Shown here: one piece after another, positions 1 to 64,000 of the stretch
How positions within the stretch are numbered: the stretch's first letter is position 1
Layout: every line of letters begins with the position of its first letter
Notes under the pieces: generated by a model
Database searches by the model: none
The model's input: the letters and a program-made list of their open reading frames with translations, nothing else
Told to the model about the DNA's origin: nothing
From: Flavobacterium pisciphilum
Lineage (GTDB): Bacteria > Bacteroidota > Bacteroidia > Flavobacteriales > Flavobacteriaceae
Length of the DNA stretch: 64,000 nt
Assembly: GCF_020905345.1 (NCBI RefSeq)
Contig: NZ_JAJJMO010000001.1
Coordinates: 124,001-188,000 of the forward strand
Direction: 5' to 3'
Made by a program: the position numbers and the translations under genes

Positions 1-231
1 AACCACAATTGGCACTTCATGTCCAAAAACTTTGAATATCTCTTGTTTGATTAAAAAACCAACTTTCGACGCATTGTCTTCATCAGTATCTACAAAAACA
101 TTTCCTGACTGAATGTAAGTTTGTACATTTTGAAAGCCTATACCTTCAAGTGTTGTTTTTAAAGCTTCCATTTTTATCATGTTATGTCCTGAAACATTGA
201 TACCACGAAGTAATGCGAGATGTGTTGTCAT
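1..231 (-). CDS. DUF1697 family protein, 3' part cut by the window edge
   Basis: The minus strand reads from an ATG at 231 straight off the left edge, giving the first 77 residues. The opening MTTHLALLRGINVSGHNMIK followed by TYIQSGNVF is the hallmark N-terminus of DUF1697 proteins, which are small cytoplasmic proteins of unknown function. The frame is intact, so this is a normal gene truncated only by the window. A TATCTTTG promoter element lies 16 bases upstream of the ATG. Family assignment is confident; the biological role is unknown. Confidence 0.85.
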   Translation of the reverse strand, partial: MTTHLALLRGINVSGHNMIKMEALKTTLEGIGFQNVQTYIQSGNVFVDTDEDNASKVGFLIKQEIFKVFGHEVPIVV

Positions 232-246
232 TTTTTTAATTTTGTT

Positions 247-254
247 CAAAGATA
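247..254 (-). promoter_or_regulatory. -7 element of the DUF1697 gene
   Basis: On the minus strand this reads TATCTTTG, an exact match to the Bacteroidota TAnnTTTG element, 16 bases before the DUF1697 ATG. The untranslated leader would be very short. No clear -33 TTG was found. Confidence 0.5.
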
Positions 255-305
255 AAGATTCAATTATAATAAAAACCTAGGGCTATTTAAAATAGTTACC
301 AGTTA

Positions 306-2048
306 CTAATAAGTTTCAATATTGAATTTCCACAAAAATTCGTTCAATTTTATTTGATATTTTTCTTTTGCTTCATTTATGATGCTTTCAGTTTCTTCCT
401 TAGTTAGAATTGGATCGTAACCAAAATTTTCTTTAACCCAGTTTAGGTATTCTTCTCTATTTTCACTTTCCTGATAGTCTTCTTCGTATTTGTAATAATA
501 AATATTCTCATGGTCAACAGAAATTTCGACATCGTAGGTAAGTAATTGAATTAGTTTTGAGGTGTTTTCTGCCACAATATGCACCCCTCCTTCATCACCA
601 AAAACAACAATTGGACAATTATTTAAATCATCATCTATAAGCCAGTATGCATAAGAACTTCCTGTGCCATTTGCTTTTGCAAATTCAATAAATTGATTAT
701 AAAATTCTTCGTTTTCTGACCATGTTTTTAATCCAGTTTTATCTATTGAATGCATATAAAAAGACTCAGAATAGAATTGATTACCAAGGTGGTATTCAAA
801 TTCAAATAGCTTTATCAAATCATTAGGAATTTTGGACTCACCAAACTGTACTGAAAAATCGTTTAGAGCGTATTTGTTTTCGTCTTGCATGTTTTCATCA
901 TAATCTTCAGTTGGAGACTGATTTGTTAATACTTCGAAGGCATTTATTACGGCACATTTTATAGAATAATATTCAATACCTAGTGCAACTTCATTATCTA
1001 ACCATTGGTATTTTGTGGTTCCGTCTTCATTAAGATATTCTAGTAAAAGTGTTATTTCCTGGGTGTCATTACATAATAATGCGCGCATTCTAATATTAAA
1101 TCCATTTACAATCTCTGCCGATATCTGGCTGTATTGCATCTCATTATGAATAAAATGGACAAAAATATATTTTGTGCTTTCATATTCAAGGCACAAACTT
1201 CCATTTCTTTTTATTTCTTCTTTATCAGATAGTATTTCTATCATATTGATAAACTGATTGCGGAAATTGGTGTATAAATAGCGTTCTGATTTATTATGGT
1301 CAATGAGGGAAAGTCTTCGCTTGAAAACGTCTTCATAGTAATTATTTGTCAATAGTTCTGAATCATAATCGACAGAATGTTCAATATATAAATCGTTAAC
1401 TATATCAGATAATTTATGGGTTGATGGAAAGTAATTTTCTACTATAATAATTGATCCGTCTACATCAGTAAGTTTGCTGCAAATTGATACATCAGGGCGA
1501 TTTACATTAATTACGGCTTGTACTGCAGTGAAAGTTTCAAAATGCATACGCATATCATCACTGTAAACGAGCCATGCTGTAGTATCTCCTTTTACAAAAA
1601 GTTCTCCATGATTGTATTCACCTAAAAGGGAGTCACATTTTAAGCCACCACCTAAATAATGTACACTACCAAATAAAGTAATATTGATAGTAGTAGTTTT
1701 TCCTAATACAATTAGAGCAGGTGAATTATCTGTATCCCAAGCACTGATTGATATGTTGGCAGTTAAATTTCCTTTAAAAATGAAGCCTAAAATAAATACA
1801 TCTCGTTCTTCATTTGTATCATACTTCATCTCAAGCATATCCATTTCTACGTCATTTTCTGCAAGTAAAAAAATGGATTTTTCTTCGTAGTCAGGAAAGC
1901 GCCAAGTATCTTCAAAAACATTATAAATTTTTTCACCTTCAAAATCAGTAAGGTTACCAATAATTTCATGTGCTTGATGTCGATTAATTACTTTGAATTC
2001 AACACCCTCAAAAAGCATAGTTTCGAAGGGGATTTTGTCTTCTTTCAT
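306..2048 (-). CDS. Large beta-solenoid / SUKH-like protein of unknown function
   Basis: This is a 580-residue cytoplasmic protein with no signal peptide or membrane segment. Residues about 85-190 contain a repetitive beta-rich stretch with a GEYNHGELFVKGD motif, which resembles polymer-forming or beta-helical segments of immunity-type proteins. The last 200 residues, with IVVFGDEGGVHIVAENTSK, resemble the SMI1/KNR4 (SUKH) fold; that match is from pattern memory and is uncertain. I start at ATG 2048 (MKEDKIPF). A TTG at 2105 in the same frame is part of a TATATTTG promoter element and so is unlikely to be translated. SUKH proteins often act as immunity proteins of polymorphic toxins, but no toxin gene is adjacent, so that role is inference. 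Confidence 0.7.
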   Translation of the reverse strand: MKEDKIPFETMLFEGVEFKVINRHQAHEIIGNLTDFEGEKIYNVFEDTWRFPDYEEKSIFLLAENDVEMDMLEMKYDTNEERDVFILGFIFKGNLTANISISAWDTDNSPALIVLGKTTTINITLFGSVHYLGGGLKCDSLLGEYNHGELFVKGDTTAWLVYSDDMRMHFETFTAVQAVINVNRPDVSICSKLTDVDGSIIIVENYFPSTHKLSDIVNDLYIEHSVDYDSELLTNNYYEDVFKRRLSLIDHNKSERYLYTNFRNQFINMIEILSDKEEIKRNGSLCLEYESTKYIFVHFIHNEMQYSQISAEIVNGFNIRMRALLCNDTQEITLLLEYLNEDGTTKYQWLDNEVALGIEYYSIKCAVINAFEVLTNQSPTEDYDENMQDENKYALNDFSVQFGESKIPNDLIKLFEFEYHLGNQFYSESFYMHSIDKTGLKTWSENEEFYNQFIEFAKANGTGSSYAYWLIDDDLNNCPIVVFGDEGGVHIVAENTSKLIQLLTYDVEISVDHENIYYYKYEEDYQESENREEYLNWVKENFGYDPILTKEETESIINEAKEKYQIKLNEFLWKFNIETY

Positions 2049-2102
2049 TATGTTTATATAATTATTTATAAATTTATATTTGAGTTTTAGCGCGAGGCTA
2101 TT

Positions 2103-2110
2103 CAAATATA
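2103..2110 (-). promoter_or_regulatory. -7 element deciding the start of the SUKH-like gene
   Basis: The minus strand reads TATATTTG, an exact TAnnTTTG match, about 55 bases before ATG 2048. It overlaps the alternative TTG codon at 2105, which argues for the downstream start. A second match (TACATTTG) lies at 2142-2149. Confidence 0.45.
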
Positions 2111-2221
2111 TTGAGTAAATTTTATATTAAATCACCTTAAACAAATGTATGATTTATCTTTTTTAAAGTGGTTGAACTTTAATTAAATAAGATAAATAGA
2201 ATGGGTTTTGTTTATCAATAT

Positions 2222-2267
2222 ATCAGTAGCTTTTATAAATCCATTTGGAGTCATAAAAGCTACTGAT
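2222..2267 (-). terminator. Hairpin downstream of the zinc-ribbon gene
   Basis: A perfect 15-bp inverted repeat (ATCAGTAGCTTTTAT and its complement) with a 16-base loop lies 8 bases after the stop of the 2275-3054 gene. There is no strong T-tract on the minus strand, so it is a likely but not classical terminator. Confidence 0.5.
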
Positions 2268-2274
2268 ACTGTTT

Positions 2275-3054
2275 TTATTTTGCTCGTTCTATTGTTTCAA
2301 AATCTAAATCCATTACAGCATTATGATTAAGTATTGCTCCCAAATATTTTGGAGTCATTTTACCGTTATGATCTTTATTGTACATGAAAAACTGCCCAAA
2401 ATTACCTCCATTTGAGTCTGTAAATTTCTTTACTTTATATTCTTTAGAATCAAATGCATCAGCATTAGGAGAAAGCTTTTCCCATTCAGCTTTAGAAAAA
2501 CTCATCGGAATCATTTCTTTACTACGAATAACATACATGGTATCTGCATCAATACGTACCAGTTTTACCAATGCACCTTGCAATTGACTATTTTCTTGAG
2601 ACCATGTTGATTTATAGATATCTCCAGATTGCGGGTTAGTAATTAATGCAGCATACTCCTCCGACTTTTTTTCGATTGATTTGTTATTGATCTTACTGTA
2701 GCCTAATGCAATTAAAATAAGTATTGGTAATACAATGCAAAATGACCATGGATATAATAACTGCCACAAGGTTCTTTTATGATTGTTTTTAATATTATTA
2801 ATCTCGGCTTCTATATTGGCGGAGTATTTTTTCTTTGCAAATACAGATGCATCAGGGTTTTTTAAAACTTCACCGCAATTGGTGCAAACAACTCCTGTTT
2901 TGCGCCCCATTCCAAAGAATGGAATAATCATTGAGATATAGCGTATGTACAATGTTAATTCAATACATCCATTTTTATTACATACTGGACAGATTTCTTC
3001 AGAAATAATTTTTGAAGTTAAAGGCTTTGTTACAATTTCGTAAACGTAAATCAT
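2275..3054 (-). CDS. Zinc-ribbon, single-pass membrane protein of unknown function
   Basis: A 259-residue protein. The N-terminus carries a CPVCNKNGC pair and, about 35 residues later, a CTNCG pair, forming a four-cysteine zinc ribbon. One hydrophobic segment (about residues 97-117, LLYPWSFCIVLPILILIALGY) anchors it in the membrane. The C-terminal half (about 120-259) is a soluble domain with no motif I recognise. It lies 49 bases downstream of the STM3941-like gene on the same strand, so co-transcription is plausible. The function is unknown. Confidence 0.7.
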   Translation of the reverse strand: MIYVYEIVTKPLTSKIISEEICPVCNKNGCIELTLYIRYISMIIPFFGMGRKTGVVCTNCGEVLKNPDASVFAKKKYSANIEAEINNIKNNHKRTLWQLLYPWSFCIVLPILILIALGYSKINNKSIEKKSEEYAALITNPQSGDIYKSTWSQENSQLQGALVKLVRIDADTMYVIRSKEMIPMSFSKAEWEKLSPNADAFDSKEYKVKKFTDSNGGNFGQFFMYNKDHNGKMTPKYLGAILNHNAVMDLDFETIERAK

Positions 3055-3103
3055 TTTGTTAATTAATTTAGGGGGTTATTAAATAGCAAATAATTGCTCA
3101 ATC

Positions 3104-3655
3104 TTAGTTATTTATATTCTTTGTTTTATCTATCATCTGAAAAATATTTCTCTTTAATTCAGTAAGATCACAATTCAAAAGCCTTGCATTTATCCACAAT
3201 AAAGCATTATCATTTTCGTAAGAATAGGTTTCTACTTTTTTGCGGTGTTTTTTATTTTGAATTTTATTTATATAAATAGATGGTTGCGAAACAATTATAT
3301 TTAAGGTGGTTTCGTATTGTTCCTTTGTTTCTACACATCTTGTTATGTCTTCCCAATTTACTATTCCAATCTGAGTGAAATACTTTCCGTAAAAAAGAAT
3401 TCCTTTGTGATTCAGCGTAATTTGTATTTCATTATAATAGAACAAACGTCCTTCTCTTATTGTGTAAAAGAGCATTCCAATAATGACAAAAGGAGATAAA
3501 AAAAGCACTTCCGGATGAAAATTTTGACTATCGTAAAACTGCGTTGTATTATACCATAACATCCAAACCGCAATTAACAAGAGGGATAGAAATAAAGTGA
3601 AACGGATTATAATTGTTTTTTTATTTAGGTAAATGTGGTAAGGAAGCCTTTGCAT
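3104..3655 (-). CDS. STM3941-like membrane protein (PH-like domain)
   Basis: A 183-residue protein with two membrane segments near the N-terminus (about 14-34 and 47-63), then a soluble region containing GILFYGKYFTQIGIVNWEDI. An N-terminal transmembrane hairpin followed by a bacterial PH-like domain is the layout of STM3941-family proteins, which are frequent in Flavobacteria. No enzymatic role is established for them. It is the first gene of a likely transcript with the zinc-ribbon gene. Family assignment is from pattern memory. Confidence 0.55.
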   Translation of the reverse strand: MQRLPYHIYLNKKTIIIRFTLFLSLLLIAVWMLWYNTTQFYDSQNFHPEVLFLSPFVIIGMLFYTIREGRLFYYNEIQITLNHKGILFYGKYFTQIGIVNWEDITRCVETKEQYETTLNIIVSQPSIYINKIQNKKHRKKVETYSYENDNALLWINARLLNCDLTELKRNIFQMIDKTKNINN

Positions 3656-4054
3656 GATTTTTATTTCAACAGTAATTTTCTATATATAACTCTTCATCTC
3701 AAATAGTGTTGAGAGAAGAATTTATTATTGAATTAATTAGCTCTTCCTCTAGAGTTTTTCAAAAATAAGTATTTTCTTTCGTATAAAAAACTTACTAAAA
3801 GAAACTTTTTTAAGAAATATATTCTTAAAACATTTGAGTTATTGAGTTGTCAATTTGTTTTATGAAATATATAAATGATTCTTTCTTACTATAAATGAAT
3901 GTATTTAACTTTTTTCAAAACAATTACATTTTCTATTTTCCTAATTAAAATCTATCTTCGCTTTTTATAAATATTGAATCATTTTATTGATTTAGCGATT
4001 AACAAAACTTGATAATCTACTAATTCAGCTATCTAAATAACCCAATAATCTAGA
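3656..4054. other. Divergent intergenic region before recG
   Basis: 399 very AT-rich bases without a credible gene separate the STM3941-like gene (minus) from recG (plus). A near-match promoter element, TATCTTCG, ends at 3960. The last 50 bases before recG contain recurring AATCTA/AATAATCTA words of the kind seen in other spacers of this window. Confidence 0.5.
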
Positions 4055-6163
4055 ATGTCTAATAATCTTCTTCAAACTCCTATCGAATATTTAAAAGGTG
4101 TTGGTCCTAATCGGGGCGAATTGCTTCGTAAGGAATTGGGGATTCATAAATATATAGATTTGGTAAACTTTTTTCCGAATCGATATATAGACCGAACACG
4201 ATATTATAAGATTAATGAATTACAGAATACGGGCTCAGAGGTTCAGATTGTTGGTAAAATCATCAATATAAAAACGGTTGAGTTTGCCAAAAACAAAAAG
4301 CGATTAGTAGCTACTTTTGTTGATGACACGGGTCAAATAGATTTAAACTGGTTTCAGGGACACAAATGGATTCGTGAAAGTTTAAAGATCAATGAAGTTT
4401 GTGTTATTTTCGGAAAATGTAGTCAGTATGGCAGTCAGTTTAGCATGGCGCATCCTGAGATTGAATTAATGGCTGAGCACGAACAGAGTCTGCGTTCTGC
4501 TATGCAGCCTGTTTACCCATCGACAGAAACTTTGACTAACCGAGGTATTTCTAATCGTGTGATTAATAAACTCATGCAGCAGTTATTTCTAGAAACACAA
4601 GCCTTGTTTACAGAAACATTACCAGATTATTTAATAAACGAATTAAAACTGATTCCTAAAAGAGCAGCTTTATTCAATATACATTTCCCAAAGAGTAATG
4701 ATGTTTTGGCGAAAGCTCAATATCGATTAAAATTTGAGGAATTATTTTATATTCAGTTGCAACTGATAACTAAAAACCTAATTAGTAAGCATAAAATCAA
4801 AGGGCATCCATTTGTAAAAGTGGGTGAATATTTTAATGTTTTTTATCAAAATCACTTGCCTTTTGAGCTTACAAATGCTCAAAAAAGGGTAATTAAGGAG
4901 ATTCGTGTTGATATGGGGAGTAATGCCCAGATGAATCGATTGTTGCAAGGAGATGTAGGTTCTGGTAAAACAATTGTTGCTTTTATGAGCATGCTATTGG
5001 CGATTGACAATGGTTTTCAGGCTTGTTTGATGGCACCAACAGAAATCTTGGCTAATCAGCATTTTATTGGATTGTCTGAGCTAGCAGCGACATTAAATAT
5101 CAATATAAAAATTTTAACTGGTTCTACTAAAATTGCTGCTAGAAGAGTAATTTACGAAGAATTAGAAAATGGCAGTTTACACATTTTAATAGGTACTCAT
5201 GCGTTATTAGAAGACAAGGTTAAGTTTAAAAACTTAGGATTAGCTGTAATTGATGAGCAACATCGTTTTGGTGTGGAACAACGCTCGAAACTGTGGAAAA
5301 AGAATGAAATTCCACCTCATGTACTAGTTATGACCGCCACTCCTATTCCAAGGACTTTGGCAATGAGTTTGTATGGTGATCTGGATATTTCTGTGATTGA
5401 TGAATTGCCTCCGGGGCGTAAGCCTATTCAAACCGTTCATCGTTATGATAGTAATCGCCTTAAAGTTTGGAAGTTTTTGCGTGATGAAATTGCTTTAGGT
5501 AGACAAATTTATATTGTATATCCGTTGATTCAAGAGTCTGAAAAAATGGACTTTAAAGATTTAATGGATGGGTACGAGAGTATTTCTCGTGATTTCCCAC
5601 TACCAACTTATTCGATTTCTATTCTTCATGGAAAAATGAAGCCTGCAGATAAAGATTCTGAAATGAAACGTTTTTCTGAAGGGAAAACCAATATAATGGT
5701 TGCTACTACGGTTATTGAAGTTGGTGTAAACGTACCCAATGCGAGTGTAATGATTATAGAAAGTGCGGAACGTTTTGGTTTGTCACAATTGCATCAATTA
5801 CGTGGGCGTGTTGGTCGTGGAGCTGAACAGAGTTATTGTATATTAATGACTTCGCATAAATTGAGTTCTGACAGTAAAACTCGAATGGAAACGATGGTTC
5901 AGACCAATGATGGTTTTGAAATTGCCGAAGTAGATTTAAAACTTCGTGGTCCTGGTGATTTAATGGGAACACAACAAAGCGGTGTATTAAATCTTCAAAT
6001 AGCCGATATTGTTCGTGACCGTGATATTTTGGCCCTAGCCCGAAATTATGCTTTAATGATTCTTAAAGAGGATGCGCCCCTACAAAAAACAGAAAATGCT
6101 ATTTTAAAAGCTGTTTTTATTGAGCTAACAAAGAAAAAGAATATCTGGAACTATATAAGTTAA
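4055..6163 (+). CDS. recG: ATP-dependent DNA helicase RecG
   Basis: This 702-residue, full-length superfamily 2 helicase remodels stalled replication forks and branched recombination intermediates. The N-terminal wedge/OB region covers about residues 1-250. Walker A GDVGSGKT is at 299-306 and the DEQH box at 400-403. Helicase motif III (TATPIPRTLAMSLYGDLD) follows, then motifs V/VI with TTVIEVGVNVPNA and QLRGRVGRG, and the RecG TRG-type end. It is a stand-alone housekeeping gene, unrelated in function to the efflux operon that follows after 322 bases. Confidence 0.97.
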   Translation: MSNNLLQTPIEYLKGVGPNRGELLRKELGIHKYIDLVNFFPNRYIDRTRYYKINELQNTGSEVQIVGKIINIKTVEFAKNKKRLVATFVDDTGQIDLNWFQGHKWIRESLKINEVCVIFGKCSQYGSQFSMAHPEIELMAEHEQSLRSAMQPVYPSTETLTNRGISNRVINKLMQQLFLETQALFTETLPDYLINELKLIPKRAALFNIHFPKSNDVLAKAQYRLKFEELFYIQLQLITKNLISKHKIKGHPFVKVGEYFNVFYQNHLPFELTNAQKRVIKEIRVDMGSNAQMNRLLQGDVGSGKTIVAFMSMLLAIDNGFQACLMAPTEILANQHFIGLSELAATLNINIKILTGSTKIAARRVIYEELENGSLHILIGTHALLEDKVKFKNLGLAVIDEQHRFGVEQRSKLWKKNEIPPHVLVMTATPIPRTLAMSLYGDLDISVIDELPPGRKPIQTVHRYDSNRLKVWKFLRDEIALGRQIYIVYPLIQESEKMDFKDLMDGYESISRDFPLPTYSISILHGKMKPADKDSEMKRFSEGKTNIMVATTVIEVGVNVPNASVMIIESAERFGLSQLHQLRGRVGRGAEQSYCILMTSHKLSSDSKTRMETMVQTNDGFEIAEVDLKLRGPGDLMGTQQSGVLNLQIADIVRDRDILALARNYALMILKEDAPLQKTENAILKAVFIELTKKKNIWNYIS

Positions 6164-6426
6164 TAGGTTCTTGAGTTGCTAAGAATTTGAAGTTTGAAAC
6201 AAGATTTGAAGGGATAATAGTCTTGTGAATTGTTTTTTATTTTCTCATATTTTTATTTAAATATAAAGCACTGACTTTGATTGAATTAAAAAAATAAAAG
6301 CGTTTTTTTCTATTTTTTTTACTTTTACCATTAAACCTTTGTTCATTAATTATGTCTATACTATTAATATTTGTATGTACAAGTGTTAAATAAAAAATAA
6401 GACTTATACTTTTAATTACAATAACC

Positions 6427-6434
6427 TAAATTTG
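6427..6434 (+). promoter_or_regulatory. Promoter -7 element of the efflux operon
   Basis: TAAATTTG is an exact TAnnTTTG match 51 bases before the adaptor gene, inside the 322-base spacer after recG. The rest of the spacer (6164-6485) is AT-rich and holds no gene. No convincing -33 TTG is visible at the usual spacing. Confidence 0.5.
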
Positions 6435-6485
6435 TGAATTAACTTAAAACCAAAATCTATTAATTCTAGTTTTACCCAATATCTT

Positions 6486-7547
6486 ATGAAAATAAAAAAC
6501 CTTGTTTATGCCTTGCTAATAATCGGAATAGGAGGATTTATCGCCTACCGAATTGTATCCAATAAAAATAAGAATGACGAATCTAAAGGTCAGAATAGTA
6601 AAAACAATCCAATTACTGTTTCGGGAGTTGTAGTAGATACTCAAACTTTTGATAATAATTTATCCTTATCTGGATCTATTGAAGCCAATGAACAAGTAGA
6701 AATTAGAAGTGAAGTTTCTGGTATTGTTGAAGGTATTTATTTTAGTGAGGGAAGTAATGTCACTAAAGGTCAGGTTCTTTTTAAGGTAAACGATTTAGAG
6801 TTAAAAGCACAACTAAAACAAGCTACTACTAAAGAAAGTCTGGCTGCAGAAAATGCTAGAAGAGCTAAATTACTTCTTCAAAAAGAAGCTATTAGTCAGG
6901 AAGAATATGATGTTGCTAAAGCTGATTATGCTTCTGCGCAAGCACAAAGCCAATTAATACGTGCACAAATTGCAAAAACAGCTGTAAAAGCTCCGTTTTC
7001 TGGAAAAATTGGATTGCGTTCAATTTCTCCGGGTACCTATATCACACCTACAGTTTTGGTTGCAAAGTTGGTTAATACCAGTAAATTAAAAATTACATTC
7101 TCAATCCCAGAGAAATACGCTAGCCAAGTAAGAGATAATTCTATTATTACCTTCACTGTTTCGGGGTCAAATACATTATATACTGCTAAAATCTATGCTA
7201 TTGAGCCAGAGGTTGCTGTTGAAACAAGAACGCTTCAAATTAGAGCTATTGCAGAAAATAAAGATGGTAAATTATTCCCAGGGACATTTGCTGATGTAAA
7301 ATTACCATTGGATATCATAAAAGATGCGATTGTAGTTCCTACTGAAGCAATTATACCGGTTCAGAATGGTAAAAAGGTTTTTATCTCAAATTTTGGTAAG
7401 GCCAAAGAAGTAATGGTAGAAACTGCTACAAGAACAGATGCTTCAATTTTGATTCTTTCTGGTTTAAAAAAGGGCGATACCGTTATAACAAGTGGTGTAA
7501 TGTCATTAAAAAATGATAATCCAATTAAAGTAAAAGTTAAATTATAA
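6486..7547 (+). CDS. RND efflux periplasmic adaptor (membrane fusion protein)
   Basis: A 353-residue HlyD/AcrA-type adaptor joining an inner-membrane RND pump to an outer-membrane channel. An N-terminal hydrophobic segment (about 6-24) serves as membrane anchor or uncleaved signal. The first lipoyl half-motif (IEANEQVEIRSEVSGIVEGI) precedes an alpha-helical hairpin at about 105-155, and the second lipoyl half (VKAPFSGKIGLRSISPG) follows it, then beta-barrel and membrane-proximal domains. It lies 92 bases before the pump and is the first gene of the pump/channel operon. The substrate is not readable from sequence. Confidence 0.93.
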   Translation: MKIKNLVYALLIIGIGGFIAYRIVSNKNKNDESKGQNSKNNPITVSGVVVDTQTFDNNLSLSGSIEANEQVEIRSEVSGIVEGIYFSEGSNVTKGQVLFKVNDLELKAQLKQATTKESLAAENARRAKLLLQKEAISQEEYDVAKADYASAQAQSQLIRAQIAKTAVKAPFSGKIGLRSISPGTYITPTVLVAKLVNTSKLKITFSIPEKYASQVRDNSIITFTVSGSNTLYTAKIYAIEPEVAVETRTLQIRAIAENKDGKLFPGTFADVKLPLDIIKDAIVVPTEAIIPVQNGKKVFISNFGKAKEVMVETATRTDASILILSGLKKGDTVITSGVMSLKNDNPIKVKVKL

Positions 7548-7639
7548 GTTATGAATTTGAAATTATAAGATTTGACACTTTTGTTAAATCTCAAATAATT
7601 AAAAAACATAATTCATTCCCCCATTTATAATTCAAAAAA

Positions 7640-10600
7640 ATGAGTTTATCAACTACAAGTATAAGGAGGCCCGTACTAACAATTGTTTTGAATCTAGCAA
7701 TTGTATTATTTGGTCTTATAGGATATAGTTTTTTAGGTGTAAGAGAATTTCCATCTATCGATCCAGCACAAGTTTCTGTTCGTACGAACTATACAGGAGC
7801 AAATTCGGATATTATAGAATCTCAAATTACCGAACCGCTTGAGAAAGCAATTAATGCCATTGACGGAATTCGAAATATTACTTCATCAAGTGTACAAGGA
7901 AGTAGTAATATTACCATTGAATTTAATCTTGATAAAAACCTTGAAGAAGCAGCAAATGATGTTCGTGATAAAGTATCACAAGCTGTTCGTAGTTTGCCAC
8001 AAGATATAGATGCTCCTCCAGTTGTTTCTAAGGCTGATGCTAATGGAGAATCTATAATTTCTATGACGGTTCAAAGTGATACGAGAAGTGCGCTTGAATT
8101 GAGTGATTATGCTGAGAATGTTATTTCACAACGATTAGAAACGATTCCGGGAGTAAGTGGTGTTCAAATTTGGGGGCAAAAGCGTTATGCTATGCGTTTG
8201 TGGATTGATCCAATAAAATTGGCTGCATACGGATGTACAGTATCTGAAGTTCGTAATGCATTAAATGCTCAAAATGTTGAGCTACCATCTGGAAAGTTAA
8301 CTGGAGACAATACAGAGTTAACTGTAAAAACGGTTGGAAATTTATCTAAAGCGGAAGAGTTTAATAATATTATTATTCGCTCAGAAGGCGAAAAAATAGT
8401 TCGTTTAAGTGATGTTGGAAGAGCTGAATTAGGGCCTGAAAATACAGAAACGAAACTAAGTCAGTCTGGACTTCCTATGATTGGTCTTGCGATTGTACCT
8501 ATGCCGGGAGCTAATTACCTTGATATTTCTAAAGAGTTTTATAAAAGATATGATGCATTAAAAAAAGATCTACCTAAAGATATTCAACTTAATATTGCAA
8601 TCGACAGTACTCTTTTTGTTAAGAAATCTGTTTTAGAAGTTGCCGAAACCTTAATGATATCTATTGTTCTGGTTATCTTGATTATCTTTTTGTTTTTTAG
8701 AGATTGGGCAATTGCATTCAGACCCTTGATTGATATCCCTGTTTCTTTAATAGCAACATTCTTTATTATGTGGCTCTTTGGATTCTCAATTAATGTACTG
8801 ACCTTACTGGCAATTGTCTTGGCTACAGGACTTGTGGTTGATGATGGAATTGTGGTAACCGAGAATATCTTTAAGAAAGTTGAAGAAGGAATGTCGCCAA
8901 TTGAAGCAGCGATTAAAGGATCAAATGAGATTTTCTTTGCTGTAATATCTATTTCGGTAACACTTGCTGCTGTATTTTTACCAGTAATCTTTTTGGAGGG
9001 ATTCGTAGGACGACTGTTTCGAGAGTTTGGAGTTGTCATTGGTGCGGCTGTATTAATTTCTGCATTTGTTTCTTTGACGTTAACCCCTATGTTGAATGCT
9101 TATTTAATGAAAGGTGGCGAACAAAAAAAGTCAAATTTCTATATTAAAACTGAACCTTACTTCGAAAAATTGAATAGTGGATATGCTGAAGCATTAACTC
9201 GTTTTATGAAGAAAAAATGGTTGAGCTTCCCTATTATTGCTATTTGTTTTGGATTGATTTATTTGTTTTTTAGCATATTGCCAAAAGAAACAGCTCCTTA
9301 TGACGATAGAAGTTCGCTTGTATTAAGTGTTACTACTCCTGAAGGATCTTCATACGAATATACAGATCGTTTTATGCAAGAACTTGGGCAGCTGATTGAA
9401 GACTCGATTCCAGAGAAAAAAGTGAGCTTAGTAATTACTTCACCGGGATTTGGATCTTCTTCTGTAAATAGCGGAAGGGTTAGAATTGCATTGAGTGAAC
9501 CAAATGAAAGAACGCGTTCTCAAAAAGAAATTGCTGAAAAACTAACCAAATGGACCAAAAGATATTCTGAAGCAAAAACTTCTGTAACTGAACAGCCTAC
9601 TATTGCTGTAAACCGTCGTGGAGGATTGCCAATTCAGTATATTATTCAGGCACCTAATTTTCAGAAACTACAAGAAAAGATTCCGTTGTTTATGGATGAA
9701 GCCAATAAAAATGATACTTTTTCGGTAACAGACGTAAACTTGAAATTTAATAAGCCAGAAATAAATGTAAGTATCGATCGTGAAAAAGCAGAGAGTTTAG
9801 GTATTTCTATTATCGATATTGCACAAACATTACAACTTTCTTTAAGTGGTCAACGTTTTGGTTATTTTATTAAAAACGGTAAGCAATATCAGGTTATAGG
9901 ACAATTTGATCAAAAAGACCGTTCGAAACCATTGGATTTGACTTCGATGTTTGTAAAAAACAAAAAAGGACAATTAATACAAATGGATAATGTGGTTACG
10001 ATTGAAGAACAAAGTAACCCACCACAATTGTATCATAACAACAGGTATATGTCGGCTACAGTTTCGGCTGGTTTAGCTCCGGGCAAAAGTATTAGTGATG
10101 GTATTGATGCTATGAATGAAATCAAAGCTAAAGTTCTAGATGATTCTTTTACTACAGATTTAGGTGGGGAATCACGAGATTTTGTTGAAAGTAGCTCGAA
10201 TACCTCATTTGCATTTGGATTGGCTTTATTGTTAATATTCTTGATATTATCTGCTCAATTTGAAAGTTTTATTGATCCGTTTATTATTATTTTGACTGTT
10301 CCAATGGCTGTTGCTGGGGCATTATTCTCTCTATGGTTGTTTAATCAAACGTGGAATATCTTTAGTCAGATTGGAACTGTGATGCTGATTGGTTTAGTGA
10401 CTAAGAACGGTATTCTAATCGTCGAGTTTGCTAATCAATTACGAGAACAAGGAAAGCCAAAATTAGAAGCTATTTTAGAAGCTTCTGAAGCTCGACTTAG
10501 ACCAATCTTAATGACAAGTTTGGCAATTGCATTAGGTGCTTTACCAATTGCAATGTCGCTTGGTGCTGCTTCTACAAGCCGTATAGGAATGGGAGTTGTT

Positions 10601-10738
10601 ATTGTTGGAGGTACTATTTTCTCTTTAATTCTTACCTTGTTTGTCATTCCAGCGATGTATTTAATGTGGTCTAAAGCCCGTAAGCATTATCCTGAGTTTG
10701 ATCATATCGAAGAATATGAAAAAGAAAGTAGTAAATAA
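7640..10738 (+). CDS. RND multidrug efflux pump (AcrB/HAE1 type)
   Basis: A 1032-residue inner-membrane, proton-driven transporter of normal length. It has the duplicated layout of one N-terminal membrane helix, a large periplasmic loop and a helix cluster, repeated twice. The family opening (SIRRPVLTIVLNLAIVLFG) and the TM4 proton-relay pair in GLVVDDGIVVTENIF are present. The second half carries GLVTKNGILIVEFANQLREQG and RLRPILMTSLA, as in AcrB. The neighbouring adaptor and TolC-like channel complete the tripartite pump. Confidence 0.95.
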   Translation: MSLSTTSIRRPVLTIVLNLAIVLFGLIGYSFLGVREFPSIDPAQVSVRTNYTGANSDIIESQITEPLEKAINAIDGIRNITSSSVQGSSNITIEFNLDKNLEEAANDVRDKVSQAVRSLPQDIDAPPVVSKADANGESIISMTVQSDTRSALELSDYAENVISQRLETIPGVSGVQIWGQKRYAMRLWIDPIKLAAYGCTVSEVRNALNAQNVELPSGKLTGDNTELTVKTVGNLSKAEEFNNIIIRSEGEKIVRLSDVGRAELGPENTETKLSQSGLPMIGLAIVPMPGANYLDISKEFYKRYDALKKDLPKDIQLNIAIDSTLFVKKSVLEVAETLMISIVLVILIIFLFFRDWAIAFRPLIDIPVSLIATFFIMWLFGFSINVLTLLAIVLATGLVVDDGIVVTENIFKKVEEGMSPIEAAIKGSNEIFFAVISISVTLAAVFLPVIFLEGFVGRLFREFGVVIGAAVLISAFVSLTLTPMLNAYLMKGGEQKKSNFYIKTEPYFEKLNSGYAEALTRFMKKKWLSFPIIAICFGLIYLFFSILPKETAPYDDRSSLVLSVTTPEGSSYEYTDRFMQELGQLIEDSIPEKKVSLVITSPGFGSSSVNSGRVRIALSEPNERTRSQKEIAEKLTKWTKRYSEAKTSVTEQPTIAVNRRGGLPIQYIIQAPNFQKLQEKIPLFMDEANKNDTFSVTDVNLKFNKPEINVSIDREKAESLGISIIDIAQTLQLSLSGQRFGYFIKNGKQYQVIGQFDQKDRSKPLDLTSMFVKNKKGQLIQMDNVVTIEEQSNPPQLYHNNRYMSATVSAGLAPGKSISDGIDAMNEIKAKVLDDSFTTDLGGESRDFVESSSNTSFAFGLALLLIFLILSAQFESFIDPFIIILTVPMAVAGALFSLWLFNQTWNIFSQIGTVMLIGLVTKNGILIVEFANQLREQGKPKLEAILEASEARLRPILMTSLAIALGALPIAMSLGAASTSRIGMGVVIVGGTIFSLILTLFVIPAMYLMWSKARKHYPEFDHIEEYEKESSK

Positions 10739-10771
10739 TCTCTCAGAACTTACTTTAAATAAAAAATAGTA

Positions 10772-10817
10772 ACCACGAATCGCTTTTAGATGAAAAATTG
10801 ATTTGCAGATTCGTGGT
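10772..10817. repeat. Inverted repeat between pump and channel genes
   Basis: ACCACGAATC at 10772-10781 is exactly complementary to GATTCGTGGT at 10808-10817, with a 26-base loop. It sits in the 93-base spacer between the pump stop and the channel start. It has no T-tract and looks like a short dispersed palindromic element or an mRNA processing/attenuation hairpin. Confidence 0.55.
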
Positions 10818-10831
10818 AATAAATATAAAAA

Positions 10832-12145
10832 ATGATGTACACTAAAACTCTATTTAAATGCTTGGTTTTGTTTCTTTCTTGTATTGCAACAAGCAATGCT
10901 CAGGAGGTTCTTACTATAGAAAATGCAGTGAAAATTGCATTGGATAATAATTTTGAAATAAAAATAGCTTCAAATAATTTAAAGATTAATGAAACTAATG
11001 CTACAATAGGAAATGCTGGAATGTTGCCAAAAGTTACCGCTAGTGTTGTAGATAATAATAGCATACAGAACACTTCTCAAACTCGTCAAGACGGAACTTC
11101 TACTTCATTGAGTAATGCGAAAAACAACAGCTTAAACTATGGTGTAGGATTAGATTGGACGATATTTGATGGTATGCGAATGTTTGCTCAATTGGACCAG
11201 CTTAAAGAACTACAGAAATTAGGAGATGCCGAATTGAGACGTACAATTTTAGTTAAAGTTGGACAGGTTAATTCTACTTACTATGATTTGGTTCAACAAC
11301 AGCAACAATTAACTGCATTAGATTCAACTATAGTAATTTCTAAGCAAAGATTGACTTTGGCACAAAATAGATTTTCTATTGGTAAAGCTTCAAAATTGGA
11401 GGTTTTAAATGCACAAGTAGATTTAAATACAGATCAGGTTTCTTTATTGAGACAGAAAGAATTATATGCAAATACAAAGATTCTATTGAATCAGATTTTG
11501 GCAAGAGATTCTAAAATAGACTTTAAAGTTATAGATAAAGTTACTGTAGATAATACTTTGATTTTAGATAACTTACTAGAATTGGCTAAAAAGCAAAACC
11601 CACAATTAGAATCACAAATTATAAATATTAGAATTGCTGAATTACAATTAAAACAAGTAAAAGCAAACCGCTACCCTACTGTTAAATTAAACACTGGATA
11701 TAATTTTTCAGAGAGTCATTCTAGTTTAGGATTTACAAGTGAATCAACGGCTAGAGGATTAAATTATGGATTTAGCGCCTCTCTTAATCTTTTTGATGGT
11801 TTTGCTCAACACCGAAATGAAAAGACTTCTAAACTACAAATTGAGAATACTAAATTTGCTTTAGAGCAACAAAATCAAATCTTGAGCACACAATTATCGA
11901 CTTCTTATCAAACCTATTTAACGAATTTAGAGTTGATTAATTTAGAAGAAAACAATGAAGCAATTGCCAAACAAAACTTAGATATCACTCTCGATAAATT
12001 TCGCATAGGAACCATTACAACTCTTGAGTTTAGAACGGCACAGCTTAATCATGTGAATGCAAAAGTACGTTATAGTAATGCGCAGTTTGAAGCTAAATTA
12101 TCTGAAATTGCTTTAAAAGAATTAGCAGGAAATATTAGTTTTTAG
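10832..12145 (+). CDS. TolC-family outer-membrane efflux channel
   Basis: A 437-residue protein with a signal peptide (about 1-24, cleavage after SNA). It contains two TolC-type repeats rich in coiled-coil, including KLEVLNAQVDLNTDQV in the first half and TTLEFRTAQLNHVNAKVRY in the second, the usual paired OEP motifs. It forms the outer-membrane and periplasmic tunnel for the upstream adaptor and pump, and is probably the last gene of that operon. A 46-base inverted repeat in the spacer may tune its expression relative to the pump. Confidence 0.92.
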   Translation: MMYTKTLFKCLVLFLSCIATSNAQEVLTIENAVKIALDNNFEIKIASNNLKINETNATIGNAGMLPKVTASVVDNNSIQNTSQTRQDGTSTSLSNAKNNSLNYGVGLDWTIFDGMRMFAQLDQLKELQKLGDAELRRTILVKVGQVNSTYYDLVQQQQQLTALDSTIVISKQRLTLAQNRFSIGKASKLEVLNAQVDLNTDQVSLLRQKELYANTKILLNQILARDSKIDFKVIDKVTVDNTLILDNLLELAKKQNPQLESQIINIRIAELQLKQVKANRYPTVKLNTGYNFSESHSSLGFTSESTARGLNYGFSASLNLFDGFAQHRNEKTSKLQIENTKFALEQQNQILSTQLSTSYQTYLTNLELINLEENNEAIAKQNLDITLDKFRIGTITTLEFRTAQLNHVNAKVRYSNAQFEAKLSEIALKELAGNISF

Positions 12146-12172
12146 CCTAATTTTGTTTCAAACTAATATCAA

Positions 12173-13036
12173 ATGATATCATACAATACTAAAGACTGGT
12201 TTACTTTTATTTTTCACTTCCATAAATCGGATACAGTTAGAAAACTTTTCCCGATCATGATTGCTATAGGAATCTACTCTACAACAGTAGGTTATCTAGA
12301 GATTTATTATTTTAAGATTGGGAAAAATGATTACGTTCAGAATATTCCAATTATGCACGGAATGCTAGGATTTGTAATTTCGTTGCTATTAGTATTTCGT
12401 ACCAATACTGCCTATGATCGTTGGTGGGAAGGAAGAAAACAATGGGGAAGTCTTGTTAACAATAGCCGTAATCTAGCGATTAAACTTTCGGCAATGTTAA
12501 AAGATGAAAATGATAGAAAGTTTTTTAGAAAATTTATACCTGTTTATGCTGATGTGCTGCACAAACATCTGAATGATTCTGAAACTAGTAGACAGCTTTT
12601 TGAAGATGTTGATTTAGAAATTGACCATCACAAGCACAAGCCTAATCAGGTAAAAAGAATCATGTATCATAAAATGAATGATTTGTATGATTCTAAGAAA
12701 ATATCGGGTGAACAGCTTATTATTTTGAATGAAGAGTTTAAAGTTTTTACAGATGTTTGTGGTGCTTGTGAGAGAATAAAAAACACCCCTATTCCCTACT
12801 CTTACAGTGCATTTATCAAAAAATTTATCTTCTTTTATATAATGACTTTGCCTTTTGGTTACTCTATCAGTCTGGGTTATTATGTTGCTCCTGTTGTTGT
12901 TTTTGTTTTTTACGTACTAGCGAGTTTAGAGCTTATTGCAGAGGAAATAGAAGATCCATTTGGTGAGGATGAAAATGATTTACCTACCAAAAAAATAGCT
13001 GAAAATATTAAAAAACATGTCGAAGAGCTGATTTAA
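12173..13036 (+). CDS. Bestrophin family anion channel-like protein
   Basis: A 287-residue membrane protein of the bestrophin/UPF0187 family. Hydrophobic segments are at about 23-48, 60-77 and 218-252. The conserved VFRTNTAYDRWWEGRKQWG motif sits after the second helix, and IAEEIEDPFGEDENDLP near the end is the typical bestrophin C-terminal signature. Bacterial members form pentameric anion-selective channels. It begins 28 bases after the TolC-like gene on the same strand, so it may share that transcript, but no functional link is evident. Confidence 0.88.
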   Translation: MISYNTKDWFTFIFHFHKSDTVRKLFPIMIAIGIYSTTVGYLEIYYFKIGKNDYVQNIPIMHGMLGFVISLLLVFRTNTAYDRWWEGRKQWGSLVNNSRNLAIKLSAMLKDENDRKFFRKFIPVYADVLHKHLNDSETSRQLFEDVDLEIDHHKHKPNQVKRIMYHKMNDLYDSKKISGEQLIILNEEFKVFTDVCGACERIKNTPIPYSYSAFIKKFIFFYIMTLPFGYSISLGYYVAPVVVFVFYVLASLELIAEEIEDPFGEDENDLPTKKIAENIKKHVEELI

Positions 13037-13107
13037 TTTAACGTTAAATCTTCTTTTCATATGGTTATTTTGCTTAAATTTAAGCTTTCGTCTTAAATTT
13101 TAAAGCA

Positions 13108-14028
13108 ATGCAGAATCAACGTTTTTTAATCAATCCGCTTCAGTTGTCAAAAGAGAAATCCTTAAAAACTCTTGTTGAAAATAGGACGATTTATAACTTG
13201 AATCATTGTGAGTTAAATATTTTCGAAACATACGAATCATCGACATTAGTTCCTTTGAAGTTTGATGATTTGGTTGTTACAAGTATGTTGCGAGGAAAGA
13301 AAATAATGCATCTTTTTGACGATCCTGAATTTGAGTATTTACCAGGACAAACGGTTGTTGTTCCTGCAAATGTGGAAATGAAAATTGATTTTCCTGATGC
13401 AACAAGAAATAACCCTACACAATGTTTAGCTTTAGCAATCGAGCAATCTAAAATTACCGAGACATTAAATTTCTTAAACGAGAGATATCCTAAAGAGAAT
13501 GATGTGTATTGGCAATTGAATTATCAAAATTATTTTTTCTACAATAATGTCGATATCGCTGCTACAATCAATAAACTCATTAAGGAATGTATAAGCACAT
13601 CGACAACCAAAGACATATTGGCTGATTTAACTCTGAAAGAATTGTTGATTCGCATCATACAAACGCAAACTGTAAAAGCTATTGATGAAGGAATGGCAAT
13701 TCAGGCTAACAATCCAATAAAAGAAGTTACAGAGTTTATCAAGCAGAATTTAAAGGAAAATATGAATTTAAAGAGCTTGAGCGAAAAAGCTTGTATGAGT
13801 ACTGCTTCCTTCTATCGTTTTTTTAAGAGAGAACTTGGAATGAGTCCAATAGAATATGTTCTGAATGAAAAAATAAAATGCGCCAAGAAATTATTGAAGA
13901 ATCCTTCGATTCAAATTAATGAGGTTTGCTATTTATCTGGATTTGAAGATGCTAATTATTTCATTAGATTATTCAAAAAGCATGAGGGTATTACCCCTAA
14001 GCAATATCAGTTGTTATTTATTAATTAA
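13108..14028 (+). CDS. AraC-family transcriptional regulator of the aldehyde/alcohol dehydrogenase locus
   Basis: A 306-residue regulator. Residues about 1-190 form an AraC-type N-terminal sensing domain (with MLRGKKIMHLF and LPGQTVVVPANVEM). Residues about 205-300 hold the double helix-turn-helix: LSEKACMSTASFYRFFKREL, then SGFEDANYFIRLFKKHEGITP. It is convergent with DUF779, alcohol dehydrogenase and aldehyde dehydrogenase genes. This gene set is common in bacteria, with the regulator activating the dehydrogenases. Direct repeats upstream of the aldehyde dehydrogenase fit two AraC half-sites; the link is inference. Confidence 0.9.
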   Translation: MQNQRFLINPLQLSKEKSLKTLVENRTIYNLNHCELNIFETYESSTLVPLKFDDLVVTSMLRGKKIMHLFDDPEFEYLPGQTVVVPANVEMKIDFPDATRNNPTQCLALAIEQSKITETLNFLNERYPKENDVYWQLNYQNYFFYNNVDIAATINKLIKECISTSTTKDILADLTLKELLIRIIQTQTVKAIDEGMAIQANNPIKEVTEFIKQNLKENMNLKSLSEKACMSTASFYRFFKRELGMSPIEYVLNEKIKCAKKLLKNPSIQINEVCYLSGFEDANYFIRLFKKHEGITPKQYQLLFIN

Positions 14029-14219
14029 GTAACTGAGGTTCTGAGGTGTTACGTTTTTTAGTATTCAGTGTTTAGTTATTAGTATTCAGTCTCAGTTTTC
14101 AGTTTTCAGCTTTTAGAAACTTAGTAACTTAGTAACTCAGCACCTTAGTAACTCAGAACTTTAGAACCTTAGAAACCTTTGCTTCTTTGAGCCTTTGCTC
14201 CTTTGAACCTCCTAAAAAC
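14029..14219. repeat. Degenerate short-word repeat array
   Basis: The spacer between the AraC gene and DUF779 is built of recurring short words. These include TTCAGT/TTTAGT variants, CTTAGTAACTCAG, GAACCTTAG, and finally CCTTTG repeated about every 8 bases (AACCTTTG, AGCCTTTG, CTCCTTTG). Similar words recur at 26855-26904 and 30719-30757. There is no coding potential. The array looks like slippage-prone microsatellite-type intergenic DNA. Confidence 0.75.
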
Positions 14220-14594
14220 CTACTCAATCACCTTAACTGGCTCTAAGTTTTTCTCTTCTTCTTCAGTGAAAATTCGGTATTCAATTTGGAATGTCTTTTT
14301 TAACGGTGTTTCTAAAGAAAATCCGCCAACTCCAAACGCATCTATTACATTGAGTGTAAAATGGGCATGTTTCCAATATTCGAATAAATCTTTGTCTACC
14401 CAAAATTCGGTATCTTCAATTGTTCCGATGCAAACGTCTCCTGTTCGCTGATAAAAACCACCTTTTTCAAAACACTGTGGCTGGGTTCCTTCACAGCAAC
14501 CACCAGCTTGATAAAACATTAATTCACCGTGTTTTTCTTTTAATATTTTTATCAATTCTATTGCTTTTTCTGAAGCATCAATTCTTTTTATCAT
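14220..14594 (-). CDS. DUF779 family protein
   Basis: A 124-residue cytoplasmic protein starting at ATG 14594 (MIKRIDAS). It carries the family motif MFYQAGGCCEGTQPQCF with a cysteine cluster, plus WKHAHFTLNV. DUF779 proteins are regularly encoded next to aldehyde dehydrogenases of the acetaldehyde/ethanol type, as here, but their activity is not established; the cysteines suggest metal or redox chemistry. A strong terminator separates it from the upstream alcohol dehydrogenase gene, so it may depend on read-through or its own promoter. Confidence 0.85.
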   Translation of the reverse strand: MIKRIDASEKAIELIKILKEKHGELMFYQAGGCCEGTQPQCFEKGGFYQRTGDVCIGTIEDTEFWVDKDLFEYWKHAHFTLNVIDAFGVGGFSLETPLKKTFQIEYRIFTEEEEKNLEPVKVIE

Positions 14595-14614
14595 GATTTC
14601 ATATTTTAAAAAAA

Positions 14615-14655
14615 AAAGCAACAAACTCTTATGGTTATAATGAGTTTGTTGCTTT
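14615..14655 (-). terminator. Terminator after the alcohol dehydrogenase gene
   Basis: A perfect 14-bp stem (AAAGCAACAAACTC and its complement) lies 11 bases after the alcohol dehydrogenase stop, followed on the minus strand by a long T-tract. It is a classical intrinsic terminator located just before the DUF779 start. Confidence 0.85.
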
Positions 14656-14665
14656 CATGATTTAA

Positions 14666-15700
14666 TTAAGGTTTAGCAATTTCAAGAACTACCCTTCCTT
14701 CAATTTGTCCTTTTTTCATTTTGTCAAAGACTTCATTGACATCTTCTAATTTTGCAGGATTGATGGTCGCTTTTACTTTTCCTTCTGTAGCAAATTCTAT
14801 TGCTTCCTTCATGTCTTTACGTGTACCTACAATTGAACCACGAATTGTTATTCTGTTTAAAACAGTATCAAAAATTGATAAATCAAAATTTCCTGGAGGT
14901 AGTCCATTAAGTGCCATTGTACCTTTTCGTCTTAAAGTTTCAAGTCCTTGCTTGAAAGCTATAGGAGAAACGGCTGTAATTAGTGCCCCATGCATTCCAC
15001 CAACTTCCTTTTTTAAGAACTCTCCAGGATTTTGATTTTTAGCGTTTACAACCAAATCAGCACCAAGTTTTTTTGCTAAATTCAGTTTATCATCGGCAAC
15101 ATCTATTGCTGCAACATGCATTCCCATTGCTTTTGCATATTGTACAGCAACGTGACCTAATCCTCCAATTCCTGAAATAGCAACCCATTCTCCTGGTTTT
15201 ACCTCGGTTTCTTTAAGTCCTTTGTATACTGTAACTCCAGCACATAGTATTGGTGCCATTTCCATAAAATTCACATTAGATGGTAGGATTCCAACATATC
15301 TTGCATCGGCAATTACATATTCAGCAAATCCACCATCTACACTATAACCACCGTTTTGCTGGGTATCACATAAGGTTTCCCAACCGGTAATGCATTGGTC
15401 ACATCCTCCACAAGCACTATAAAGCCAAGGCACACCTACTGCATCGCCTTCTTTTACATTTTTCACATCCTGTCCTACTGCTGCAACATAACCTACGGCT
15501 TCATGTCCTGGAATTAATGGCATTTTAGGTTTTACGGGCCAATCCCCTTCTATGGCGTGTAAATCGGTATGACAAACTCCACTTGCAATAACTTTTACAA
15601 GTATTTCGTTTTTACCTGGTCGTTTTACTTCTACTTCTTCAATTTTTAAAAGAGAACCAAATTCTCTTATAACTGCGGCTTTCATTGTTTTTGGCAACAT
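14666..15700 (-). CDS. adhP: Zinc-dependent alcohol dehydrogenase (AdhP/AdhA type)
   Basis: A 344-residue medium-chain NAD(P)-dependent dehydrogenase interconverting primary alcohols and aldehydes. Catalytic zinc ligands include Cys43 in GVCHTD and His66 in PGHE. The structural zinc lobe has Cys97, Cys100, Cys103 and Cys111. The Rossmann motif is [17 protein letters not shown]. It lies 57 bases downstream of the aldehyde dehydrogenase on the same strand. The two enzymes together can take an alcohol to a carboxylic acid, or detoxify aldehydes. Confidence 0.93.
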
Positions 15701-15757
15701 AATCGTATTGATTTATAAGACCAGTGCAATTTACCGGCCTTCGGTTTATATAATTGT

Positions 15758-17263
15758 TTAAAAGAAGCCTAATTTCTTTTTGTCATAAGAAATCAGCATG
15801 TTTTTTGTCTGACGGTATTGTCCTAACATCATTTTGTGGTTTTCACGACCTATTCCTGATTGCTTGTAACCTCCAAACGGTGCGCCCGCAGGATAAGAGT
15901 GATATTGATTTATCCAAACACGTCCCGCTTGAATTGCTCTTGGAACTTGATAAATTTCGTGTGCATCACGTGTCCAGACTCCTGCTCCTAATCCGTACAT
16001 GGTGTCATTTGCAATGGCAATAGCTTCTTCAGTGGTTTTAAAAGTGGTTACCGCTAGAACTGGCCCGAAAATTTCTTCCTGAAAGATCCTCATTTTGTTG
16101 TTTCCTTTGAATAATGTAGGTTTGATGTAGTAACCTCCTTCTAAATCTCCACCTAGATTATTCTCTGCACCACCTGTTAGTAATTCGGCACCTTCTTCTT
16201 TACCTAATTTTATATACGAAAGAATTTTTTCTTTTTGTACTACCGAAGTCTGTGCTCCTATCATTGTTGTTTTATCCAATGGGTTTCCTGCAATAATCGC
16301 TTCAGTTCTTTCTATGACTCTTTTAATGAACTTATCATAGATGTCTTCATGAACTAAAAGTCTTGATGGACAGGTGCAAATTTCTCCTTGATTTAAAGCA
16401 AATAAGACAGCTCCTTCAATGGCTTTATCAAAGAAATCATCATCATGATCGGCAATGGATGGGAAGAAGATATTTGGTGATTTTCCACCAAGTTCTAATG
16501 TAACTGGGATGATGTTTTCGGTAGCATATTGCATTACCAATCGACCTGTAGTCGTAGAACCAGTAAATGCTGCTTTTGATACTTTTTTATTGGTAACTAA
16601 AGGACGTCCAAGTTCAGCACCAAATCCATTAACGATATTTAATACTCCGGGAGGAAGTATATCGCCAATAAGCTCCATTAATACTAATATAGAAATAGGT
16701 GTACTTTCAGCAGGTTTTAATACAATTGTATTTCCTGCTGCTAGTGCTGGAGCTATTTTCCAAACTGCCATTAGAATTGGGAAATTCCAAGGAATAATTT
16801 GGGCTACCACTCCTAAAGGCTCACTTAGAGCAATTGAAACTGTTTGAGAATCTAATTCTGCGATTGAGCTTTCTTCAGCGCGTATTACACCCGCAAAATA
16901 CCTGAAATGATCTATTGCCAACGGAATATCAGCTGCCAAAGTTTCTCGTATTGGTTTTCCGTTATCCACTGTTTCTACAGCGGCGATATATTCTAGGTTG
17001 TCTTCTATTTTTTGAGCTATCTTATTTAATAGAATACTACGCTCTGTTACGGAGGTTTTTCCCCATGTTTTAAATGCTTCATAAGCTGAGTCTACAGCTA
17101 AATCAATATCTTCTTTACCAGAATGTGCTGCTTTTGTAAAGACTTTACCATCTATTGGAGAAACGACATCAAAGTATTCTCCTTTTATTGGTGCTGTAAA
17201 TTTTCCACCAATGTAATTATCGTATTTTGCCTTAAATTCAGGTCTTTTAGCTAGAGTACTCAT
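15758..17263 (-). CDS. NAD(P)-dependent aldehyde dehydrogenase (AldB/ExaC type)
   Basis: A 501-residue cytoplasmic enzyme oxidising aldehydes, probably acetaldehyde-like, to acids. It has the cofactor motif [22 protein letters not shown], the glycine motif [11 protein letters not shown], the catalytic Glu region [11 protein letters not shown], and the nucleophile Cys296 in [19 protein letters not shown] is typical of the AldB/ExaC subgroup, which pairs with DUF779. It is the first gene of the ALDH-ADH unit. A TAAATTTG promoter and two AraC-like repeats lie upstream. Confidence 0.95.
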
Positions 17264-17287
17264 AAAATATTTTTTTTGGATTTATTT

Positions 17288-17345
17288 CAAATTTACTTTC
17301 ATTCTTTTATAAAGAATAGCACAATTCATTCATCTAATAGCACAA
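17288..17345 (-). promoter_or_regulatory. Promoter and probable AraC-type binding repeats of the aldehyde dehydrogenase gene
   Basis: The minus strand carries TAAATTTG (17295-17288), an exact TAnnTTTG element 24 bases before the start codon. Upstream, AATAGCACAA occurs twice on the plus strand, at 17315-17324 and 17336-17345. The copies are 21 bases apart, which is two helical turns, and are direct repeats. The proximal copy overlaps the -33 position. This is the geometry of AraC-family activator half-sites. Assignment to the AraC protein at 13108 is inference. Confidence 0.55.
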
Positions 17346-17501
17346 AAAATGCAGATTCTCTTTTATAACTAAATTTTAATACTCTATTAGTAAAATATTA
17401 CGATAAAAAATAGAGAATATTTAAAACAGATTAATTTGCATTCAATTAAAAAGAGCTGTAAAAAACCAAATAAATTGTTTCCTACTACAATGTGCAATGC
17501 C

Positions 17502-17509
17502 TATATTTG
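17502..17509 (+). promoter_or_regulatory. pheT promoter -7 element, decides the start codon
   Basis: TATATTTG is an exact match, with a TTG at 17475-17477 as a loosely spaced -33. Transcription would begin near 17516, downstream of an alternative ATG at 17497. Translation should therefore start at 17539. Confidence 0.6.
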
Positions 17510-17538
17510 TAAACTTATTCAAGAATAATATTACTCAA

Positions 17539-19959
17539 ATGAAAATATCTTACAACTGGTTAAAACAATTCATTAAAATAGACTGGAAATCTGACGAAAC
17601 ATCTACTTTACTTACTGACTTAGGTCTTGAAGTGGAAGTAGTTGAAAAATACCAATCAATAAAAGGCGGATTAGAAGGCATTGTTGTAGGGCATGTATTA
17701 ACCTGTGAGCAGCACCCTGATGCTGATCGATTGAAAATTACAACTGTTAATATAGGATTAGAGCAACCTATACAAATTGTATGTGGAGCAGCTAATGTTG
17801 CTGCAGGACAAAAAGTTCCTGTTGCTACTATTGGTACTGTTTTATATGATAATACTGGTGCTTCTTTTGTTATTAAAAAAGGAAAAATACGCGGACAAGA
17901 AAGCCATGGAATGATTTGTGCTGAAGACGAATTAGGTCTAGGAACGGGTCATGATGGAATTATGGTTCTAGATGAAGCTTTGGTACCAGGAACTCCTGCT
18001 TCTGAAGTTTTTAATATTGAAAGTGATGAAGTTTTCGAAATTGGATTAACTCCAAATCGTGCCGATGCAATGAGTCATCTTGGTACTGCGCGTGATTTAC
18101 GTGCGGGGTTATTGCAAAGAGGTCAAAACGTAGAATTAATTACACCATCTGTAAGTAATTTTAGAGTTGACATGCGAACTTTAAAAATTGATGTAAATGT
18201 TGAAGAGCCTTCTTTAGCTCCTAGATATTGTGGTGTTACCATTTCTGGAATTACAATAAGTGAATCTCCAAGCTGGTTACAAAACAGATTAAAAGCAATT
18301 GGAATCACTCCTAAGAATAATATTGTAGATATTACTAATTATGTTCTTCATGAATTAGGGCAGCCTTTGCATGCATTTGATGCTAGCAAAATAAATGGAA
18401 AAATCATTGTAAAAACTGTTCCAGCTGGAACTAAGTTTGTTACTCTTGATGATGTTGAAAGAACATTGCATCAAGAAGATTTAATGATATGCGATGAGAA
18501 AGGCCCATTGTGTATTGCAGGGGTATTTGGAGGTAAAAAATCTGGTGTGACTGAAAGTACTACTTCTATATTCTTAGAAAGTGCATATTTTAATCCGGTT
18601 AGCGTTCGTAAATCGGCTAAAAGACACCAATTGAATACAGATGCTTCTTTTAGATTTGAAAGAGGTATTGATCCATCGATTACTGCTTATGCATTAAAAC
18701 GTGCTGCTTTATTGATTAAAGAAATTGCTGGTGGAGAGATTACTTCTGACATTGTTGAGATCTACCAAAAGAAGATTGAGGATTTCTCTGTTTTTCTAAA
18801 CTTCTGTCATGTATCAAAAATTATTGGACAAGAGATTCCAAAAGATACAATCAAGAAAATATTAGTATCTCTTGATATTAAAGTTAATAGTGTGTCTGAA
18901 GCTGGTTTAGGTTTAACAATTCCTGCTTACCGTGTTGATGTACAACGTGAAATTGATGTTATTGAAGAAATTCTTAGAGTTTATGGATACAACAACATTA
19001 ATTTTTCTAAAAAATTCAATGCTACAGTTTCTAACTCACCAAGAACAGAGGATTATAAAGTACAAAATAGTATTGCGGCGCAATTAAATTCACAAGGGTA
19101 TCATGAAATGATGGCCAATTCGTTGACAACTCCTGCGTATGCTAATCTTTCTTCTTCATTAAAAGAAGAGCATAATGTTACGATATTAAATCCGTTGAGT
19201 AATGATTTATCAGTAATGCGTCAATCATTATTGTTTTCTGGATTAGAAGCAATTTCATATAACATCAACAGAAAAAACTCAGATTTAAAATTATTTGAAT
19301 TTGGAAAATCATACCATAAGTTTCTAAATGGATATGAAGAGCATAAACACCTGACTTTGTTTATTACTGGAAACAGAAATAAAGAAACTTGGACTAATGG
19401 ACAACAAACTACAGATTTCTTTTTATTAAAAGGATATGTAAACGGTGTTCTATCTCGTTTAGGAATTGATAAAATTAATAATATCCCAACACAATCAGAT
19501 GTGTTTTCTGAAGGGGCTGCTATTGGATACGGACACGATACTTTAGTGGAAATGGGAGTTGTTAAAAAATCTATCTTGAAACACTTCGGAATTAAACAAG
19601 ATGTTTTTTATGCTGATTTTAATTGGGATTTGATTTTAAAGATAATTACAGGTAAAATAAAATATACTGAAATTCCTAAATATCCTGAAGTACGTAGAGA
19701 TTTAGCGTTATTGATTGATCAAAATGTAACCTACGATAGTATTTACAATCTTGCTAAACAAACTGAGAAAACGTTGTTAAAAGATGTAAATTTATTTGAT
19801 GTTTATGAAGGTAAAAACCTTCCTGAAGGTAAGAAATCTTATGCATTGAGTTTTACTATTCAAGACAATACTAAAACGCTTACTGACGCTCAAATTGATA
19901 AGATCATGAGTAAATTGCAACAAAATTTCGAAGCTGAACTTGGAGCAACTTTACGTTAA
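17539..19959 (+). CDS. pheT: Phenylalanine-tRNA ligase beta subunit
   Basis: An 806-residue subunit that, with PheS, charges tRNA-Phe. It starts at MKISYNWLKQFI. Domains in order are: the EMAP-like tRNA-binding domain (about 40-155, GHVLTCEQHPDADRLKI), B3/B4 editing domain (about 215-390, with DITNYVLHELGQPLHAFD), B5 domain (about 400-480), core pseudo-catalytic domain, and the C-terminal ferredoxin-like anticodon-binding domain (about 713-806, YPEVRRDLALLID). pheS is not adjacent, as is usual in Bacteroidota. An upstream in-frame ATG at 17497 is less likely because the promoter overlaps it. Confidence 0.97.
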   Translation: MKISYNWLKQFIKIDWKSDETSTLLTDLGLEVEVVEKYQSIKGGLEGIVVGHVLTCEQHPDADRLKITTVNIGLEQPIQIVCGAANVAAGQKVPVATIGTVLYDNTGASFVIKKGKIRGQESHGMICAEDELGLGTGHDGIMVLDEALVPGTPASEVFNIESDEVFEIGLTPNRADAMSHLGTARDLRAGLLQRGQNVELITPSVSNFRVDMRTLKIDVNVEEPSLAPRYCGVTISGITISESPSWLQNRLKAIGITPKNNIVDITNYVLHELGQPLHAFDASKINGKIIVKTVPAGTKFVTLDDVERTLHQEDLMICDEKGPLCIAGVFGGKKSGVTESTTSIFLESAYFNPVSVRKSAKRHQLNTDASFRFERGIDPSITAYALKRAALLIKEIAGGEITSDIVEIYQKKIEDFSVFLNFCHVSKIIGQEIPKDTIKKILVSLDIKVNSVSEAGLGLTIPAYRVDVQREIDVIEEILRVYGYNNINFSKKFNATVSNSPRTEDYKVQNSIAAQLNSQGYHEMMANSLTTPAYANLSSSLKEEHNVTILNPLSNDLSVMRQSLLFSGLEAISYNINRKNSDLKLFEFGKSYHKFLNGYEEHKHLTLFITGNRNKETWTNGQQTTDFFLLKGYVNGVLSRLGIDKINNIPTQSDVFSEGAAIGYGHDTLVEMGVVKKSILKHFGIKQDVFYADFNWDLILKIITGKIKYTEIPKYPEVRRDLALLIDQNVTYDSIYNLAKQTEKTLLKDVNLFDVYEGKNLPEGKKSYALSFTIQDNTKTLTDAQIDKIMSKLQQNFEAELGATLR

Positions 19960-19980
19960 GTAAAAAATATTCTATATAAG

Positions 19981-20022
19981 AATCCGCTAGAGAATTTAAA
20001 TATTCTTTAGCGGATTTTTTTT
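19981..20022 (+). terminator. pheT terminator, left inverted copy
   Basis: A 36-base hairpin (AATCCGCT...AGCGGATT) followed by a run of eight T lies 21 bases after the pheT stop. Its reverse complement matches the hairpin at 23386-23421 at 35 of 36 positions, while direct comparison gives seven mismatches. The two are inverted copies flanking the TetR cassette. Confidence 0.9.
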
Positions 20023-20261
20023 GATCTTTATCTTTGTGGAATCTGTTTTTATTTTAATTATCTAAATAAGGTTGTTGACCACTTTATATGTTTTTATACA
20101 ATAGATAAGCAAAGGATATATTAAAATAAGGTTCATTATACTCCTATATTCAGTGGTTAATTAGTAATACTAGATTCTGGTATTTTTGTAATGTTTTGAT
20201 TTACAGAAACAATTAGGTAAACCTATCACGATTAATTTTATTTGCAAAATAAAAGTGATAC

Positions 20262-20296
20262 TTAATTAGAACAATCATTCTAATTAAGTATATTTG
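20262..20296 (+). promoter_or_regulatory. tetR operator 1 and overlapping promoter
   Basis: A perfect inverted repeat, TTAATTAGAA / TTCTAATTAA with a CAATCA spacer, spans 20262-20287. It is immediately followed by the promoter element TATATTTG at 20289-20296. The start codon begins seven bases after the element, so the transcript would be nearly leaderless. The core AGAACAATCATTCT recurs at 20896 and in symmetric form at 20959. This fits autorepression by the TetR protein. Confidence 0.75.
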
Positions 20297-20303
20297 CACT
20301 ATT

Positions 20304-20879
20304 ATGGCACGTAAGAAAGAGTTTGACCCCGTTGAAAAGTTAGAGAGAGCAAGAGATATCTTTTGGGAAAAAGGATATCATATTACTTCTATGGAAGATC
20401 TGGTAACTCATATGCAGGTAAATCGCAGAAGTATGTATGATACTTATGGAGACAAGCACAAACTATTTATTGAAAGTTTGCGTAACTATGCTTTAGAAAC
20501 CTATGAAGAATATAGGTTAGCTGCCCTTGGTGAAAATTCTGCATTAAAAGCGATTAAATTAATTTTGAATAAGGCTATAAAGCGATCATTTGAACAAAAT
20601 AAGGTTTGTATGATTGTTAAAACCTCCTTTGAGGTTGGTGCTTTAGATTCTGATATTATGGAATTGTTGAAACAATTAAATCTAAAGTTAATCCTCATTT
20701 TAGAAGATTTAATTATTAAAGCACAAGAAAATAATGAAGTGAATCGAAATAAAAATGCCAAAGAATCTGCCCAATTTATTGTTGGTTCATTAGCAGGATT
20801 ATGGCAAATGCAGATTTTGTATAATGACATAGAAATGATCCAACAAATGGCAAAACGTCTTATTGAAAGCCTGGAATAA
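20304..20879 (+). CDS. TetR/AcrR family transcriptional repressor
   Basis: A 191-residue repressor. The N-terminal helix-turn-helix lies at about residues 10-55 (RARDIFWEKGYHITSMEDLV, then NRRSMYDTYGDKHKLF). The remainder is the ligand-binding and dimerisation domain. Three copies of a TAGAA(N6)TTCTA palindrome, one over its own promoter and two just downstream before the next gene, mark it as autoregulator and regulator of the unknown gene, LLM monooxygenase and esterase that follow. The inducer is unknown; a small organic ester or carbonyl substrate of those enzymes is a reasonable guess. Confidence 0.93.
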   Translation: MARKKEFDPVEKLERARDIFWEKGYHITSMEDLVTHMQVNRRSMYDTYGDKHKLFIESLRNYALETYEEYRLAALGENSALKAIKLILNKAIKRSFEQNKVCMIVKTSFEVGALDSDIMELLKQLNLKLILILEDLIIKAQENNEVNRNKNAKESAQFIVGSLAGLWQMQILYNDIEMIQQMAKRLIESLE

Positions 20880-20895
20880 TTTTTTTGGAATATTG

Positions 20896-20911
20896 TAGAA
20901 CAATCATTCTA
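20896..20911. promoter_or_regulatory. TetR operator 2
   Basis: TAGAACAATCATTCTA has 5-bp inverted arms and the same central CAATCA as operator 1. It lies 17 bases after the tetR stop, upstream of the catabolic-type genes. Confidence 0.7.
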
Positions 20912-20958
20912 TAATTATTCAACTTAATATTGTCTATAATCAAATCTCAGTACTAATT

Positions 20959-20976
20959 ATAGAACGATCGTTCTAT
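20959..20976. promoter_or_regulatory. TetR operator 3, fully symmetric
   Basis: ATAGAACGATCGTTCTAT is a perfect 18-bp palindrome sharing the AGAAC/GTTCT arms of the other two sites. It lies 57 bases before the next start codon, where it would control the 21033-23275 genes. Confidence 0.75.
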
Positions 20977-21032
20977 ATAAGCGTCAAAAATTATAAAACT
21001 AAAATAAACAACATTAATTAAAATCAGAAATA

Positions 21033-21371
21033 ATGGAAAAAACGGAATCTAACGAAAAGGAAAAAATTTTGCTTACTTATATTTTGAAGCACCAGCAAGA
21101 TAAAAACCTTACCTCTATTATTCATATTCTAAACAAAAATTCATTTTGGGAAATTTTTCCTCCAAAGGACGTAGAAATCTTGAGCTGGAATGTTTTAATA
21201 GGATTAGGTCATGTAGTTGTTTTACGGTTTTCAGCTTCTAGGCTGCGTGAGGTAAATCTTTCGCTAGAAAAAGGAGCTTGGGGAGCTTTTAATACTGAGG
21301 CTTATAGTACTTATGATTATACAGATGCTTTGCAAGAGAAAAAAGAATTCAAGATTAATAATACAATTTAA
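21033..21371 (+). CDS. Small conserved protein of unknown function in the TetR cassette
   Basis: A 112-residue cytoplasmic protein with no signal or membrane segment. The central stretch (about 47-95, FPPKDVEILSWNVLIGLGHV ... LEKGAWGAFNTEAYSTYDY) looks like a compact conserved domain; ending in WGAF-TE-Y-TYDY, it resembles small uncharacterised alpha/beta proteins. It is the first gene after two TetR operators and lies 9 bases before the LLM monooxygenase, so the two are co-transcribed. A role beside the flavin enzyme is inferred only from position. Confidence 0.75.
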   Translation: MEKTESNEKEKILLTYILKHQQDKNLTSIIHILNKNSFWEIFPPKDVEILSWNVLIGLGHVVVLRFSASRLREVNLSLEKGAWGAFNTEAYSTYDYTDALQEKKEFKINNTI

Positions 21372-21380
21372 ATAATAAAT

Positions 21381-22421
21381 ATGGAATTAGGTTTAAGTAT
21401 GTTTGGTGATCTACATATTGATCCGATAACAGGAATAAGACAATCAGGAGAGCAACGTTTAAAAGAACTGATTGAAGAAATCAAGCTTGCAGATGAAGTA
21501 AAGCTAGATGTGCTAGGTATAGGTGAGCATCATAGAGAAGAATATGCAATATCAAGTCCTGAAATTGTATTAGCAGCGGCAGCAACAGTAACAAAGCAAA
21601 TAAAATTAAGCAGTTCAGTTACGGTATTAGGGTCATCAGATCCAGTTAAGCTGTATCAAAATTTCGCATTAGTGGATTTAATATCTAATGGTAGGTCAGA
21701 ATTAATTGCGGGAAGAGGCAGTTTTACAGAATCTTTCCCATTATTTGGATACGATTTAAGTGATTATAATGCTTTGTTTGAAGAAAAATTAGATTTATTG
21801 CTTCAGATTAATGATAAAGAAACAATCAATTGGAATGGTCAATTTCGTCCATCTTTAGAAAACCAAAAAATTTTCCCAAGAGCAGTAAAGGATAAGATAC
21901 CAGTATGGATTGCTGTTGGAGGAACACGAGAATCTGTAGTAAGGGCTGGCCGCTTAGGGTTACCAATTATTTTTGCTGTTATTGCTGGCACACCTTTGTT
22001 GCATTTTCAGCCTCTTTTTGAATTATATAGAGAAGTATATGAAAAATCTGGGCATGATATGAATCAATTTCAGGTAGGAATGTTTTCTCATGGTTTATTT
22101 GGAGAAAATTCTAAAGCAATAAGCGACTATTATTATCCATTATATGCTGCACAAATGGATAGAATTGGGAGAACGAGAGGATGGGCTCCTTTTCAACGCA
22201 ATCAGTATGATTTTGGACAATCTAAGGATGGAGCCATGTTTGTGGGAGATGCAGAAGAAACAATCGATAAAATTTTATATGCACGTGAGCTATATGGAAT
22301 CACTCGCTTCTTTGTACACATGGACGTAGGTGCTCCTTCTCATTCGCATTTGATGAAATCAATAGAAATTTTCGGAACTAAAATAGCCCCAAAAGTTAGA
22401 GAGGCATTACACAAAAATTAA
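21381..22421 (+). CDS. LLM-class flavin-dependent oxidoreductase
   Basis: A 346-residue luciferase-like TIM-barrel enzyme that uses reduced FMN/F420-type flavin and often oxygen to oxidise small carbonyls or alkanes. It has the typical opening MELGLSMFGD, the segment LGIGEHHREEYAISSPEIVLAAAATVT, and ELIAGRGSFTESFPLFGYDL. It sits between the small unknown gene (9 bases) and the esterase (11 bases). The oxygenase plus esterase pairing suggests a Baeyer-Villiger-like oxidation followed by ester hydrolysis, which is inference. Confidence 0.9.
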   Translation: MELGLSMFGDLHIDPITGIRQSGEQRLKELIEEIKLADEVKLDVLGIGEHHREEYAISSPEIVLAAAATVTKQIKLSSSVTVLGSSDPVKLYQNFALVDLISNGRSELIAGRGSFTESFPLFGYDLSDYNALFEEKLDLLLQINDKETINWNGQFRPSLENQKIFPRAVKDKIPVWIAVGGTRESVVRAGRLGLPIIFAVIAGTPLLHFQPLFELYREVYEKSGHDMNQFQVGMFSHGLFGENSKAISDYYYPLYAAQMDRIGRTRGWAPFQRNQYDFGQSKDGAMFVGDAEETIDKILYARELYGITRFFVHMDVGAPSHSHLMKSIEIFGTKIAPKVREALHKN

Positions 22422-22432
22422 TATAATAAACA

Positions 22433-23275
22433 ATGAAAAATATAGAAAAAATAAACCTTTGGAATGGTAATATGCCTACAGCTAATGGCTTATCAGGTGA
22501 AGAAATTTTAACTCCAAACGAGATTATAAAAATCTCTAATATTAGTGAGGCTGAATTAACAATATATCGCCCTGAAACGGAAATAAATACTGGGATTGCT
22601 ACAATTATCTGTCCCGGTGGAGGCTATGCTGGATTGGCAATAAATACAGGCTACGATTTTGCAGCTTGGTTAGCTTCTATTGGTATAACTGGTATTGTAT
22701 TGAAATATAGATTACCCAATGGAAACAAAGAAGTTCCGCTAGATGATGTGCAGAAAGCGATATCCTATGTCCGTAAAAATGCTTTAGAATTAGGAATAGA
22801 TAAAAATAAAATAGGTGTAACTGGATTTTCTGCAGGAGGGCATCTCGCTGGGCTAGCTTCAACTTTATTTTTGGAAGAAAAAGAAAATAATCGCCCCGAT
22901 TTTTCTATTCTGTTTTATCCATTGATTACAATGGGAGAAAACACTCATAATGATTCAAATAAAAATCTTTTAGGGAGTAATCCTTCAGCATCAGATATAG
23001 AAAGATATTCTTGTGACAAGCAAGTCTGCGCTAATACGCCGCCAGCATTAATTTTTGCTAGTGATGATGACAATGTTGTCGCGCCAATAAATAGTATAAT
23101 GTATTATAAATCGCTAAAAAAGCATGGTGTTAATGCCTCTTTATACGTATTTCCGCAAGGAGATCATGGTTGGGGGCTTAATGGAGTGGATATGTTTGGA
23201 AAAGATTTCAAGTATACAGATGAAGTGAAAGCTTTAATCAAAAAATGGATAAATGAGTTATTTCCATTTGTATAA
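22433..23275 (+). CDS. Alpha/beta hydrolase (acetyl-esterase / BD-FAE like)
   Basis: A 280-residue serine hydrolase. The oxyanion motif is CPGGGYAGLA (about 60-69), the nucleophile elbow GFSAGG (about 130), the acid is in FASDDDNVV, and the catalytic His is in GDHGWGL. There is no signal peptide, so it is cytoplasmic. It is the last gene of the TetR-controlled unit and is followed by the inverted-copy terminator. Likely substrates are short-chain or acetyl esters. Confidence 0.9.
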   Translation: MKNIEKINLWNGNMPTANGLSGEEILTPNEIIKISNISEAELTIYRPETEINTGIATIICPGGGYAGLAINTGYDFAAWLASIGITGIVLKYRLPNGNKEVPLDDVQKAISYVRKNALELGIDKNKIGVTGFSAGGHLAGLASTLFLEEKENNRPDFSILFYPLITMGENTHNDSNKNLLGSNPSASDIERYSCDKQVCANTPPALIFASDDDNVVAPINSIMYYKSLKKHGVNASLYVFPQGDHGWGLNGVDMFGKDFKYTDEVKALIKKWINELFPFV

Positions 23276-23385
23276 TTTCCAATACAACTCTTTCAGTATT
23301 TAAAAATTATCGCTCTCCCCTATTCAATAGTCAAAAGAAAGTATAATACTATGTACTCTAAGAATCATTAAATTTTAATTTAAAA

Positions 23386-23427
23386 AATCCGCTAAAGAAT
23401 ATTTAAATTCTCGAGCGGATTTTTTTG
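23386..23427 (+). terminator. Terminator after the TetR cassette, right inverted copy
   Basis: A 36-base hairpin with A-run before and T-run after lies 110 bases after the esterase stop and 26 bases from the stop of the convergent phosphatase. It can therefore serve both strands. It is the reverse complement of the pheT terminator with a single mismatch. Confidence 0.85.
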
Positions 23428-23452
23428 ATTTATATTCTCTAAATAGCTTGTT

Positions 23453-24727
23453 TTAGCTAGTTAGCAAACTTTTGTAATAACTCTCTACATCTTTCCAGTT
23501 ATAATAAGGGGCGCTATCTGTTTTAATAGTTGGAACAAGAACTTCTTTTTCGTGAAGAAGGAATTTTACAAGTATATCCTCTGATTTTGGCTTGCGGAAA
23601 AATACTATTTGAATATTTCCAGCCATTGGTGCTACTTTAAAATCGCTCCATGCTCCATAGAATTTATCAGTGTCTGAAATACTGTTATAAGTCCCCTCTA
23701 AATGAAGAAGCATTGCTAATGGGATTATATTACCATCGTGTGCAAAACGAAGTGTAGCTCCTTTTTCTTTTGATGCTATCATTTTGTTAGCATTTTCTAG
23801 AATGTTTTTTAAAGTTGGTTTCTGATTTTCAAACATGATTCCGTTATTGATAGCAGAATTAGCATCATTTACATACAAGCGATAATTAGTACATTGCCAT
23901 AAATCGAAAAGCTCTTGTTTTTCGAACAAATCATAAAAGCTAACTTTAGTTTCGATATTTTGCATCCCTCCTGCTATAGCAAACAACTTTTTCATGGTTG
24001 TTTCTGGGCTCACTTTCTTAATAATAAAATCATTATCAGAAAATAGAGAACTCACTAAGCGATCTGGGTTTGTATGTTTTGTTTCAAATTTTTGAAATTC
24101 TTCTTTCCAAGTGTCTTTAGCTGATCTAAAAGCAATAGCTTCTGGTGTGTGGTAGTTTAAGTAACGTTGCCATTTTATGCCTGAATTTCTAGTAATTTGT
24201 AAGCTTGGATTAAACTCTTTAATACGCTCACAAAAAGCATCCATGCTTAGAGTCACACGTACTACAGTTGTAGCACTAGCATCTACTTGTGCGTCTTTTG
24301 TAAATACCTTTGGATAAAGAGTGTACATACGTTCTGCAATGCCTCTTTGCTCCTGTACTCCTACTGTCGAAAGATCTCCACCTCTAAACTCTACCTCTTG
24401 CCAAAGTAACTGTAATCGCTTTAAGACATCCTTTCCTAAATCAGTAAGTGCTCCATTTTTATTAGCATTTTCAAATAAATCCAATATTTCTTTATAATCA
24501 TTATCACTTATCAAATAACGAGATCCATGACGCCCAAAATGACTGATATAAAATGCTTCGTATCCTTTTGGTGCTGGTGTGTAAGCTACAATGTCTTTGG
24601 CAGGATAAGCGTAATAAACACCAGCCGTTTTCTCTGGTGTATCAAACATTTCTTGTTGGGTGGTTTGTGCTAAAATAACAGTCAAATTAGCTAGTGTAAA
24701 CAATAATGATAAGCGGATTTTTTTCAT
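23453..24727 (-). CDS. Secreted histidine acid phosphatase
   Basis: A 424-residue branch-2 histidine phosphatase with a signal peptide (about 1-20, ending ILAQ). The catalytic motif FGRHGSRY lies at about residues 63-70 and the proton-donor motif is FAHDGNIIPLAMLL. This family includes phytases and inositol polyphosphate phosphatases, so release of phosphate from organic phosphoesters in the periplasm is likely. A TATATTTG promoter lies 23 bases upstream. The gene is single, between terminators on both sides. Confidence 0.9.
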   Translation of the reverse strand: MKKIRLSLLFTLANLTVILAQTTQQEMFDTPEKTAGVYYAYPAKDIVAYTPAPKGYEAFYISHFGRHGSRYLISDNDYKEILDLFENANKNGALTDLGKDVLKRLQLLWQEVEFRGGDLSTVGVQEQRGIAERMYTLYPKVFTKDAQVDASATTVVRVTLSMDAFCERIKEFNPSLQITRNSGIKWQRYLNYHTPEAIAFRSAKDTWKEEFQKFETKHTNPDRLVSSLFSDNDFIIKKVSPETTMKKLFAIAGGMQNIETKVSFYDLFEKQELFDLWQCTNYRLYVNDANSAINNGIMFENQKPTLKNILENANKMIASKEKGATLRFAHDGNIIPLAMLLHLEGTYNSISDTDKFYGAWSDFKVAPMAGNIQIVFFRKPKSEDILVKFLLHEKEVLVPTIKTDSAPYYNWKDVESYYKSLLTS

Positions 24728-24749
24728 TTCTATTTAATTTATTGTAAAG

Positions 24750-24757
24750 CAAATATA
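24750..24757 (-). promoter_or_regulatory. Phosphatase promoter -7 element
   Basis: The minus strand reads TATATTTG, an exact match 23 bases before the start codon. A CAA (minus-strand TTG) at 24783 is a slightly distant -33 candidate and lies next to the upstream gene's terminator. Confidence 0.55.
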
Positions 24758-24788
24758 TTCTAAAGTTTGGATTTTATTTTCACAAAAA

Positions 24789-24819
24789 GCCCCCAAATAG
24801 TGTTTAAGTATTTGGGGGC
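24789..24819 (-). terminator. DUF885 gene terminator
   Basis: A perfect 11-bp GC-rich stem (GCCCCCAAATA and its complement), followed on the minus strand by TTTTTG, lies 33 bases after the DUF885 stop. It is a classical intrinsic terminator. Confidence 0.88.
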
Positions 24820-24851
24820 AATTCAGAATTAACTAAATATTTTCTGTTTTT

Positions 24852-26594
24852 TTATTCTTTGCTAGTCATTAGCTCTTTTATATATTTCACCGGAGCACTA
24901 CCATAACTTAAGAACTTTTCATGAAATTGTTTCAAATTAAATTTCGTTCCTTGTTCTTTTTTCAATGATTCTCTAAAATCATAAATTTCAGTATATCCTG
25001 TAAAATAAGAACACAATTGTACTTGTGATAATGTTGCACGTTTCCATTTTCCGTCTGCTTCTGCCTGTTGTTGGAAAGCTTCTTTGGTTAATAAAGCTAA
25101 TGCAGCTTCTTTTGACATGTCTTTCGTATGTACGCTATAATCTAATATAGTGTTACAAATTGTTCTAAGATTCCATTTGTAATACATCAACCACATTTCA
25201 TCTGAGTTTTTGTATCCACTTTCTAGCATCATTCTTTCAGTATATACAGCCCAACCTTCAATCATCGCACCATTTCCTAAAATAGATTTGATGATACTTG
25301 GTGATTGATTGCTATAAACTAATTGTGTATAATGTCCAGGAATTGCCTCATGAATATTAAGGATTTGTAAAATGTAATCGTTGTATTCTCTTAAATAGCT
25401 TTCAGCATTTTCAGCTGTCCAACCTGTCATGCTTCCTACGTTATAATAAGTGTTTGCATTTTTGTCATAAGGACCTGGAGCAGATATAGAAGCTCCTGCA
25501 ACACCTGCCATGTAAGCTGGTTCTTTTCTAACTACAAGAGGTTTAGATGGGTCTATATAAAGTAAATCTTTAGCTTTTACATAAGCAACAAGCTCTGGAA
25601 TTTGTTTTTCAATTTCTGATTGAAACTTCTCTGGAGTTGTATGTTGCAATGAGATTTTATCAATTACTTGCTTAATTAATTCTAATTTATCTGTTGGTTT
25701 TGCAGCCGTTCCATTATATTTTGCCCATAATTTATTAGCAAGGACAAACATTTTTTCATGCAAATCATTTTTTTGATTCACTGCAATCTTATAAATTTCA
25801 TCAGCAGTATATCCTGATTCAATATCAAAGTTGAATTTTTTAGCATATAATTCAGAACCTAATCTAAAAGAACGAGGTGTTTTATTGTCTAATTTTTTCA
25901 ACCAATTAGCATAATCTGTAATTGCTTTTACTGAAACATCTGCTTTGTCTGTAATTTCCTTTTTTTCTTCAGCTGATAATTTACTTTTACTTAAAGCAGC
26001 TACTAAATCTTCTTTAAATACTGAAATTCCACCTAGGTTTTGATCTATTGCAAGTGCAGTATGTTCTTTGGTTGGATTTTTAATGTTTGATTTAGCTGCT
26101 TCATAATAAGCAGGAATCGCATTCATTTTTAAATTGAAATTATGTAGTCTGGTATCTAGAGAATCGTATTTACCATTTAATATTTCTGCAAAAGAGCCAG
26201 AAACATTATAATATGAAGGATTCCATTCAGATGATTTAAGTTCATTTATACTAAAAAGAGTGCTTTCTAGCTGATTTTTAATCATATAAAAATCAGTTTT
26301 ATTATTATCAGAAAGGCCTTCTAATGGATATTGTTTTAATGAATCTAATTGAGAATTAGCAAAAGCTATTTGCTTTTTTTGATTTTCTGCATTTGGAACA
26401 ACCAAAACGCTATCGTATTTATGGTACCCTTGGCTAGCTGCCCAATCTGGATTTAATTTCCATAAGTCAGTTATAAAACCGTCCTTGTATTTCTCAAATT
26501 TTTCATTTGTAGCCTTATCGTCACCTGTTTTAGCGTTTTTATTACAGGAAACCATTAAAGCGACAACAACAATAGGAATAAAAAGTTTTTTCAT
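24852..26594 (-). CDS. DUF885 lipoprotein (putative zinc peptidase)
   Basis: A 580-residue protein with a lipoprotein signal peptide (MKKLFIPIVVVALMVSC, lipobox cysteine at 17). Full-length DUF885 domain containing the HEAIPGHYTQL motif, a HExxH-like zinc-binding pattern shared with the carboxypeptidase-like gluzincin fold. It should be anchored in the outer or inner membrane facing the periplasm. Substrate is unknown. It is a single-gene unit with its own terminator. Confidence 0.9.
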   Translation of the reverse strand: MKKLFIPIVVVALMVSCNKNAKTGDDKATNEKFEKYKDGFITDLWKLNPDWAASQGYHKYDSVLVVPNAENQKKQIAFANSQLDSLKQYPLEGLSDNNKTDFYMIKNQLESTLFSINELKSSEWNPSYYNVSGSFAEILNGKYDSLDTRLHNFNLKMNAIPAYYEAAKSNIKNPTKEHTALAIDQNLGGISVFKEDLVAALSKSKLSAEEKKEITDKADVSVKAITDYANWLKKLDNKTPRSFRLGSELYAKKFNFDIESGYTADEIYKIAVNQKNDLHEKMFVLANKLWAKYNGTAAKPTDKLELIKQVIDKISLQHTTPEKFQSEIEKQIPELVAYVKAKDLLYIDPSKPLVVRKEPAYMAGVAGASISAPGPYDKNANTYYNVGSMTGWTAENAESYLREYNDYILQILNIHEAIPGHYTQLVYSNQSPSIIKSILGNGAMIEGWAVYTERMMLESGYKNSDEMWLMYYKWNLRTICNTILDYSVHTKDMSKEAALALLTKEAFQQQAEADGKWKRATLSQVQLCSYFTGYTEIYDFRESLKKEQGTKFNLKQFHEKFLSYGSAPVKYIKELMTSKE

Positions 26595-26701
26595 ATTTCT
26601 TAATTTATTAAAAGGATAAAGATAAAAAATGATCTTTATGATGTACTATTTTATAATTTTAAATTGACTGCAAAGGGCTTAAATCTATTTACCTCTTTGC
26701 G

Positions 26702-26832
26702 AAAGGAACGCAGATAATACGGATTCGCTAAGGCGAAAACGCGGATTAAAATGAATTTTTATTTATTGTTTTTAAAAACCCGTTTTAATCTGCGTCTTTA
26801 CTTTTGTAAATCAGTATTATCTGCGCTCCTTT
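26702..26832. repeat. Long imperfect palindromic element (MITE-like)
   Basis: Nested inverted arms cover most of the 301-base gap between two minus-strand genes. The outer arms, 26702-26725 and 26809-26832, pair with two mismatches in 24 (core CGCAGATAATAC). The inner arms, 26739-26751 (ACGCGGATTAAAA) and 26783-26795, pair with one mismatch. There is no open reading frame. Size, symmetry and position suggest a miniature non-coding element. Confidence 0.7.
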
Positions 26833-26854
26833 ATGGATAGGATACGTAAAGTTT

Positions 26855-26904
26855 GGAAAGCCTTTGAACCTTTGCTACTTAGTACCTAAGAACCTTTAGT
26901 AAGC
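26855..26904. repeat. Short AACCTTTG-type word array
   Basis: AAGCCTTTG, AACCTTTG, TACTTAGTACCTAAG and AACCTTTAG follow one another, of the same word family as 14029-14219. The array runs to the stop codon of the E1 gene. Confidence 0.6.
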
Positions 26905-28872
26905 TAACAAATCAAGAAGTTCTTTCTCAAATCGCCCTTTTGGCAAATATTGATCTTCTATAGCTTTTGTAAAAGGAATTGGAGAGTCTAAACTAGCAAC
27001 ACGCTTTACAGGAGCATCAAGATAACGGAAACAATTTTCCATTATTAATGCCGAAATATCACTGGCAACACCACCAAAAAGCGAATCTTCTTGATAGATA
27101 ATTACACGCCCTGTTTTCTTAACCGATTCGTAAATTGCTTCGGTGTCTAAAGGTTGCAAGGTTCTTAAATCTAGCAAATCTGCTGATATATTAGGATTCT
27201 TATCTAGTGTTTCTAAAGCCCAATGTACTGGCGCTCCAAAAGCAATAATGGTAACATCATTCCCTTTTTTTAATAGAGCAGCTTTTCCTAATGGAATTGT
27301 ATAATAATCTGTTGGTACATCTTGATAAACACTTCTGTATAATTGTTTGTGTTCAAAGAATAAAACAGGGTTTGGGTCATTGATTGATTCGTTTAATAAC
27401 CCTTTAGCATCATAAGGAAAAGCAGGGTAAACGACTTTCAAACCTGGAGTTTTTGTAAACCAAGCTTCATTGGTTTGTGAATGAAAAGGTCCAGCTTGAG
27501 TACCACCACCACAAGGCATTCGAACGACAACATCGGCTTTTTCTAACCAACGGTAATGTGATTTTGCCAATAAATTTACGATTGGATTGAATCCTGTTGA
27601 AACAAAATCAGCAAATTGCATCTCAACTATCGCTTTGTACCCATTTATGGAAAGCCCCATTCCTGCTGAAACTACTGCGCTCTCGCAAATTGGAGTGTTT
27701 CGAACCCGGTCTTTACCAAATACTTCAACAAAACCATCTGTTATTTTAAAAGCACCACCATATTCTGCGATGTCTTGTCCCATAATAACCAAATTGGGAT
27801 GAAGTTGCATTGATAAATTTAAGCTAGACGAAATAGCATCTATAAATCGAATATTTTTTGTTGCCAAGTCTGGCATAATCTCTTTATAGCTGTAAGGTTT
27901 GTAGACATCATTTAATTCTTCATCATAAGAAGCTTCAATTTCTGGCTCTTCATTAGCAATAACTAGGCTTTCATCGATATCTTTTTTTATCTCAGCATGT
28001 AGTTCCTCATCATATTCAGTGGTTAATACTCCTAGTTCTGTTAAATAGTTTTTGTAATTATTTACAGGATCTTTTATTGCCCACATGTTCATTAAATCTT
28101 GTGGAACATATTTAGTACCACTCGCCTCTTCATGCCCGCGCATTCTAAATGTTTTAAACTCCAGTAAAACGGGACGTGGGTTTTCTATCATCGAAAGTTT
28201 TAATTCTGTCAAAAGATTATAAACTTCTAAGATGTTATTTCCGTCTATAATATGACTTTCTATACCATAACCCACTCCTTTATCAGCTAGGTTCTCACAA
28301 CGATATTGCTCATTTGTTGGAGTTGATAGTCCGTAACCGTTATTTTCAATAATAAACATTACAGGTAATTCCCAAACAGCAGCAATATTTAATGCTTCAT
28401 GAAAATCTCCTTCACTTGTTGCTCCTTCACCTGTAAAAACAGCAGTTACTTTATTGTTCTTTTTTAATTTATTGGCTAAGGCAATTCCGTCAGCAACACC
28501 TAATTGTGGTCCTAAATGTGAAATCATTCCTATAATCTTGTATTCTTGTGTTCCGAAGTGGAAACTTCTATCACGACCTTTTGTAAAACCATTGGCTTTT
28601 CCTTGCCATTGCGAAAAAAGACGGTATAATGGGATGTCTCTTCCTGTAAAAACACCTAAATTACGGTGCATTGGTAAGATGTATTCATCAGAGTCTAAAG
28701 CTGCTGTAACTCCTACAGATATAGCTTCTTGTCCTATTCCTGAAAACCATTTAGATACTTTTCCTTGACGGATTAAGATGAGCATCTTCTCCTCTATTAA
28801 TCTTGGTTTTAATAATCTTTTGTATAAATCTAATAGTTGTTCGTTGGTGAGTTTTTTTCTGTCAAAAATCAT
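26896..28872 (-). CDS. Branched-chain 2-oxoacid dehydrogenase E1, alpha-beta fusion
   Basis: A 658-residue thiamine-diphosphate enzyme that decarboxylates 2-oxoacids, probably branched-chain ones, and passes the acyl group to E2. Residues about 1-310 are E1-alpha, with the ThDP motif GEGATSEGDFHEALNIAAVW...NNGYG and the phosphorylation-loop-like RMRGHEEASGT. Residues about 330-658 are E1-beta (IMGQDIAEYGG, GMGLSINGYKAIVEMQFADF, RVIIYQEDSLFGG). The fusion of the two normally separate subunits is common in Bacteroidota. No E2 or E3 gene is adjacent, so partners must be encoded elsewhere. Confidence 0.93.
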   Translation of the reverse strand: MIFDRKKLTNEQLLDLYKRLLKPRLIEEKMLILIRQGKVSKWFSGIGQEAISVGVTAALDSDEYILPMHRNLGVFTGRDIPLYRLFSQWQGKANGFTKGRDRSFHFGTQEYKIIGMISHLGPQLGVADGIALANKLKKNNKVTAVFTGEGATSEGDFHEALNIAAVWELPVMFIIENNGYGLSTPTNEQYRCENLADKGVGYGIESHIIDGNNILEVYNLLTELKLSMIENPRPVLLEFKTFRMRGHEEASGTKYVPQDLMNMWAIKDPVNNYKNYLTELGVLTTEYDEELHAEIKKDIDESLVIANEEPEIEASYDEELNDVYKPYSYKEIMPDLATKNIRFIDAISSSLNLSMQLHPNLVIMGQDIAEYGGAFKITDGFVEVFGKDRVRNTPICESAVVSAGMGLSINGYKAIVEMQFADFVSTGFNPIVNLLAKSHYRWLEKADVVVRMPCGGGTQAGPFHSQTNEAWFTKTPGLKVVYPAFPYDAKGLLNESINDPNPVLFFEHKQLYRSVYQDVPTDYYTIPLGKAALLKKGNDVTIIAFGAPVHWALETLDKNPNISADLLDLRTLQPLDTEAIYESVKKTGRVIIYQEDSLFGGVASDISALIMENCFRYLDAPVKRVASLDSPIPFTKAIEDQYLPKGRFEKELLDLLAY

Positions 28873-28958
28873 TTTTTGGTTTATTATTTAGTCAATAGAA
28901 TGTTGTAAAAATATAATAACTTAGTTATATTTTGTTATATAATTATTAATTATTCGCA

Positions 28959-28996
28959 TTTGTTGAAATAAAAATAACAAATTAGTTTTACATTTG
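28959..28996 (+). promoter_or_regulatory. Promoter of the 2OG-Fe dioxygenase gene
   Basis: TTTGTTG at 28959-28965 (-33 region) is followed after 23 bases by TACATTTG at 28989-28996, an exact TAnnTTTG match. The leader to the ATG at 29047 would be about 44 bases. Confidence 0.65.
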
Positions 28997-29046
28997 CTTA
29001 AGATATGGTCTTTTGACCTATTTAGTTATCAATAAATATGTAAAGT

Positions 29047-29997
29047 ATGCAAAACATTCCTAGTGTAGACTTACGTGATTTCCTTTCGGACAACCCGGAA
29101 CGTAAACAAAAATTTGTAAATGAAATCGGAAATGCATTTGAAAACATTGGCTTCGTAGCCCTAAAAGGTCATTTTTTGGATGATCAATTAGTTAACGAAC
29201 TTTATGGCGAAATTAGAAAATTTTTCGCATTGCCAATAGATTCTAAACATAATTATGAAATTCCAGGTATTGGAGGTCAGAGAGGTTATGTTTCTTTTGG
29301 TACAGAACACGCCAAAGGGAGAAAAGAGGGTGACTTAAAAGAATTCTGGCATTTTGGTCAGTATGTGAGTGAAAACTCAAAGTATGCTTCAGAGTACCCA
29401 GAGAATGTTGAAGTAGCTGAGTTACCAAGATTTAATGTTGTTGGTAAAGAAGCGTACCAAATGCTTGAAAAAACAGGTGTTTATGTTCTAAGAGCTTTAG
29501 CTCTTCACCTTGGATTAGATGAGTTTTACTTTGACAACTATGCCAAAGACGGAAATTCTATCTTACGTCCTATTCATTACCCACCAATTACATCTGAACC
29601 AAAAGATGCAATACGTGCTGCTGCACATGGTGATATTAACCTTATCACTTTATTAATGGGTGCTCAAGGTAAAGGATTGCAAGTTCAAAATCACGATGGA
29701 GAATGGATTGATGCCATTGCCGAAGATGATCAACTGGTAATTAATGTTGGTGACATGCTTTCACGTCATACCAATAACAAATTAAAATCAACTATTCACC
29801 AAGTAGTTAATCCACCAAGAGAATTATGGGGAACATCTCGTTACTCAATTCCATTTTTTATGCACCCAGTTAGCGATATGCGTTTGGATTGTTTAGAGAA
29901 TTGTATTGATGCTGAAAATCCTAAAAAATTCGAGGATATTACTGCTGGAGAATATTTATACGAACGTTTGGTAGATTTGGGTTTAATCAAAAAATAA
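29047..29997 (+). CDS. Isopenicillin-N-synthase-like 2-oxoglutarate/Fe(II) dioxygenase
   Basis: A 316-residue cytoplasmic non-heme iron oxygenase. It has the N-terminal DIOX_N region with VDLRDFLSD. The iron ligands are His194 and Asp196 (HGD) and His251 (IHQV). Arg265 and Ser267 (RYS) bind the 2-oxoglutarate carboxylate. Family members oxidise small molecules, amino-acid derivatives or hormones; the substrate here is unknown. It is a single gene with a good promoter and a terminator. Confidence 0.92.
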   Translation: MQNIPSVDLRDFLSDNPERKQKFVNEIGNAFENIGFVALKGHFLDDQLVNELYGEIRKFFALPIDSKHNYEIPGIGGQRGYVSFGTEHAKGRKEGDLKEFWHFGQYVSENSKYASEYPENVEVAELPRFNVVGKEAYQMLEKTGVYVLRALALHLGLDEFYFDNYAKDGNSILRPIHYPPITSEPKDAIRAAAHGDINLITLLMGAQGKGLQVQNHDGEWIDAIAEDDQLVINVGDMLSRHTNNKLKSTIHQVVNPPRELWGTSRYSIPFFMHPVSDMRLDCLENCIDAENPKKFEDITAGEYLYERLVDLGLIKK

Positions 29998-30019
29998 TCT
30001 TTAAATTTACCTAATCATA

Positions 30020-30053
30020 AAAAGACATTGAGTTTATACTTAATGTCTTTTTG
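30020..30053 (+). terminator. Dioxygenase gene terminator
   Basis: An 11-bp stem, AAAAAGACATT and its complement with a 12-base loop, ends in TTTTTGC, 23 bases after the stop. Confidence 0.75.
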
Positions 30054-30233
30054 CTTTATAAAATTTGAATACCATAGCTATAACTTTTTATAATGTTGCT
30101 CTTTATCCCTGCGAGATGTAAAACCTGAACGCGGCTGATGCAGATTTTTAAAAGTTTTTGGCATAAGGAGAATAAATAACTCCATGGTATTGGCATTCAA
30201 AAGCATAGCATTCAAAATAAAATTACAATATAA

Positions 30234-30563
30234 ATGGACTTACACGACCAACTAAAAAATCTATTTCCAGATCATGAAGTATCTCCTGAGGAAACCGTAG
30301 TTCCAGAGGAGCATACGCTTTTTATCCAAAAAGAACCTATGATTTGTAAATACGAAAAGCGAAAAGGAAAAGCCACAACTATAATCGAAGGTTATGAAGG
30401 AACTGACGAGGATTTTAAAATTCTTGCCAAAGAAATTAAAACCAAATTAAGTGTTGGTGGTACTTTTAAAGACGATTCTATTATAATACAAGGGGATTAC
30501 CGCGATAAAATAATGGAAATACTTAAAGCAAAAGGATTTAAAGTAAAACGTGTTGGCGGGTAA
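30234..30563 (+). CDS. yciH: SUI1/YciH-type translation initiation factor homologue
   Basis: A 109-residue cytoplasmic protein with a C-terminal SUI1/eIF1-like domain (about 40-109): KRKGKATTIIEGYEGTDEDF, then GTFKDDSIIIQGDYRDKI and the final GFKVKRVGG. Bacterial YciH resembles eukaryotic eIF1 and influences initiation fidelity or stress responses. The upstream spacer contains GCATTCAAAA twice, 15 bases apart (30193 and 30208). No operon partners are evident. Confidence 0.9.
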   Translation: MDLHDQLKNLFPDHEVSPEETVVPEEHTLFIQKEPMICKYEKRKGKATTIIEGYEGTDEDFKILAKEIKTKLSVGGTFKDDSIIIQGDYRDKIMEILKAKGFKVKRVGG

Positions 30564-30718
30564 TTCAGTGTTCAGTCTCAGTTTGCAGTAGCAGTAAATT
30601 GATTTTTTCTTTGTGAACCTTGATTTTATAAAGATTTACAATAAAACCTTTGTCCCCTTAACAGTTAATCATATAATTAAATAAAAAAAGACATACTGCT
30701 ATGTGTTTCTATAATAAA

Positions 30719-30757
30719 CCTTAGAACCTCAGAACCTTTGTGCCTTTGAATCTTAAA
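30719..30757. repeat. Short AACCTTTG-type word array before the nucleoside phosphorylase gene
   Basis: CCTTAGAACCTCAG, AACCTTTG and TGCCTTTGAATC are related to the arrays at 14029 and 26855. The array lies in the 203-base spacer, ending ten bases before the ATG at 30767. Confidence 0.6.
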
Positions 30758-30766
30758 AACAAACAA

Positions 30767-31633
30767 ATGATACAATCATCAGAATTAATATTAAATCCAG
30801 ACGGAAGCGTCTATCATTTAAATCTTCGTCCAGAAAATATAGCACATGACATTATTTTTGTGGGTGATCAAAATCGTGTAGAAAAAATCACGCAGTTTTT
30901 TGACAGCATCGAATTTTCTACTCAAAAAAGAGAATTTAAAACACAAACCGGAATCTATAAAGGAAAAAGAATTACAGTAATGTCAACAGGAATCGGTCCT
31001 GATAATATCGATATTGTTGTAAACGAATTAGATGCTTTGGTTAATATTGATTTAGAAACTCGTAAACCAAAAGAAAACTTAACTTCTTTAAACATTATAA
31101 GAATTGGAACTTCTGGTTCTTTGCAAGCTGATATTCCTGTAGATAGTTTTGTTATGTCAACTTTCGGACTAGGACTTGATAATATGCTTCGCTCTTATTT
31201 AATTGACGAAGTTTCAGATGTGGCTATTGAAGAAGCTTTCATTAATCATACTAATTGGGACATTCGTAAAGGTAAACCTTATGTGATTGCTTGTTCTGAG
31301 AAATTAGAAAAGCTTATCGAGAGCGATAAAATGCACAAAGGAATTACTGCAACTGCAGGAGGTTTTTATGGCCCACAAGGACGTGTTTTGCGTTTAAATA
31401 TTCAAGATGAAGAACTAAACTCTAAAATGGATAATTTTGAGTTTAATGACAATAGAATTACAAATCTAGAGATGGAAACGGCTGCTATTTACGGTCTTTC
31501 GGCATTGCTAGGACATCATGCATTATCATTGAATGCTATTATTGCCAACCGTGCAACAGGAACTTTCAGTGCAGATCCATACAAAGCAGTAGATGAGCTA
31601 ATTTCATATACATTAAATAAGATTGTTGGATAA
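30767..31633 (+). CDS. Nucleoside phosphorylase (uridine phosphorylase-like)
   Basis: A 288-residue cytoplasmic enzyme of the PNP/UDP phosphorylase family that splits nucleosides with phosphate. It contains VGDQNRVEKIT, the phosphate/ribose motif MSTGIGPDNIDIV, IIRIGTSGSLQ, and the base/ribose motif NLEMETAAIYGLSALLGH. I start at ATG 30767; an upstream GTG (30740) is part of the repeat array. It is followed by a hairpin and then, after 106 bases, by the substrate-binding-like gene. Confidence 0.9.
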   Translation: MIQSSELILNPDGSVYHLNLRPENIAHDIIFVGDQNRVEKITQFFDSIEFSTQKREFKTQTGIYKGKRITVMSTGIGPDNIDIVVNELDALVNIDLETRKPKENLTSLNIIRIGTSGSLQADIPVDSFVMSTFGLGLDNMLRSYLIDEVSDVAIEEAFINHTNWDIRKGKPYVIACSEKLEKLIESDKMHKGITATAGGFYGPQGRVLRLNIQDEELNSKMDNFEFNDNRITNLEMETAAIYGLSALLGHHALSLNAIIANRATGTFSADPYKAVDELISYTLNKIVG

Positions 31634-31643
31634 CTAGATTTTC

Positions 31644-31693
31644 AGACTTCTTAGATTAACTGTTTAAGTTTATACTTAAAATCTAAGAAGTCT
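31644..31693 (+). terminator. Hairpin after the nucleoside phosphorylase gene
   Basis: AGACTTCTTAGATT (31644-31657) pairs perfectly with 31680-31693. A third copy of the arm, TAAGAAGTCTAA, recurs at 31710-31721. There is no T-tract, so it may be a terminator or a small repeat element. Confidence 0.5.
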
Positions 31694-31739
31694 AACTAGT
31701 CTAAAAATTTAAGAAGTCTAATTACCTAAGAAACTTAAA

Positions 31740-32591
31740 ATGAAAACTATAAAAATAGCCGGAGTTCCTGAGCATTTTAATTTGCCATGGCATTTATGTA
31801 TTGAAAATGGTGAATTTGAAGCTGAGGGAATTGATTTGCAATGGACAGATGTTCCTGAAGGAACTGGCAAAATGTGTCAAATGCTTCGAGACGGCGAAAC
31901 TGATATCGCTGTTATATTAACCGAAGGAATTGTAAAAGATATTACTGCTGGAAATCCAAGTAAAATTGTGCAAGTATATGTACAATCACCTTTGATTTGG
32001 GGAATTCACGTTGCAGCAAAATCGGATTATAAAGCAATTGAAGATTTAGAAGATAAAAAAGTAGCCATTTCACGCTTAGGTTCTGGCTCACAATTAATGG
32101 CTTATGTAAATGCTAATAATCAAAGTTGGAAAACGGATAATTTAAAATTTGAAATTGTAAATACTATTGATGGCGCTGTAGAAGCTTTGACTAATGAAAC
32201 TGCCGATTACTTTATGTGGGAACGCTTCATGACAAAGCCATTGGTTGACAAAGGTATTTTCAGACGTATCACAGACTGCCCTACTCCATGGCCATCATTT
32301 GTGATTGCTGTTCGTGACGAAGTATTAAAAAACGATCCAAAAATAATTGCTTCAATTCTTGAAATAATAAATGCAACTACCGAAGATTTTAAGGCTATCC
32401 CAAGTATTGACAGAACTTTAGCGGAGTTATTTAAACAAAAGGTTGAAGATATTCAAGAATGGTTAAAATTGACTCAATGGTCACAAAAACCGTTAAATGA
32501 AAAAACATTCAATAAAATCCAAAATCAGTTATTTGAACTGGGTATTATTGATAAAAAAAGTACTTTTGTAGAAACAGTAAAATTTCTTTAA
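31740..32591 (+). CDS. Periplasmic-binding-like protein without signal peptide (SsuA/ThiY/NMT1-like)
   Basis: A 283-residue protein with the two-lobed type II binding fold: MKTIKIAGVPEHFNLPWHLC, then GEFEAEGIDLQW, GETDIAVILTEGIVKDI, and DLEDKKVAISRLGSGSQ. ABC-transporter binding proteins of this family normally have a signal peptide or lipobox; here the domain begins at residue 2, so the protein should be cytoplasmic. No ABC permease or ATPase is nearby. It may be a ligand-binding or sensing protein, or a menaquinone/thiamine-precursor enzyme of related fold. Confidence 0.8.
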   Translation: MKTIKIAGVPEHFNLPWHLCIENGEFEAEGIDLQWTDVPEGTGKMCQMLRDGETDIAVILTEGIVKDITAGNPSKIVQVYVQSPLIWGIHVAAKSDYKAIEDLEDKKVAISRLGSGSQLMAYVNANNQSWKTDNLKFEIVNTIDGAVEALTNETADYFMWERFMTKPLVDKGIFRRITDCPTPWPSFVIAVRDEVLKNDPKIIASILEIINATTEDFKAIPSIDRTLAELFKQKVEDIQEWLKLTQWSQKPLNEKTFNKIQNQLFELGIIDKKSTFVETVKFL

Positions 32592-32610
32592 AAATTGCTT
32601 TTTGGGCATT

Positions 32611-33543
32611 ATGATAAAAAATAGAAAAATTGACTTAAATAAACTTAAAAGTAGCCTTCAGGTAAAATCACCTTGGAACGAGGTTATTATTATGCTATTG
32701 AGTTTTTTGATCACTCTTCCTACTTTTATCATATTGCACCAAAATCTAATCGATTTTAATTGGCCTTTTAATTTCGATAGGGTTTTACTCTTTATTTTTG
32801 TTCTTGTAGGTTTGTATTTCCTCTTAATGAAATTAAAAACGATTATTATTATATGCATCGTTTTATATCTGTTAATTCTGTTTTACGGAACTGCTTTAGG
32901 AAATTATGGTTTTGGCGAAGTTGCCGAAGACTACAATGCCATTATCTACACTATGTCTGATAATCCGTACCCACAAGATATTATTGTTGCCAAACTACTT
33001 CCGTTTCCCAATAAATCAAAGATTATTAATGCTATAGAATACCAGAATCCTAAAGTGAGGAATTTTGCTATCATGGCAACAACCAAGCATTTTAAAAACA
33101 TAAAAGGGTATTCAGATTACAGAACGATAATACAATGTTTTGCTGTTTTTAAAGAAATTAATAGCCGATGGAATTATGTAAATGATCCAAAAGAAGGTGA
33201 TTATATTGCTACAGCAAGTGAGTCATTAATGTATTTTTCAGGCGATTGTGATGATCATTCTATTTTAATGGCAGCAGCAGTTCGTTCTATTGGAGGTACA
33301 CCAAGGCTTATTCATACCAAAGGGCATATTTACCCTGAAATATTAATCGGGTCATTACTTGATTTAGAAAAAGTAAACTACTTGGTTAAAAATGTTCTCT
33401 TTGTAAAAGAAAGCCATAATAAAACCTTGCATTATCACATCGATGAGCGTGGTCAAGTATGGTTAAATCTTGATTATACAGCAACATATCCGGGTGGGCC
33501 TTTCATGTCCGAAGAAATCCTTGGAGCCCTTACCTTAAGATAG
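32611..33543 (+). CDS. Membrane-anchored transglutaminase-like protein
   Basis: A 310-residue protein with two hydrophobic segments in the first 90 residues (about 24-46 and 56-90). A transglutaminase-like cysteine-protease fold follows. The candidate triad is Cys213 (SGDCDDHS), His239 (TKGHIYPE) and Asp288 (NLDYT). ATG 32611 is chosen over a TTG three codons upstream. It follows the binding-protein-like gene after 19 bases, so the two are probably co-transcribed. It may cleave or modify cell-envelope peptides; the substrate is unknown. Confidence 0.82.
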   Translation: MIKNRKIDLNKLKSSLQVKSPWNEVIIMLLSFLITLPTFIILHQNLIDFNWPFNFDRVLLFIFVLVGLYFLLMKLKTIIIICIVLYLLILFYGTALGNYGFGEVAEDYNAIIYTMSDNPYPQDIIVAKLLPFPNKSKIINAIEYQNPKVRNFAIMATTKHFKNIKGYSDYRTIIQCFAVFKEINSRWNYVNDPKEGDYIATASESLMYFSGDCDDHSILMAAAVRSIGGTPRLIHTKGHIYPEILIGSLLDLEKVNYLVKNVLFVKESHNKTLHYHIDERGQVWLNLDYTATYPGGPFMSEEILGALTLR

Positions 33544-33570
33544 TCTTCCTAAACAATTAAAATTTTTCAT

Positions 33571-33662
33571 TTTGTTTCTTTGGAGCAATTTCCAGCTCTT
33601 CACTATATCTTTTATTTGTTAAAGAAACAAATAAAAGGATGCCGTTTCTATCTGGGCTATAG
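33571..33662. repeat. Flavobacterial-type intergenic repeat
   Basis: The spacer holds TTTGGAGCAATTTCCAGCTC, then a 12-bp perfect stem (CTTTTATTTGTT at 33609 pairing with 33626-33637), then GGATGCCGTTTCTATCTGGG. From memory, this GAGCTATTTCC...stem...GGATGCCGTTTCTATC arrangement recurs in spacers of many Flavobacterium genomes. That recall is not verified here. No coding potential. Confidence 0.5.
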
Positions 33663-33752
33663 ATTTATACATCCATTTGCTGCTTTTCTTTTTTTTACAT
33701 AATTATTTATAAAACAGGTATTTATACTTAGTTTTTTGTAATAGCTTGTTTT

Positions 33753-33760
33753 TACCTTTG
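33753..33760 (+). promoter_or_regulatory. Promoter -7 element of the ThDP enzyme/oxidase unit
   Basis: TACCTTTG is an exact match 51 bases before the start codon. A TTTG at 33735-33738 is slightly too close to be a standard -33. Confidence 0.5.
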
Positions 33761-33811
33761 AGTAGGTTATTACGCATTTAGCGTCATAATTGCCCCTAAA
33801 AATCGAAAAAC

Positions 33812-35779
33812 ATGAAAAAAGAAGTTAGTAGTCCTACTTTACGTTGGACTAGAGATTATTTGTTTGATATTCTAAAAGATTTAGGAATTCAATATATATT
33901 TGGTGTTCCCGGAACCAATGAAATTCCATTAATAGACGGAACATCTTATCCTGAAAATGGGGTTAAGTATATCGAATGTTTACATGAAAATATAGCTATT
34001 GGAGCAGCAATGGGTTCAGCTAGAATGACAGGCAAACCAGGAGTGCTTATTGTGCACGTAACACCTGGAATTGCACACAGTATAGGCAATCTTTTTAATG
34101 CCCATCGTTCGCAAATGCCGTTAGTGATTCTTTGTTGTCAACAACAAAATGAATTGGTTACACAAGAGCCATTATTAGCCTCAAACTTGGTAGATTTAGC
34201 TAAGCAATATACCAAATGGGCTCATGAAGTTCGTACAGCCGAAGAGATGCCATTAGTACTGCAAAGAGCATTTAAAGAAGCAATGGCACCACCCAACGGG
34301 CCAGTATTTATTTCTATACCATGGGAATTTACAATGGTGGCAATTAAAGAAAATCAAAAAATAAAAGGTGTTACCCGCATTTCTTCACATTTTACAGGTG
34401 ATGATGAATCGATTAAACAAACAGCCAATTTATTAGCTAATGCCAAGAATCCACTTATAGTTGCTGGAGATGCTGTAGGTTATGCAGATGCTTGGACAGA
34501 AATTCAGCAATTAGCTGAGTTAATAGGTGCTCCAGTAGTTTTACAATCTTTTAGCAGTGTGGCTAATTTTCCTAATAATGATTATCATTGGCAAGGAGAA
34601 TTGCCTGGAAGTCAAGCAGGAGTTCAAGGCGTTTTTAAAGAACATGATGTTGCTTTCTTGATCGGTTTTGGTGCACAAGCACAAGTCGCTGTATTTAAAT
34701 ATTCAGATGGTGCACTTATACCCGAAAATGTAAAGCTCGCCTATCTCACCAACAACACTTGGGACATCGCTAAGAATTTTTATGGTGAAACTGCTATTTT
34801 AGGAGATATCAAAGCAACATTACCATTGTTGAACAATCATATCAAACAACAAAAACCAAAAGATGCTGATGCAAGAAATACAAAGCTCAAGGCTTTGGAT
34901 GCTTCTCGTGCTAAGCAATGGGATGTTTATTATAAAAATGCTATGAATGAGCCTGATATCTGGGCAGTTGTAATAGCAAAAGCATTAAAAGAAGCCATAG
35001 AAACCCGTAAGCTAACCAATAACTATGTGTATGTGCATGAGGCGGTATCTGATGGGGCACCTTTTCAATATTATCTCCCTTTGGGAACCAATGGAGCAAA
35101 ACCTATTAGTTATTATTGCGTAGCAGGAGGCTCTCTAGGATGGTCAATGCCAGCTTCGCTTGGAATTAAACTAGAGAACAAAACAGTACAAGGAATAGGA
35201 ACCAAACTAGTTATTAATGCTGTTGGTGATGGATCTTCTTTGTTTTATCCACAAACTTGGTGGACGGCTGCACACGAAAAATTACCAATCTTATATATTA
35301 TTACCAATAATCAAGAATACCATACATTACAATTAGGCCTACAGCAAGTTGTAGCTGCCTATGGAACTGCTCCGGGATATGGGTGGAAACCAAAAACAAT
35401 GGATCCTGATTATTTGCGATTAGAAAGACCAAAATTGGATTTTGTAAGTCTTGCCAAAGCATTTGGCGGAGAACATGGAGAAATTGTACTTACAGCAGAC
35501 AAAGTAAAAGAAGCTGTTGAGCGAGGAATAAATCATGTTTTAAGCAAAGAGTCTTCTTATATATTAGATATGCGTATTGCTTCTAATACTCCACCATTAG
35601 TAATAAAATCAAACGGCGAAAACTATACCGTTGACAAGCGTTATGCATTGCAACCACCGCTGAATATCTTTTATCAAGATTCATTACTAAATAAATCATT
35701 GAAATTAAATAAATCATTTAAAGCAGGTGAACTCGCTGTAGATGAGAATATAGGTTTCAACTTACCCTCTCTTTTTTAA
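33812..35779 (+). CDS. Thiamine-diphosphate-dependent 2-oxoacid decarboxylase/ligase (benzoylformate decarboxylase-like)
   Basis: A 655-residue three-domain ThDP enzyme. The N-terminal PYR domain has GVPGTNEIPLID and the catalytic Glu in CLHENIAIGAAMG. The central domain is at about 200-340. The C-terminal PP domain has GDGS at 472-475 and the NNQEYHTL stretch that completes the ThDP/Mg motif. It is longer than typical 550-residue members, with an extra tail of about 60 residues. It lies 39 bases before a flavin amine oxidase on the same strand. The oxidase could make a 2-oxoacid that this enzyme decarboxylates or condenses to an acyloin. Confidence 0.85.
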   Translation: MKKEVSSPTLRWTRDYLFDILKDLGIQYIFGVPGTNEIPLIDGTSYPENGVKYIECLHENIAIGAAMGSARMTGKPGVLIVHVTPGIAHSIGNLFNAHRSQMPLVILCCQQQNELVTQEPLLASNLVDLAKQYTKWAHEVRTAEEMPLVLQRAFKEAMAPPNGPVFISIPWEFTMVAIKENQKIKGVTRISSHFTGDDESIKQTANLLANAKNPLIVAGDAVGYADAWTEIQQLAELIGAPVVLQSFSSVANFPNNDYHWQGELPGSQAGVQGVFKEHDVAFLIGFGAQAQVAVFKYSDGALIPENVKLAYLTNNTWDIAKNFYGETAILGDIKATLPLLNNHIKQQKPKDADARNTKLKALDASRAKQWDVYYKNAMNEPDIWAVVIAKALKEAIETRKLTNNYVYVHEAVSDGAPFQYYLPLGTNGAKPISYYCVAGGSLGWSMPASLGIKLENKTVQGIGTKLVINAVGDGSSLFYPQTWWTAAHEKLPILYIITNNQEYHTLQLGLQQVVAAYGTAPGYGWKPKTMDPDYLRLERPKLDFVSLAKAFGGEHGEIVLTADKVKEAVERGINHVLSKESSYILDMRIASNTPPLVIKSNGENYTVDKRYALQPPLNIFYQDSLLNKSLKLNKSFKAGELAVDENIGFNLPSLF

Positions 35780-35818
35780 AGAAATAATCGTTGCGGAAGC
35801 AGCATAAATATAAAAAAA

Positions 35819-37462
35819 ATGGAAAACGAAAAAATTGATATCGCCATAGTTGGTGGAGGTGTTTCAGGCGTTTATAGCGCATGGAAACTTAAAACAAAAT
35901 ATCCTGATAAAAGGATTGTGCTTTTTGAAGGAGGAGATCATATTGGAGGACGTTTATTATCAGTAATTCCTCCCGGAATTCCAGATATGGTAGCAGAATT
36001 AGGTGGAATGCGTATTCTTGAAACCACCCAAAAATTAATTGTACAGCTAATAAAGGATATAAACGAAGTATTATCTGGTGAAGATCAGATAGAGTTATAT
36101 GATTTTCCAGTAGATCAGCCGCAAAATATAGCTTATTTGCGTGGAGAGCATCTTCGTTTATTCGATTTTACAAATGATCCTGACAAAGTACCCTATAAAT
36201 TATCTTTTCTTGAAAAAGGAAATACATCAGGTACAATCATTGTAAATGCAATTGAACAAATAGTTCCAGGCATTACAAATACTGATTTAACAGAAGAACA
36301 ACGTTTAAAAATGTGTCATGAAGCTACTTTTGAAGGAGCTCCTTTATATACATTAGGATTTTGGAACCTACTCTATCGTGTAATTAGCGGTGAAGCCTAC
36401 CAATTTAGTATCGATTCAGGAGGATATAACTCGACATTGGTCAACTGGAACGCTGCAGATGCAATTCCTTGGTATCTTTCAGATTTTGGTATTAAACCTG
36501 TGTATAAAGGGTTTAAAAATGGATTTCAACAGGTTCCTATTTCATTAGCCAACTTCTTTGAAAAAGATAAAGGCGAAATAAGATTAAATGCTAAACTAGA
36601 AGGATTTGAGTTTAAAAATAATACATTTGAACTTAGTTTCGATGGTAAAATTATAGAAGCAAAACAGTTAATATTAGCAATGCCACGCCGTTCATTAGAT
36701 TTATTAACTAATACTTCTCCTAAATTACAAGAAATTCAACCACTTATTGGTAGTGTAACTCCAAGACCATTGTTTAAGGTGTTTACAACCTATTCAAGCC
36801 CATGGTGGAGAAATGCTGGATATACCGATTCAGTAGAAGGATATATTCCATTACAATCAGGAAGAACAGTTACTGATTTACCGATACGACAAACCTACTA
36901 TTGGCCAAAGAACAATGGAGAAGCTTCAGTAAGCGGAGAATCAATGTTATTGGCAAGTTACGATGATGGTTCTAATATTGGTTTTTGGGATGGACTTAGA
37001 CCCCAACGTAAAAAAGCTTGGAAAAAAGGACTTTCACATTCTGAAATAGCAGATCCTTTTATTGGTGAATATGCAGAAACTGAATCGCTTTTGAATACAG
37101 CTTTAAATCAAAGTTGGCATGATTACAAAGCGCCTCGCAAAATGGTAGAAGAATTGAGTCGCCAGTTAAAACAAATTCACGATGTCGATTATACACCTGC
37201 TGTTATGAGTGCCTCTTTCCGTGACTGGGGAGAAGATCCTTTTGGGGGTGGCTGGAATAGTTGGAACATTGGCGTAAAAAGCTGGGAAGTAAAAGAAAAA
37301 ATTGTCCATCCATTAGATAACTGTCCATTGTATATTTGCGGAGAAGCTTATTCGGATGCTCAAGGATGGGTTGAAGGAGCTTTGCAAACGGCAGATATTA
37401 TGCTTAAAAAATTCATAGCCATAGAGAGTTCTACTTCAGTAAAAAAAGAAGCAATTCTATAA
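35819..37462 (+). CDS. FAD-dependent amine / L-amino-acid oxidase
   Basis: A 547-residue flavoenzyme of the monoamine oxidase/L-amino-acid oxidase fold. The FAD dinucleotide motif is IAIVGGGVSGVYSAWKL (about 7-24), followed by the GGHIGGRL-type motif EGGDHIGGRLLSV. The C-terminal FAD motif is YICGEAYSDAQGWVEGALQTA. There is no signal peptide. It forms a two-gene transcription unit with the ThDP enzyme and ends at a strong terminator. An aromatic or branched amino acid substrate is inferred from the pairing, not from visible specificity residues. Confidence 0.87.
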   Translation: MENEKIDIAIVGGGVSGVYSAWKLKTKYPDKRIVLFEGGDHIGGRLLSVIPPGIPDMVAELGGMRILETTQKLIVQLIKDINEVLSGEDQIELYDFPVDQPQNIAYLRGEHLRLFDFTNDPDKVPYKLSFLEKGNTSGTIIVNAIEQIVPGITNTDLTEEQRLKMCHEATFEGAPLYTLGFWNLLYRVISGEAYQFSIDSGGYNSTLVNWNAADAIPWYLSDFGIKPVYKGFKNGFQQVPISLANFFEKDKGEIRLNAKLEGFEFKNNTFELSFDGKIIEAKQLILAMPRRSLDLLTNTSPKLQEIQPLIGSVTPRPLFKVFTTYSSPWWRNAGYTDSVEGYIPLQSGRTVTDLPIRQTYYWPKNNGEASVSGESMLLASYDDGSNIGFWDGLRPQRKKAWKKGLSHSEIADPFIGEYAETESLLNTALNQSWHDYKAPRKMVEELSRQLKQIHDVDYTPAVMSASFRDWGEDPFGGGWNSWNIGVKSWEVKEKIVHPLDNCPLYICGEAYSDAQGWVEGALQTADIMLKKFIAIESSTSVKKEAIL

Positions 37463-37490
37463 ATATAAGTCATTAAATTTCGACTATTTA

Positions 37491-37523
37491 AAAGCCCAAT
37501 CTGATATCAGATTGGGCTTTTTT
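37491..37523 (+). terminator. Terminator of the ThDP enzyme/oxidase unit
   Basis: A perfect stem, AAAGCCCAATCTGAT paired with its complement and essentially no loop, ends in six T, 28 bases after the oxidase stop. Confidence 0.9.
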
Positions 37524-37649
37524 ATTCCTAACTATTTGGTCCAGATTGTTACTGTCACATCATAAATTGAAAGCAAAAACTGAAGTAGCCCAATAAATAT
37601 AACCTATTAATAACTAGTGTATTTATGTTTATAATCTTACGTTTTTCTA

Positions 37650-37680
37650 TTTGTTTGAAACTTATTTTTTTGTAACTTTC
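37650..37680 (+). promoter_or_regulatory. Likely lipoprotein gene promoter
   Basis: TTTG at 37650-37653 and TAACTTTC at 37673-37680 are 19 bases apart; the second has one mismatch to TAnnTTTG. The start codon follows 26 bases later. Confidence 0.45.
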
Positions 37681-37706
37681 ATACTTAACCATAAATCAAA
37701 ACAACC

Positions 37707-38072
37707 ATGAAAAAAACTAGACTATTTATCTTTGGGTTTGCCTTATTGTCATTATTAATAATTTCATGTCAAAAAGATAGAAGCAAACTTATTAACTCTT
37801 GGAAAGTAACCAATGTAGAGTCCAAAAAAACGATTTCTGATTCTCTAAAAAATGTAATTATCTCAAAAGGAAATCTTACGTTTACTAAAGATGGAAAGGT
37901 GACAGGATTTCTTGATGTTGATTTGAACGGAACCTATGCCTTAAATAAAGGTGGAAAAAGTTTAACTATTAAAGATGAAACGGGTACTCCATATCCTTTT
38001 ACAAGCACTATAGATAAGGAACAATTAGTATTAGATGGAGAAGATATGACGCTTACTCTTGATAAAATATAA
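37707..38072 (+). CDS. Small lipoprotein, lipocalin-like
   Basis: A 121-residue protein with a lipoprotein signal (MKKTRLFIFGFALLSLLIISC, Cys21). The remainder has alternating beta-strand pattern with LINSWKVTNVES and GNLTFTKDGKVTGF, typical of small lipocalin-like lipoproteins common in Bacteroidota. No enzyme motif is present. It is a single gene with its own terminator. Confidence 0.8.
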   Translation: MKKTRLFIFGFALLSLLIISCQKDRSKLINSWKVTNVESKKTISDSLKNVIISKGNLTFTKDGKVTGFLDVDLNGTYALNKGGKSLTIKDETGTPYPFTSTIDKEQLVLDGEDMTLTLDKI

Positions 38073-38098
38073 TTTCTAAATTGTAAACTAAAATAACA

Positions 38099-38125
38099 AA
38101 AACTCTCTATTTCATTAGGGAGTTT
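38099..38125 (+). terminator. Lipoprotein gene terminator
   Basis: AAAACTC...GAGTTTTT with an additional CTA/TAG pairing, 26 bases after the stop, followed by a short T-run. Confidence 0.65.
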
Positions 38126-38168
38126 TTGCTTTTACACTTAACAAAACGAGCAATTAAACTAAAATTAG

Positions 38169-38286
38169 TATCTTTGCTCCTCAAAAATAAAACAGCATTT
38201 TATGTGAAAAATAATTTCTTTTAGGCAATTCAGATAGTAGGCTACAAATGGAGTCTGCTTGATTTATTCATTTTAAGAAAGAAATT
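38169..38286 (+). promoter_or_regulatory. ABC-F gene promoter and long structured leader
   Basis: TATCTTTG at 38169-38176 is an exact -7 match 110 bases before the start codon. Within the leader, AATTTCTTT (38213-38221) is complementary to AAAGAAATT (38278-38286), which abuts the start codon. A tiny open frame MESA (38248-38262) lies in between. This resembles an attenuator or start-codon-masking leader, but no experiment supports it. Confidence 0.4.
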
Positions 38287-39873
38287 ATGCTCATTCTACA
38301 AAACATCACATATATGCATCCCAACAGGGATCTGTTATTTGACAACATTACTTTTACAGTCAATAACAATGAAAAAATAGCCTTAATAGGTAATAATGGT
38401 ACAGGAAAATCAACCTTGCTTAAAATTATTGCAAGTGAATTAAAACCTTCAAAAGGACAACTAATTAATGGCACTGAACCTTATTATATACCTCAGATAT
38501 TTGGACAATACAATCACCTTACAATTGCTGAAGCATTACGAATTAATGAAAAACTAACTGCACTTAAAGAAATTCTTGAGGGAAATGTATCCGAGAATAA
38601 TCTGAACTTACTAAATGATGATTGGTCAATTGAAGAACGTTGCGATACTGCCTTAAAATATTGGCAATTGACTGACTTAGACTTATCGCAAAGAATGGAA
38701 ACACTAAGCGGTGGACAAAAAACGAAAGTTTTCCTTGCGGGTATTTTTATTCATCAACCAGAATTAATTCTTTTGGATGAACCCAGTAATCATTTAGATA
38801 CTGCAGCTAGACAAAAATTATATGATTTTATTCATTCAACATCAAGTACATTGATTGTTGTGAGTCATGACAGAAATTTGCTAAATCTTTTAAATACCGT
38901 TTTTGAATTAAATAAAGGTGGTGTTAGTGTTTATGGTGGTAATTATATTTTTTATGCTGAACAAAAACGGATTGAAAAGAATGCTTTAAATCAGGATTTG
39001 CAGAGCAAAGAAAAAGCTCTGCGAAAAGCAAAAGAAAAAGAACGCGAAACACTAGAACGTCAGCAAAAACTGGATGCAAGAGGCAAAAAGAAGCAGGAAA
39101 AAGCTGGAGTTGCCCGAATAATGATTAATACCTTAAGAAATAGCGCTGAAAATAGTACTTCCAAAATAAAAGGAATGCATAGCGAAAAGATAGATGGTAT
39201 CTCGAAAGAATTACAAGAACTGCGCTCCGTTTTACCTCGTATTGACAAAATGAAGTTTGAGTTTGATAATTCTGATTTACATAATGGTAAAATATTGTTC
39301 AATGCTATGGGCATTAACTATAGTTATGGCAATCAATTTCTTTGGTTGGAAAATCTGAATATTAAAATTACAAGTGGCGAGCGCATTGCTTTAAAAGGTT
39401 TAAATGGTTCCGGTAAAACTACTTTGATAAAGATAATACTTGGGAATTTAGAACCAAAAGTTGGAACAATATTCCGTTCTGACACAAGATCAGTATATAT
39501 TGATCAAGATTATTTGCTTATTGATAATGAGCTCTTGGTTTATCAGCAAGCACAGCAGTTTAATGGGGCTGAATTACAAGAGCATGAAGTAAAAATGAGA
39601 CTCAACCGTTTTTTATTTACCAAAGAAGACTGGGATAAGCCTTGCAACGTACTAAGTGGAGGAGAAAAAATGCGTTTAATACTTTGTTGTCTTACGATTA
39701 GTAATCAATCACCTGATATTATTATACTTGATGAGCCAACCAATAACTTAGATATTCAAAATATTGAAATACTAACAACGACAATCAATGAATACAAAGG
39801 AACGCTTATTGCTATTTCGCATGACGAATATTTTTTGGAACAAATAAATATTGAACGAGCAATTTTGCTATAA
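38287..39873 (+). CDS. ABC-F family ATPase
   Basis: A 528-residue soluble protein with two ABC cassettes and no membrane domain. The first has Walker A GNNGTGKSTLL, signature LSGGQKTKVFLAG and Walker B LILLDEPSNHLD. An inter-domain linker rich in Lys/Glu (about 215-300) follows. The second has Walker A GLNGSGKTTLI, signature LSGGEKMRLIL and Walker B IIILDEPTNNLD. ABC-F proteins act on the ribosome E-site; some protect against antibiotics. The structured leader would be consistent with translation-responsive control. Confidence 0.92.
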   Translation: MLILQNITYMHPNRDLLFDNITFTVNNNEKIALIGNNGTGKSTLLKIIASELKPSKGQLINGTEPYYIPQIFGQYNHLTIAEALRINEKLTALKEILEGNVSENNLNLLNDDWSIEERCDTALKYWQLTDLDLSQRMETLSGGQKTKVFLAGIFIHQPELILLDEPSNHLDTAARQKLYDFIHSTSSTLIVVSHDRNLLNLLNTVFELNKGGVSVYGGNYIFYAEQKRIEKNALNQDLQSKEKALRKAKEKERETLERQQKLDARGKKKQEKAGVARIMINTLRNSAENSTSKIKGMHSEKIDGISKELQELRSVLPRIDKMKFEFDNSDLHNGKILFNAMGINYSYGNQFLWLENLNIKITSGERIALKGLNGSGKTTLIKIILGNLEPKVGTIFRSDTRSVYIDQDYLLIDNELLVYQQAQQFNGAELQEHEVKMRLNRFLFTKEDWDKPCNVLSGGEKMRLILCCLTISNQSPDIIILDEPTNNLDIQNIEILTTTINEYKGTLIAISHDEYFLEQINIERAILL

Positions 39874-39910
39874 AAACAATCCAATCATATTAAATATTTT
39901 ATCAAAAAAT

Positions 39911-39935
39911 AATGCCGCCTTTGAGCGGCATTATT
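39911..39935 (+). terminator. ABC-F gene terminator
   Basis: AATGCCGC / GCGGCATT with a 6-base loop lies 38 bases after the stop, with A-run before and ATTT after. Confidence 0.75.
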
Positions 39936-40104
39936 TGAATTATATTGAGAATAAAACGAACGATTATCTTCTTTTTGTTTCTCTTTCCTAACTTTTATTT
40001 TCAAAAAACGACCATCAATACACCTTGCAATAACTTTAGTTTTGTTTTTAATTCGTTTAAAATTAGCATGTTATATCGTTTTGCTTATTTTTTTTATTCA
40101 TACA

Positions 40105-40135
40105 TTGTATAGCTATGTATTTTGCTATATATTTG
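40105..40135 (+). promoter_or_regulatory. padR promoter with possible operator
   Basis: TTG at 40105-40107 and TATATTTG at 40128-40135 are 20 bases apart, a textbook Bacteroidota promoter. The palindrome ATAGCTAT (40109-40116) between them could be an operator for the PadR protein. The promoter overlaps an alternative upstream start at 40122, so translation should begin at 40158. Confidence 0.7.
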
Positions 40136-40157
40136 TTTTAATCAACACACCTTTGTT

Positions 40158-40493
40158 ATGAATGAAACTTTTGTTACAAACTGGAAATCACAGGTTAAGA
40201 AAGGGACGCTTACTTTTATTATCCTTAACGTTCTTAAAGAAAACGAATTTTACGGTTATGAACTTATCGAACAAATTAAGAAACATACCGAAATAGAAAT
40301 TGCAGAGGGAACTTTGTATCCGCTAATGAATAGACTAAAAACGGAAAATTTAGTTGATGCAAAATGGGTTGAGCAAGAAACTGGAATTCCTCGAAAATAT
40401 TATTCTTTGACTCCAATCGGGATAAAGACCCTAAGTCACATGAATGAATATTGGAAAAATTTAGAAAATGCTATTCAAAAAATAATCAAATGA
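40158..40493 (+). CDS. PadR family transcriptional regulator
   Basis: A 111-residue winged-helix regulator from ATG 40158 (MNETFVTNWKSQ). It carries the PadR signature GTLTFIILNVLKENEFYGYELIEQI and EGTLYPLMNRLKTENLV, ending with a short dimerisation helix. It overlaps the next gene by 4 bases (ATGA), so translation is coupled. PadR regulators with a HAAS-type partner usually control envelope or transport genes; the target is probably its own operon. Confidence 0.93.
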   Translation: MNETFVTNWKSQVKKGTLTFIILNVLKENEFYGYELIEQIKKHTEIEIAEGTLYPLMNRLKTENLVDAKWVEQETGIPRKYYSLTPIGIKTLSHMNEYWKNLENAIQKIIK

Positions 40494-41086
40494 GAACAGA
40501 AGAAATAAAATTCAGTCAAGAGGCTTCAAAAAGAATCTATAATGATTATATGAAGCGTATTTTAAAAGTGACCCATACTCTTTCAAAAGCTGACAAACAG
40601 GATATTTATATGGAATTTAATAGCCATATTTATGAAGCCATTCAGCACAAAAAAGATGCAAATGAAATAGATACACTATTGGATGTAATAGAAAAACTTG
40701 GAGTTCCTGAAGACGTTTTAAAACCTCTTGTTGCTGACAAAAAAATGGAACAGGCAACCAAAACATTCAACCCTATCCATGTATTTAAAGCGCTACTATT
40801 AAACTTAACCAATGGGTTTTCTTATATACTCTTCTTCCTGTTATACCTTTTTTTATTTGGTTTTGTGTTTTTAATAGTTGCCAAAATAATAAATCCTACC
40901 GAAGTTGGATTCTGGTATAAGGATGGCTCATCTTTCTTTTTAGGAATGAGCAATAAAGCAAACCAAATAGGCTTAACAGAATTATTAGGTAATGCATTTA
41001 TACCAGTTATGATAGCTTCTATCATACTATTTTACATCTTAATTACATTATTATTAAAATTCAAGAAATCAATCAATACTAACTAA
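40490..41086 (+). CDS. HAAS/DUF1700-like membrane protein
   Basis: A 198-residue protein. The soluble N-terminus (about 1-85) contains LSKADKQDIYMEFNSHIYEA and IEKLGVPEDVL, the pattern of HAAS-type helical domains. Two membrane segments follow at about 109-135 and 166-190. Such proteins are nearly always encoded right after a PadR regulator, as here with a 4-base overlap. They are thought to be membrane sensors or modulators of the PadR system. Family name is from pattern memory. Confidence 0.75.
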   Translation: MRTEEIKFSQEASKRIYNDYMKRILKVTHTLSKADKQDIYMEFNSHIYEAIQHKKDANEIDTLLDVIEKLGVPEDVLKPLVADKKMEQATKTFNPIHVFKALLLNLTNGFSYILFFLLYLFLFGFVFLIVAKIINPTEVGFWYKDGSSFFLGMSNKANQIGLTELLGNAFIPVMIASIILFYILITLLLKFKKSINTN

Positions 41087-41092
41087 ACCACT

Positions 41093-42412
41093 ATGAAAAA
41101 AAATCTAATTACCAGTTTGCTTATATTAAGCGTTACAATCTGTTTCTCACAAACATTCAATAATCAAAGAATGGATAGTTTGTTTCAAGCCTTAGAAAAA
41201 AACAACAAATTTATGGGGAGCTTGGCGGTTTCTCAAAATGGAAAATTATTATATGCCAAAGCCATAGGTTATTCGGACATTGAAAATGCAAAAAAAGCAG
41301 ATATCAAAACTAAATACAAAATAGGATCTATTTCCAAAATGTTTACTGCCTCATTGACTTTTAAAGCTATCGAAGAGAATAAACTAACGTTAAATCAAAC
41401 TCTTGATGTCTATTATCCGCAAATTGAGAATTCAAAGAAAATTACTATTGAGAATTTATTAAATCATAGAAGCGGAATTCATAATTTTACTAATGACGAG
41501 TATTGCAGATCTGACGCTTTTAATACAAAACCAAAATCTGAAATAGAAATGATAGAAATTATTTCTAAGTTTAAAAGCGATTTTGAACCTAATAGTAAAG
41601 CAGAATACAGCAACTCTAATTATGTGATTTTGAGTTATATTCTTGAGAAAATATACAAAAAACCATATTCAGCAGTTTTAGATTCTAAAATTGTTAAACC
41701 ATTAGGTTTAAAGAACACCTATTTTGGAGGTCCAATTAAGATTCAAAATGATGAAGCTTATTCTTATCATTTTAATGACAAATGGGAGAAAGCAATAGAA
41801 ACAGATCCTTCAATACCAATGGGTGCTGGAGCAATTGTATCAAATCCTACTGATCTTACAATTTTCATAGAGCAACTCTTCAAAAATAAGATTGTATCAG
41901 AGAAATCTTTAGCTTTAATGAAAACAATAAATCAGAATTTTGGAATGGGAATGTTTCAGTTTCCATCTGCAGAACATAAAAGCTATGGACATACAGGAGG
42001 AGTAGATGATTTTAGATCGATTTTGACTTATTATCCTGATGAAAAACTCTCTGTAGCTATTACCTCAAATGGGGTCGTTTACTCTAATAATAGCATACTA
42101 TTATGTGCGTTAAGCAGCTATTTCAATACACCATTTGTTATACCAACTTTTAAGGTATTAAATTTAGAACCTGAAGTATTGGATTTGTATACAGGACAAT
42201 ATTCAAGTAGTCAAATCCCTATAAAAATTGATATTACCCGTAATGAGAATAAATTATTTGGACAAGCAACAGGTCAAGCAGCATTCCCGTTAGAAGCTAC
42301 CGAGAAAACTATTTTTAAGTTTGAACAAGCGGGAGTAGTTATTGAGTTTAACGTCGACAAGAAGCAACTGATTTTAAAACAAGGAGGAAAAGAATTTATA
42401 TTTACAAAATAA
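41093..42412 (+). CDS. Secreted serine hydrolase, beta-lactamase/penicillin-binding fold
   Basis: A 439-residue protein with a signal peptide (about 1-19, ending CFSQ). It has the active-site triad of class C beta-lactamase-like enzymes: Ser79-x-x-Lys82 (SISK), Tyr172-x-Asn174 (YSN) and HTGG at 300-303. A C-terminal lipocalin-like domain (about 360-439) follows, as in many bacterial serine esterases of this family. It starts 6 bases after the HAAS gene, so it belongs to the padR operon. It could be a peptidase or esterase; resistance activity cannot be inferred. Confidence 0.88.
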   Translation: MKKNLITSLLILSVTICFSQTFNNQRMDSLFQALEKNNKFMGSLAVSQNGKLLYAKAIGYSDIENAKKADIKTKYKIGSISKMFTASLTFKAIEENKLTLNQTLDVYYPQIENSKKITIENLLNHRSGIHNFTNDEYCRSDAFNTKPKSEIEMIEIISKFKSDFEPNSKAEYSNSNYVILSYILEKIYKKPYSAVLDSKIVKPLGLKNTYFGGPIKIQNDEAYSYHFNDKWEKAIETDPSIPMGAGAIVSNPTDLTIFIEQLFKNKIVSEKSLALMKTINQNFGMGMFQFPSAEHKSYGHTGGVDDFRSILTYYPDEKLSVAITSNGVVYSNNSILLCALSSYFNTPFVIPTFKVLNLEPEVLDLYTGQYSSSQIPIKIDITRNENKLFGQATGQAAFPLEATEKTIFKFEQAGVVIEFNVDKKQLILKQGGKEFIFTK

Positions 42413-42480
42413 AAATAGGCTCCTCTCCTACTTTATTGAGAGCAAACAAAAAATATATCTCTGATTAAAACTATAAATTA

Positions 42481-42510
42481 AAGCTCCTTAATTTCTTAAG
42501 GAGCTTTTTT
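42481..42510 (+). terminator. padR operon terminator
   Basis: AAGCTCCTTAA / TTAAGGAGCTT with a 4-base loop, followed by a T-run, 68 bases after the serine hydrolase stop. Confidence 0.9.
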
Positions 42511-42754
42511 ATGTCTAGAATTCAAATACTTTCAGTCTTTATAGTATTTGAACAAGGGTAATTACCTCCAAAAAAATATTATAAAGCATATTATTTATAG
42601 AAAAACACCCTGCTATTAATGATAAAATAGTCATATATTAGCTATAAATAAATGGTTATTTATACCTGAAATTTAGTTTTTTTTTAAAATTTCTATAACA
42701 CCCATTTATAAAATAGATAAATACTGAAAAAATAATATTATAAAATAAGTAAAA
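42511..42754. promoter_or_regulatory. Spacer with promoter-like 19-bp repeat
   Basis: This AT-rich region holds AAAATAGTCATATATTAGC at 42624-42642, identical to 44801-44819 upstream of the NADase-glycan-binding-domain gene. The TATATTAG part is one mismatch from TAnnTTTG. It lies 113 bases before the DUF2314 gene. I see no gene here. Confidence 0.45.
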
Positions 42755-43552
42755 ATGACGAACCAAGAAATATTCTTCGCCAAAGGAGATAGCCCAAAAA
42801 TGATCGAAGCTTTTAAAAATGCACAAGAAACTTTTAAGTTTTTTTGGAGAGAATTATCTTGGGAATCTAGAAGAATTGTTCCTGCATTAACAGTAGCATG
42901 TGTGAAGGTTGCATTCTCACAAAATATAAATGAAAATCCAACCATCGAACATATGTGGATTAACGATATTGACTTTGATGGTGAACAAATAAGAGGCGTT
43001 TTAATTAACCATCCTAATGAGTTAACAAATATTAAAAATGGAGATGATGTTGCAATTCCTTTAAATCAAATTAGCGATTGGTTATTTGCAATACAAGGCA
43101 GCTCACCTAAAGGGCTTTCAAAACTTTTTTCTTCGCCTCAGCCTAAAACTTATGGCGGATTTACGATTCAAGCAATACGCTCTGAGATGACTAATCAGGA
43201 AAGAAAAGATCATGATAAAGCTTGGGGATTGGATTTTGGAGATTTTAATGAAGTGCTTCTCGTTAACGAACAAAAAGAAAAACCTGAGAACCTTATAGAA
43301 CATCCTATGAGTATAAACATGAAGGAAAAATTCCAAGATTTCTTAAATCAGAATCCTAATGAAATCGCGTACCAAGATGAGGATGGATTCTCTTTGTTGC
43401 ATAGAGAAACAATTGCAGGAAATCTGACTTCTGTAGCCCTTTTATTAGAGTCTGGAGTAAATAAAGACATGAAAACTAACCAAGGTAAAACAGCATTAGA
43501 TATTGCAAAACAACTAAAATGGGAGCATCTTATCCCTGTACTTAGTAATTAA
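42755..43552 (+). CDS. DUF2314 domain plus ankyrin repeats
   Basis: A 265-residue cytoplasmic protein. Residues about 1-145 form a DUF2314 domain (AFKNAQETFKFFWRELSWES, then INDIDFDGEQIRGVLINHPN). The C-terminal 70 residues hold about two ankyrin repeats (DEDGFSLLHRETIAGNLTSV and NQGKTALDIAKQLKWEHLI). DUF2314 proteins have unknown function, and ankyrins suggest protein-protein contact. A Crp/Fnr gene follows after 24 bases. Confidence 0.85.
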   Translation: MTNQEIFFAKGDSPKMIEAFKNAQETFKFFWRELSWESRRIVPALTVACVKVAFSQNINENPTIEHMWINDIDFDGEQIRGVLINHPNELTNIKNGDDVAIPLNQISDWLFAIQGSSPKGLSKLFSSPQPKTYGGFTIQAIRSEMTNQERKDHDKAWGLDFGDFNEVLLVNEQKEKPENLIEHPMSINMKEKFQDFLNQNPNEIAYQDEDGFSLLHRETIAGNLTSVALLLESGVNKDMKTNQGKTALDIAKQLKWEHLIPVLSN

Positions 43553-43576
43553 AAACATTATCATCATCAACTTTAA

Positions 43577-44140
43577 ATGAATAGTAATAACATTTTTGAC
43601 GAAATATCTAAACTACCACTGAGCTCTAGAAAAGCTTTGGAAGAAAATATTACTTTGGTTCGCTTTCCAAAGGGACACATTTTATTAAAAGCAGGAAAAA
43701 TTGAGTCAAATATCTATTTCATAAAAAAAGGAATTGTTAGAGCTTATGTAAATCAAAATGATAGTGATGTTACTTTTTGGTTTGGAAAAGAAGGGGAAAC
43801 TATTCTTTCTATGCGAAGTTATGTTGAGAACCAAAAAGGTTATGAAGATATCGAGCTTTTAGAAGATTGTGATCTGTATGAATTAAAGACGGCTAATCTG
43901 CAACGATTGTTTGAAGAAGACATTCATATTGCAAATTGGGGAAGGAAATTTGCAGAAAGAGAACTTATAAAAACAGAAGAGCGATTAATTTCGAGACAAT
44001 TTAAAGCTGCTTCAGAAAGATATAATGAGCTAATAACCAATAACCCCGATTTGATTAAAAGAGTACAACTAGGACATATTGCCTCTTATTTAGGGATTAC
44101 ACAAGTAAGTTTAAGCCGAATACGAGCGGAGATAAAATAA
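43577..44140 (+). CDS. Crp/Fnr family transcriptional regulator
   Basis: A 187-residue regulator with an N-terminal cyclic-nucleotide-binding-like barrel (about 10-125; VRFPKGHILLKAGKIESNIYF and KKGIVRAYV) and a C-terminal helix-turn-helix ending HIASYLGITQVSLSRIRAEI. The cNMP-binding residues are not clearly conserved, as in many Bacteroidota members. It lies just upstream of an SMR exporter gene (73-base gap), a recurrent arrangement in Flavobacteria, so it may regulate that exporter. Confidence 0.9.
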   Translation: MNSNNIFDEISKLPLSSRKALEENITLVRFPKGHILLKAGKIESNIYFIKKGIVRAYVNQNDSDVTFWFGKEGETILSMRSYVENQKGYEDIELLEDCDLYELKTANLQRLFEEDIHIANWGRKFAERELIKTEERLISRQFKAASERYNELITNNPDLIKRVQLGHIASYLGITQVSLSRIRAEIK

Positions 44141-44213
44141 ATTTATTTTTTATCATATGTAAAAAAATTATTGAATTTGCTAAAGGATCTTTGCCATATT
44201 AAAATTTAAAAAT

Positions 44214-44540
44214 ATGAATTGGATTCTTTTGGTTATTGCAGGTTTATTTGAGGTCGCTTTTGCTTCGTGTTTAGGAAAAGCGAAGGAAGCAACAGGAAAT
44301 GATGTTTATTTATGGTACGGAGGTTTTCTGGCTTCACTAGTTATAAGCATGTTGCTTCTTATTAAGAGCACTCAAACATTACCTATTGGAACTGCTTATG
44401 CTGTATGGACAGGAATTGGAGCCGTAGGAACAGTTTTAGTTGGTATTTTTGTGTTTAAAGACCCTACGAACTTTTGGAGATTGTTCTTTATTGCAACCTT
44501 GGTAGGCTCTATCATAGGCTTAAAATCAGTGTCACATTAA
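44214..44540 (+). CDS. sugE: SMR family exporter, SugE/Gdx-like
   Basis: A 108-residue, four-helix membrane protein of the small multidrug resistance family. Glu13 in MNWILLVIAGLFEVAFASCL is the essential proton/substrate carboxylate. GTAYAVWTGIGAVGTVLVGI is typical of the SugE/Gdx branch, whose members export guanidinium or quaternary ammonium compounds. Members work as antiparallel dimers. Expression is possibly controlled by the upstream Crp/Fnr protein. The short spacer leaves little room for a guanidine riboswitch and I see none. Confidence 0.9.
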   Translation: MNWILLVIAGLFEVAFASCLGKAKEATGNDVYLWYGGFLASLVISMLLLIKSTQTLPIGTAYAVWTGIGAVGTVLVGIFVFKDPTNFWRLFFIATLVGSIIGLKSVSH

Positions 44541-44558
44541 TGACGCTAACAAATAAAA

Positions 44559-44595
44559 AAATGCAACTTAATTTAAGAACAATTAAGTTGCATTT
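44559..44595. terminator. SMR gene hairpin terminator
   Basis: A perfect 15-bp stem, AAATGCAACTTAATT and its complement with a 7-base loop, lies 18 bases after the stop. A and T runs on both sides make it potentially bidirectional. The rest of the 359-base gap to 44900 holds no credible gene. Confidence 0.8.
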
Positions 44596-44800
44596 ACAAT
44601 ATAAAGCCCTCTTCCTACTTCCATTTTTCCTATTTCTAAAAACATTTGTTGTTTTTACTCTCTTTATGTTAATTTTCATTTTTTGTCAGTGTATTCGATA
44701 CTGCATCCGCATTCCTAAATCTTTTGGCAACTAAACTCCTCTCCTATCTTTAAGATAATTATTTCTTAATTCACCTTGATTCTTCATCATATTTGTAATA

Positions 44801-44819
44801 AAAATAGTCATATATTAGC
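44801..44819 (+). promoter_or_regulatory. 19-bp promoter-like repeat, second copy
   Basis: AAAATAGTCATATATTAGC is identical to 42624-42642. It lies 80 bases upstream of the 44900 gene, in the same position class as the first copy. It is a candidate shared promoter or regulator site. Confidence 0.45.
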
Positions 44820-44899
44820 CTACGAAAAAGCTTGTTTATGGTAGTAACTCAATGAAAATTTGACTTACGAATACCTTTTCATAGCTGATATAAACTATT

Positions 44900-45625
44900 A
44901 TGAAAGGCATAACTACATTTTTATTACTATTAATTGTGAGTTCTTTTTATGGACAAAATTCTGAAAAGAATATATATCCTAAGGAAATTCGAAAAGTTGA
45001 TTTGAGTACAAAAACCGATAATGAAATAAAACGTCAAACTGTGCTTTTAGAAAAAAGCAAGTTGACAACTGCTGAACAAAAAGAACTGGATGCCTTATTA
45101 GAAAAATATGGTGAAGTTGTCGAAAGTATGTGGGATGTTATAGATGGTGGTTGTAGTTGGTATTGTGCTGGTGGGAATTATAAAGTAAGAGCATCTTCAT
45201 ACTTAAACTCCGACAAAAGCACCAATTACGAAGCTAAAAATGCTAACGATCTAAGTTATCAAACAGCTTGGGTTGAAGGAAAGACTGACGAAGGAATTGG
45301 TGAATATTTAGAATATTATTTTTTAAATAAAAGCCCCAGAATTACACAAATTATAATTTCGAATGGATATGTCAAATCAGAAAGTGTATGGAAGAATAAT
45401 AACAGAGTTAAAAAGCTGCGATTAAGCACTAACGGAAAGGTATTTGGTATTCTAAATTTAGAAGATACCAAAAATGATCAAATATTCGAAGTTGGTACTC
45501 TTGGGCATAACAAAAATGGAACTGATTTAATTTTAAAAATTGAAATTATTGAAGTTTACAAAGGAGATAAATTTAACGATACTGCTATAACTGAAATCTA
45601 CTTTAATGGAATTGATGTACACTAA
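44900..45625 (+). CDS. Secreted protein with NADase-type glycan-binding (discoidin-like) domain
   Basis: A 241-residue protein with a signal peptide (about 1-19, ending FYGQ). After a helical spacer, residues about 95-240 carry the discoidin-like beta-sandwich pattern: ASSYLNSDKSTNYEAKNAND, TAWVEGKTDEGIGEYLEYYF, IIISNGYVKSESVWKNNNRV. This pattern defines the NADase-type glycan-binding domain that often occurs in secreted or surface proteins. Here no enzymatic domain accompanies it. It is followed after 10 bases by another secreted protein, so the two are co-transcribed. Confidence 0.8.
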   Translation: MKGITTFLLLLIVSSFYGQNSEKNIYPKEIRKVDLSTKTDNEIKRQTVLLEKSKLTTAEQKELDALLEKYGEVVESMWDVIDGGCSWYCAGGNYKVRASSYLNSDKSTNYEAKNANDLSYQTAWVEGKTDEGIGEYLEYYFLNKSPRITQIIISNGYVKSESVWKNNNRVKKLRLSTNGKVFGILNLEDTKNDQIFEVGTLGHNKNGTDLILKIEIIEVYKGDKFNDTAITEIYFNGIDVH

Positions 45626-45635
45626 GAAACTACAA

Positions 45636-46586
45636 ATGAGAAAATTATTTATTATGTTATTACTTGTTCTTTTTAATCATAATGCAAAATCACAAGTGCA
45701 AAGTGATGTGGTAGGATTTTATAGTTTAAGAGGTGGAAGTCATTACCTAAAACCAGATGGAACTTTTATAATATTAGGCTACGGAACTTTAATAACTGGT
45801 AAATGGTCATTGAAGGAACATGGAGAAGTAAGTTTTGTCCCGGATTCTCCTAAAGAGTCATTTCAAGTTTATGGAAGGTATACCCCAGAACTAAAAGAAA
45901 ACTCAAAATTCATGCTTTCAAATGGATTAAACAAGGAAGAAACATTTATGCACATCGGAAAACTTAATCTTAGTACTTCTAAATTGCAAAGAGTTTACGT
46001 AAAAGGGCACAGATGCATTCAATTTCCAGAAGTGTATACTACGAATAAAAAGGCTGATACAATTTCATTTAGTTCATTGCCTTATGAAGCATCGGGAGAC
46101 AAAGATTATAAACCTACAATTTACAATTTTTATAATACTGAAAAATTTAATGATTTCATTGTGTATTATTTTGCGGATGATCAAAACAAACATCCCTTTT
46201 CTTACTATTACAAAGATGGTGGATTATATTACAATAGTCATTTTGGAGAAAAGCAAAATTTAGAAGATGAATTAAATAAATCTGAATTTGCTCAGATTTC
46301 AAGGGTCGATTTTGCTCCAAACATTATATTGTCCAGCCCTAAGTATAAAATGTATGAATCTGACACTGAAAGTGAATTTTTTAAATTGAACTATTCGTTG
46401 GACGAAAAAAGAAATGCTTACATAAATAAATTAAACTATGTAGCTGGAGAAGAAAATAAAGAAGATTATGATTATAACAATACTAATTTGCTAAATATTT
46501 ATAAAAAGATAAGCACATTTGATACCATGAAAAGTAGCTTTTTAATTGAAGAAAAGTCAATTTTTAAAGACCATTGTAAAGAATAA
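45636..46586 (+). CDS. Secreted protein of unknown function
   Basis: A 316-residue protein starting at ATG 45636, with a signal peptide MRKLFIMLLLVLFNHNAKSQ. The body is beta-rich: VGFYSLRGGSHYLKPDGTFI and GTLITGKWSLKEHGEVSF recall lipocalin-like envelope proteins of Bacteroidota. No catalytic motif is recognised. It lies 10 bases after the glycan-binding-domain gene and probably works with it outside the cytoplasm. Confidence 0.75.
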   Translation: MRKLFIMLLLVLFNHNAKSQVQSDVVGFYSLRGGSHYLKPDGTFIILGYGTLITGKWSLKEHGEVSFVPDSPKESFQVYGRYTPELKENSKFMLSNGLNKEETFMHIGKLNLSTSKLQRVYVKGHRCIQFPEVYTTNKKADTISFSSLPYEASGDKDYKPTIYNFYNTEKFNDFIVYYFADDQNKHPFSYYYKDGGLYYNSHFGEKQNLEDELNKSEFAQISRVDFAPNIILSSPKYKMYESDTESEFFKLNYSLDEKRNAYINKLNYVAGEENKEDYDYNNTNLLNIYKKISTFDTMKSSFLIEEKSIFKDHCKE

Positions 46587-46615
46587 TTTTTTATAATGCC
46601 GGAGGCAACCTAAAT

Positions 46616-47179
46616 CTAATAATACAATCTAAAATCGAGGTGCTTACAAAGATCGTAGTGTTTTTGGTGTAATTCCTCCACAATTTCAATTATATCATCT
46701 TCATCTTGGCATAGGCTAAAAAAAGCTTTATCAAGCGTACTACTACTTGTTATTTTTTTAAGTGGAGCTCCATAACCTGAAATGGCACGTGCCCCAGTGA
46801 TATCAAGAAAGTATTGTGCTTCCTCCTCGCTTAAATCTAATATTTTTGCATTGGCAAAATGTAAAATTTTGCCTTTCATTTTGCCTTCAAAAATTTCGGC
46901 GATTTCTTCTAAGCTATAGTAATAATCATTAAGACAAACACTATTTCCTTCGCCTGGCATTACCAAATATATTATTTCATAATCTTTAAAGTTGTGGTCA
47001 TCGTAAAGTAATGCGTTTAAGCTGTCCTCTAAGCCCTCGATTGTGTCACAAGTTTTATGAATACTCGAAATACCTTGATCAAAAGCTAATTCTTCTAAGT
47101 TTTTAATAACTTCTGTAGTCTTGTCTATTTCTACATCGGCAACAGCTTCGAGGCAGAAAATAAATTTATCATAATCCAT
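46616..47179 (-). CDS. DUF6642-like protein (CHAT/caspase-like fold, active site apparently lost)
   Basis: A 187-residue acidic cytoplasmic protein. The order FIFCLEAVADVEI ... YEIIYLVMPGEGNSVCL ... YSLEEIAEIFEGKMKGKILHF resembles DUF6642 proteins, which show a caspase/CHAT-like pattern with HG and a later Cys. Here PGEG replaces the His-Gly position and HFANA replaces the Cys motif, so catalysis is unlikely. The match is from pattern memory. A TACCTTTG promoter lies 36 bases upstream. Confidence 0.6.
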   Translation of the reverse strand: MDYDKFIFCLEAVADVEIDKTTEVIKNLEELAFDQGISSIHKTCDTIEGLEDSLNALLYDDHNFKDYEIIYLVMPGEGNSVCLNDYYYSLEEIAEIFEGKMKGKILHFANAKILDLSEEEAQYFLDITGARAISGYGAPLKKITSSSTLDKAFFSLCQDEDDIIEIVEELHQKHYDLCKHLDFRLYY

Positions 47180-47214
47180 AAAATTATGTTTTTTGTAGGT
47201 AATAAATAATACTA

Positions 47215-47222
47215 CAAAGGTA
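47215..47222 (-). promoter_or_regulatory. -7 element of the DUF6642-like gene
   Basis: The minus strand reads TACCTTTG, an exact match 36 bases before the start codon. Confidence 0.5.
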
Positions 47223-47382
47223 TATTTTATTGCCGAAAATCGAGAAGAGTTTTAAGGAATTAATTCTGTTTTCTAGTTACTCATTATGTATATTTTACTT
47301 ATGAATGTTGACTAATTTTATGCATTACAGCTAAGTTTTCATTACTTTTATCTCTTAAATATTTTATACCCCCGATAAATTT

Positions 47383-47742
47383 ATGAAGAGAATTACTTTA
47401 AACCCAAATTATATTAAATCATCTAATTTATTGTTTATCTCAGCGGGTCTTGGTTTAATTAATTTTTTAATTTTACCTGAAATTCTTTCCTCAAAATCAT
47501 CTATAGTAGTTGGTTCAATTGCTGTTTTTTTTATTTCAGCAATGGGATTGGCAATTAGATTTGAAATTTCTTGGATTAAATACCTATCATTAATTTTAAT
47601 CGTTTTTGGAATTAATATAGTGCCACCACTTATAAAAGATGAGTTGATTTCTCATCCTATAAACGGCATTATTACTATAGCACAATCTATAATTCAAATT
47701 TATGCTACAATTTTATTATTTAGCAAAAAAAAGAGAAACTAA
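47383..47742 (+). CDS. Small multi-pass membrane protein of unknown function
   Basis: A 119-residue hydrophobic protein with about four membrane segments (about 14-32, 41-58, 65-82 and 95-113) and a basic C-terminus (FSKKKRN). No family motif is recognised. Its stop codon lies in the loop of the terminator shared with the convergent operon at 47789. Confidence 0.65.
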   Translation: MKRITLNPNYIKSSNLLFISAGLGLINFLILPEILSSKSSIVVGSIAVFFISAMGLAIRFEISWIKYLSLILIVFGINIVPPLIKDELISHPINGIITIAQSIIQIYATILLFSKKKRN

Positions 47743-47758
47743 TTGTTTCTCTTTTTTT
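47725..47758. terminator. Bidirectional terminator between convergent genes
   Basis: A-run plus GAGAAAC pairs perfectly with GTTTCTC plus T-run. T-tracts exist on both strands, so it ends both the small membrane protein gene and the four-gene tyrosinase operon coming from the right. Confidence 0.88.
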
Positions 47759-47788
47759 AAATTTCTTTGCTAGAGCATATAAAATATT

Positions 47789-48868
47789 TTATTCCAAACT
47801 CATCGCTTTTTCTGTCTTTAATAGTTCTATTTCTTGGTTCAATTGGATTGCAGTCAAATCTAGTTCTGATAATTCTTCTATTCCTAATTCTCTATGATTT
47901 GGTTTAACAACCTCATTATATAATTTGTATAGTCCTATTAAAACATCTAGTTTGCTAATTATAAGGGGGCTTCCGTCAAAATATTTAGCATCCGTTCCAT
48001 CTCCATCTGGTGAACAGTGATTTACATTTAAAGAATGTCGCCAATATTCTGCATGATTTTTCCATTCTACTTGATCGACAACTGACGGGTTGCTAAACCA
48101 GATATTCCAACTGAGTACATTGCTTTTCTTCAACATATTACCACTTAATATATTAAAAATACCAAGAACAATAGTATTAAATTTATCTACAATTGGTTCA
48201 CCTGTTAAAAGAGCATCATTAATTTGAACATCTAAATTAGCAAGAGCATAGGCTTTTTCTTCATGTTTTGCGAAATCAGGACTTTGAAATCTATCGCTTT
48301 CACCACGTAATAAGGGAAAGTATGGATCTTCAGCATCATCTACTCGCGAGGTTTGTACTTGTATAGCAGTAGCTTTTGTAAGTGGGAACTTAGTTTTGTC
48401 TAATGTTTTTAATAGAGCTTTAATAAAAGGATGCGAGTTGTTATCTGGTGAAAACCATATTTTTCCAACGACACCTAAATCGGCAGCCATTTCTTTGGTG
48501 GTTTCATTTACCCAGCCTCTTTGTCCCGTAACGGTTACTTCTACGTTTATATTTATTCCGACACTTTTTAGATAAGCCCCTTGCTGTGGGCAAATAATTG
48601 AAAATACACGACCCTCGTCTGTATAACCAATTCTTGAAATATTATTTGCAAACATTTGAAAACACCTCGATTTTTGGACTTCTAATTTGGTCAACCAACT
48701 AAACTCAGGCCATTCTGCCTTCATTTGACGTTGTAGTTTGTCAATATTTGCCATATTATCTAGTATCGGTAAGGAACTAAGATCTGGTTTTGGATACTTA
48801 AATTCGGGATTAGACTCTTCAAATCCACCAATCCATTCATTTTTCTGAAATTCTGATTTTTGACTCAT
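47789..48868 (-). CDS. Unrecognised protein, last gene of the tyrosinase operon
   Basis: A 359-residue cytoplasmic protein without signal peptide or membrane segments. I do not recognise a family. Visible features are a Pro/Trp-rich N-terminus (WIGGFEESNPEFKYPKPD), EWPEFSWLTKLEVQKSRCFQ, a beta-rich centre (VEVTVTGQRGWVNETTKE) and EWKNHAEYWRHSLNVNHCSP with His/Cys residues that could bind metal. It starts MSQKSEF, as the tyrosinase starts MSQKSNF. It is 6 bases after the FAD oxidase gene. A decayed fragment of a second copy is at 60097-60157. A role as structural partner or tailoring enzyme is guesswork. Confidence 0.8.
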   Translation of the reverse strand: MSQKSEFQKNEWIGGFEESNPEFKYPKPDLSSLPILDNMANIDKLQRQMKAEWPEFSWLTKLEVQKSRCFQMFANNISRIGYTDEGRVFSIICPQQGAYLKSVGININVEVTVTGQRGWVNETTKEMAADLGVVGKIWFSPDNNSHPFIKALLKTLDKTKFPLTKATAIQVQTSRVDDAEDPYFPLLRGESDRFQSPDFAKHEEKAYALANLDVQINDALLTGEPIVDKFNTIVLGIFNILSGNMLKKSNVLSWNIWFSNPSVVDQVEWKNHAEYWRHSLNVNHCSPDGDGTDAKYFDGSPLIISKLDVLIGLYKLYNEVVKPNHRELGIEELSELDLTAIQLNQEIELLKTEKAMSLE

Positions 48869-48874
48869 TTTCTT

Positions 48875-50446
48875 TTAAATTAAATTGTTTATAAATCCTG
48901 ATTTTAAACTCATCTCATGTAAAAAGAGATTTTTACTATCATATTTTTGTTTGATTTTTAATAAATCCATCAAATAACGTCTCTCATAAAATTTAATTAA
49001 TAGTTCAATGCGTTGATTATCATTCGCAGGGTCATATTTTGCAGATTTTTCAGATTTTCTTATACAATTGTAATCAGGAAAATTGACAAAGCATCCTTCA
49101 GTAAATCCCTTAAGACTCAAGTCCAATCTTAAGCCTTCTACCCAAGTTAAGTATTTATCATCATCTGTATCATAAGGATTTGACCACCAAGCTTGAATTT
49201 GGAACATAAAATCTCGATCCTTATAATAAAAAAAGTTATCTCCATCCTTAATCTTGCCTCCCATTCCATGAAGGCTTAAATAACAATTTAGTTTTTTTCC
49301 GAATCCGTGATCCTTGTTCATATATTGGAAGATGGCAGCTGTTAAAGCTGCGTAATCTATCCCCTTTTTAGGAAAAAAGGAACTTATTTTATGCGGATGG
49401 GGAAGATCACAGGTTGATGTTGGAGCATCTGAATTTCCTCTTTCTTGTGTTTTAATACTATCACTTATAAATACATCGCTACTAATACTATTTTCAATAG
49501 ATGAAAAATTTTCAATATTTAATATGTCATTTTGAATACTTTTGGTACTTAGTGCACTTTGTTGAAATTTTATATATTCCGTTGGGAAGTCTTTGTCAAT
49601 AATTGTAGCTATTTGTTTCTTGATTGCTTGGTCATTATCTTTTTTTCCTGCTATCATAATACCAGAAATATATAAACGCATAGTATTTTCACTAGGATAT
49701 ACTCTTGCAAAAGAGGTTATCACATTGGTTGCCTGTGAAGCATTTTTAAACCATTTATTTAGTATGGCTTGGGATGTTGCTTCATTAGTGATTTGAATAT
49801 GAAATGATACTTTTTTCAAGCCTACTAATGATTGTGTTTTAAAAGTAAAACTAGTAACGACTCCGAAATTTCCTCCTCCTGAGCCTTTTAATGCTTTAAA
49901 TAAGTCCTTGTGTTCATTTTCTGCGTTTACATCAACTATTTTAAACCCCGTTTTCCCATCTGTTATTACAATTTTAGCGCTTACTAATGAATCACATGTC
50001 ATACCGTATAATCTAGAGTAAGGCCCCCAGCCTCCTCCTTGTGCCAAACCTCCAATTGCTACAGAATCGCAACCACCACCAGGAATTACTAATTCGTACT
50101 TATTAAGTTCATCATATACATCTTTTAGTTTAGTTCCAGATGGGATTACTACCGTTTTTGTTGTTTTATTAATAATCATCTTATTCATTTTCGAAGTATC
50201 AATGACTACTACATTATCTGCTGTGCAAGCTCCTTCATGATGATGTCCACCAGAGCGAATTCTAAATAGTTTATTATTTTCTTGACAATACTCCAATACG
50301 CATTTGACATCTTCTGCAGATTCACAATATGCAATTTCATCGGGACTTAACTTATTATCATTTAGTAATAAGAGATTCGAAATTTCTCTAGCATCTTCAT
50401 AACCTTCTGAACCTTTGAGAATTACTGTAACAGAACAATTTTTCAT
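48875..50446 (-). CDS. BBE-type FAD-linked oxidase with bicovalent flavin
   Basis: A 523-residue oxidase of the vanillyl-alcohol-oxidase/berberine-bridge superfamily. In the FAD domain, His68 in RSGGHHHEG and Cys126 in PGGGCDSVAIGG sit where members attach FAD at two points. GGLAQGGGWGPYSRLYGMTC and GSGGGNFGVVTSF complete the fold, and the BBE C-terminal motif occurs near residue 470 (NFPDYN). No signal peptide is visible, whereas many relatives are secreted. Such enzymes oxidise phenolics, sugars or alkaloid-like substrates with oxygen. Downstream of a tyrosinase it may process a phenol- or quinone-type product; that is inference. Confidence 0.87.
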   Translation of the reverse strand: MKNCSVTVILKGSEGYEDAREISNLLLLNDNKLSPDEIAYCESAEDVKCVLEYCQENNKLFRIRSGGHHHEGACTADNVVVIDTSKMNKMIINKTTKTVVIPSGTKLKDVYDELNKYELVIPGGGCDSVAIGGLAQGGGWGPYSRLYGMTCDSLVSAKIVITDGKTGFKIVDVNAENEHKDLFKALKGSGGGNFGVVTSFTFKTQSLVGLKKVSFHIQITNEATSQAILNKWFKNASQATNVITSFARVYPSENTMRLYISGIMIAGKKDNDQAIKKQIATIIDKDFPTEYIKFQQSALSTKSIQNDILNIENFSSIENSISSDVFISDSIKTQERGNSDAPTSTCDLPHPHKISSFFPKKGIDYAALTAAIFQYMNKDHGFGKKLNCYLSLHGMGGKIKDGDNFFYYKDRDFMFQIQAWWSNPYDTDDDKYLTWVEGLRLDLSLKGFTEGCFVNFPDYNCIRKSEKSAKYDPANDNQRIELLIKFYERRYLMDLLKIKQKYDSKNLFLHEMSLKSGFINNLI

Positions 50447-50502
50447 AGTATTAATTTAAATTGATTGAATTAGATAGAAATCAGAGTTCGCCTAGTCATT
50501 AA

Positions 50503-52101
50503 CTAGGCATATTTTAATGTTATCCATTTTTCATTTATAAAGTGAAAAAATTTATGATATAGTTTAAAACTTAAACTGTTTAATAAGGCGGAAATGAGTG
50601 TTAAAAACAATCCTACTGCCACAAATAGTACACTCAGGTTTAGCCAAAAATTCACACCCAGCATAACAGTTCCGAAAAGCGCTAAATAGAAAGGAAGTAG
50701 ACCGTTTCTTTTTTTAGATAATCTATAAAGATTAATTAAATTAATAATAGCTAAACCTATGAATACATAAATGAGCCAAGGTTGATGCTTGATAGAAACA
50801 ATACCACTGATTCCAATTAAATTGAGATATGCCATCCAACACATCGGACACTTAGGAAAAAAGGCAATTAAAATGGGCAGTATTACTGTTGAAATTCGGT
50901 TTATTACAGATACCTTTTTCTCTTTTTGAATAGGTTTTTTATCTGTGATTAACTCATTTAAAGCTCCAATTATTAATTTTTCCTCTGCTTGAAACCTAAG
51001 GAATGATTTTTCTATTTTGCCTTCAGGATTGATAATGTACACCTCGATTCTGTGAACATTAACATCGTTTCCTTTATAATTTACTCCTATGTTTAAACTT
51101 TCAATCAAAGACTCCATGCCAGATGTAACTCTGAACATTCTATTATTTTTATCGAAATGATAGTTTCGATTATTCCCATATGATTTTAATATAGAACTCG
51201 TATCGTATAATGGATCATAGGTTATTGCGGCTGTCTGAACAGTACTATACTGATTGTTTCCAATGATTTTCTTTTGAATATTAACCAAGTTGTATATGGT
51301 TTGAATGCACTTACGCGGGTTATGACATTTGGTATAAAAAAAAGACAAGACTGTATATTTTCCTTTGAAATAATCATTCCACCCTAATTCATTACCATCT
51401 TGATCTTGCAATACAATGCTCCCTAATTCAATTTCTGATTTTGAAGAAAAGAAAGTATCTGCTTGATTATATACTTCAATTGGTATAGTGCAGCAATCAT
51501 CTAATGAAGGAGTAGCCTTTTCTATAACTTTTATGCACTCTGTTAATAGTGTGTTGTTCTCAGAACTGAGATACTCACTTAGTTGTGTTTCTAAATGATA
51601 TAAATCTGGCAAAATATACTGTGCTTTCCCGTTTAGCCATTTTAAACTTTCGAAAATTTCTTTTAAGGCAGTTGTATTGTAGTTCTGATTGTAAGGCCCT
51701 AGAAAAGAGGAATAGTTGACAATTGCATCTGCTTGCCAAATGTTGTAAATACTTTTGTTCAAAAAAGCTGCTACACCCGAATGTGGCTCTTTAATTCCTC
51801 TAACTGCTTTTGCTGAAGCAGCAATTATATAAGGAGAAAATGAGGTTTCTAGCTCTTCTAGGATATATGGTAGTCCTTTTTGAGGCATTCCAATATTGTA
51901 GAATGCCTCAATAAGGTAACCACGCATGTGAGATGATGCTATTGAACTTCTATCTTTATAAATAGGATGTCTTTCTGATAAAAGTTCCACCAATAACAAG
52001 TTATTAAATTTTTGATCTGTCACTTTAATAGAATCAATCAATAGGATAAAGTCTTCCGTTGATGTAGTACTACCGAGTTCTTTTATTTGTTGATTAATCA
52101 T
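50503..52101 (-). CDS. HEAT-like / SCO1-like / MerC-like membrane fusion protein, probable copper supplier
   Basis: A 532-residue protein. Residues about 1-200 are helical repeats (HEAT-like). Residues about 222-375 form an SCO1/SenC-like thioredoxin domain: VLSFFYTKCHNPRKC has Cys259 and Cys265, and His315 in NYHFDKN matches the conserved SCO histidine. Canonical SCO proteins have CxxxC, so the five-residue gap here is odd. Residues about 400-515 have four membrane segments with CPMCW (Cys418, Cys421), as in MerC-type metal transport proteins. Position 12 bases after a tyrosinase gene suggests copper delivery. The topology (N-terminal domains inside or outside) is unclear. Confidence 0.8.
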   Translation of the reverse strand: MINQQIKELGSTTSTEDFILLIDSIKVTDQKFNNLLLVELLSERHPIYKDRSSIASSHMRGYLIEAFYNIGMPQKGLPYILEELETSFSPYIIAASAKAVRGIKEPHSGVAAFLNKSIYNIWQADAIVNYSSFLGPYNQNYNTTALKEIFESLKWLNGKAQYILPDLYHLETQLSEYLSSENNTLLTECIKVIEKATPSLDDCCTIPIEVYNQADTFFSSKSEIELGSIVLQDQDGNELGWNDYFKGKYTVLSFFYTKCHNPRKCIQTIYNLVNIQKKIIGNNQYSTVQTAAITYDPLYDTSSILKSYGNNRNYHFDKNNRMFRVTSGMESLIESLNIGVNYKGNDVNVHRIEVYIINPEGKIEKSFLRFQAEEKLIIGALNELITDKKPIQKEKKVSVINRISTVILPILIAFFPKCPMCWMAYLNLIGISGIVSIKHQPWLIYVFIGLAIINLINLYRLSKKRNGLLPFYLALFGTVMLGVNFWLNLSVLFVAVGLFLTLISALLNSLSFKLYHKFFHFINEKWITLKYA

Positions 52102-52113
52102 TGTGTCAGATTT

Positions 52114-54375
52114 TTATTTGTTCTTTAGCGCATTATTAAAAAGTGTGTGCAAAGCCCATATTTTGTTTACTGTCTTTTCTTCTTTTGTGTTTTTTAATTT
52201 GGCTTCAAGATCTACTAAGAAGTTTGTAGATTCTAATGAGTTCAGGAATATTCTTTTAATTGTTTCGTTTGAAGCAAAGCCCAATAATGTGATTAAAAGA
52301 TCTAAATACTCCTCCTCTCCTATTTTGTTGAATATAATTGCCTTATTCTTAGTTATAAGGTCGTATATTTTATCATCTTGAATAAATTCATAGTCATAAA
52401 GTGCTAATAAATAAATGACTAAATACCTAGAGAACGATTTTGTTTCATACTTATCACTGCCACTATCGTAATACCTAACAGAAACATCAGAAGTTATGTC
52501 ATTTTCTAATTTTTTAAAATTTAATTCTAGTTGGTGGATTATGTCTCGATTGTCAGCATAGACTAATGGAATAAGTATTGCATCTACTTCTTCAATGTGA
52601 TCTGCTACAGTAAGTAATTTTTCTAAAGTATTATTTATAGTAGCGGATAATTTAGGTATCTCTGATGAAAATATTTTATTAAGCGTTAACGTATTTAATA
52701 CAGTACGTAATTCTGGGGCATTATTAGTTGATGCAAATAATTTAGTGGAGTTCTCATTTGTTCTTGAGTTCCTGTTTATTAATTGCTCCATTACTTCTAT
52801 AAGGTCTTCAACATCTTTTTCTTTATGTAAAATTCGTAGCCCTGAGGTTTTTAAAGCTTGAATCAATTTATTATTGTTTTCAATTTTTGGAGAATAAGCA
52901 TTTAAAAAAGCCGCTGCATCATCATATTCAAAGCCTAAATAATTGCTGTAATCTATTACACCAAAAGGATCTAAGGCATCTTTTATGATTGGGCTATTGT
53001 TTTCAAAGTTTTTATAACAATCGGATTTAGTAAAATTATTTGTTCTTGTACCTGGAGCCTCATAATGGTATTCATTAGGAGTTACTTTTCCATTCCATGG
53101 CCATAACTGTGCATTCACATTTTTCCAACTTGGAATCGAAGGATCCTCTTTTTGATTGGGATAATTCTTTTCAGATGACGGATCAAATAACTTATGCATT
53201 GTCTGCCATTTCCCCCACATACGTTCTACGTTTGAATGTAAAAAAAAGAAAATTGGGTCTTTTGGTGCTGTGGGAACATAGTTTACATAACCATTATTAC
53301 TCACATGTGTATATCCATGTGGATCACCTTCTAATACTGTGAATGATTTATCATCTGTGCTAAGCTTCCCGCTTTTATCCTTTATTTGTTTAAAGAGATA
53401 TTGCTTATTATTATAGGTTTCTGATTCTTTTTGAACAGCATAAAAAGATACTTGTTTTGTTTTTTCATCATATTCATTAAAACCAGCTTGTTCTTTTTGA
53501 TTGTCAAACCATGACATTCTTCGAATTAATTTTTCACGGTCAATTGACCAAAATTTTAAGGGATTATCAGCATTAAATCGTGCGAAATTTGTAGAGACTC
53601 CATTTGTCATAATAGGATTATCTGCTCGGTCAATGATACTTTCTCCCAGAAAATCTGCTTTAAAAATATTAGGAGCTGGTTCATCAAATTTCCAATAATG
53701 CAAAGAAACTTTAGGGTCTACAATTTGCAATTGCCTTTCTAAATCAAGAAGATAAAGCCTATGCCAAGGTAAAAACACTTCTGTTCCGTGAGCAATAGAT
53801 TTTGATCCTTTGACGTGCATTTTAAAAAAGTCTGTTGAATAAATTCCTATTCCTCGGCCTTCTGAATCTGCTTTGTTAACTGTAGATAAGGCATGTAAAT
53901 AAGCAACTTTAGCATTTTTAGATAATAAGTTTGCGTTTTTTCTAACGCGTATCATTGTTTTTATAGCAGTAATTTCTACTCCATCTTTTATGGCTTTTAT
54001 TCTAATGTCTAAATCTTCTGGACTAGCTCCATTGAACAATTTTTCAGCTTGAAATTTTCCGCCAATAAAAATGTCTTTATGACTTTCTCCTATTTTAAAT
54101 TGTATTTCAAATGATTCTTTACCTTTTGTTCCAATAACGTTATTATCATAAAATAATAGTGTTGGAACTCCTAATTTTGATAAATCAATATCTTTTGGAA
54201 ATTCAAGAACTGTGTCCTTAAGTTGTTCTTGATCAAGGGTTATTTTTTCTGAATTGGAGCTGTCTGAACGCGAAATTCTAAATTTTGTAGGTGTCCATGT
54301 GATGTATGCAGCTTCTGGACTTGCATTGTCATTTATACCAATAAACGACAATGCAAAATTTGATTTTTGTGACAT
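52114..54375 (-). CDS. Tyrosinase-family type-3 copper oxidase with long helical C-terminal extension
   Basis: A 753-residue protein. After a beta-rich N-terminal domain (about 1-145), the tyrosinase core (about 150-400) shows all six copper ligands: His187, His196 and His205 for CuA (AHGTEVFLPWHRLYLLDLE) and His353, His357 and His380 for CuB (DPHGYTH ... FFFLHSNVERMWGKW). Such enzymes hydroxylate phenols and oxidise diphenols to quinones. The last 320 residues are helical with repeat character and no known domain; typical bacterial tyrosinases are less than half this size. There is no signal peptide or Tat motif. It is the first gene of a four-gene operon. Confidence 0.92.
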   Translation of the reverse strand: MSQKSNFALSFIGINDNASPEAAYITWTPTKFRISRSDSSNSEKITLDQEQLKDTVLEFPKDIDLSKLGVPTLLFYDNNVIGTKGKESFEIQFKIGESHKDIFIGGKFQAEKLFNGASPEDLDIRIKAIKDGVEITAIKTMIRVRKNANLLSKNAKVAYLHALSTVNKADSEGRGIGIYSTDFFKMHVKGSKSIAHGTEVFLPWHRLYLLDLERQLQIVDPKVSLHYWKFDEPAPNIFKADFLGESIIDRADNPIMTNGVSTNFARFNADNPLKFWSIDREKLIRRMSWFDNQKEQAGFNEYDEKTKQVSFYAVQKESETYNNKQYLFKQIKDKSGKLSTDDKSFTVLEGDPHGYTHVSNNGYVNYVPTAPKDPIFFFLHSNVERMWGKWQTMHKLFDPSSEKNYPNQKEDPSIPSWKNVNAQLWPWNGKVTPNEYHYEAPGTRTNNFTKSDCYKNFENNSPIIKDALDPFGVIDYSNYLGFEYDDAAAFLNAYSPKIENNNKLIQALKTSGLRILHKEKDVEDLIEVMEQLINRNSRTNENSTKLFASTNNAPELRTVLNTLTLNKIFSSEIPKLSATINNTLEKLLTVADHIEEVDAILIPLVYADNRDIIHQLELNFKKLENDITSDVSVRYYDSGSDKYETKSFSRYLVIYLLALYDYEFIQDDKIYDLITKNKAIIFNKIGEEEYLDLLITLLGFASNETIKRIFLNSLESTNFLVDLEAKLKNTKEEKTVNKIWALHTLFNNALKNK

Positions 54376-54574
54376 TTTAAAATATTTGATTTAGATTTTA
54401 CTTTTATAATAATTCGATTTATATATCTCGACCTATCATTTGTAGTAAAAGTATTCTAAATTTATATAGTGGTTCTCCGTATTTATACCTGATTTTATTA
54501 ATAAAGCATCGAAAAATAGCAACTAAATCAATTCTAGTTACTAAAATTATTTACTTCGATAAATAGTAAATAAT

Positions 54575-54601
54575 AAAGCCACTTCATCATGAAGTGGCTT
54601 T
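54575..54601 (-). terminator. Dicarboxylate symporter gene terminator
   Basis: AAAGCCACTTC / GAAGTGGCTTT with a 5-base loop lies 71 bases after the symporter stop, between it and the tyrosinase operon. The remaining spacer before tyrosinase (54376-54574) is AT-rich; I found no exact TAnnTTTG promoter there. Confidence 0.8.
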
Positions 54602-54671
54602 GCTGTTTTTCTTTGTGGCACAGATTATAAATCTGCGCTATCTGAATTATATTTAATTGATTGTAAGGGAA

Positions 54672-55910
54672 TTAATTTGTAATAGAAAGATCTACTTCTG
54701 GATTAGGGATAAAATCTTTTTCAAATTTTGAGATAATTACTGCACCCGCAGCATTACCTATGAAATTGGTAATCGTTCTGGCTTCATTCATGAATTTATC
54801 CACACTAAATAAAAGAGCCAATGCTTCTACAGGAAATTTATGTAATGTAGTAAAAGTAATTGTTAAAGCTATAAAACCAGAACCTGGCACTCCTGATGCT
54901 ACTTTTGAAGTTATCATAATTACCAATATAATAGTTATAATATCCTCTAGAGACAGTGGTATATCAAAAAGCTGAGCAACAAATAATGTACAGACTGGTA
55001 AAAATATAGCTGCTCCAGCCAGATTAAAAGAATAGCCAAGTGGTATACATAACCCTACAACAGCTTTGCTACAACCAGCCTTTTCAAGCTTAGCAACAAT
55101 AAGCGGAAAAGCTGTTCGAGATGATGAAGTACCGAAAACAATCAGTAATTCTTCTTTAATATAGATTAGAAACTTCCAAAGGCTAATTTTATAATACCTA
55201 AATATAAGCCCCAAAACTGCAAATATGAAAAAGGCCATAGTGATATAAGTTGTTGCTAATAGTTTGCCTAATGGCAGCAGGCTATCAATGCCAAACTTAG
55301 AAACCGCATAAGCCATACCGCCAAAAGCTGCAATTGGAATGAGGTAAAATAGATACATAAGTACTTTATATAAAAAATAAGATACTTTTTGTAGCTTAAT
55401 GACCAATTGTTCTCTATGTCGTGAAAAACTTAGTGCAATCCCAAATAATATAGCTAGTAATAGTAGTATTAAAGGCCTGTTAAGTATCAAAAAATTAAAC
55501 CAGTCGTCATTAAATTCTGCATTATTAATCTTTGAAGGAATACCAATGGCAGGAATATGGCTTTTTGCTATTTTACCTGGTTCAATAAAGAGTGCGCTTG
55601 CTACACCCAATAAAATAGCCGCTGTTGTAATTACAATAAAATAAGCTATTGCCTTAAAACTTATGCTGCGAACTTTTTTTAAGTTACCTACTCCACTTAC
55701 TCCTATTACAATAGTTAAAAAAATTACTGGTTGAATAAATGGTTCAATCAAATAGAGAAAACTTGTTCCTAAAAAATCTAATTTAATCCCTTTTTCAGGA
55801 AAATAATGCCCTACAACAACCCCTAGCAATAATGCTACAAATACATATGAGGCCAAATTTTTTACGAATTTGCCTGATACAGATGTATTTATAGGTTGTT
55901 GGTTTTGCAT
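54672..55910 (-). CDS. Dicarboxylate/amino acid:cation symporter (DAACS family)
   Basis: A 412-residue inner-membrane transporter with about eight helices and two re-entrant loops. It contains VFGTSSSRTAFPLIVAKLEKAG, the serine-rich HP1 motif, and GVPGSGFIALTIT with FSVDKFMNEARTITNFIGNAAG, the conserved C-terminal substrate and sodium-binding region of GltP/DctA. It probably imports C4-dicarboxylates or glutamate/aspartate. It lies 39 bases downstream of a citrate-type transporter on the same strand. Confidence 0.93.
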   Translation of the reverse strand: MQNQQPINTSVSGKFVKNLASYVFVALLLGVVVGHYFPEKGIKLDFLGTSFLYLIEPFIQPVIFLTIVIGVSGVGNLKKVRSISFKAIAYFIVITTAAILLGVASALFIEPGKIAKSHIPAIGIPSKINNAEFNDDWFNFLILNRPLILLLLAILFGIALSFSRHREQLVIKLQKVSYFLYKVLMYLFYLIPIAAFGGMAYAVSKFGIDSLLPLGKLLATTYITMAFFIFAVLGLIFRYYKISLWKFLIYIKEELLIVFGTSSSRTAFPLIVAKLEKAGCSKAVVGLCIPLGYSFNLAGAAIFLPVCTLFVAQLFDIPLSLEDIITIILVIMITSKVASGVPGSGFIALTITFTTLHKFPVEALALLFSVDKFMNEARTITNFIGNAAGAVIISKFEKDFIPNPEVDLSITN

Positions 55911-55949
55911 TATGTAATGTTAAATAATGAACAAAGATATAAAGGTTAT

Positions 55950-57242
55950 TTAAAAAGTAATAAGTCCAATAATAATAGCTGTAATTAGCATAGCGAGAGA
56001 TGATCCTAATGCCCATTTTATTGTGAATTTTAGATGGTCTGAAAATTCAACTCCAGCTAAACCTACTAAAAGATAAGTAGATGGTACCAATGGACTTAAC
56101 AAATGAACCCCTTGGCCAATTAACGAAGCTGTTCCTATTTCTAATTTTGTAGCTCCAAGATGAAGACCAGTTTCGGTTATAAGCGGTAATATACCAAAAT
56201 AATACGCATCATTGCTTAAAAAAAACGTCAATGGAGCACTGGTTACTGCTGTTAGAACAGGAAATAATCTTCCCCAAGTATCTGGCACTACAGATATCAT
56301 TGATTTCGCCATAGCATCCATCATCCCTGTTCCTGAAAGGATTCCTGTAAATATACCAGCAGCAAAAATCATTGATGCTACCGAAAGAGCATTGCCTGCA
56401 TGCAATTTAAGAACCTTTTGTTGTTCATCAATTTTTGGATAGTTAATAATAAGACCTATGCAAAAAGCAATCATAAATGAAACAGCAAGTGGAAGAACAT
56501 CAAACATCATTGTTGCTAAAAGCGTTAGTGTTAAGGCTAAATTAAACCATATAAGTCCTGGTCTTTTTAATTGTCGTTGTACTCCTATTGTTTCTTCATT
56601 ATCTAAATATGGATTTATAAAATCTGTTTTTGAAATTCTCTTTTTTTCTTTCATTCCAAGCCATACTGAACATAAAAGTACCCAAACAACTCCGCCAATA
56701 ACTACAGGTATCATAGGCACAAAAAGCTCTGTTGCATCCATTTTAAGTGTAGTCATTGCCCTTGCTGTAGGTCCGCCCCAAGGGAGAATATTCATTACTC
56801 CACCACCAAGCATTATAATGCAAGATAGTACCAATGGATTCATTCCTAACTTCTTATATAATGGTAACATTGCAGCTACTACAATCATATAAGTTGTTGC
56901 TCCATCTCCATCCAACGATACAAGAACAGTTAGCACAGCTGTACCAAACGCAATTTTTACAGGATCACCTTTTGCAAATTTAAGTATCAGGTTCACTAAC
57001 GGATCAAACAATCCAGCATCAATCATTATGCTAAAAAAAAGTATTCCAAAAATAAGCATAATGCCTGTAGGCGCAATATTCTTTACACCATCCATAATGA
57101 TAGGGCCTAAATCTGATGCGAAGCCTCCAAAAAGAGCAAAAATTATTGGTATAAGTATTAGAGCTGTTAACGGAAACAGTCTTTTAGACATGATAAGGTA
57201 CATAAATACGATAATCATTGTAAAGCCTAAGGTAGTAAGCAT
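55950..57242 (-). CDS. CitMHS family citrate/carboxylate transporter
   Basis: A 430-residue membrane protein with about eleven helices. It matches the CitM/CitH layout: an N-terminal TMIIVFMYLIMSKRLFPLTAL, VLTVLVSLDGDGATTYMIVV, WGGPTARAM, then a second half with FFLSNDAYYFGILPLI and the closing GQGVHLLSPLVPSTYLLVGL. Family members move citrate complexed with Mg or Ca in exchange for protons. It is transcribed with the DUF2490 gene (22 bases upstream) and the DAACS symporter (39 bases downstream). Confidence 0.92.
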   Translation of the reverse strand: MLTTLGFTMIIVFMYLIMSKRLFPLTALILIPIIFALFGGFASDLGPIIMDGVKNIAPTGIMLIFGILFFSIMIDAGLFDPLVNLILKFAKGDPVKIAFGTAVLTVLVSLDGDGATTYMIVVAAMLPLYKKLGMNPLVLSCIIMLGGGVMNILPWGGPTARAMTTLKMDATELFVPMIPVVIGGVVWVLLCSVWLGMKEKKRISKTDFINPYLDNEETIGVQRQLKRPGLIWFNLALTLTLLATMMFDVLPLAVSFMIAFCIGLIINYPKIDEQQKVLKLHAGNALSVASMIFAAGIFTGILSGTGMMDAMAKSMISVVPDTWGRLFPVLTAVTSAPLTFFLSNDAYYFGILPLITETGLHLGATKLEIGTASLIGQGVHLLSPLVPSTYLLVGLAGVEFSDHLKFTIKWALGSSLAMLITAIIIGLITF

Positions 57243-57264
57243 GGTAATGTATGTTTTGAAGTTA

Positions 57265-57951
57265 TTAATTTTCTGATTTAGACCAGTCGAAAGAATTTCT
57301 AAAACCTAGTAACACATAATTACTAGTGTCTGATGAGTTTAGTTGGTTGACAAAAGAGAATTCTAAAGCTGATTTTTCTCCCAAATTGATTCCAAGACCT
57401 GCAGTGATCCTGTTACTATCAAACTGTTCTTCTTTTACAACATTCATACGTATCTCATTTTTAAGTATACCGTATAAAGTATTTTTTTCACTTGCTTTGT
57501 TTAAAGGGATTTTAAACGAAATAAGATATCTAAGCCTAACAATGAAATCGTCTGGATTTGTCAAAAACCGTTCTTCTATCCTGTATCGGTGTAGTAAAAC
57601 CGTTCTACCTATCTTATTTTTAAAAGATACTTGCTGGAAAGGTCTGTTTTCATAACGTATCTTTTTTTCCATGTCACTATTATAGGGTTCTAAAACAAGA
57701 AACATGTATCCCATAGCTGGATAGATTTCATTTTCCAGTTTTCTCTCAAGATATGTTGATACTAAAAAAAGCCGCGAATCTTTTACCAAATCATAAGAAC
57801 GATATTGCGATAAAGCAGTAAAACTGTATTTTTGACTTAATTTTGCCGACATAGTATATTGGAACCATGTGTTAAGATTATCTTTCTGAGCATTACTCTT
57901 GACAGAAAATAAGATTAGAAAAAATAGAATTGATATATTTTTTATAGACAT
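57265..57951 (-). CDS. DUF2490 outer-membrane barrel-like protein
   Basis: A 228-residue protein with a signal peptide (about 1-21, ending KSNAQ). It contains NTWFQYTMSAKLSQKYSF near the start and RYRIEERFL plus FRLRYLISFKIPL-like strands, the alternating pattern of DUF2490 proteins. These are predicted outer-membrane beta-barrels common in Bacteroidota. First gene of the transport unit, so it may be a porin-like component for the two carboxylate transporters. Confidence 0.85.
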   Translation of the reverse strand: MSIKNISILFFLILFSVKSNAQKDNLNTWFQYTMSAKLSQKYSFTALSQYRSYDLVKDSRLFLVSTYLERKLENEIYPAMGYMFLVLEPYNSDMEKKIRYENRPFQQVSFKNKIGRTVLLHRYRIEERFLTNPDDFIVRLRYLISFKIPLNKASEKNTLYGILKNEIRMNVVKEEQFDSNRITAGLGINLGEKSALEFSFVNQLNSSDTSNYVLLGFRNSFDWSKSEN

Positions 57952-58133
57952 TTTGATAATTGTTAAATTTTGACCGAGATAAAAGTATGTGAATGGTATC
58001 TGGAAAAAATCTAATTTTCAGTGAACGACATATATAATAAGTGAACTACACAATAAGGCTTGCTAAATAAAATGATATATTCAATTTTAAAGGCTTTTTT
58101 TTAAACGGTAAGTAATTTTTATAATAAAAAAGT

Positions 58134-59234
58134 ATGGTTTTACTAATAAATATTCTTATTCTGCTAGCTGCATTCCGACTTCTCTTTGAACAAAAGATTA
58201 TAAATCGATTAATGACAAAACAGTGGAGTAATCTAATTACATTTCAGCATTTTATCTTTTTTATTATCTATAGTGCAGCCTTAGTAAATAGTACGCTTTA
58301 TTTTACGACCATGCCTTACGCATTATACAATGTGCTATTTACGATGGTTGTAAACATTATGCTTTATATAGTATGCTATTCGTATCTTGTTGGTACTTAT
58401 TATCAGACAAATAAATATCCTGAATATATTCTGTATGCTCTGATTTTATTTATATCTACTTCTTTGTTGCGTTTACTAGTTGAACCAAAATTTCATGTTA
58501 ATCATACAGCTGGCTCAAATGAAAGTCTTTTTTTAATAAGCGTTTATGCATCTCAGAGTATTGTCATCTTAGTGGCTTCATTTTTAGGAATATCAAAACA
58601 CAAATTTTTAATAGAATATGATTATAAGAATTTAGAATTTAAAAAAAATGAGACTGATCTTAATTTAATGAAATCTAAAATCAATCCTCATTTTTTATTA
58701 AACACTCTTAATAACATTTATTCTGGGAGCTATAATCCGCAAAAAAACACTTCGGAAGCCATATTACAATTAAGTCAATTACTACAATATGTAATATATG
58801 AAACAGACAAGAATACGATTACTATACAGAAGGAATTTGAAATGATTAAAGCACTTGCTGGTTTGTATCAATTAAAATACAACAATACACTTCCTATAGA
58901 ATTTGAACTTAATGATGAAGAAATTCAAGAACAATTAGAAATACCTCCATCGATATACTTTGCACTTTTTGAAAATGCATTAAAACATTCTGGTATTGGC
59001 AATGAAAATGAGTCGTATATAAAAGTACAATTTTACAAGGATGAAGATTACATTGTTTTTAAACTGACTAATTCTATACCTGATCACAATATAAATACTA
59101 ATAACCATACTTATAAAGGAATGGGAATGAAAGCATTAAAAAAAATATTGACTATTCAATATGCAGAAAACTACAGACTAGTTGAGGAATTATCAAATAA
59201 AACGTATTTTTCTACTCTCAAAATTAAAATATGA
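58134..59234 (+). CDS. LytS-type sensor histidine kinase
   Basis: A 366-residue membrane kinase. Five or six hydrophobic segments occupy about residues 1-155. The His_kinase domain follows, with the phosphoacceptor His186 in KINPHFLLNTLNNIYSG, and a degenerate ATP-binding domain near the C-terminus (FENALKHS, then GMGMKALKKIL). It overlaps the LytTR regulator by 4 bases (ATGA). Divergent transcription from the DUF2490-transporter unit suggests it senses the transported carboxylate, as YpdA/BtsS-type systems do for pyruvate. Confidence 0.92.
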   Translation: MVLLINILILLAAFRLLFEQKIINRLMTKQWSNLITFQHFIFFIIYSAALVNSTLYFTTMPYALYNVLFTMVVNIMLYIVCYSYLVGTYYQTNKYPEYILYALILFISTSLLRLLVEPKFHVNHTAGSNESLFLISVYASQSIVILVASFLGISKHKFLIEYDYKNLEFKKNETDLNLMKSKINPHFLLNTLNNIYSGSYNPQKNTSEAILQLSQLLQYVIYETDKNTITIQKEFEMIKALAGLYQLKYNNTLPIEFELNDEEIQEQLEIPPSIYFALFENALKHSGIGNENESYIKVQFYKDEDYIVFKLTNSIPDHNINTNNHTYKGMGMKALKKILTIQYAENYRLVEELSNKTYFSTLKIKI

Positions 59235-59917
59235 AAGAATTACAAACCATAGCTGTTGACGATGAGTATCCTGCACTTGAACTTATTAAAACCTATTGTA
59301 CTAATCTTAAAGGGATAAACTTATTAAACACATTTAGTAATCCTGAAAATGCAATTTTGTTCCTAAATAAAAATGAGGTTGATTTATTAATCCTTGACAT
59401 AAATATGCCCAACATAAACGGCATAGAACTTTTAAAAAAGGCTAAAAATAAGCCGCTTTGTATTTTTATAACTGCAGAAGAGCAACATGCTGCTAAGGCT
59501 TTTGAACTCGATGTCATTGATTACCTTATAAAGCCTATAAGCTTTGAGCGTTTTGAAAAAGCAATAACCAAAGCAAAAGAATATTACCTTTTTAAACAAA
59601 CAAAAGATACCGTAGAGGATTTTATCATGTTTAAGTCAGATTATATTATAAATAAGATTAAACTCGATGATATATACTGGGTAGAAGGTTTTGGTGAATA
59701 TATAAAAATTGTATCCCGATACAAAAAGCACATGGTATTAGAACGGATGACAAAATTTGAAGAATTGCACCGTCATCTCGGATTTATAAGAATCCACAAA
59801 TCATATCTTATTATAAAAGAACATATAGCTTCTTTTAATTCCCGTACTGTACTATTAAAAAATGGTAAAGAATTACCAATAGGTCGTACGTATAAAAACA
59901 ACCTCAAATTAAATTAA
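59231..59917 (+). CDS. LytTR family response regulator
   Basis: A 228-residue regulator with a receiver domain (about 1-118; acidic pair at AVDDEYPAL, phosphoacceptor Asp56 in LLILDINMP, Lys in DYLIKPI). A LytTR DNA-binding domain follows (about 130-228; DIYWVEGFGEYIKIVSRY, FIRIHKSYLI, LPIGRTYKNNL). It is translationally coupled to the upstream kinase gene. It probably activates the divergent DUF2490-CitMHS-DAACS unit; LytTR proteins usually bind paired direct repeats. Confidence 0.94.
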   Translation: MKELQTIAVDDEYPALELIKTYCTNLKGINLLNTFSNPENAILFLNKNEVDLLILDINMPNINGIELLKKAKNKPLCIFITAEEQHAAKAFELDVIDYLIKPISFERFEKAITKAKEYYLFKQTKDTVEDFIMFKSDYIINKIKLDDIYWVEGFGEYIKIVSRYKKHMVLERMTKFEELHRHLGFIRIHKSYLIIKEHIASFNSRTVLLKNGKELPIGRTYKNNLKLN

Positions 59918-60096
59918 AGCTTCATTTTAAATAGAAAATAGATGTTAGAATAGCAGCATACATATATTCTCTTTAGATTTTGTTAATAGAGAAGAAATAG
60001 AAATCTAATAAGACAACATTTTTTTTGCTTTCACCTGAAGTCTCTTCCTTAAAATCAAATATAATAGCTAGTTGAGTTGCTTTTTTTTAGTAATTA

Positions 60097-60194
60097 GATT
60101 TGAAAACACCTTGATTTTTGACTCCTGATTTAGTAATCCAACTAAACTCAGGCTATTCCATGCGATCATATACGCAGTTTCTGGATTAACAGTT
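60097..60194 (-). pseudogene. Relict joining fragments of the 359-residue gene and the tyrosinase gene
   Basis: Bases 60097-60157 match 48654-48716 of the 359-residue gene at roughly 86% by eye, with one single-base deletion that breaks the frame. Directly adjoining, 60158-60192 resembles 54294-54330, which encodes the tyrosinase N-terminus (SPEAAYITW there, NPETAYMIAW here). Both blocks are on the minus strand, as in the intact operon. The stretch to about 60330 may hold more degenerate tyrosinase sequence (HST...IW...AQL). The 579-base gap 59918-60496 contains no other gene I can support. Confidence 0.7.
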
Positions 60195-60496
60195 GTTCTT
60201 CCTTTTGTCTTTTGGCAAAATAAAACCACCATTTACATTTAGTTGTGCAAAAAACAGTGTCCATATTATGGCGGTACTATGAATTTCCCTATCCCATGGA
60301 TGAAAAATGTACACTCATAACATTTTACACACATAAGTCATTGGATAACAATAGATTTACTAAAGAAGTAAAACGCTAGCTGGATTTATTTTTGAAAATA
60401 AGTTTATTTAAAGTGGAGTTCAGAAACCACTATAAAAACGAGGTGAAATCTGAAAAGCCTTATGAGTAGGAACAAACAAAATAAATTTTAAGTATC

Positions 60497-60913
60497 ATGA
60501 AAATACAAGTAAAAAGCAGTAGTCAATATTTAAATATTTTAAACGCAAGTCAGGATAATGGAGCTGTAGCTTGCCAAGGTAATACACCTACAACGGATAA
60601 TTTCTTATGGGAATTAATACCATCTACAACAGTTGGAGGTTATTTTTTGATTAGGGTAAAAAGTAGTGGTCAATACTTAAATATATTAAATGCAAGTAAA
60701 GATAATGGAGCTGTAGCATGTCAGGGTAATACACCTACTACAGATAATTTCTTATGGCAGTTTATTCCTGCTGGTGGAGTTTATTTTAAGCTTCAGGTAA
60801 AAAGCAGTGGACAATATCTAAACATATTAAACGCAAGTAAAGATAATGGTGCTCATGCTTGCCAAGGTAATACACCTACTACAGATAATTTCTTATGGAG
60901 AATTATTCAATAA
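60497..60913 (+). CDS. Threefold-repeat beta-trefoil (RICIN-like) lectin
   Basis: A 138-residue protein made of three repeats. The 34-residue cores, V-K-S-S through F-L-W at residues 5-38, 54-87 and 101-134, differ from each other at only one to three positions. The pattern (QYLNILNAS, NGAVACQGN, NFLW) fits one subdomain of a ricin-B-type beta-trefoil with NFLW in place of QxW, so three repeats make one complete trefoil. There is no signal peptide. Each repeat should give one sugar- or ligand-binding site. The ligand is unknown. Confidence 0.82.
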   Translation: MKIQVKSSSQYLNILNASQDNGAVACQGNTPTTDNFLWELIPSTTVGGYFLIRVKSSGQYLNILNASKDNGAVACQGNTPTTDNFLWQFIPAGGVYFKLQVKSSGQYLNILNASKDNGAHACQGNTPTTDNFLWRIIQ

Positions 60914-60974
60914 TTAAGGCTAGTACTTTAATTATGAGTTATTGTATAACTTTCCTAAGTTTATAATTCATTAA

Positions 60975-61008
60975 AAACTGCTTGAAATTATATTCAAGCA
61001 GTTTTTTT
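60975..61008 (+). terminator. Lectin gene terminator
   Basis: AAACTGCTTGAA / TTCAAGCAGTTT with a 6-base loop, followed by TTTT, 62 bases after the stop. Confidence 0.85.
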
Positions 61009-61153
61009 ATAACTATTTTTGAAGTTGCTTTTCTAAATCTGATTTTTTATTATCTGACTACCAACTTAAAAACTCTAAAAAAATATCTAAGATTTGATTT
61101 TCATTTTAGATATAGTTTACAAATTTTGACTATCGTGTTATCTTTAATATTAA

Positions 61154-61747
61154 TTAAAAACCAATAGTCCCTTTTTTAGGAGCATATAACAATTTTAGGT
61201 TTTGATAGTTTTTATCAAAATCAGTTTTGGTAATTGCTTCAACAGTCAATAACCATTTTAAATCATTTACCTGAGTTTCATAACTTAAATTAGGGTCTAA
61301 GTTTAAATATTTTTCTATTAAATAATTATCACGGTCATTAAATAAAGTCGTTATAAAATCATCAACAATATTTTTATTCGGTTTGTTTTTCAATAGATAA
61401 ATATAACCGTTATTGTGAGTTCTAATTTTCCATGAATTTTCATTCATTGTGAAGTATATAATCAATAAAATAGTTGCTGTACATGTTGATGCAATCCACA
61501 TGTTTGGATCAGAGTCTTTTTCATCACGAAAATAATATCCTATTCCTGCGATCCCATAAAATAAAATTGAAATCAATAAAATTATTGAATTACTAGATTT
61601 ATAGGTCATCTTTTCTTTTGATAAATTTTCAAAAGCAACTATTCCTTCGCTTTCTCCTCCTATATAAGACGTTTTATAATGTAATTTGTTATCAAGAATA
61701 TTGTACTCTTTTTTTGTAAATAACCTTCTCTGTTTTATTGTTCGCAT
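61154..61747 (-). CDS. Membrane protein of unknown function
   Basis: A 197-residue protein. Two hydrophobic segments (about 52-69 and 85-100, SSNSIILLISILFYGIAGIG and WIASTCTATILLIIYFTM) follow a short basic N-terminus (MRTIKQRRLFTKKEYNILDN). The C-terminal half is soluble, with LLKNKPNKNIVDDFITTLF; the layout recalls bacterial PH-like membrane proteins such as the one at 3104, but I cannot assign a family. A good promoter lies upstream. Confidence 0.65.
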   Translation of the reverse strand: MRTIKQRRLFTKKEYNILDNKLHYKTSYIGGESEGIVAFENLSKEKMTYKSSNSIILLISILFYGIAGIGYYFRDEKDSDPNMWIASTCTATILLIIYFTMNENSWKIRTHNNGYIYLLKNKPNKNIVDDFITTLFNDRDNYLIEKYLNLDPNLSYETQVNDLKWLLTVEAITKTDFDKNYQNLKLLYAPKKGTIGF

Positions 61748-61785
61748 TGATTATCGAATGAATATTTTCAAATTTGAATTGAAAC

Positions 61786-61819
61786 CAAAGATATTCAATT
61801 CAAATTATTTAAATTCCAA
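61786..61819 (-). promoter_or_regulatory. Promoter of the 61154-61747 membrane protein gene
   Basis: The minus strand has TTG at 61819-61817 and TATCTTTG at 61793-61786, 23 bases apart, 39 bases before the start codon. Both elements match the Bacteroidota consensus. Confidence 0.6.
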
Positions 61820-61928
61820 CTATACAAAAAAGGCGCTAGCATTTTATCGAGAATAATTTTTATTACTTTTCTTAAAATATTACTAGATTTTTAGAAGATA
61901 AATAGATATTTTGACTTTTATTATTGTA

Positions 61929-63029
61929 TTACTTTTTAAGAATTTGTAAAGGGAAACCTTTCATCTGTGGGTCTTTTGAAGAGGAATCTAAAAGCTGTAA
62001 AATTGTTGGTGAAATTTGGTTGCTGTACAATTGTTCTTTTGATTTAATTTCTCCTTGTGCTTCTACTCCATTTCCAAAAATAACTAACCAAACTTGATTG
62101 GCTCCTTTTACATCTGAACCGTGATCTCTCCATTTATCCAAGGGTTCTGTCCCCCTACCATGATCTGTTGAAATAATAAAAATGGTATTGTTTTTATAAA
62201 AAGAATCTTTCTGAGTAAAATCCCATAATTGTTTGATTAATGTATCTGTTGCATTTGCTGATTTTAAATAGGCTTCATAGTTCCCATCGTGTGCAAAGTC
62301 ATCTGTTTCTCCATAAGCGATATAAATCAATTCAGGATGTTCCTTTTTCATATATTCTAACGCATAATTAGATGTAAAAGCATCAAGTCGAACTGAATCC
62401 CAAGGTGATGGAACTATTGGTTGTAATTCATTCAGAAAAGCTTCTCTAGGAGTAAGTTTCTTTCCTGTGGCCAATTCAAAACCTGCATTTATAGGCAATT
62501 GGGAACGTTCTCTATTAATAATAAATGGGAATACATCCCAACTACCAAAAGCCGCAACCTTTCCTTTGTAAGACGATAGATTATTTACCTTTTCTAGAAT
62601 AGTAGTGTTTGGATTATTGATTTTGTCATTACTGCTAATTCGTTTATCATCTGCTGCACCAGTTAAAATTTCATTGTATCCAGGATACGAAAACCACATT
62701 GTATTGGTTAAGTTCACATTACTTCCTTCATTTCTATTTCCGTGTAATTGTCCCATTTTGGTCACCTCATTCCAGAAAAAAGGCATTAGAACACTTCTTC
62801 TTTCTTCAGGTGTGTTTCTCCAAAACTTAGTTTTTAAATCTTTAACATCCTTAACATATTTTTTTTCATTAATAAGGTTTGCATCTGCACCTGTGAATAA
62901 TTCCTCCCATCGGAAACCATCTAAAGTAATTAACACGATTTTGGGCTTCTTTGAGGTTTCCTTTTGTTGCGCATGCATTCCAAAAAAGGATAATAAAACT
63001 ATACTTGTAATTGTTACTGTTTTTCTCAT
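61929..63029 (-). CDS. Secreted alkaline-phosphatase-superfamily hydrolase
   Basis: A 366-residue protein with a signal peptide (about 1-21, ending MHAQ). Metal-site motifs are IVLITLDGFRWEELFTGAD near the N-terminus, YGETDDFAHDGNYEAYL in the middle and IISTDHGRGTEPLDKWRDHG near the end, which supply the Asp/His ligands for two zinc ions. These are typical of nucleotide pyrophosphatase/phosphodiesterase-like and related phosphatases. It lies 54 bases downstream of a calcineurin-like phosphoesterase on the same strand, so a phosphate-ester scavenging unit is likely. Confidence 0.88.
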   Translation of the reverse strand: MRKTVTITSIVLLSFFGMHAQQKETSKKPKIVLITLDGFRWEELFTGADANLINEKKYVKDVKDLKTKFWRNTPEERRSVLMPFFWNEVTKMGQLHGNRNEGSNVNLTNTMWFSYPGYNEILTGAADDKRISSNDKINNPNTTILEKVNNLSSYKGKVAAFGSWDVFPFIINRERSQLPINAGFELATGKKLTPREAFLNELQPIVPSPWDSVRLDAFTSNYALEYMKKEHPELIYIAYGETDDFAHDGNYEAYLKSANATDTLIKQLWDFTQKDSFYKNNTIFIISTDHGRGTEPLDKWRDHGSDVKGANQVWLVIFGNGVEAQGEIKSKEQLYSNQISPTILQLLDSSSKDPQMKGFPLQILKK

Positions 63030-63083
63030 TTTTTGATAAATTAAGCTTTAGACTATAATTATTTATTTTATTCTTTTTCCTAG

Positions 63084-64000
63084 TTATTGTATCCACAAAA
63101 CAGCATTACCATGTGCTTCTAAGTTAATTCCTTTGCTTAAAGCTTTTATTCTTATGCTGTGAGCACCAGGTATTAAATTAGCTGGTTTTTCTATTCTCCA
63201 TAGATGCGTACTAATTGTTTCTGGTTTTGGAGATTTAGAAATATTCATACTGTCATATTTTCCTTGGCTTTGTAAATAATATTGCTTTTGGACGTTTGGT
63301 GAAACACCATCGTATTTCATCATTTCGATCCAATTTCCTCCATCATAACTAATGTAGGTTTTCGTTGCCTCATCGGCTGCAAATACATTAGCATATATAA
63401 AGTTATCATTTAAAACGTTTAGTGTTGTATCCCATTCGTTTATTTTTGGTACTGATATATCTATTTGTTTGCTACTAGGTGCTCCAGAAACTTTATAATC
63501 GTATGAATATTTGGTATCATTAATTCCAACTGTCCAGTATCCCTTGGGTGTACCATCATGCATCAATGCAAAAGGAATTTGATCAACATCATGCGGACCT
63601 TGCCACCAAGAACCACATACAGCTCCAGCAACTAACTCATGAATGGGCTCTTGCCCTTCTCTATCAAAATATTTATGATATTGAGTATGAGTATGTCCGG
63701 CGCTAATCAAAACCTTATTAAAGGGCTTTAATGATGTTATTATCCAATCTTTATCTTCCATTTCTTCTAACGGAATGTGCATAAATATGTTTATCGAGTC
63801 ATAATTATCTTTCTCCAATTTAATCAAATTTGTTATAAACTCTTTTTGAGTTTCATCAAGGCGACCTACATATTCTTTTTGATTTGTAGGATAAATGTTA
63901 TTCAGTACCAAGAATAATTGCTTTCCGAATTTAAAAGCATAATATGATGGTCCGAAGATGTCCTCAAAGCTTTTGTCTCTATCATGAAAAGCTTTTTCTT
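63084..64000 (-). CDS. Calcineurin-like metallophosphoesterase, 5' part cut by the window edge
   Basis: The reading frame stays open through the right edge (ending in HDRDKSFEDIFGPSYY, read before the visible interior), so about 305 residues of the C-terminal part are present. FMHIPLEE and SAGHTHTQYH supply late metal-ligand histidines of the calcineurin phosphoesterase fold. The region after about position 63640 toward the stop is the C-terminal beta-rich domain (VAGAVCGSWWQGP; GAHSIRIKALSKGINLEAHG) seen in Bacteroidota members. Probably secreted, but the signal peptide is outside the window. Confidence 0.88.
   Translation of the reverse strand, partial: EKAFHDRDKSFEDIFGPSYYAFKFGKQLFLVLNNIYPTNQKEYVGRLDETQKEFITNLIKLEKDNYDSINIFMHIPLEEMEDKDWIITSLKPFNKVLISAGHTHTQYHKYFDREGQEPIHELVAGAVCGSWWQGPHDVDQIPFALMHDGTPKGYWTVGINDTKYSYDYKVSGAPSSKQIDISVPKINEWDTTLNVLNDNFIYANVFAADEATKTYISYDGGNWIEMMKYDGVSPNVQKQYYLQSQGKYDSMNISKSPKPETISTHLWRIEKPANLIPGAHSIRIKALSKGINLEAHGNAVLWIQ

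Follow-up and report, generated by a model that had tools for sequence, protein, structure and literature searches.

Closest described systems

Several published systems resemble the locus studied in this work in different ways. In Marinomonas mediterranea, a tyrosinase operon codes for PpoB1 and PpoB2, the latter being a membrane protein involved in copper supply (PMC2855505). In Streptomyces, the grixazone (gri), nsp, ferroverdin (fev) and bagremycin (bag) clusters combine a type-3 copper oxidase with a copper chaperone and an FAD oxygenase (PMC6692506); the oxidases SmNspF and SgGriF have a Gly at HisB1+1 (PMC12982950). Finally, the methanethiol oxidase operon displays the order mtoX–SCO1/senC–mauG, with fusions among the partners (PMC5739008).

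We compared these systems with a row of four genes in a window of 64,000 nucleotides from Flavobacterium pisciphilum (Table 1), which codes for a tyrosinase-family copper oxidase (TYR), a SCO1-type protein, a BBE-like FAD oxidase and a fourth protein. First, TYR and the SCO1-type protein form the same two-gene unit as PpoB1/PpoB2, namely a tyrosinase with a probable membrane protein for copper. However, PpoB2 belongs to PF09948, whereas the partner here is of the SCO1 type with other C-terminal helices, and PF09948 gave no match in the F. pisciphilum genome while being found in both control genomes. Second, the row shares with the Streptomyces clusters both the gene types and the Gly at HisB1+1, but the chaperone is of the SCO rather than the GriE type, the FAD oxidase stays below the cut-offs of the FAD oxygenase models and no 3,4-AHBA synthase was detected. 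For the latter, PF01959, which we take to be the family of this enzyme, had no match in the F. pisciphilum genome, whereas three control genomes gave matches. Third, as in the mtoX operon, a SCO1/SenC gene is paired with a copper oxidase other than cytochrome oxidase, and fusions of partners occur; the oxidase family differs, and the row has no MauG. A preliminary description of the row did not know of the combination as a described system. This view is weakened, as a type-3 copper oxidase, a copper chaperone and an FAD oxygenase have been published together (PMC6692506), the chaperone family being different. Our literature search on tyrosinases paired with SCO1, SenC or HEAT proteins, on Bacteroidetes copper-chaperone neighbourhoods and on berberine bridge enzymes covered titles and abstract openings, mostly of papers outside subscription, and found no description of the pair or the row. 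In our assessment, the row probably (at roughly 0.7) consists of two modules joined by insertion, with the TYR–SCO pair placed before a flavoenzyme pair.

Organization of the gene row

The coordinates and gaps (12, 56 and 6 bp) given earlier for the four minus-strand genes agree with the list of open reading frames. They were also said to end at a single bidirectional terminator: a 14-pair hairpin does lie at this point, but the terminator scan scored it on the plus strand only, so that the word "bidirectional" rests on the symmetry of the hairpin. A promoter scan of positions 47300–54900 returned 34 sites against 40.1 in shuffles, i.e., no excess, and no tRNA was detected within positions 44000–58000 of the window.

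Table 1. Features of the gene row and its surroundings (window coordinates)
Feature	Position	Strand	Remark
DUF6642 gene, flanking	46616..47179	-	synteny anchor
Terminator-like hairpin, 14 pairs	47726..47758		end of gene row; overlaps end of converging plus-strand gene
Fourth-protein gene	47789..48868	-	359 aa ORF
BBE-like FAD oxidase gene	48875..50446	-	523 aa ORF
Block with TYR and SCO genes	50463..54574	-	absent at matching site of congener G683 (locus L141), 270 bp there
7-pair hairpin	50490..50508		at SCO stop codon; scan entry on plus strand only
SCO1-type protein gene	50503..52101	-	532 aa ORF
C-terminal domain of SCO protein, probably membrane	50509..50907	-	residues about 399-531
Type-3 copper oxidase (tyrosinase family, TYR) gene	52114..54375	-	753 aa ORF
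Terminator-like hairpin	54574..54602		behind SDF transporter gene; homology to L141 stops at far edge
SDF-family transporter gene, flanking	54672..55910	-	synteny anchor

The tyrosinase-family copper oxidase

TYR belongs to PF00264 (Pfam, E = 9e-29) by virtue of its core domain (residues 182-392), the only part that Pfam detects, which is flanked by N- and C-terminal regions. The six copper histidines claimed for it are all in place (H187, H196, H205, H353, H357 and H380) and are invariant in 24/24 aligned relatives. They are likewise present in 13 of the 14 loci used to compare TYR and SCO distances, the exception (L067) being a damaged locus. Solved tyrosinases, e.g., PDB 4p6r and 3nm8, presumably from Bacillus/Priestia megaterium, match the core at E of about 1e-19; they share this domain with TYR, which adds the terminal regions and has Gly at HisB1+1, where these structures have Asn. 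Hemocyanin chains reach lower whole-sequence E-values (3e-41 for 6r83), which result from the summing of many weak repeats.

The residue at HisB1+1 is G354 (Gly in 23 and Ala in 1 of the 24 aligned relatives), and V358 occupies HisB2+1; the Asn or Asp taken to indicate monophenolase activity is thus absent from both positions. According to two studies, this residue is an indicator rather than a rule, and exceptions exist (PMC7693034, PMC12982950). Going by the residue itself, Gly at HisB1+1, as in o-aminophenol oxidases, speaks against strong phenol hydroxylation by TYR. The suggestion that a phenol is hydroxylated or oxidised to a quinone is therefore weakened in its hydroxylation step, with weak hydroxylation still being compatible. 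As part of module 1, TYR, which is probably cytoplasmic, would convert o-diphenols or o-aminophenols to o-quinones or quinone imines.

A profile of the C-termini of all 24 TYR proteins matched that of eight separate middle (HEAT-repeat) proteins with a probability of 99.6, whereas a profile from the 12 closest C-termini alone failed to do so (0.3), so that this kinship depends on intermediates. The TYR C-terminal region hence appears to be related to the separate HEAT-repeat partner protein through intermediates only.

The SCO1-type partner

The second protein combines a helical head, a SCO thioredoxin fold (SCO1-SenC, PF02630, E = 1.4e-9) and long C-terminal helices with a PKCPMC motif. In Foldseek, the middle domain likewise falls among SCO structures: 6n5u ranks second (E 2.5e-6, prob 1.00), and the first rank is taken by the putative electron transport protein 3me7 (6.1e-7). 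The fold additionally matches ResA and peroxiredoxins. SCO proteins have mostly been described as copper chaperones of cytochrome oxidase, and their usual sites are of the CxxxC type. The CxxxCP copper motif of SCO1/SenC is absent here; in its place is C259-x5-C265, accompanied by the distal His ligand H350 and a separate pair, C203-C204, with all five residues being retained in 14/14 loci. The subfamily motif C-x-N-P-x-K-C is found in 34/34 aligned members, while CxxxC is present in the three top-scoring other SCO matches of the F. pisciphilum genome; the fifth match in the genome (L177), with no clear SCO motif, was left out of this count. Since the Cx5C spacing departs from the usual CxxxC, copper binding is uncertain and a thiol-reductase role fits too.

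This protein had been characterized as carrying SCO1-like and MerC-like metal motifs. The SCO1 fold stands, the motif is Cx5C and not CxxxC, and the MerC resemblance is weak: the C-terminus of the protein itself has no Pfam match, MerC included, and two standalone relatives of this domain reach the Pfam MerC model below its cut-off (E = 0.003 and 0.036). Such relatives stand alone beside unrelated tyrosinases in 6/22 Bacteroidota tyrosinase regions.

The motif also bears on whether the protein donates copper at all. Instead, it might keep the oxidase, or the copper site of the oxidase, in the reduced state, either as a thiol-disulfide reductase or as a redox sensor. The Cx5C motif with its extra invariant Cys-Cys pair and the matches to ResA and peroxiredoxins would suit such a role, and one study reports that Sco1 was proposed as an oxidoreductase in one system (PMC7558416). 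Nevertheless, the full conservation of H350 argues against it, as copper binding needs such a ligand and disulfide chemistry does not, and so does the fact that PpoB2 copper chaperones occupy the same position beside other tyrosinases; we regard a reductase or sensor as rather unlikely. As a copper donor, the dedicated SCO1-type protein would mature TYR: its C-terminal helices, or the C203-C204 and C418/C421 pairs, would collect Cu(I), the Cys259/Cys265/His350 site would hold it and pass it to the apo-enzyme, and the two proteins would dock through their helical repeat parts.

Recurrence of the TYR–SCO pair

The SCO gene is found after TYR in 7/8 close loci, the eighth contig stopping inside TYR, as well as in 3/3 strong genus members (the one studied here included) and 4/4 tyrosinase-type plasmid records examined. 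The pair extends across Proteobacteria as well as Bacteroidota, and its two genes often enclose a separate gene for a HEAT-repeat protein; the TYR and SCO distances of 14 loci are correlated (r = 0.77; 0/10000 permutations as high). The idea that the tyrosinase has its own copper supplier is thus borne out to the extent that a SCO-type partner is found in every close relative with readable downstream DNA, its part in copper supply being a likely reading of this association.

Among 22 other Bacteroidota tyrosinase regions, PpoB2, a known chaperone family, lies beside the tyrosinase in 4, and 12 show neither PpoB2 nor the C-terminal domain; all 12 remote tyrosinase loci examined are without a SCO match. 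A neighbouring helper of such kinds is therefore not universal. The MelC1/GriE caddie family (PF06236) had no match in the F. pisciphilum genome and none in the control genomes either. On balance, we lean slightly towards a third, as yet undescribed class of tyrosinase metallochaperones beside MelC1/GriE and PpoB2: a Cx5C SCO-fold protein with a helical-repeat head that serves a cytoplasmic type-3 copper oxidase. Its HEAT-repeat partner would have a gene of its own in Proteobacteria and be part of the oxidase chain in Bacteroidota. The MerC-like C-terminal domain would be an interchangeable copper-entry part that is either joined to SCO or stands by itself next to other tyrosinases. A recurring SCO subfamily that is tied to tyrosinases and marked by a signature motif would broaden the known roles of SCO proteins and could be a practical helper for producing active bacterial tyrosinases.

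The FAD oxidase and the fourth protein

The FAD oxidase contains FAD_binding_4 (PF01565, E = 1.6e-28). As noted in the preliminary description, it has both FAD-attachment residues: H68 (SGGH) and C126 (PGGGC) align with the SGGH and G-x-C motifs of 9p1o, whose His and Cys we take to be flavin-attachment sites, and both are kept in 3/3 orthologues. These motifs point to a bicovalent, BBE-like type, with the BBE C-terminal domain (PF08031) scoring 14.7 bits (E = 0.033), below its cut-off of 20.6. The fourth protein has no relative in Pfam, NCBIfam or PDB sequences, and a plasmid search gave no match; its predicted structure is a beta-rich core followed by C-terminal helices.

In one assembly, that of the congener G683, the FAD oxidase and the fourth protein form a single frame at the same site, with no TYR–SCO pair. 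In a second congener, G668 (locus L140), the oxidase is present, the TYR–SCO pair is absent and the fourth gene survives only as remains. The fused form without the TYR pair suggests that module 2 has a use of its own, in which the bicovalent-FAD oxidase would work with the fourth protein, the latter perhaps in binding or a follow-on step. This fusion also offers a lead on a family without matches in the libraries searched.

Probable insertion of one gene pair ahead of another

The direction of the event was judged from G683 and G668, the two congeners with an orthologous oxidase. The window matches the G683 locus at 94% up to position 54575 and resumes at 50462 with 77%. Directly upstream of the oxidase, both congeners share a 186-bp region (94.6% identical), for which the F. 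pisciphilum genome gave 0 matches at E<=0.001 (40/76 candidates scored). Hence, module 1 most likely replaced the control region of the flavoenzyme. An Rfam scan of positions 8350-8900 of the G683 locus gave one hit, to trpB, whose 26.8 bits fall short of the cut-off of 59; it lies behind the SDF gene, outside the 186-bp region, and was rejected.

Conversely, the TYR pair could be ancestral at the site and have been lost from G683 and G668. The comparison with just two congeners and the ordinary base composition of the block leave room for this: the TYR and SCO genes are unremarkable in GC and GC3, so that composition gives no support for a foreign origin. The block ends have no shared word of more than 6 bp. 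We nonetheless consider ancestry with loss distinctly improbable, as strong TYR members were found in 3/398 genus genomes among the matches listed, and insertion with replacement accounts in one step for a 186-bp region that both congeners keep and F. pisciphilum lacks. Under insertion, the TYR–SCO block would have entered at a point flanked by the SDF terminator and the flavoenzyme gene, displacing the conserved upstream region. With that region replaced, transcription of the flavoenzyme pair most likely now runs together with that of module 1, provided that neither the 56-bp gap nor the SCO gene contains an internal promoter. The locus would thus be a readable case of operon formation by insertion of one gene pair ahead of another.

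Co-occurrence of the two modules

Alternatively, all four genes might constitute one pathway, in which the TYR quinone is processed by the FAD oxidase and the fourth protein to a pigment or small natural product. The tight spacing on one strand is consistent with this, as are the Streptomyces gri, nsp, fev and bag clusters, which unite an o-aminophenol oxidase, a copper chaperone and an FAD oxygenase (PMC6692506). The FAD oxidase resembles the BagG/FevA2 model (E 3.9e-19, 68.6 bits, cut-off 850) and the BagK/FevA1 model (65 bits, cut-off 800), in both cases below cut-off. Yet the preliminary description named rare co-occurrence of the four genes as a refutation, and this is largely what we see: strong matches to TYR, the FAD oxidase and the fourth protein, the three families counted, come together in 1/398 genus genomes among the matches listed, namely that of the window itself (2 TYR, up to 3 FAD oxidase and up to 5 fourth-protein candidates scored per genome). 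Together with the fused flavoenzyme pair of G683 and the oxidase of G668, both without the TYR pair, this weakens the proposed processing of the quinone by the flavoenzyme and makes a single pathway with a joint product unlikely relative to two joined modules. In the best 120 rows of a comparison by the longest contig of each protein cluster, TYR, SCO and fourth-protein relatives at 83-87% identity all have a longest contig of the same length, 44774 bases, and for a more distant trio this length is 14875 bases, in the latter case possibly by chance; with these two further sets as indirect evidence, the combination may not be unique to F. pisciphilum.

Gene Organization

The preliminary description had proposed a single tyrosinase operon of four genes with its own copper supplier, and its main observations on this row were correct. 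The row leads from the tyrosinase-family copper oxidase (TYR) through the adjoining SCO1-type protein (SCO) to a BBE-like FAD oxidase, whose BBE domain scores below the Pfam cut-off (0.033), and a fourth protein, with intergenic gaps of 12, 56 and 6 bp. At present, it probably forms one predicted transcript.

Coordinates of features in the window and, with L numbers, in regions read around relatives in other genomes and plasmids
Feature	Location	Strand	Remarks
TYR gene	52114-54375	minus	Pfam Tyrosinase, 9e-29
SCO gene	50503-52101	minus	Pfam SCO1-SenC, 1.4e-9
FAD oxidase gene	48875-50446	minus	Pfam FAD_binding_4, 1.6e-28
Fourth-protein gene	47789-48868	minus	no Pfam family
14-pair hairpin	47726-47758		ends the four-gene row
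Hairpin	54574-54602		behind the upstream transporter (SDF) gene
Standalone relatives of the SCO C-terminal domain	L053:6882-7355, L054:5472-5936, L102:3327-3824, L103:7118-7636, L106:4035-4514, L107:4451-4936		directly beside unrelated tyrosinases
Family of ~130-140 aa	L098:9874-10275, L005:8364-8780, L006:7891-8316, L008:1515-1940, L054:5016-5441; also L102, L103, L059, L060, L100, L101
186-bp region upstream of FAD oxidase	L141:8609-8795, L140:10307-10491

Recurrence of the Tyrosinase–SCO Pair

When named genomes were scanned with the tyrosinase alignment, 20 loci were recovered, eight from close relatives and 12 remote. SCO lies downstream of the tyrosinase in seven of the eight close loci, the contig of the eighth stopping within the tyrosinase, and no SCO match was found at any of the 12 remote loci. 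Among the 398 genomes of the genus sample, all three strong tyrosinase matches (the window's own genome, G696 and G499) are accompanied by SCO. Among plasmids, the SCO protein matched eight records, six apparently of the tyrosinase type: tyrosinase, a middle gene and SCO are present in all four of these that were read, and records H2 and H7 were so classed by likeness to them. The two weakest records, both read, carry SCO genes without a tyrosinase. Across 14 loci, TYR and SCO distances are correlated (r = 0.77; none of 10000 permutations was as high), the shared ancestry of the hosts contributing to this value.

In Mesorhizobium, Bradyrhizobium, Phaeobacter and Sphingorhabdus, the middle gene is a separate one of 279-291 aa; the three middle proteins scanned match HEAT_2 with E values between 8e-7 and 5e-5, and one reaches the cut-off. 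The L098 and L099 tyrosinases contain related sequence in their C-terminal parts (residues 551-854 and 503-659, respectively), and a profile of all 24 tyrosinase C-termini matched one of eight middle proteins with a probability of 99.6. A profile of the 12 C-termini closest to TYR gave no match to the same middle-protein profile (0.3). The C-terminal part of TYR is probably a HEAT-type partner fused to the oxidase, a kinship visible through intermediates only.

In Chryseobacterium indologenes J31 (L004:10913-16326), one of the seven close loci with SCO, this gene is apparently interrupted, its final part lying ~3.8 kb further on with ORFs between. On a Bradyrhizobium barranii plasmid (L067:4539-6107), the tyrosinase gene is apparently damaged, and the adjacent HEAT and SCO genes have open frames. 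Chryseobacterium sp. Leaf405 (L003:5965-8945) has two other flavoproteins, of the DAO and amine oxidase types, directly upstream of the pair.

Helpers beside Other Tyrosinases

Dedicated copper helpers for tyrosinases are already known; among them, PpoB2 is described as serving the tyrosinase of Marinomonas as copper chaperone (PMC2855505). We inspected the surroundings of Bacteroidota tyrosinases outside the window's subfamily in 22 regions, 14 from all 13 other genomes matched in the phylum sample and 8 from the 30 further genomes matched in the genus sample. Six feature a free-standing relative (154-172 aa) of the SCO C-terminal domain, with weak MerC similarity in the two scanned (L053, L054); four have PpoB2 (L057, L058, L104, L105), and 12 have neither. 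PpoB2 is also found near the SCO-type sets of Mesorhizobium and Bradyrhizobium. SCO and its C-terminal domain thus occupy the place held elsewhere by a functionally studied copper chaperone, and chiefly on account of this shared position we propose a copper-loading role for SCO. As a precedent, a SCO1/SenC gene is reported to adjoin that of methanethiol oxidase, a copper enzyme (PMC5739008). In the open-licence literature, we found no description of an SCO-type tyrosinase helper set of this kind; we put at roughly 55% the probability that it represents a third tyrosinase metallochaperone class, in which the HEAT and membrane parts can be exchanged.

A further family of ~130-140 aa recurs near tyrosinase genes of Bacteroidota and Alphaproteobacteria at 11 distinct loci (tblastn). 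None of the three members scanned has a Pfam match, and tblastn found no member anywhere in the window. In L059:3290-5491, a LodA-type (lysine epsilon-oxidase) gene adjoins a 755-aa tyrosinase and a gene of this family; L060, L100 and L101 have similar-sized genes in the same order.

Features of the SCO Protein and the Oxidase

The fold of the SCO middle domain groups it with SCO structures (6n5u, E 2.5e-6, probability 1.00); the first-ranked match of the same search is the putative electron transport protein 3me7 (6.1e-7). In the structure model, the domain lies between a helical head and a C-terminal group of long helices. The motif C-x-N-P-x-K-C is found in 34/34 aligned relatives, in place of which the three top-scoring SCO matches in the rest of the window's genome have CxxxC. 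C203, C204, C259, C265 and H350 are kept at all 14 loci, and the C-terminal CxxC at all seven having that domain. Since no N-terminal signal peptide was seen by eye in TYR or SCO, both are expected on the cytoplasmic side.

In TYR, H187, H196, H205, H353, H357 and H380 are invariant in the alignment of 24 relatives, as is Glu349, which we take to be at the position of the waterkeeper of plant enzymes; over the 14 loci, 11 have Glu here, two plasmid genes Gln and the damaged L067 gene Thr. At HisB1+1, 23 of the 24 relatives have Gly and one has Ala (over the 14 loci, Gly in 13 and Asn in L098); Val, Thr, Ile or Met occupies HisB2+1. Gly at HisB1+1 is likewise reported for the o-aminophenol oxidases SmNspF and SgGriF, whose monophenolase activity is slow (PMC12982950), and residues adjoining HisB1 and HisB2 are described as tuning hydroxylation, with exceptions (PMC7693034). 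On these grounds, we would expect TYR to catalyze mainly o-diphenol or o-aminophenol oxidation.

The Flavoenzyme Pair

In the genus sample, strong matches to the FAD oxidase were found in three genomes (own, G668 and G683) and to the fourth protein in 13, including own and G683; tyrosinase, FAD oxidase and fourth protein are strongly matched together only in the window's own genome. In the phylum sample, which overlaps the genus sample, 5/395 genomes have the fourth protein and 1/395 a strong tyrosinase match.

In the congener G683 (site L141), FAD oxidase and fourth protein are fused in a single 879-aa reading frame (70% and 79% identity). This frame occupies the same site: the match between window and L141 runs at 94% for 5378 bp up to 54575, where the SDF terminator has its edge, and resumes at 77% from 50462, 16 bases ahead of the FAD oxidase start codon; between these ends, L141 lacks tyrosinase and SCO. 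The congener G668 (site L140) keeps the FAD oxidase, with the fourth gene reduced, by eye, to remains of its two ends. The FAD oxidases differ most at third codon positions, which suggests that purifying selection has persisted. Directly upstream of the oxidase, 186 bp are 94.6% identical between L140 and L141, compared with 69% for the oxidases themselves, and may be an unusually conserved control region; it has one strong match in each of these genomes and none in the window's genome (40 of 76 candidates scored). In the simplest history, FAD oxidase and fourth gene would have been paired first, with their own control region, and the TYR–SCO block would have come later, displacing it.

Relatives of TYR, SCO and the fourth protein (83-87% identity) are all listed with a 44774-base contig, suggesting that the three remain together in another lineage, which speaks for some use of the combination. 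One joint natural-product pathway of all four genes would resemble the Streptomyces gri, nsp, fev and bag clusters, described as bringing together an FAD oxygenase and an o-aminophenol oxidase with its copper chaperone (PMC6692506). The window lacks two hallmarks of those clusters, PF01959, with no match in its genome, and an FAD oxygenase of FevA/BagG grade, its FAD oxidase scoring far under the FevA/BagG cut-offs; we consider such a pathway rather unlikely.

In another congener (L145:7219-12793), the genes for an FAD oxidase of BBE type, a Cu-oxidase_3 protein and a tyrosinase unrelated to TYR lie within 6 kb of one another.
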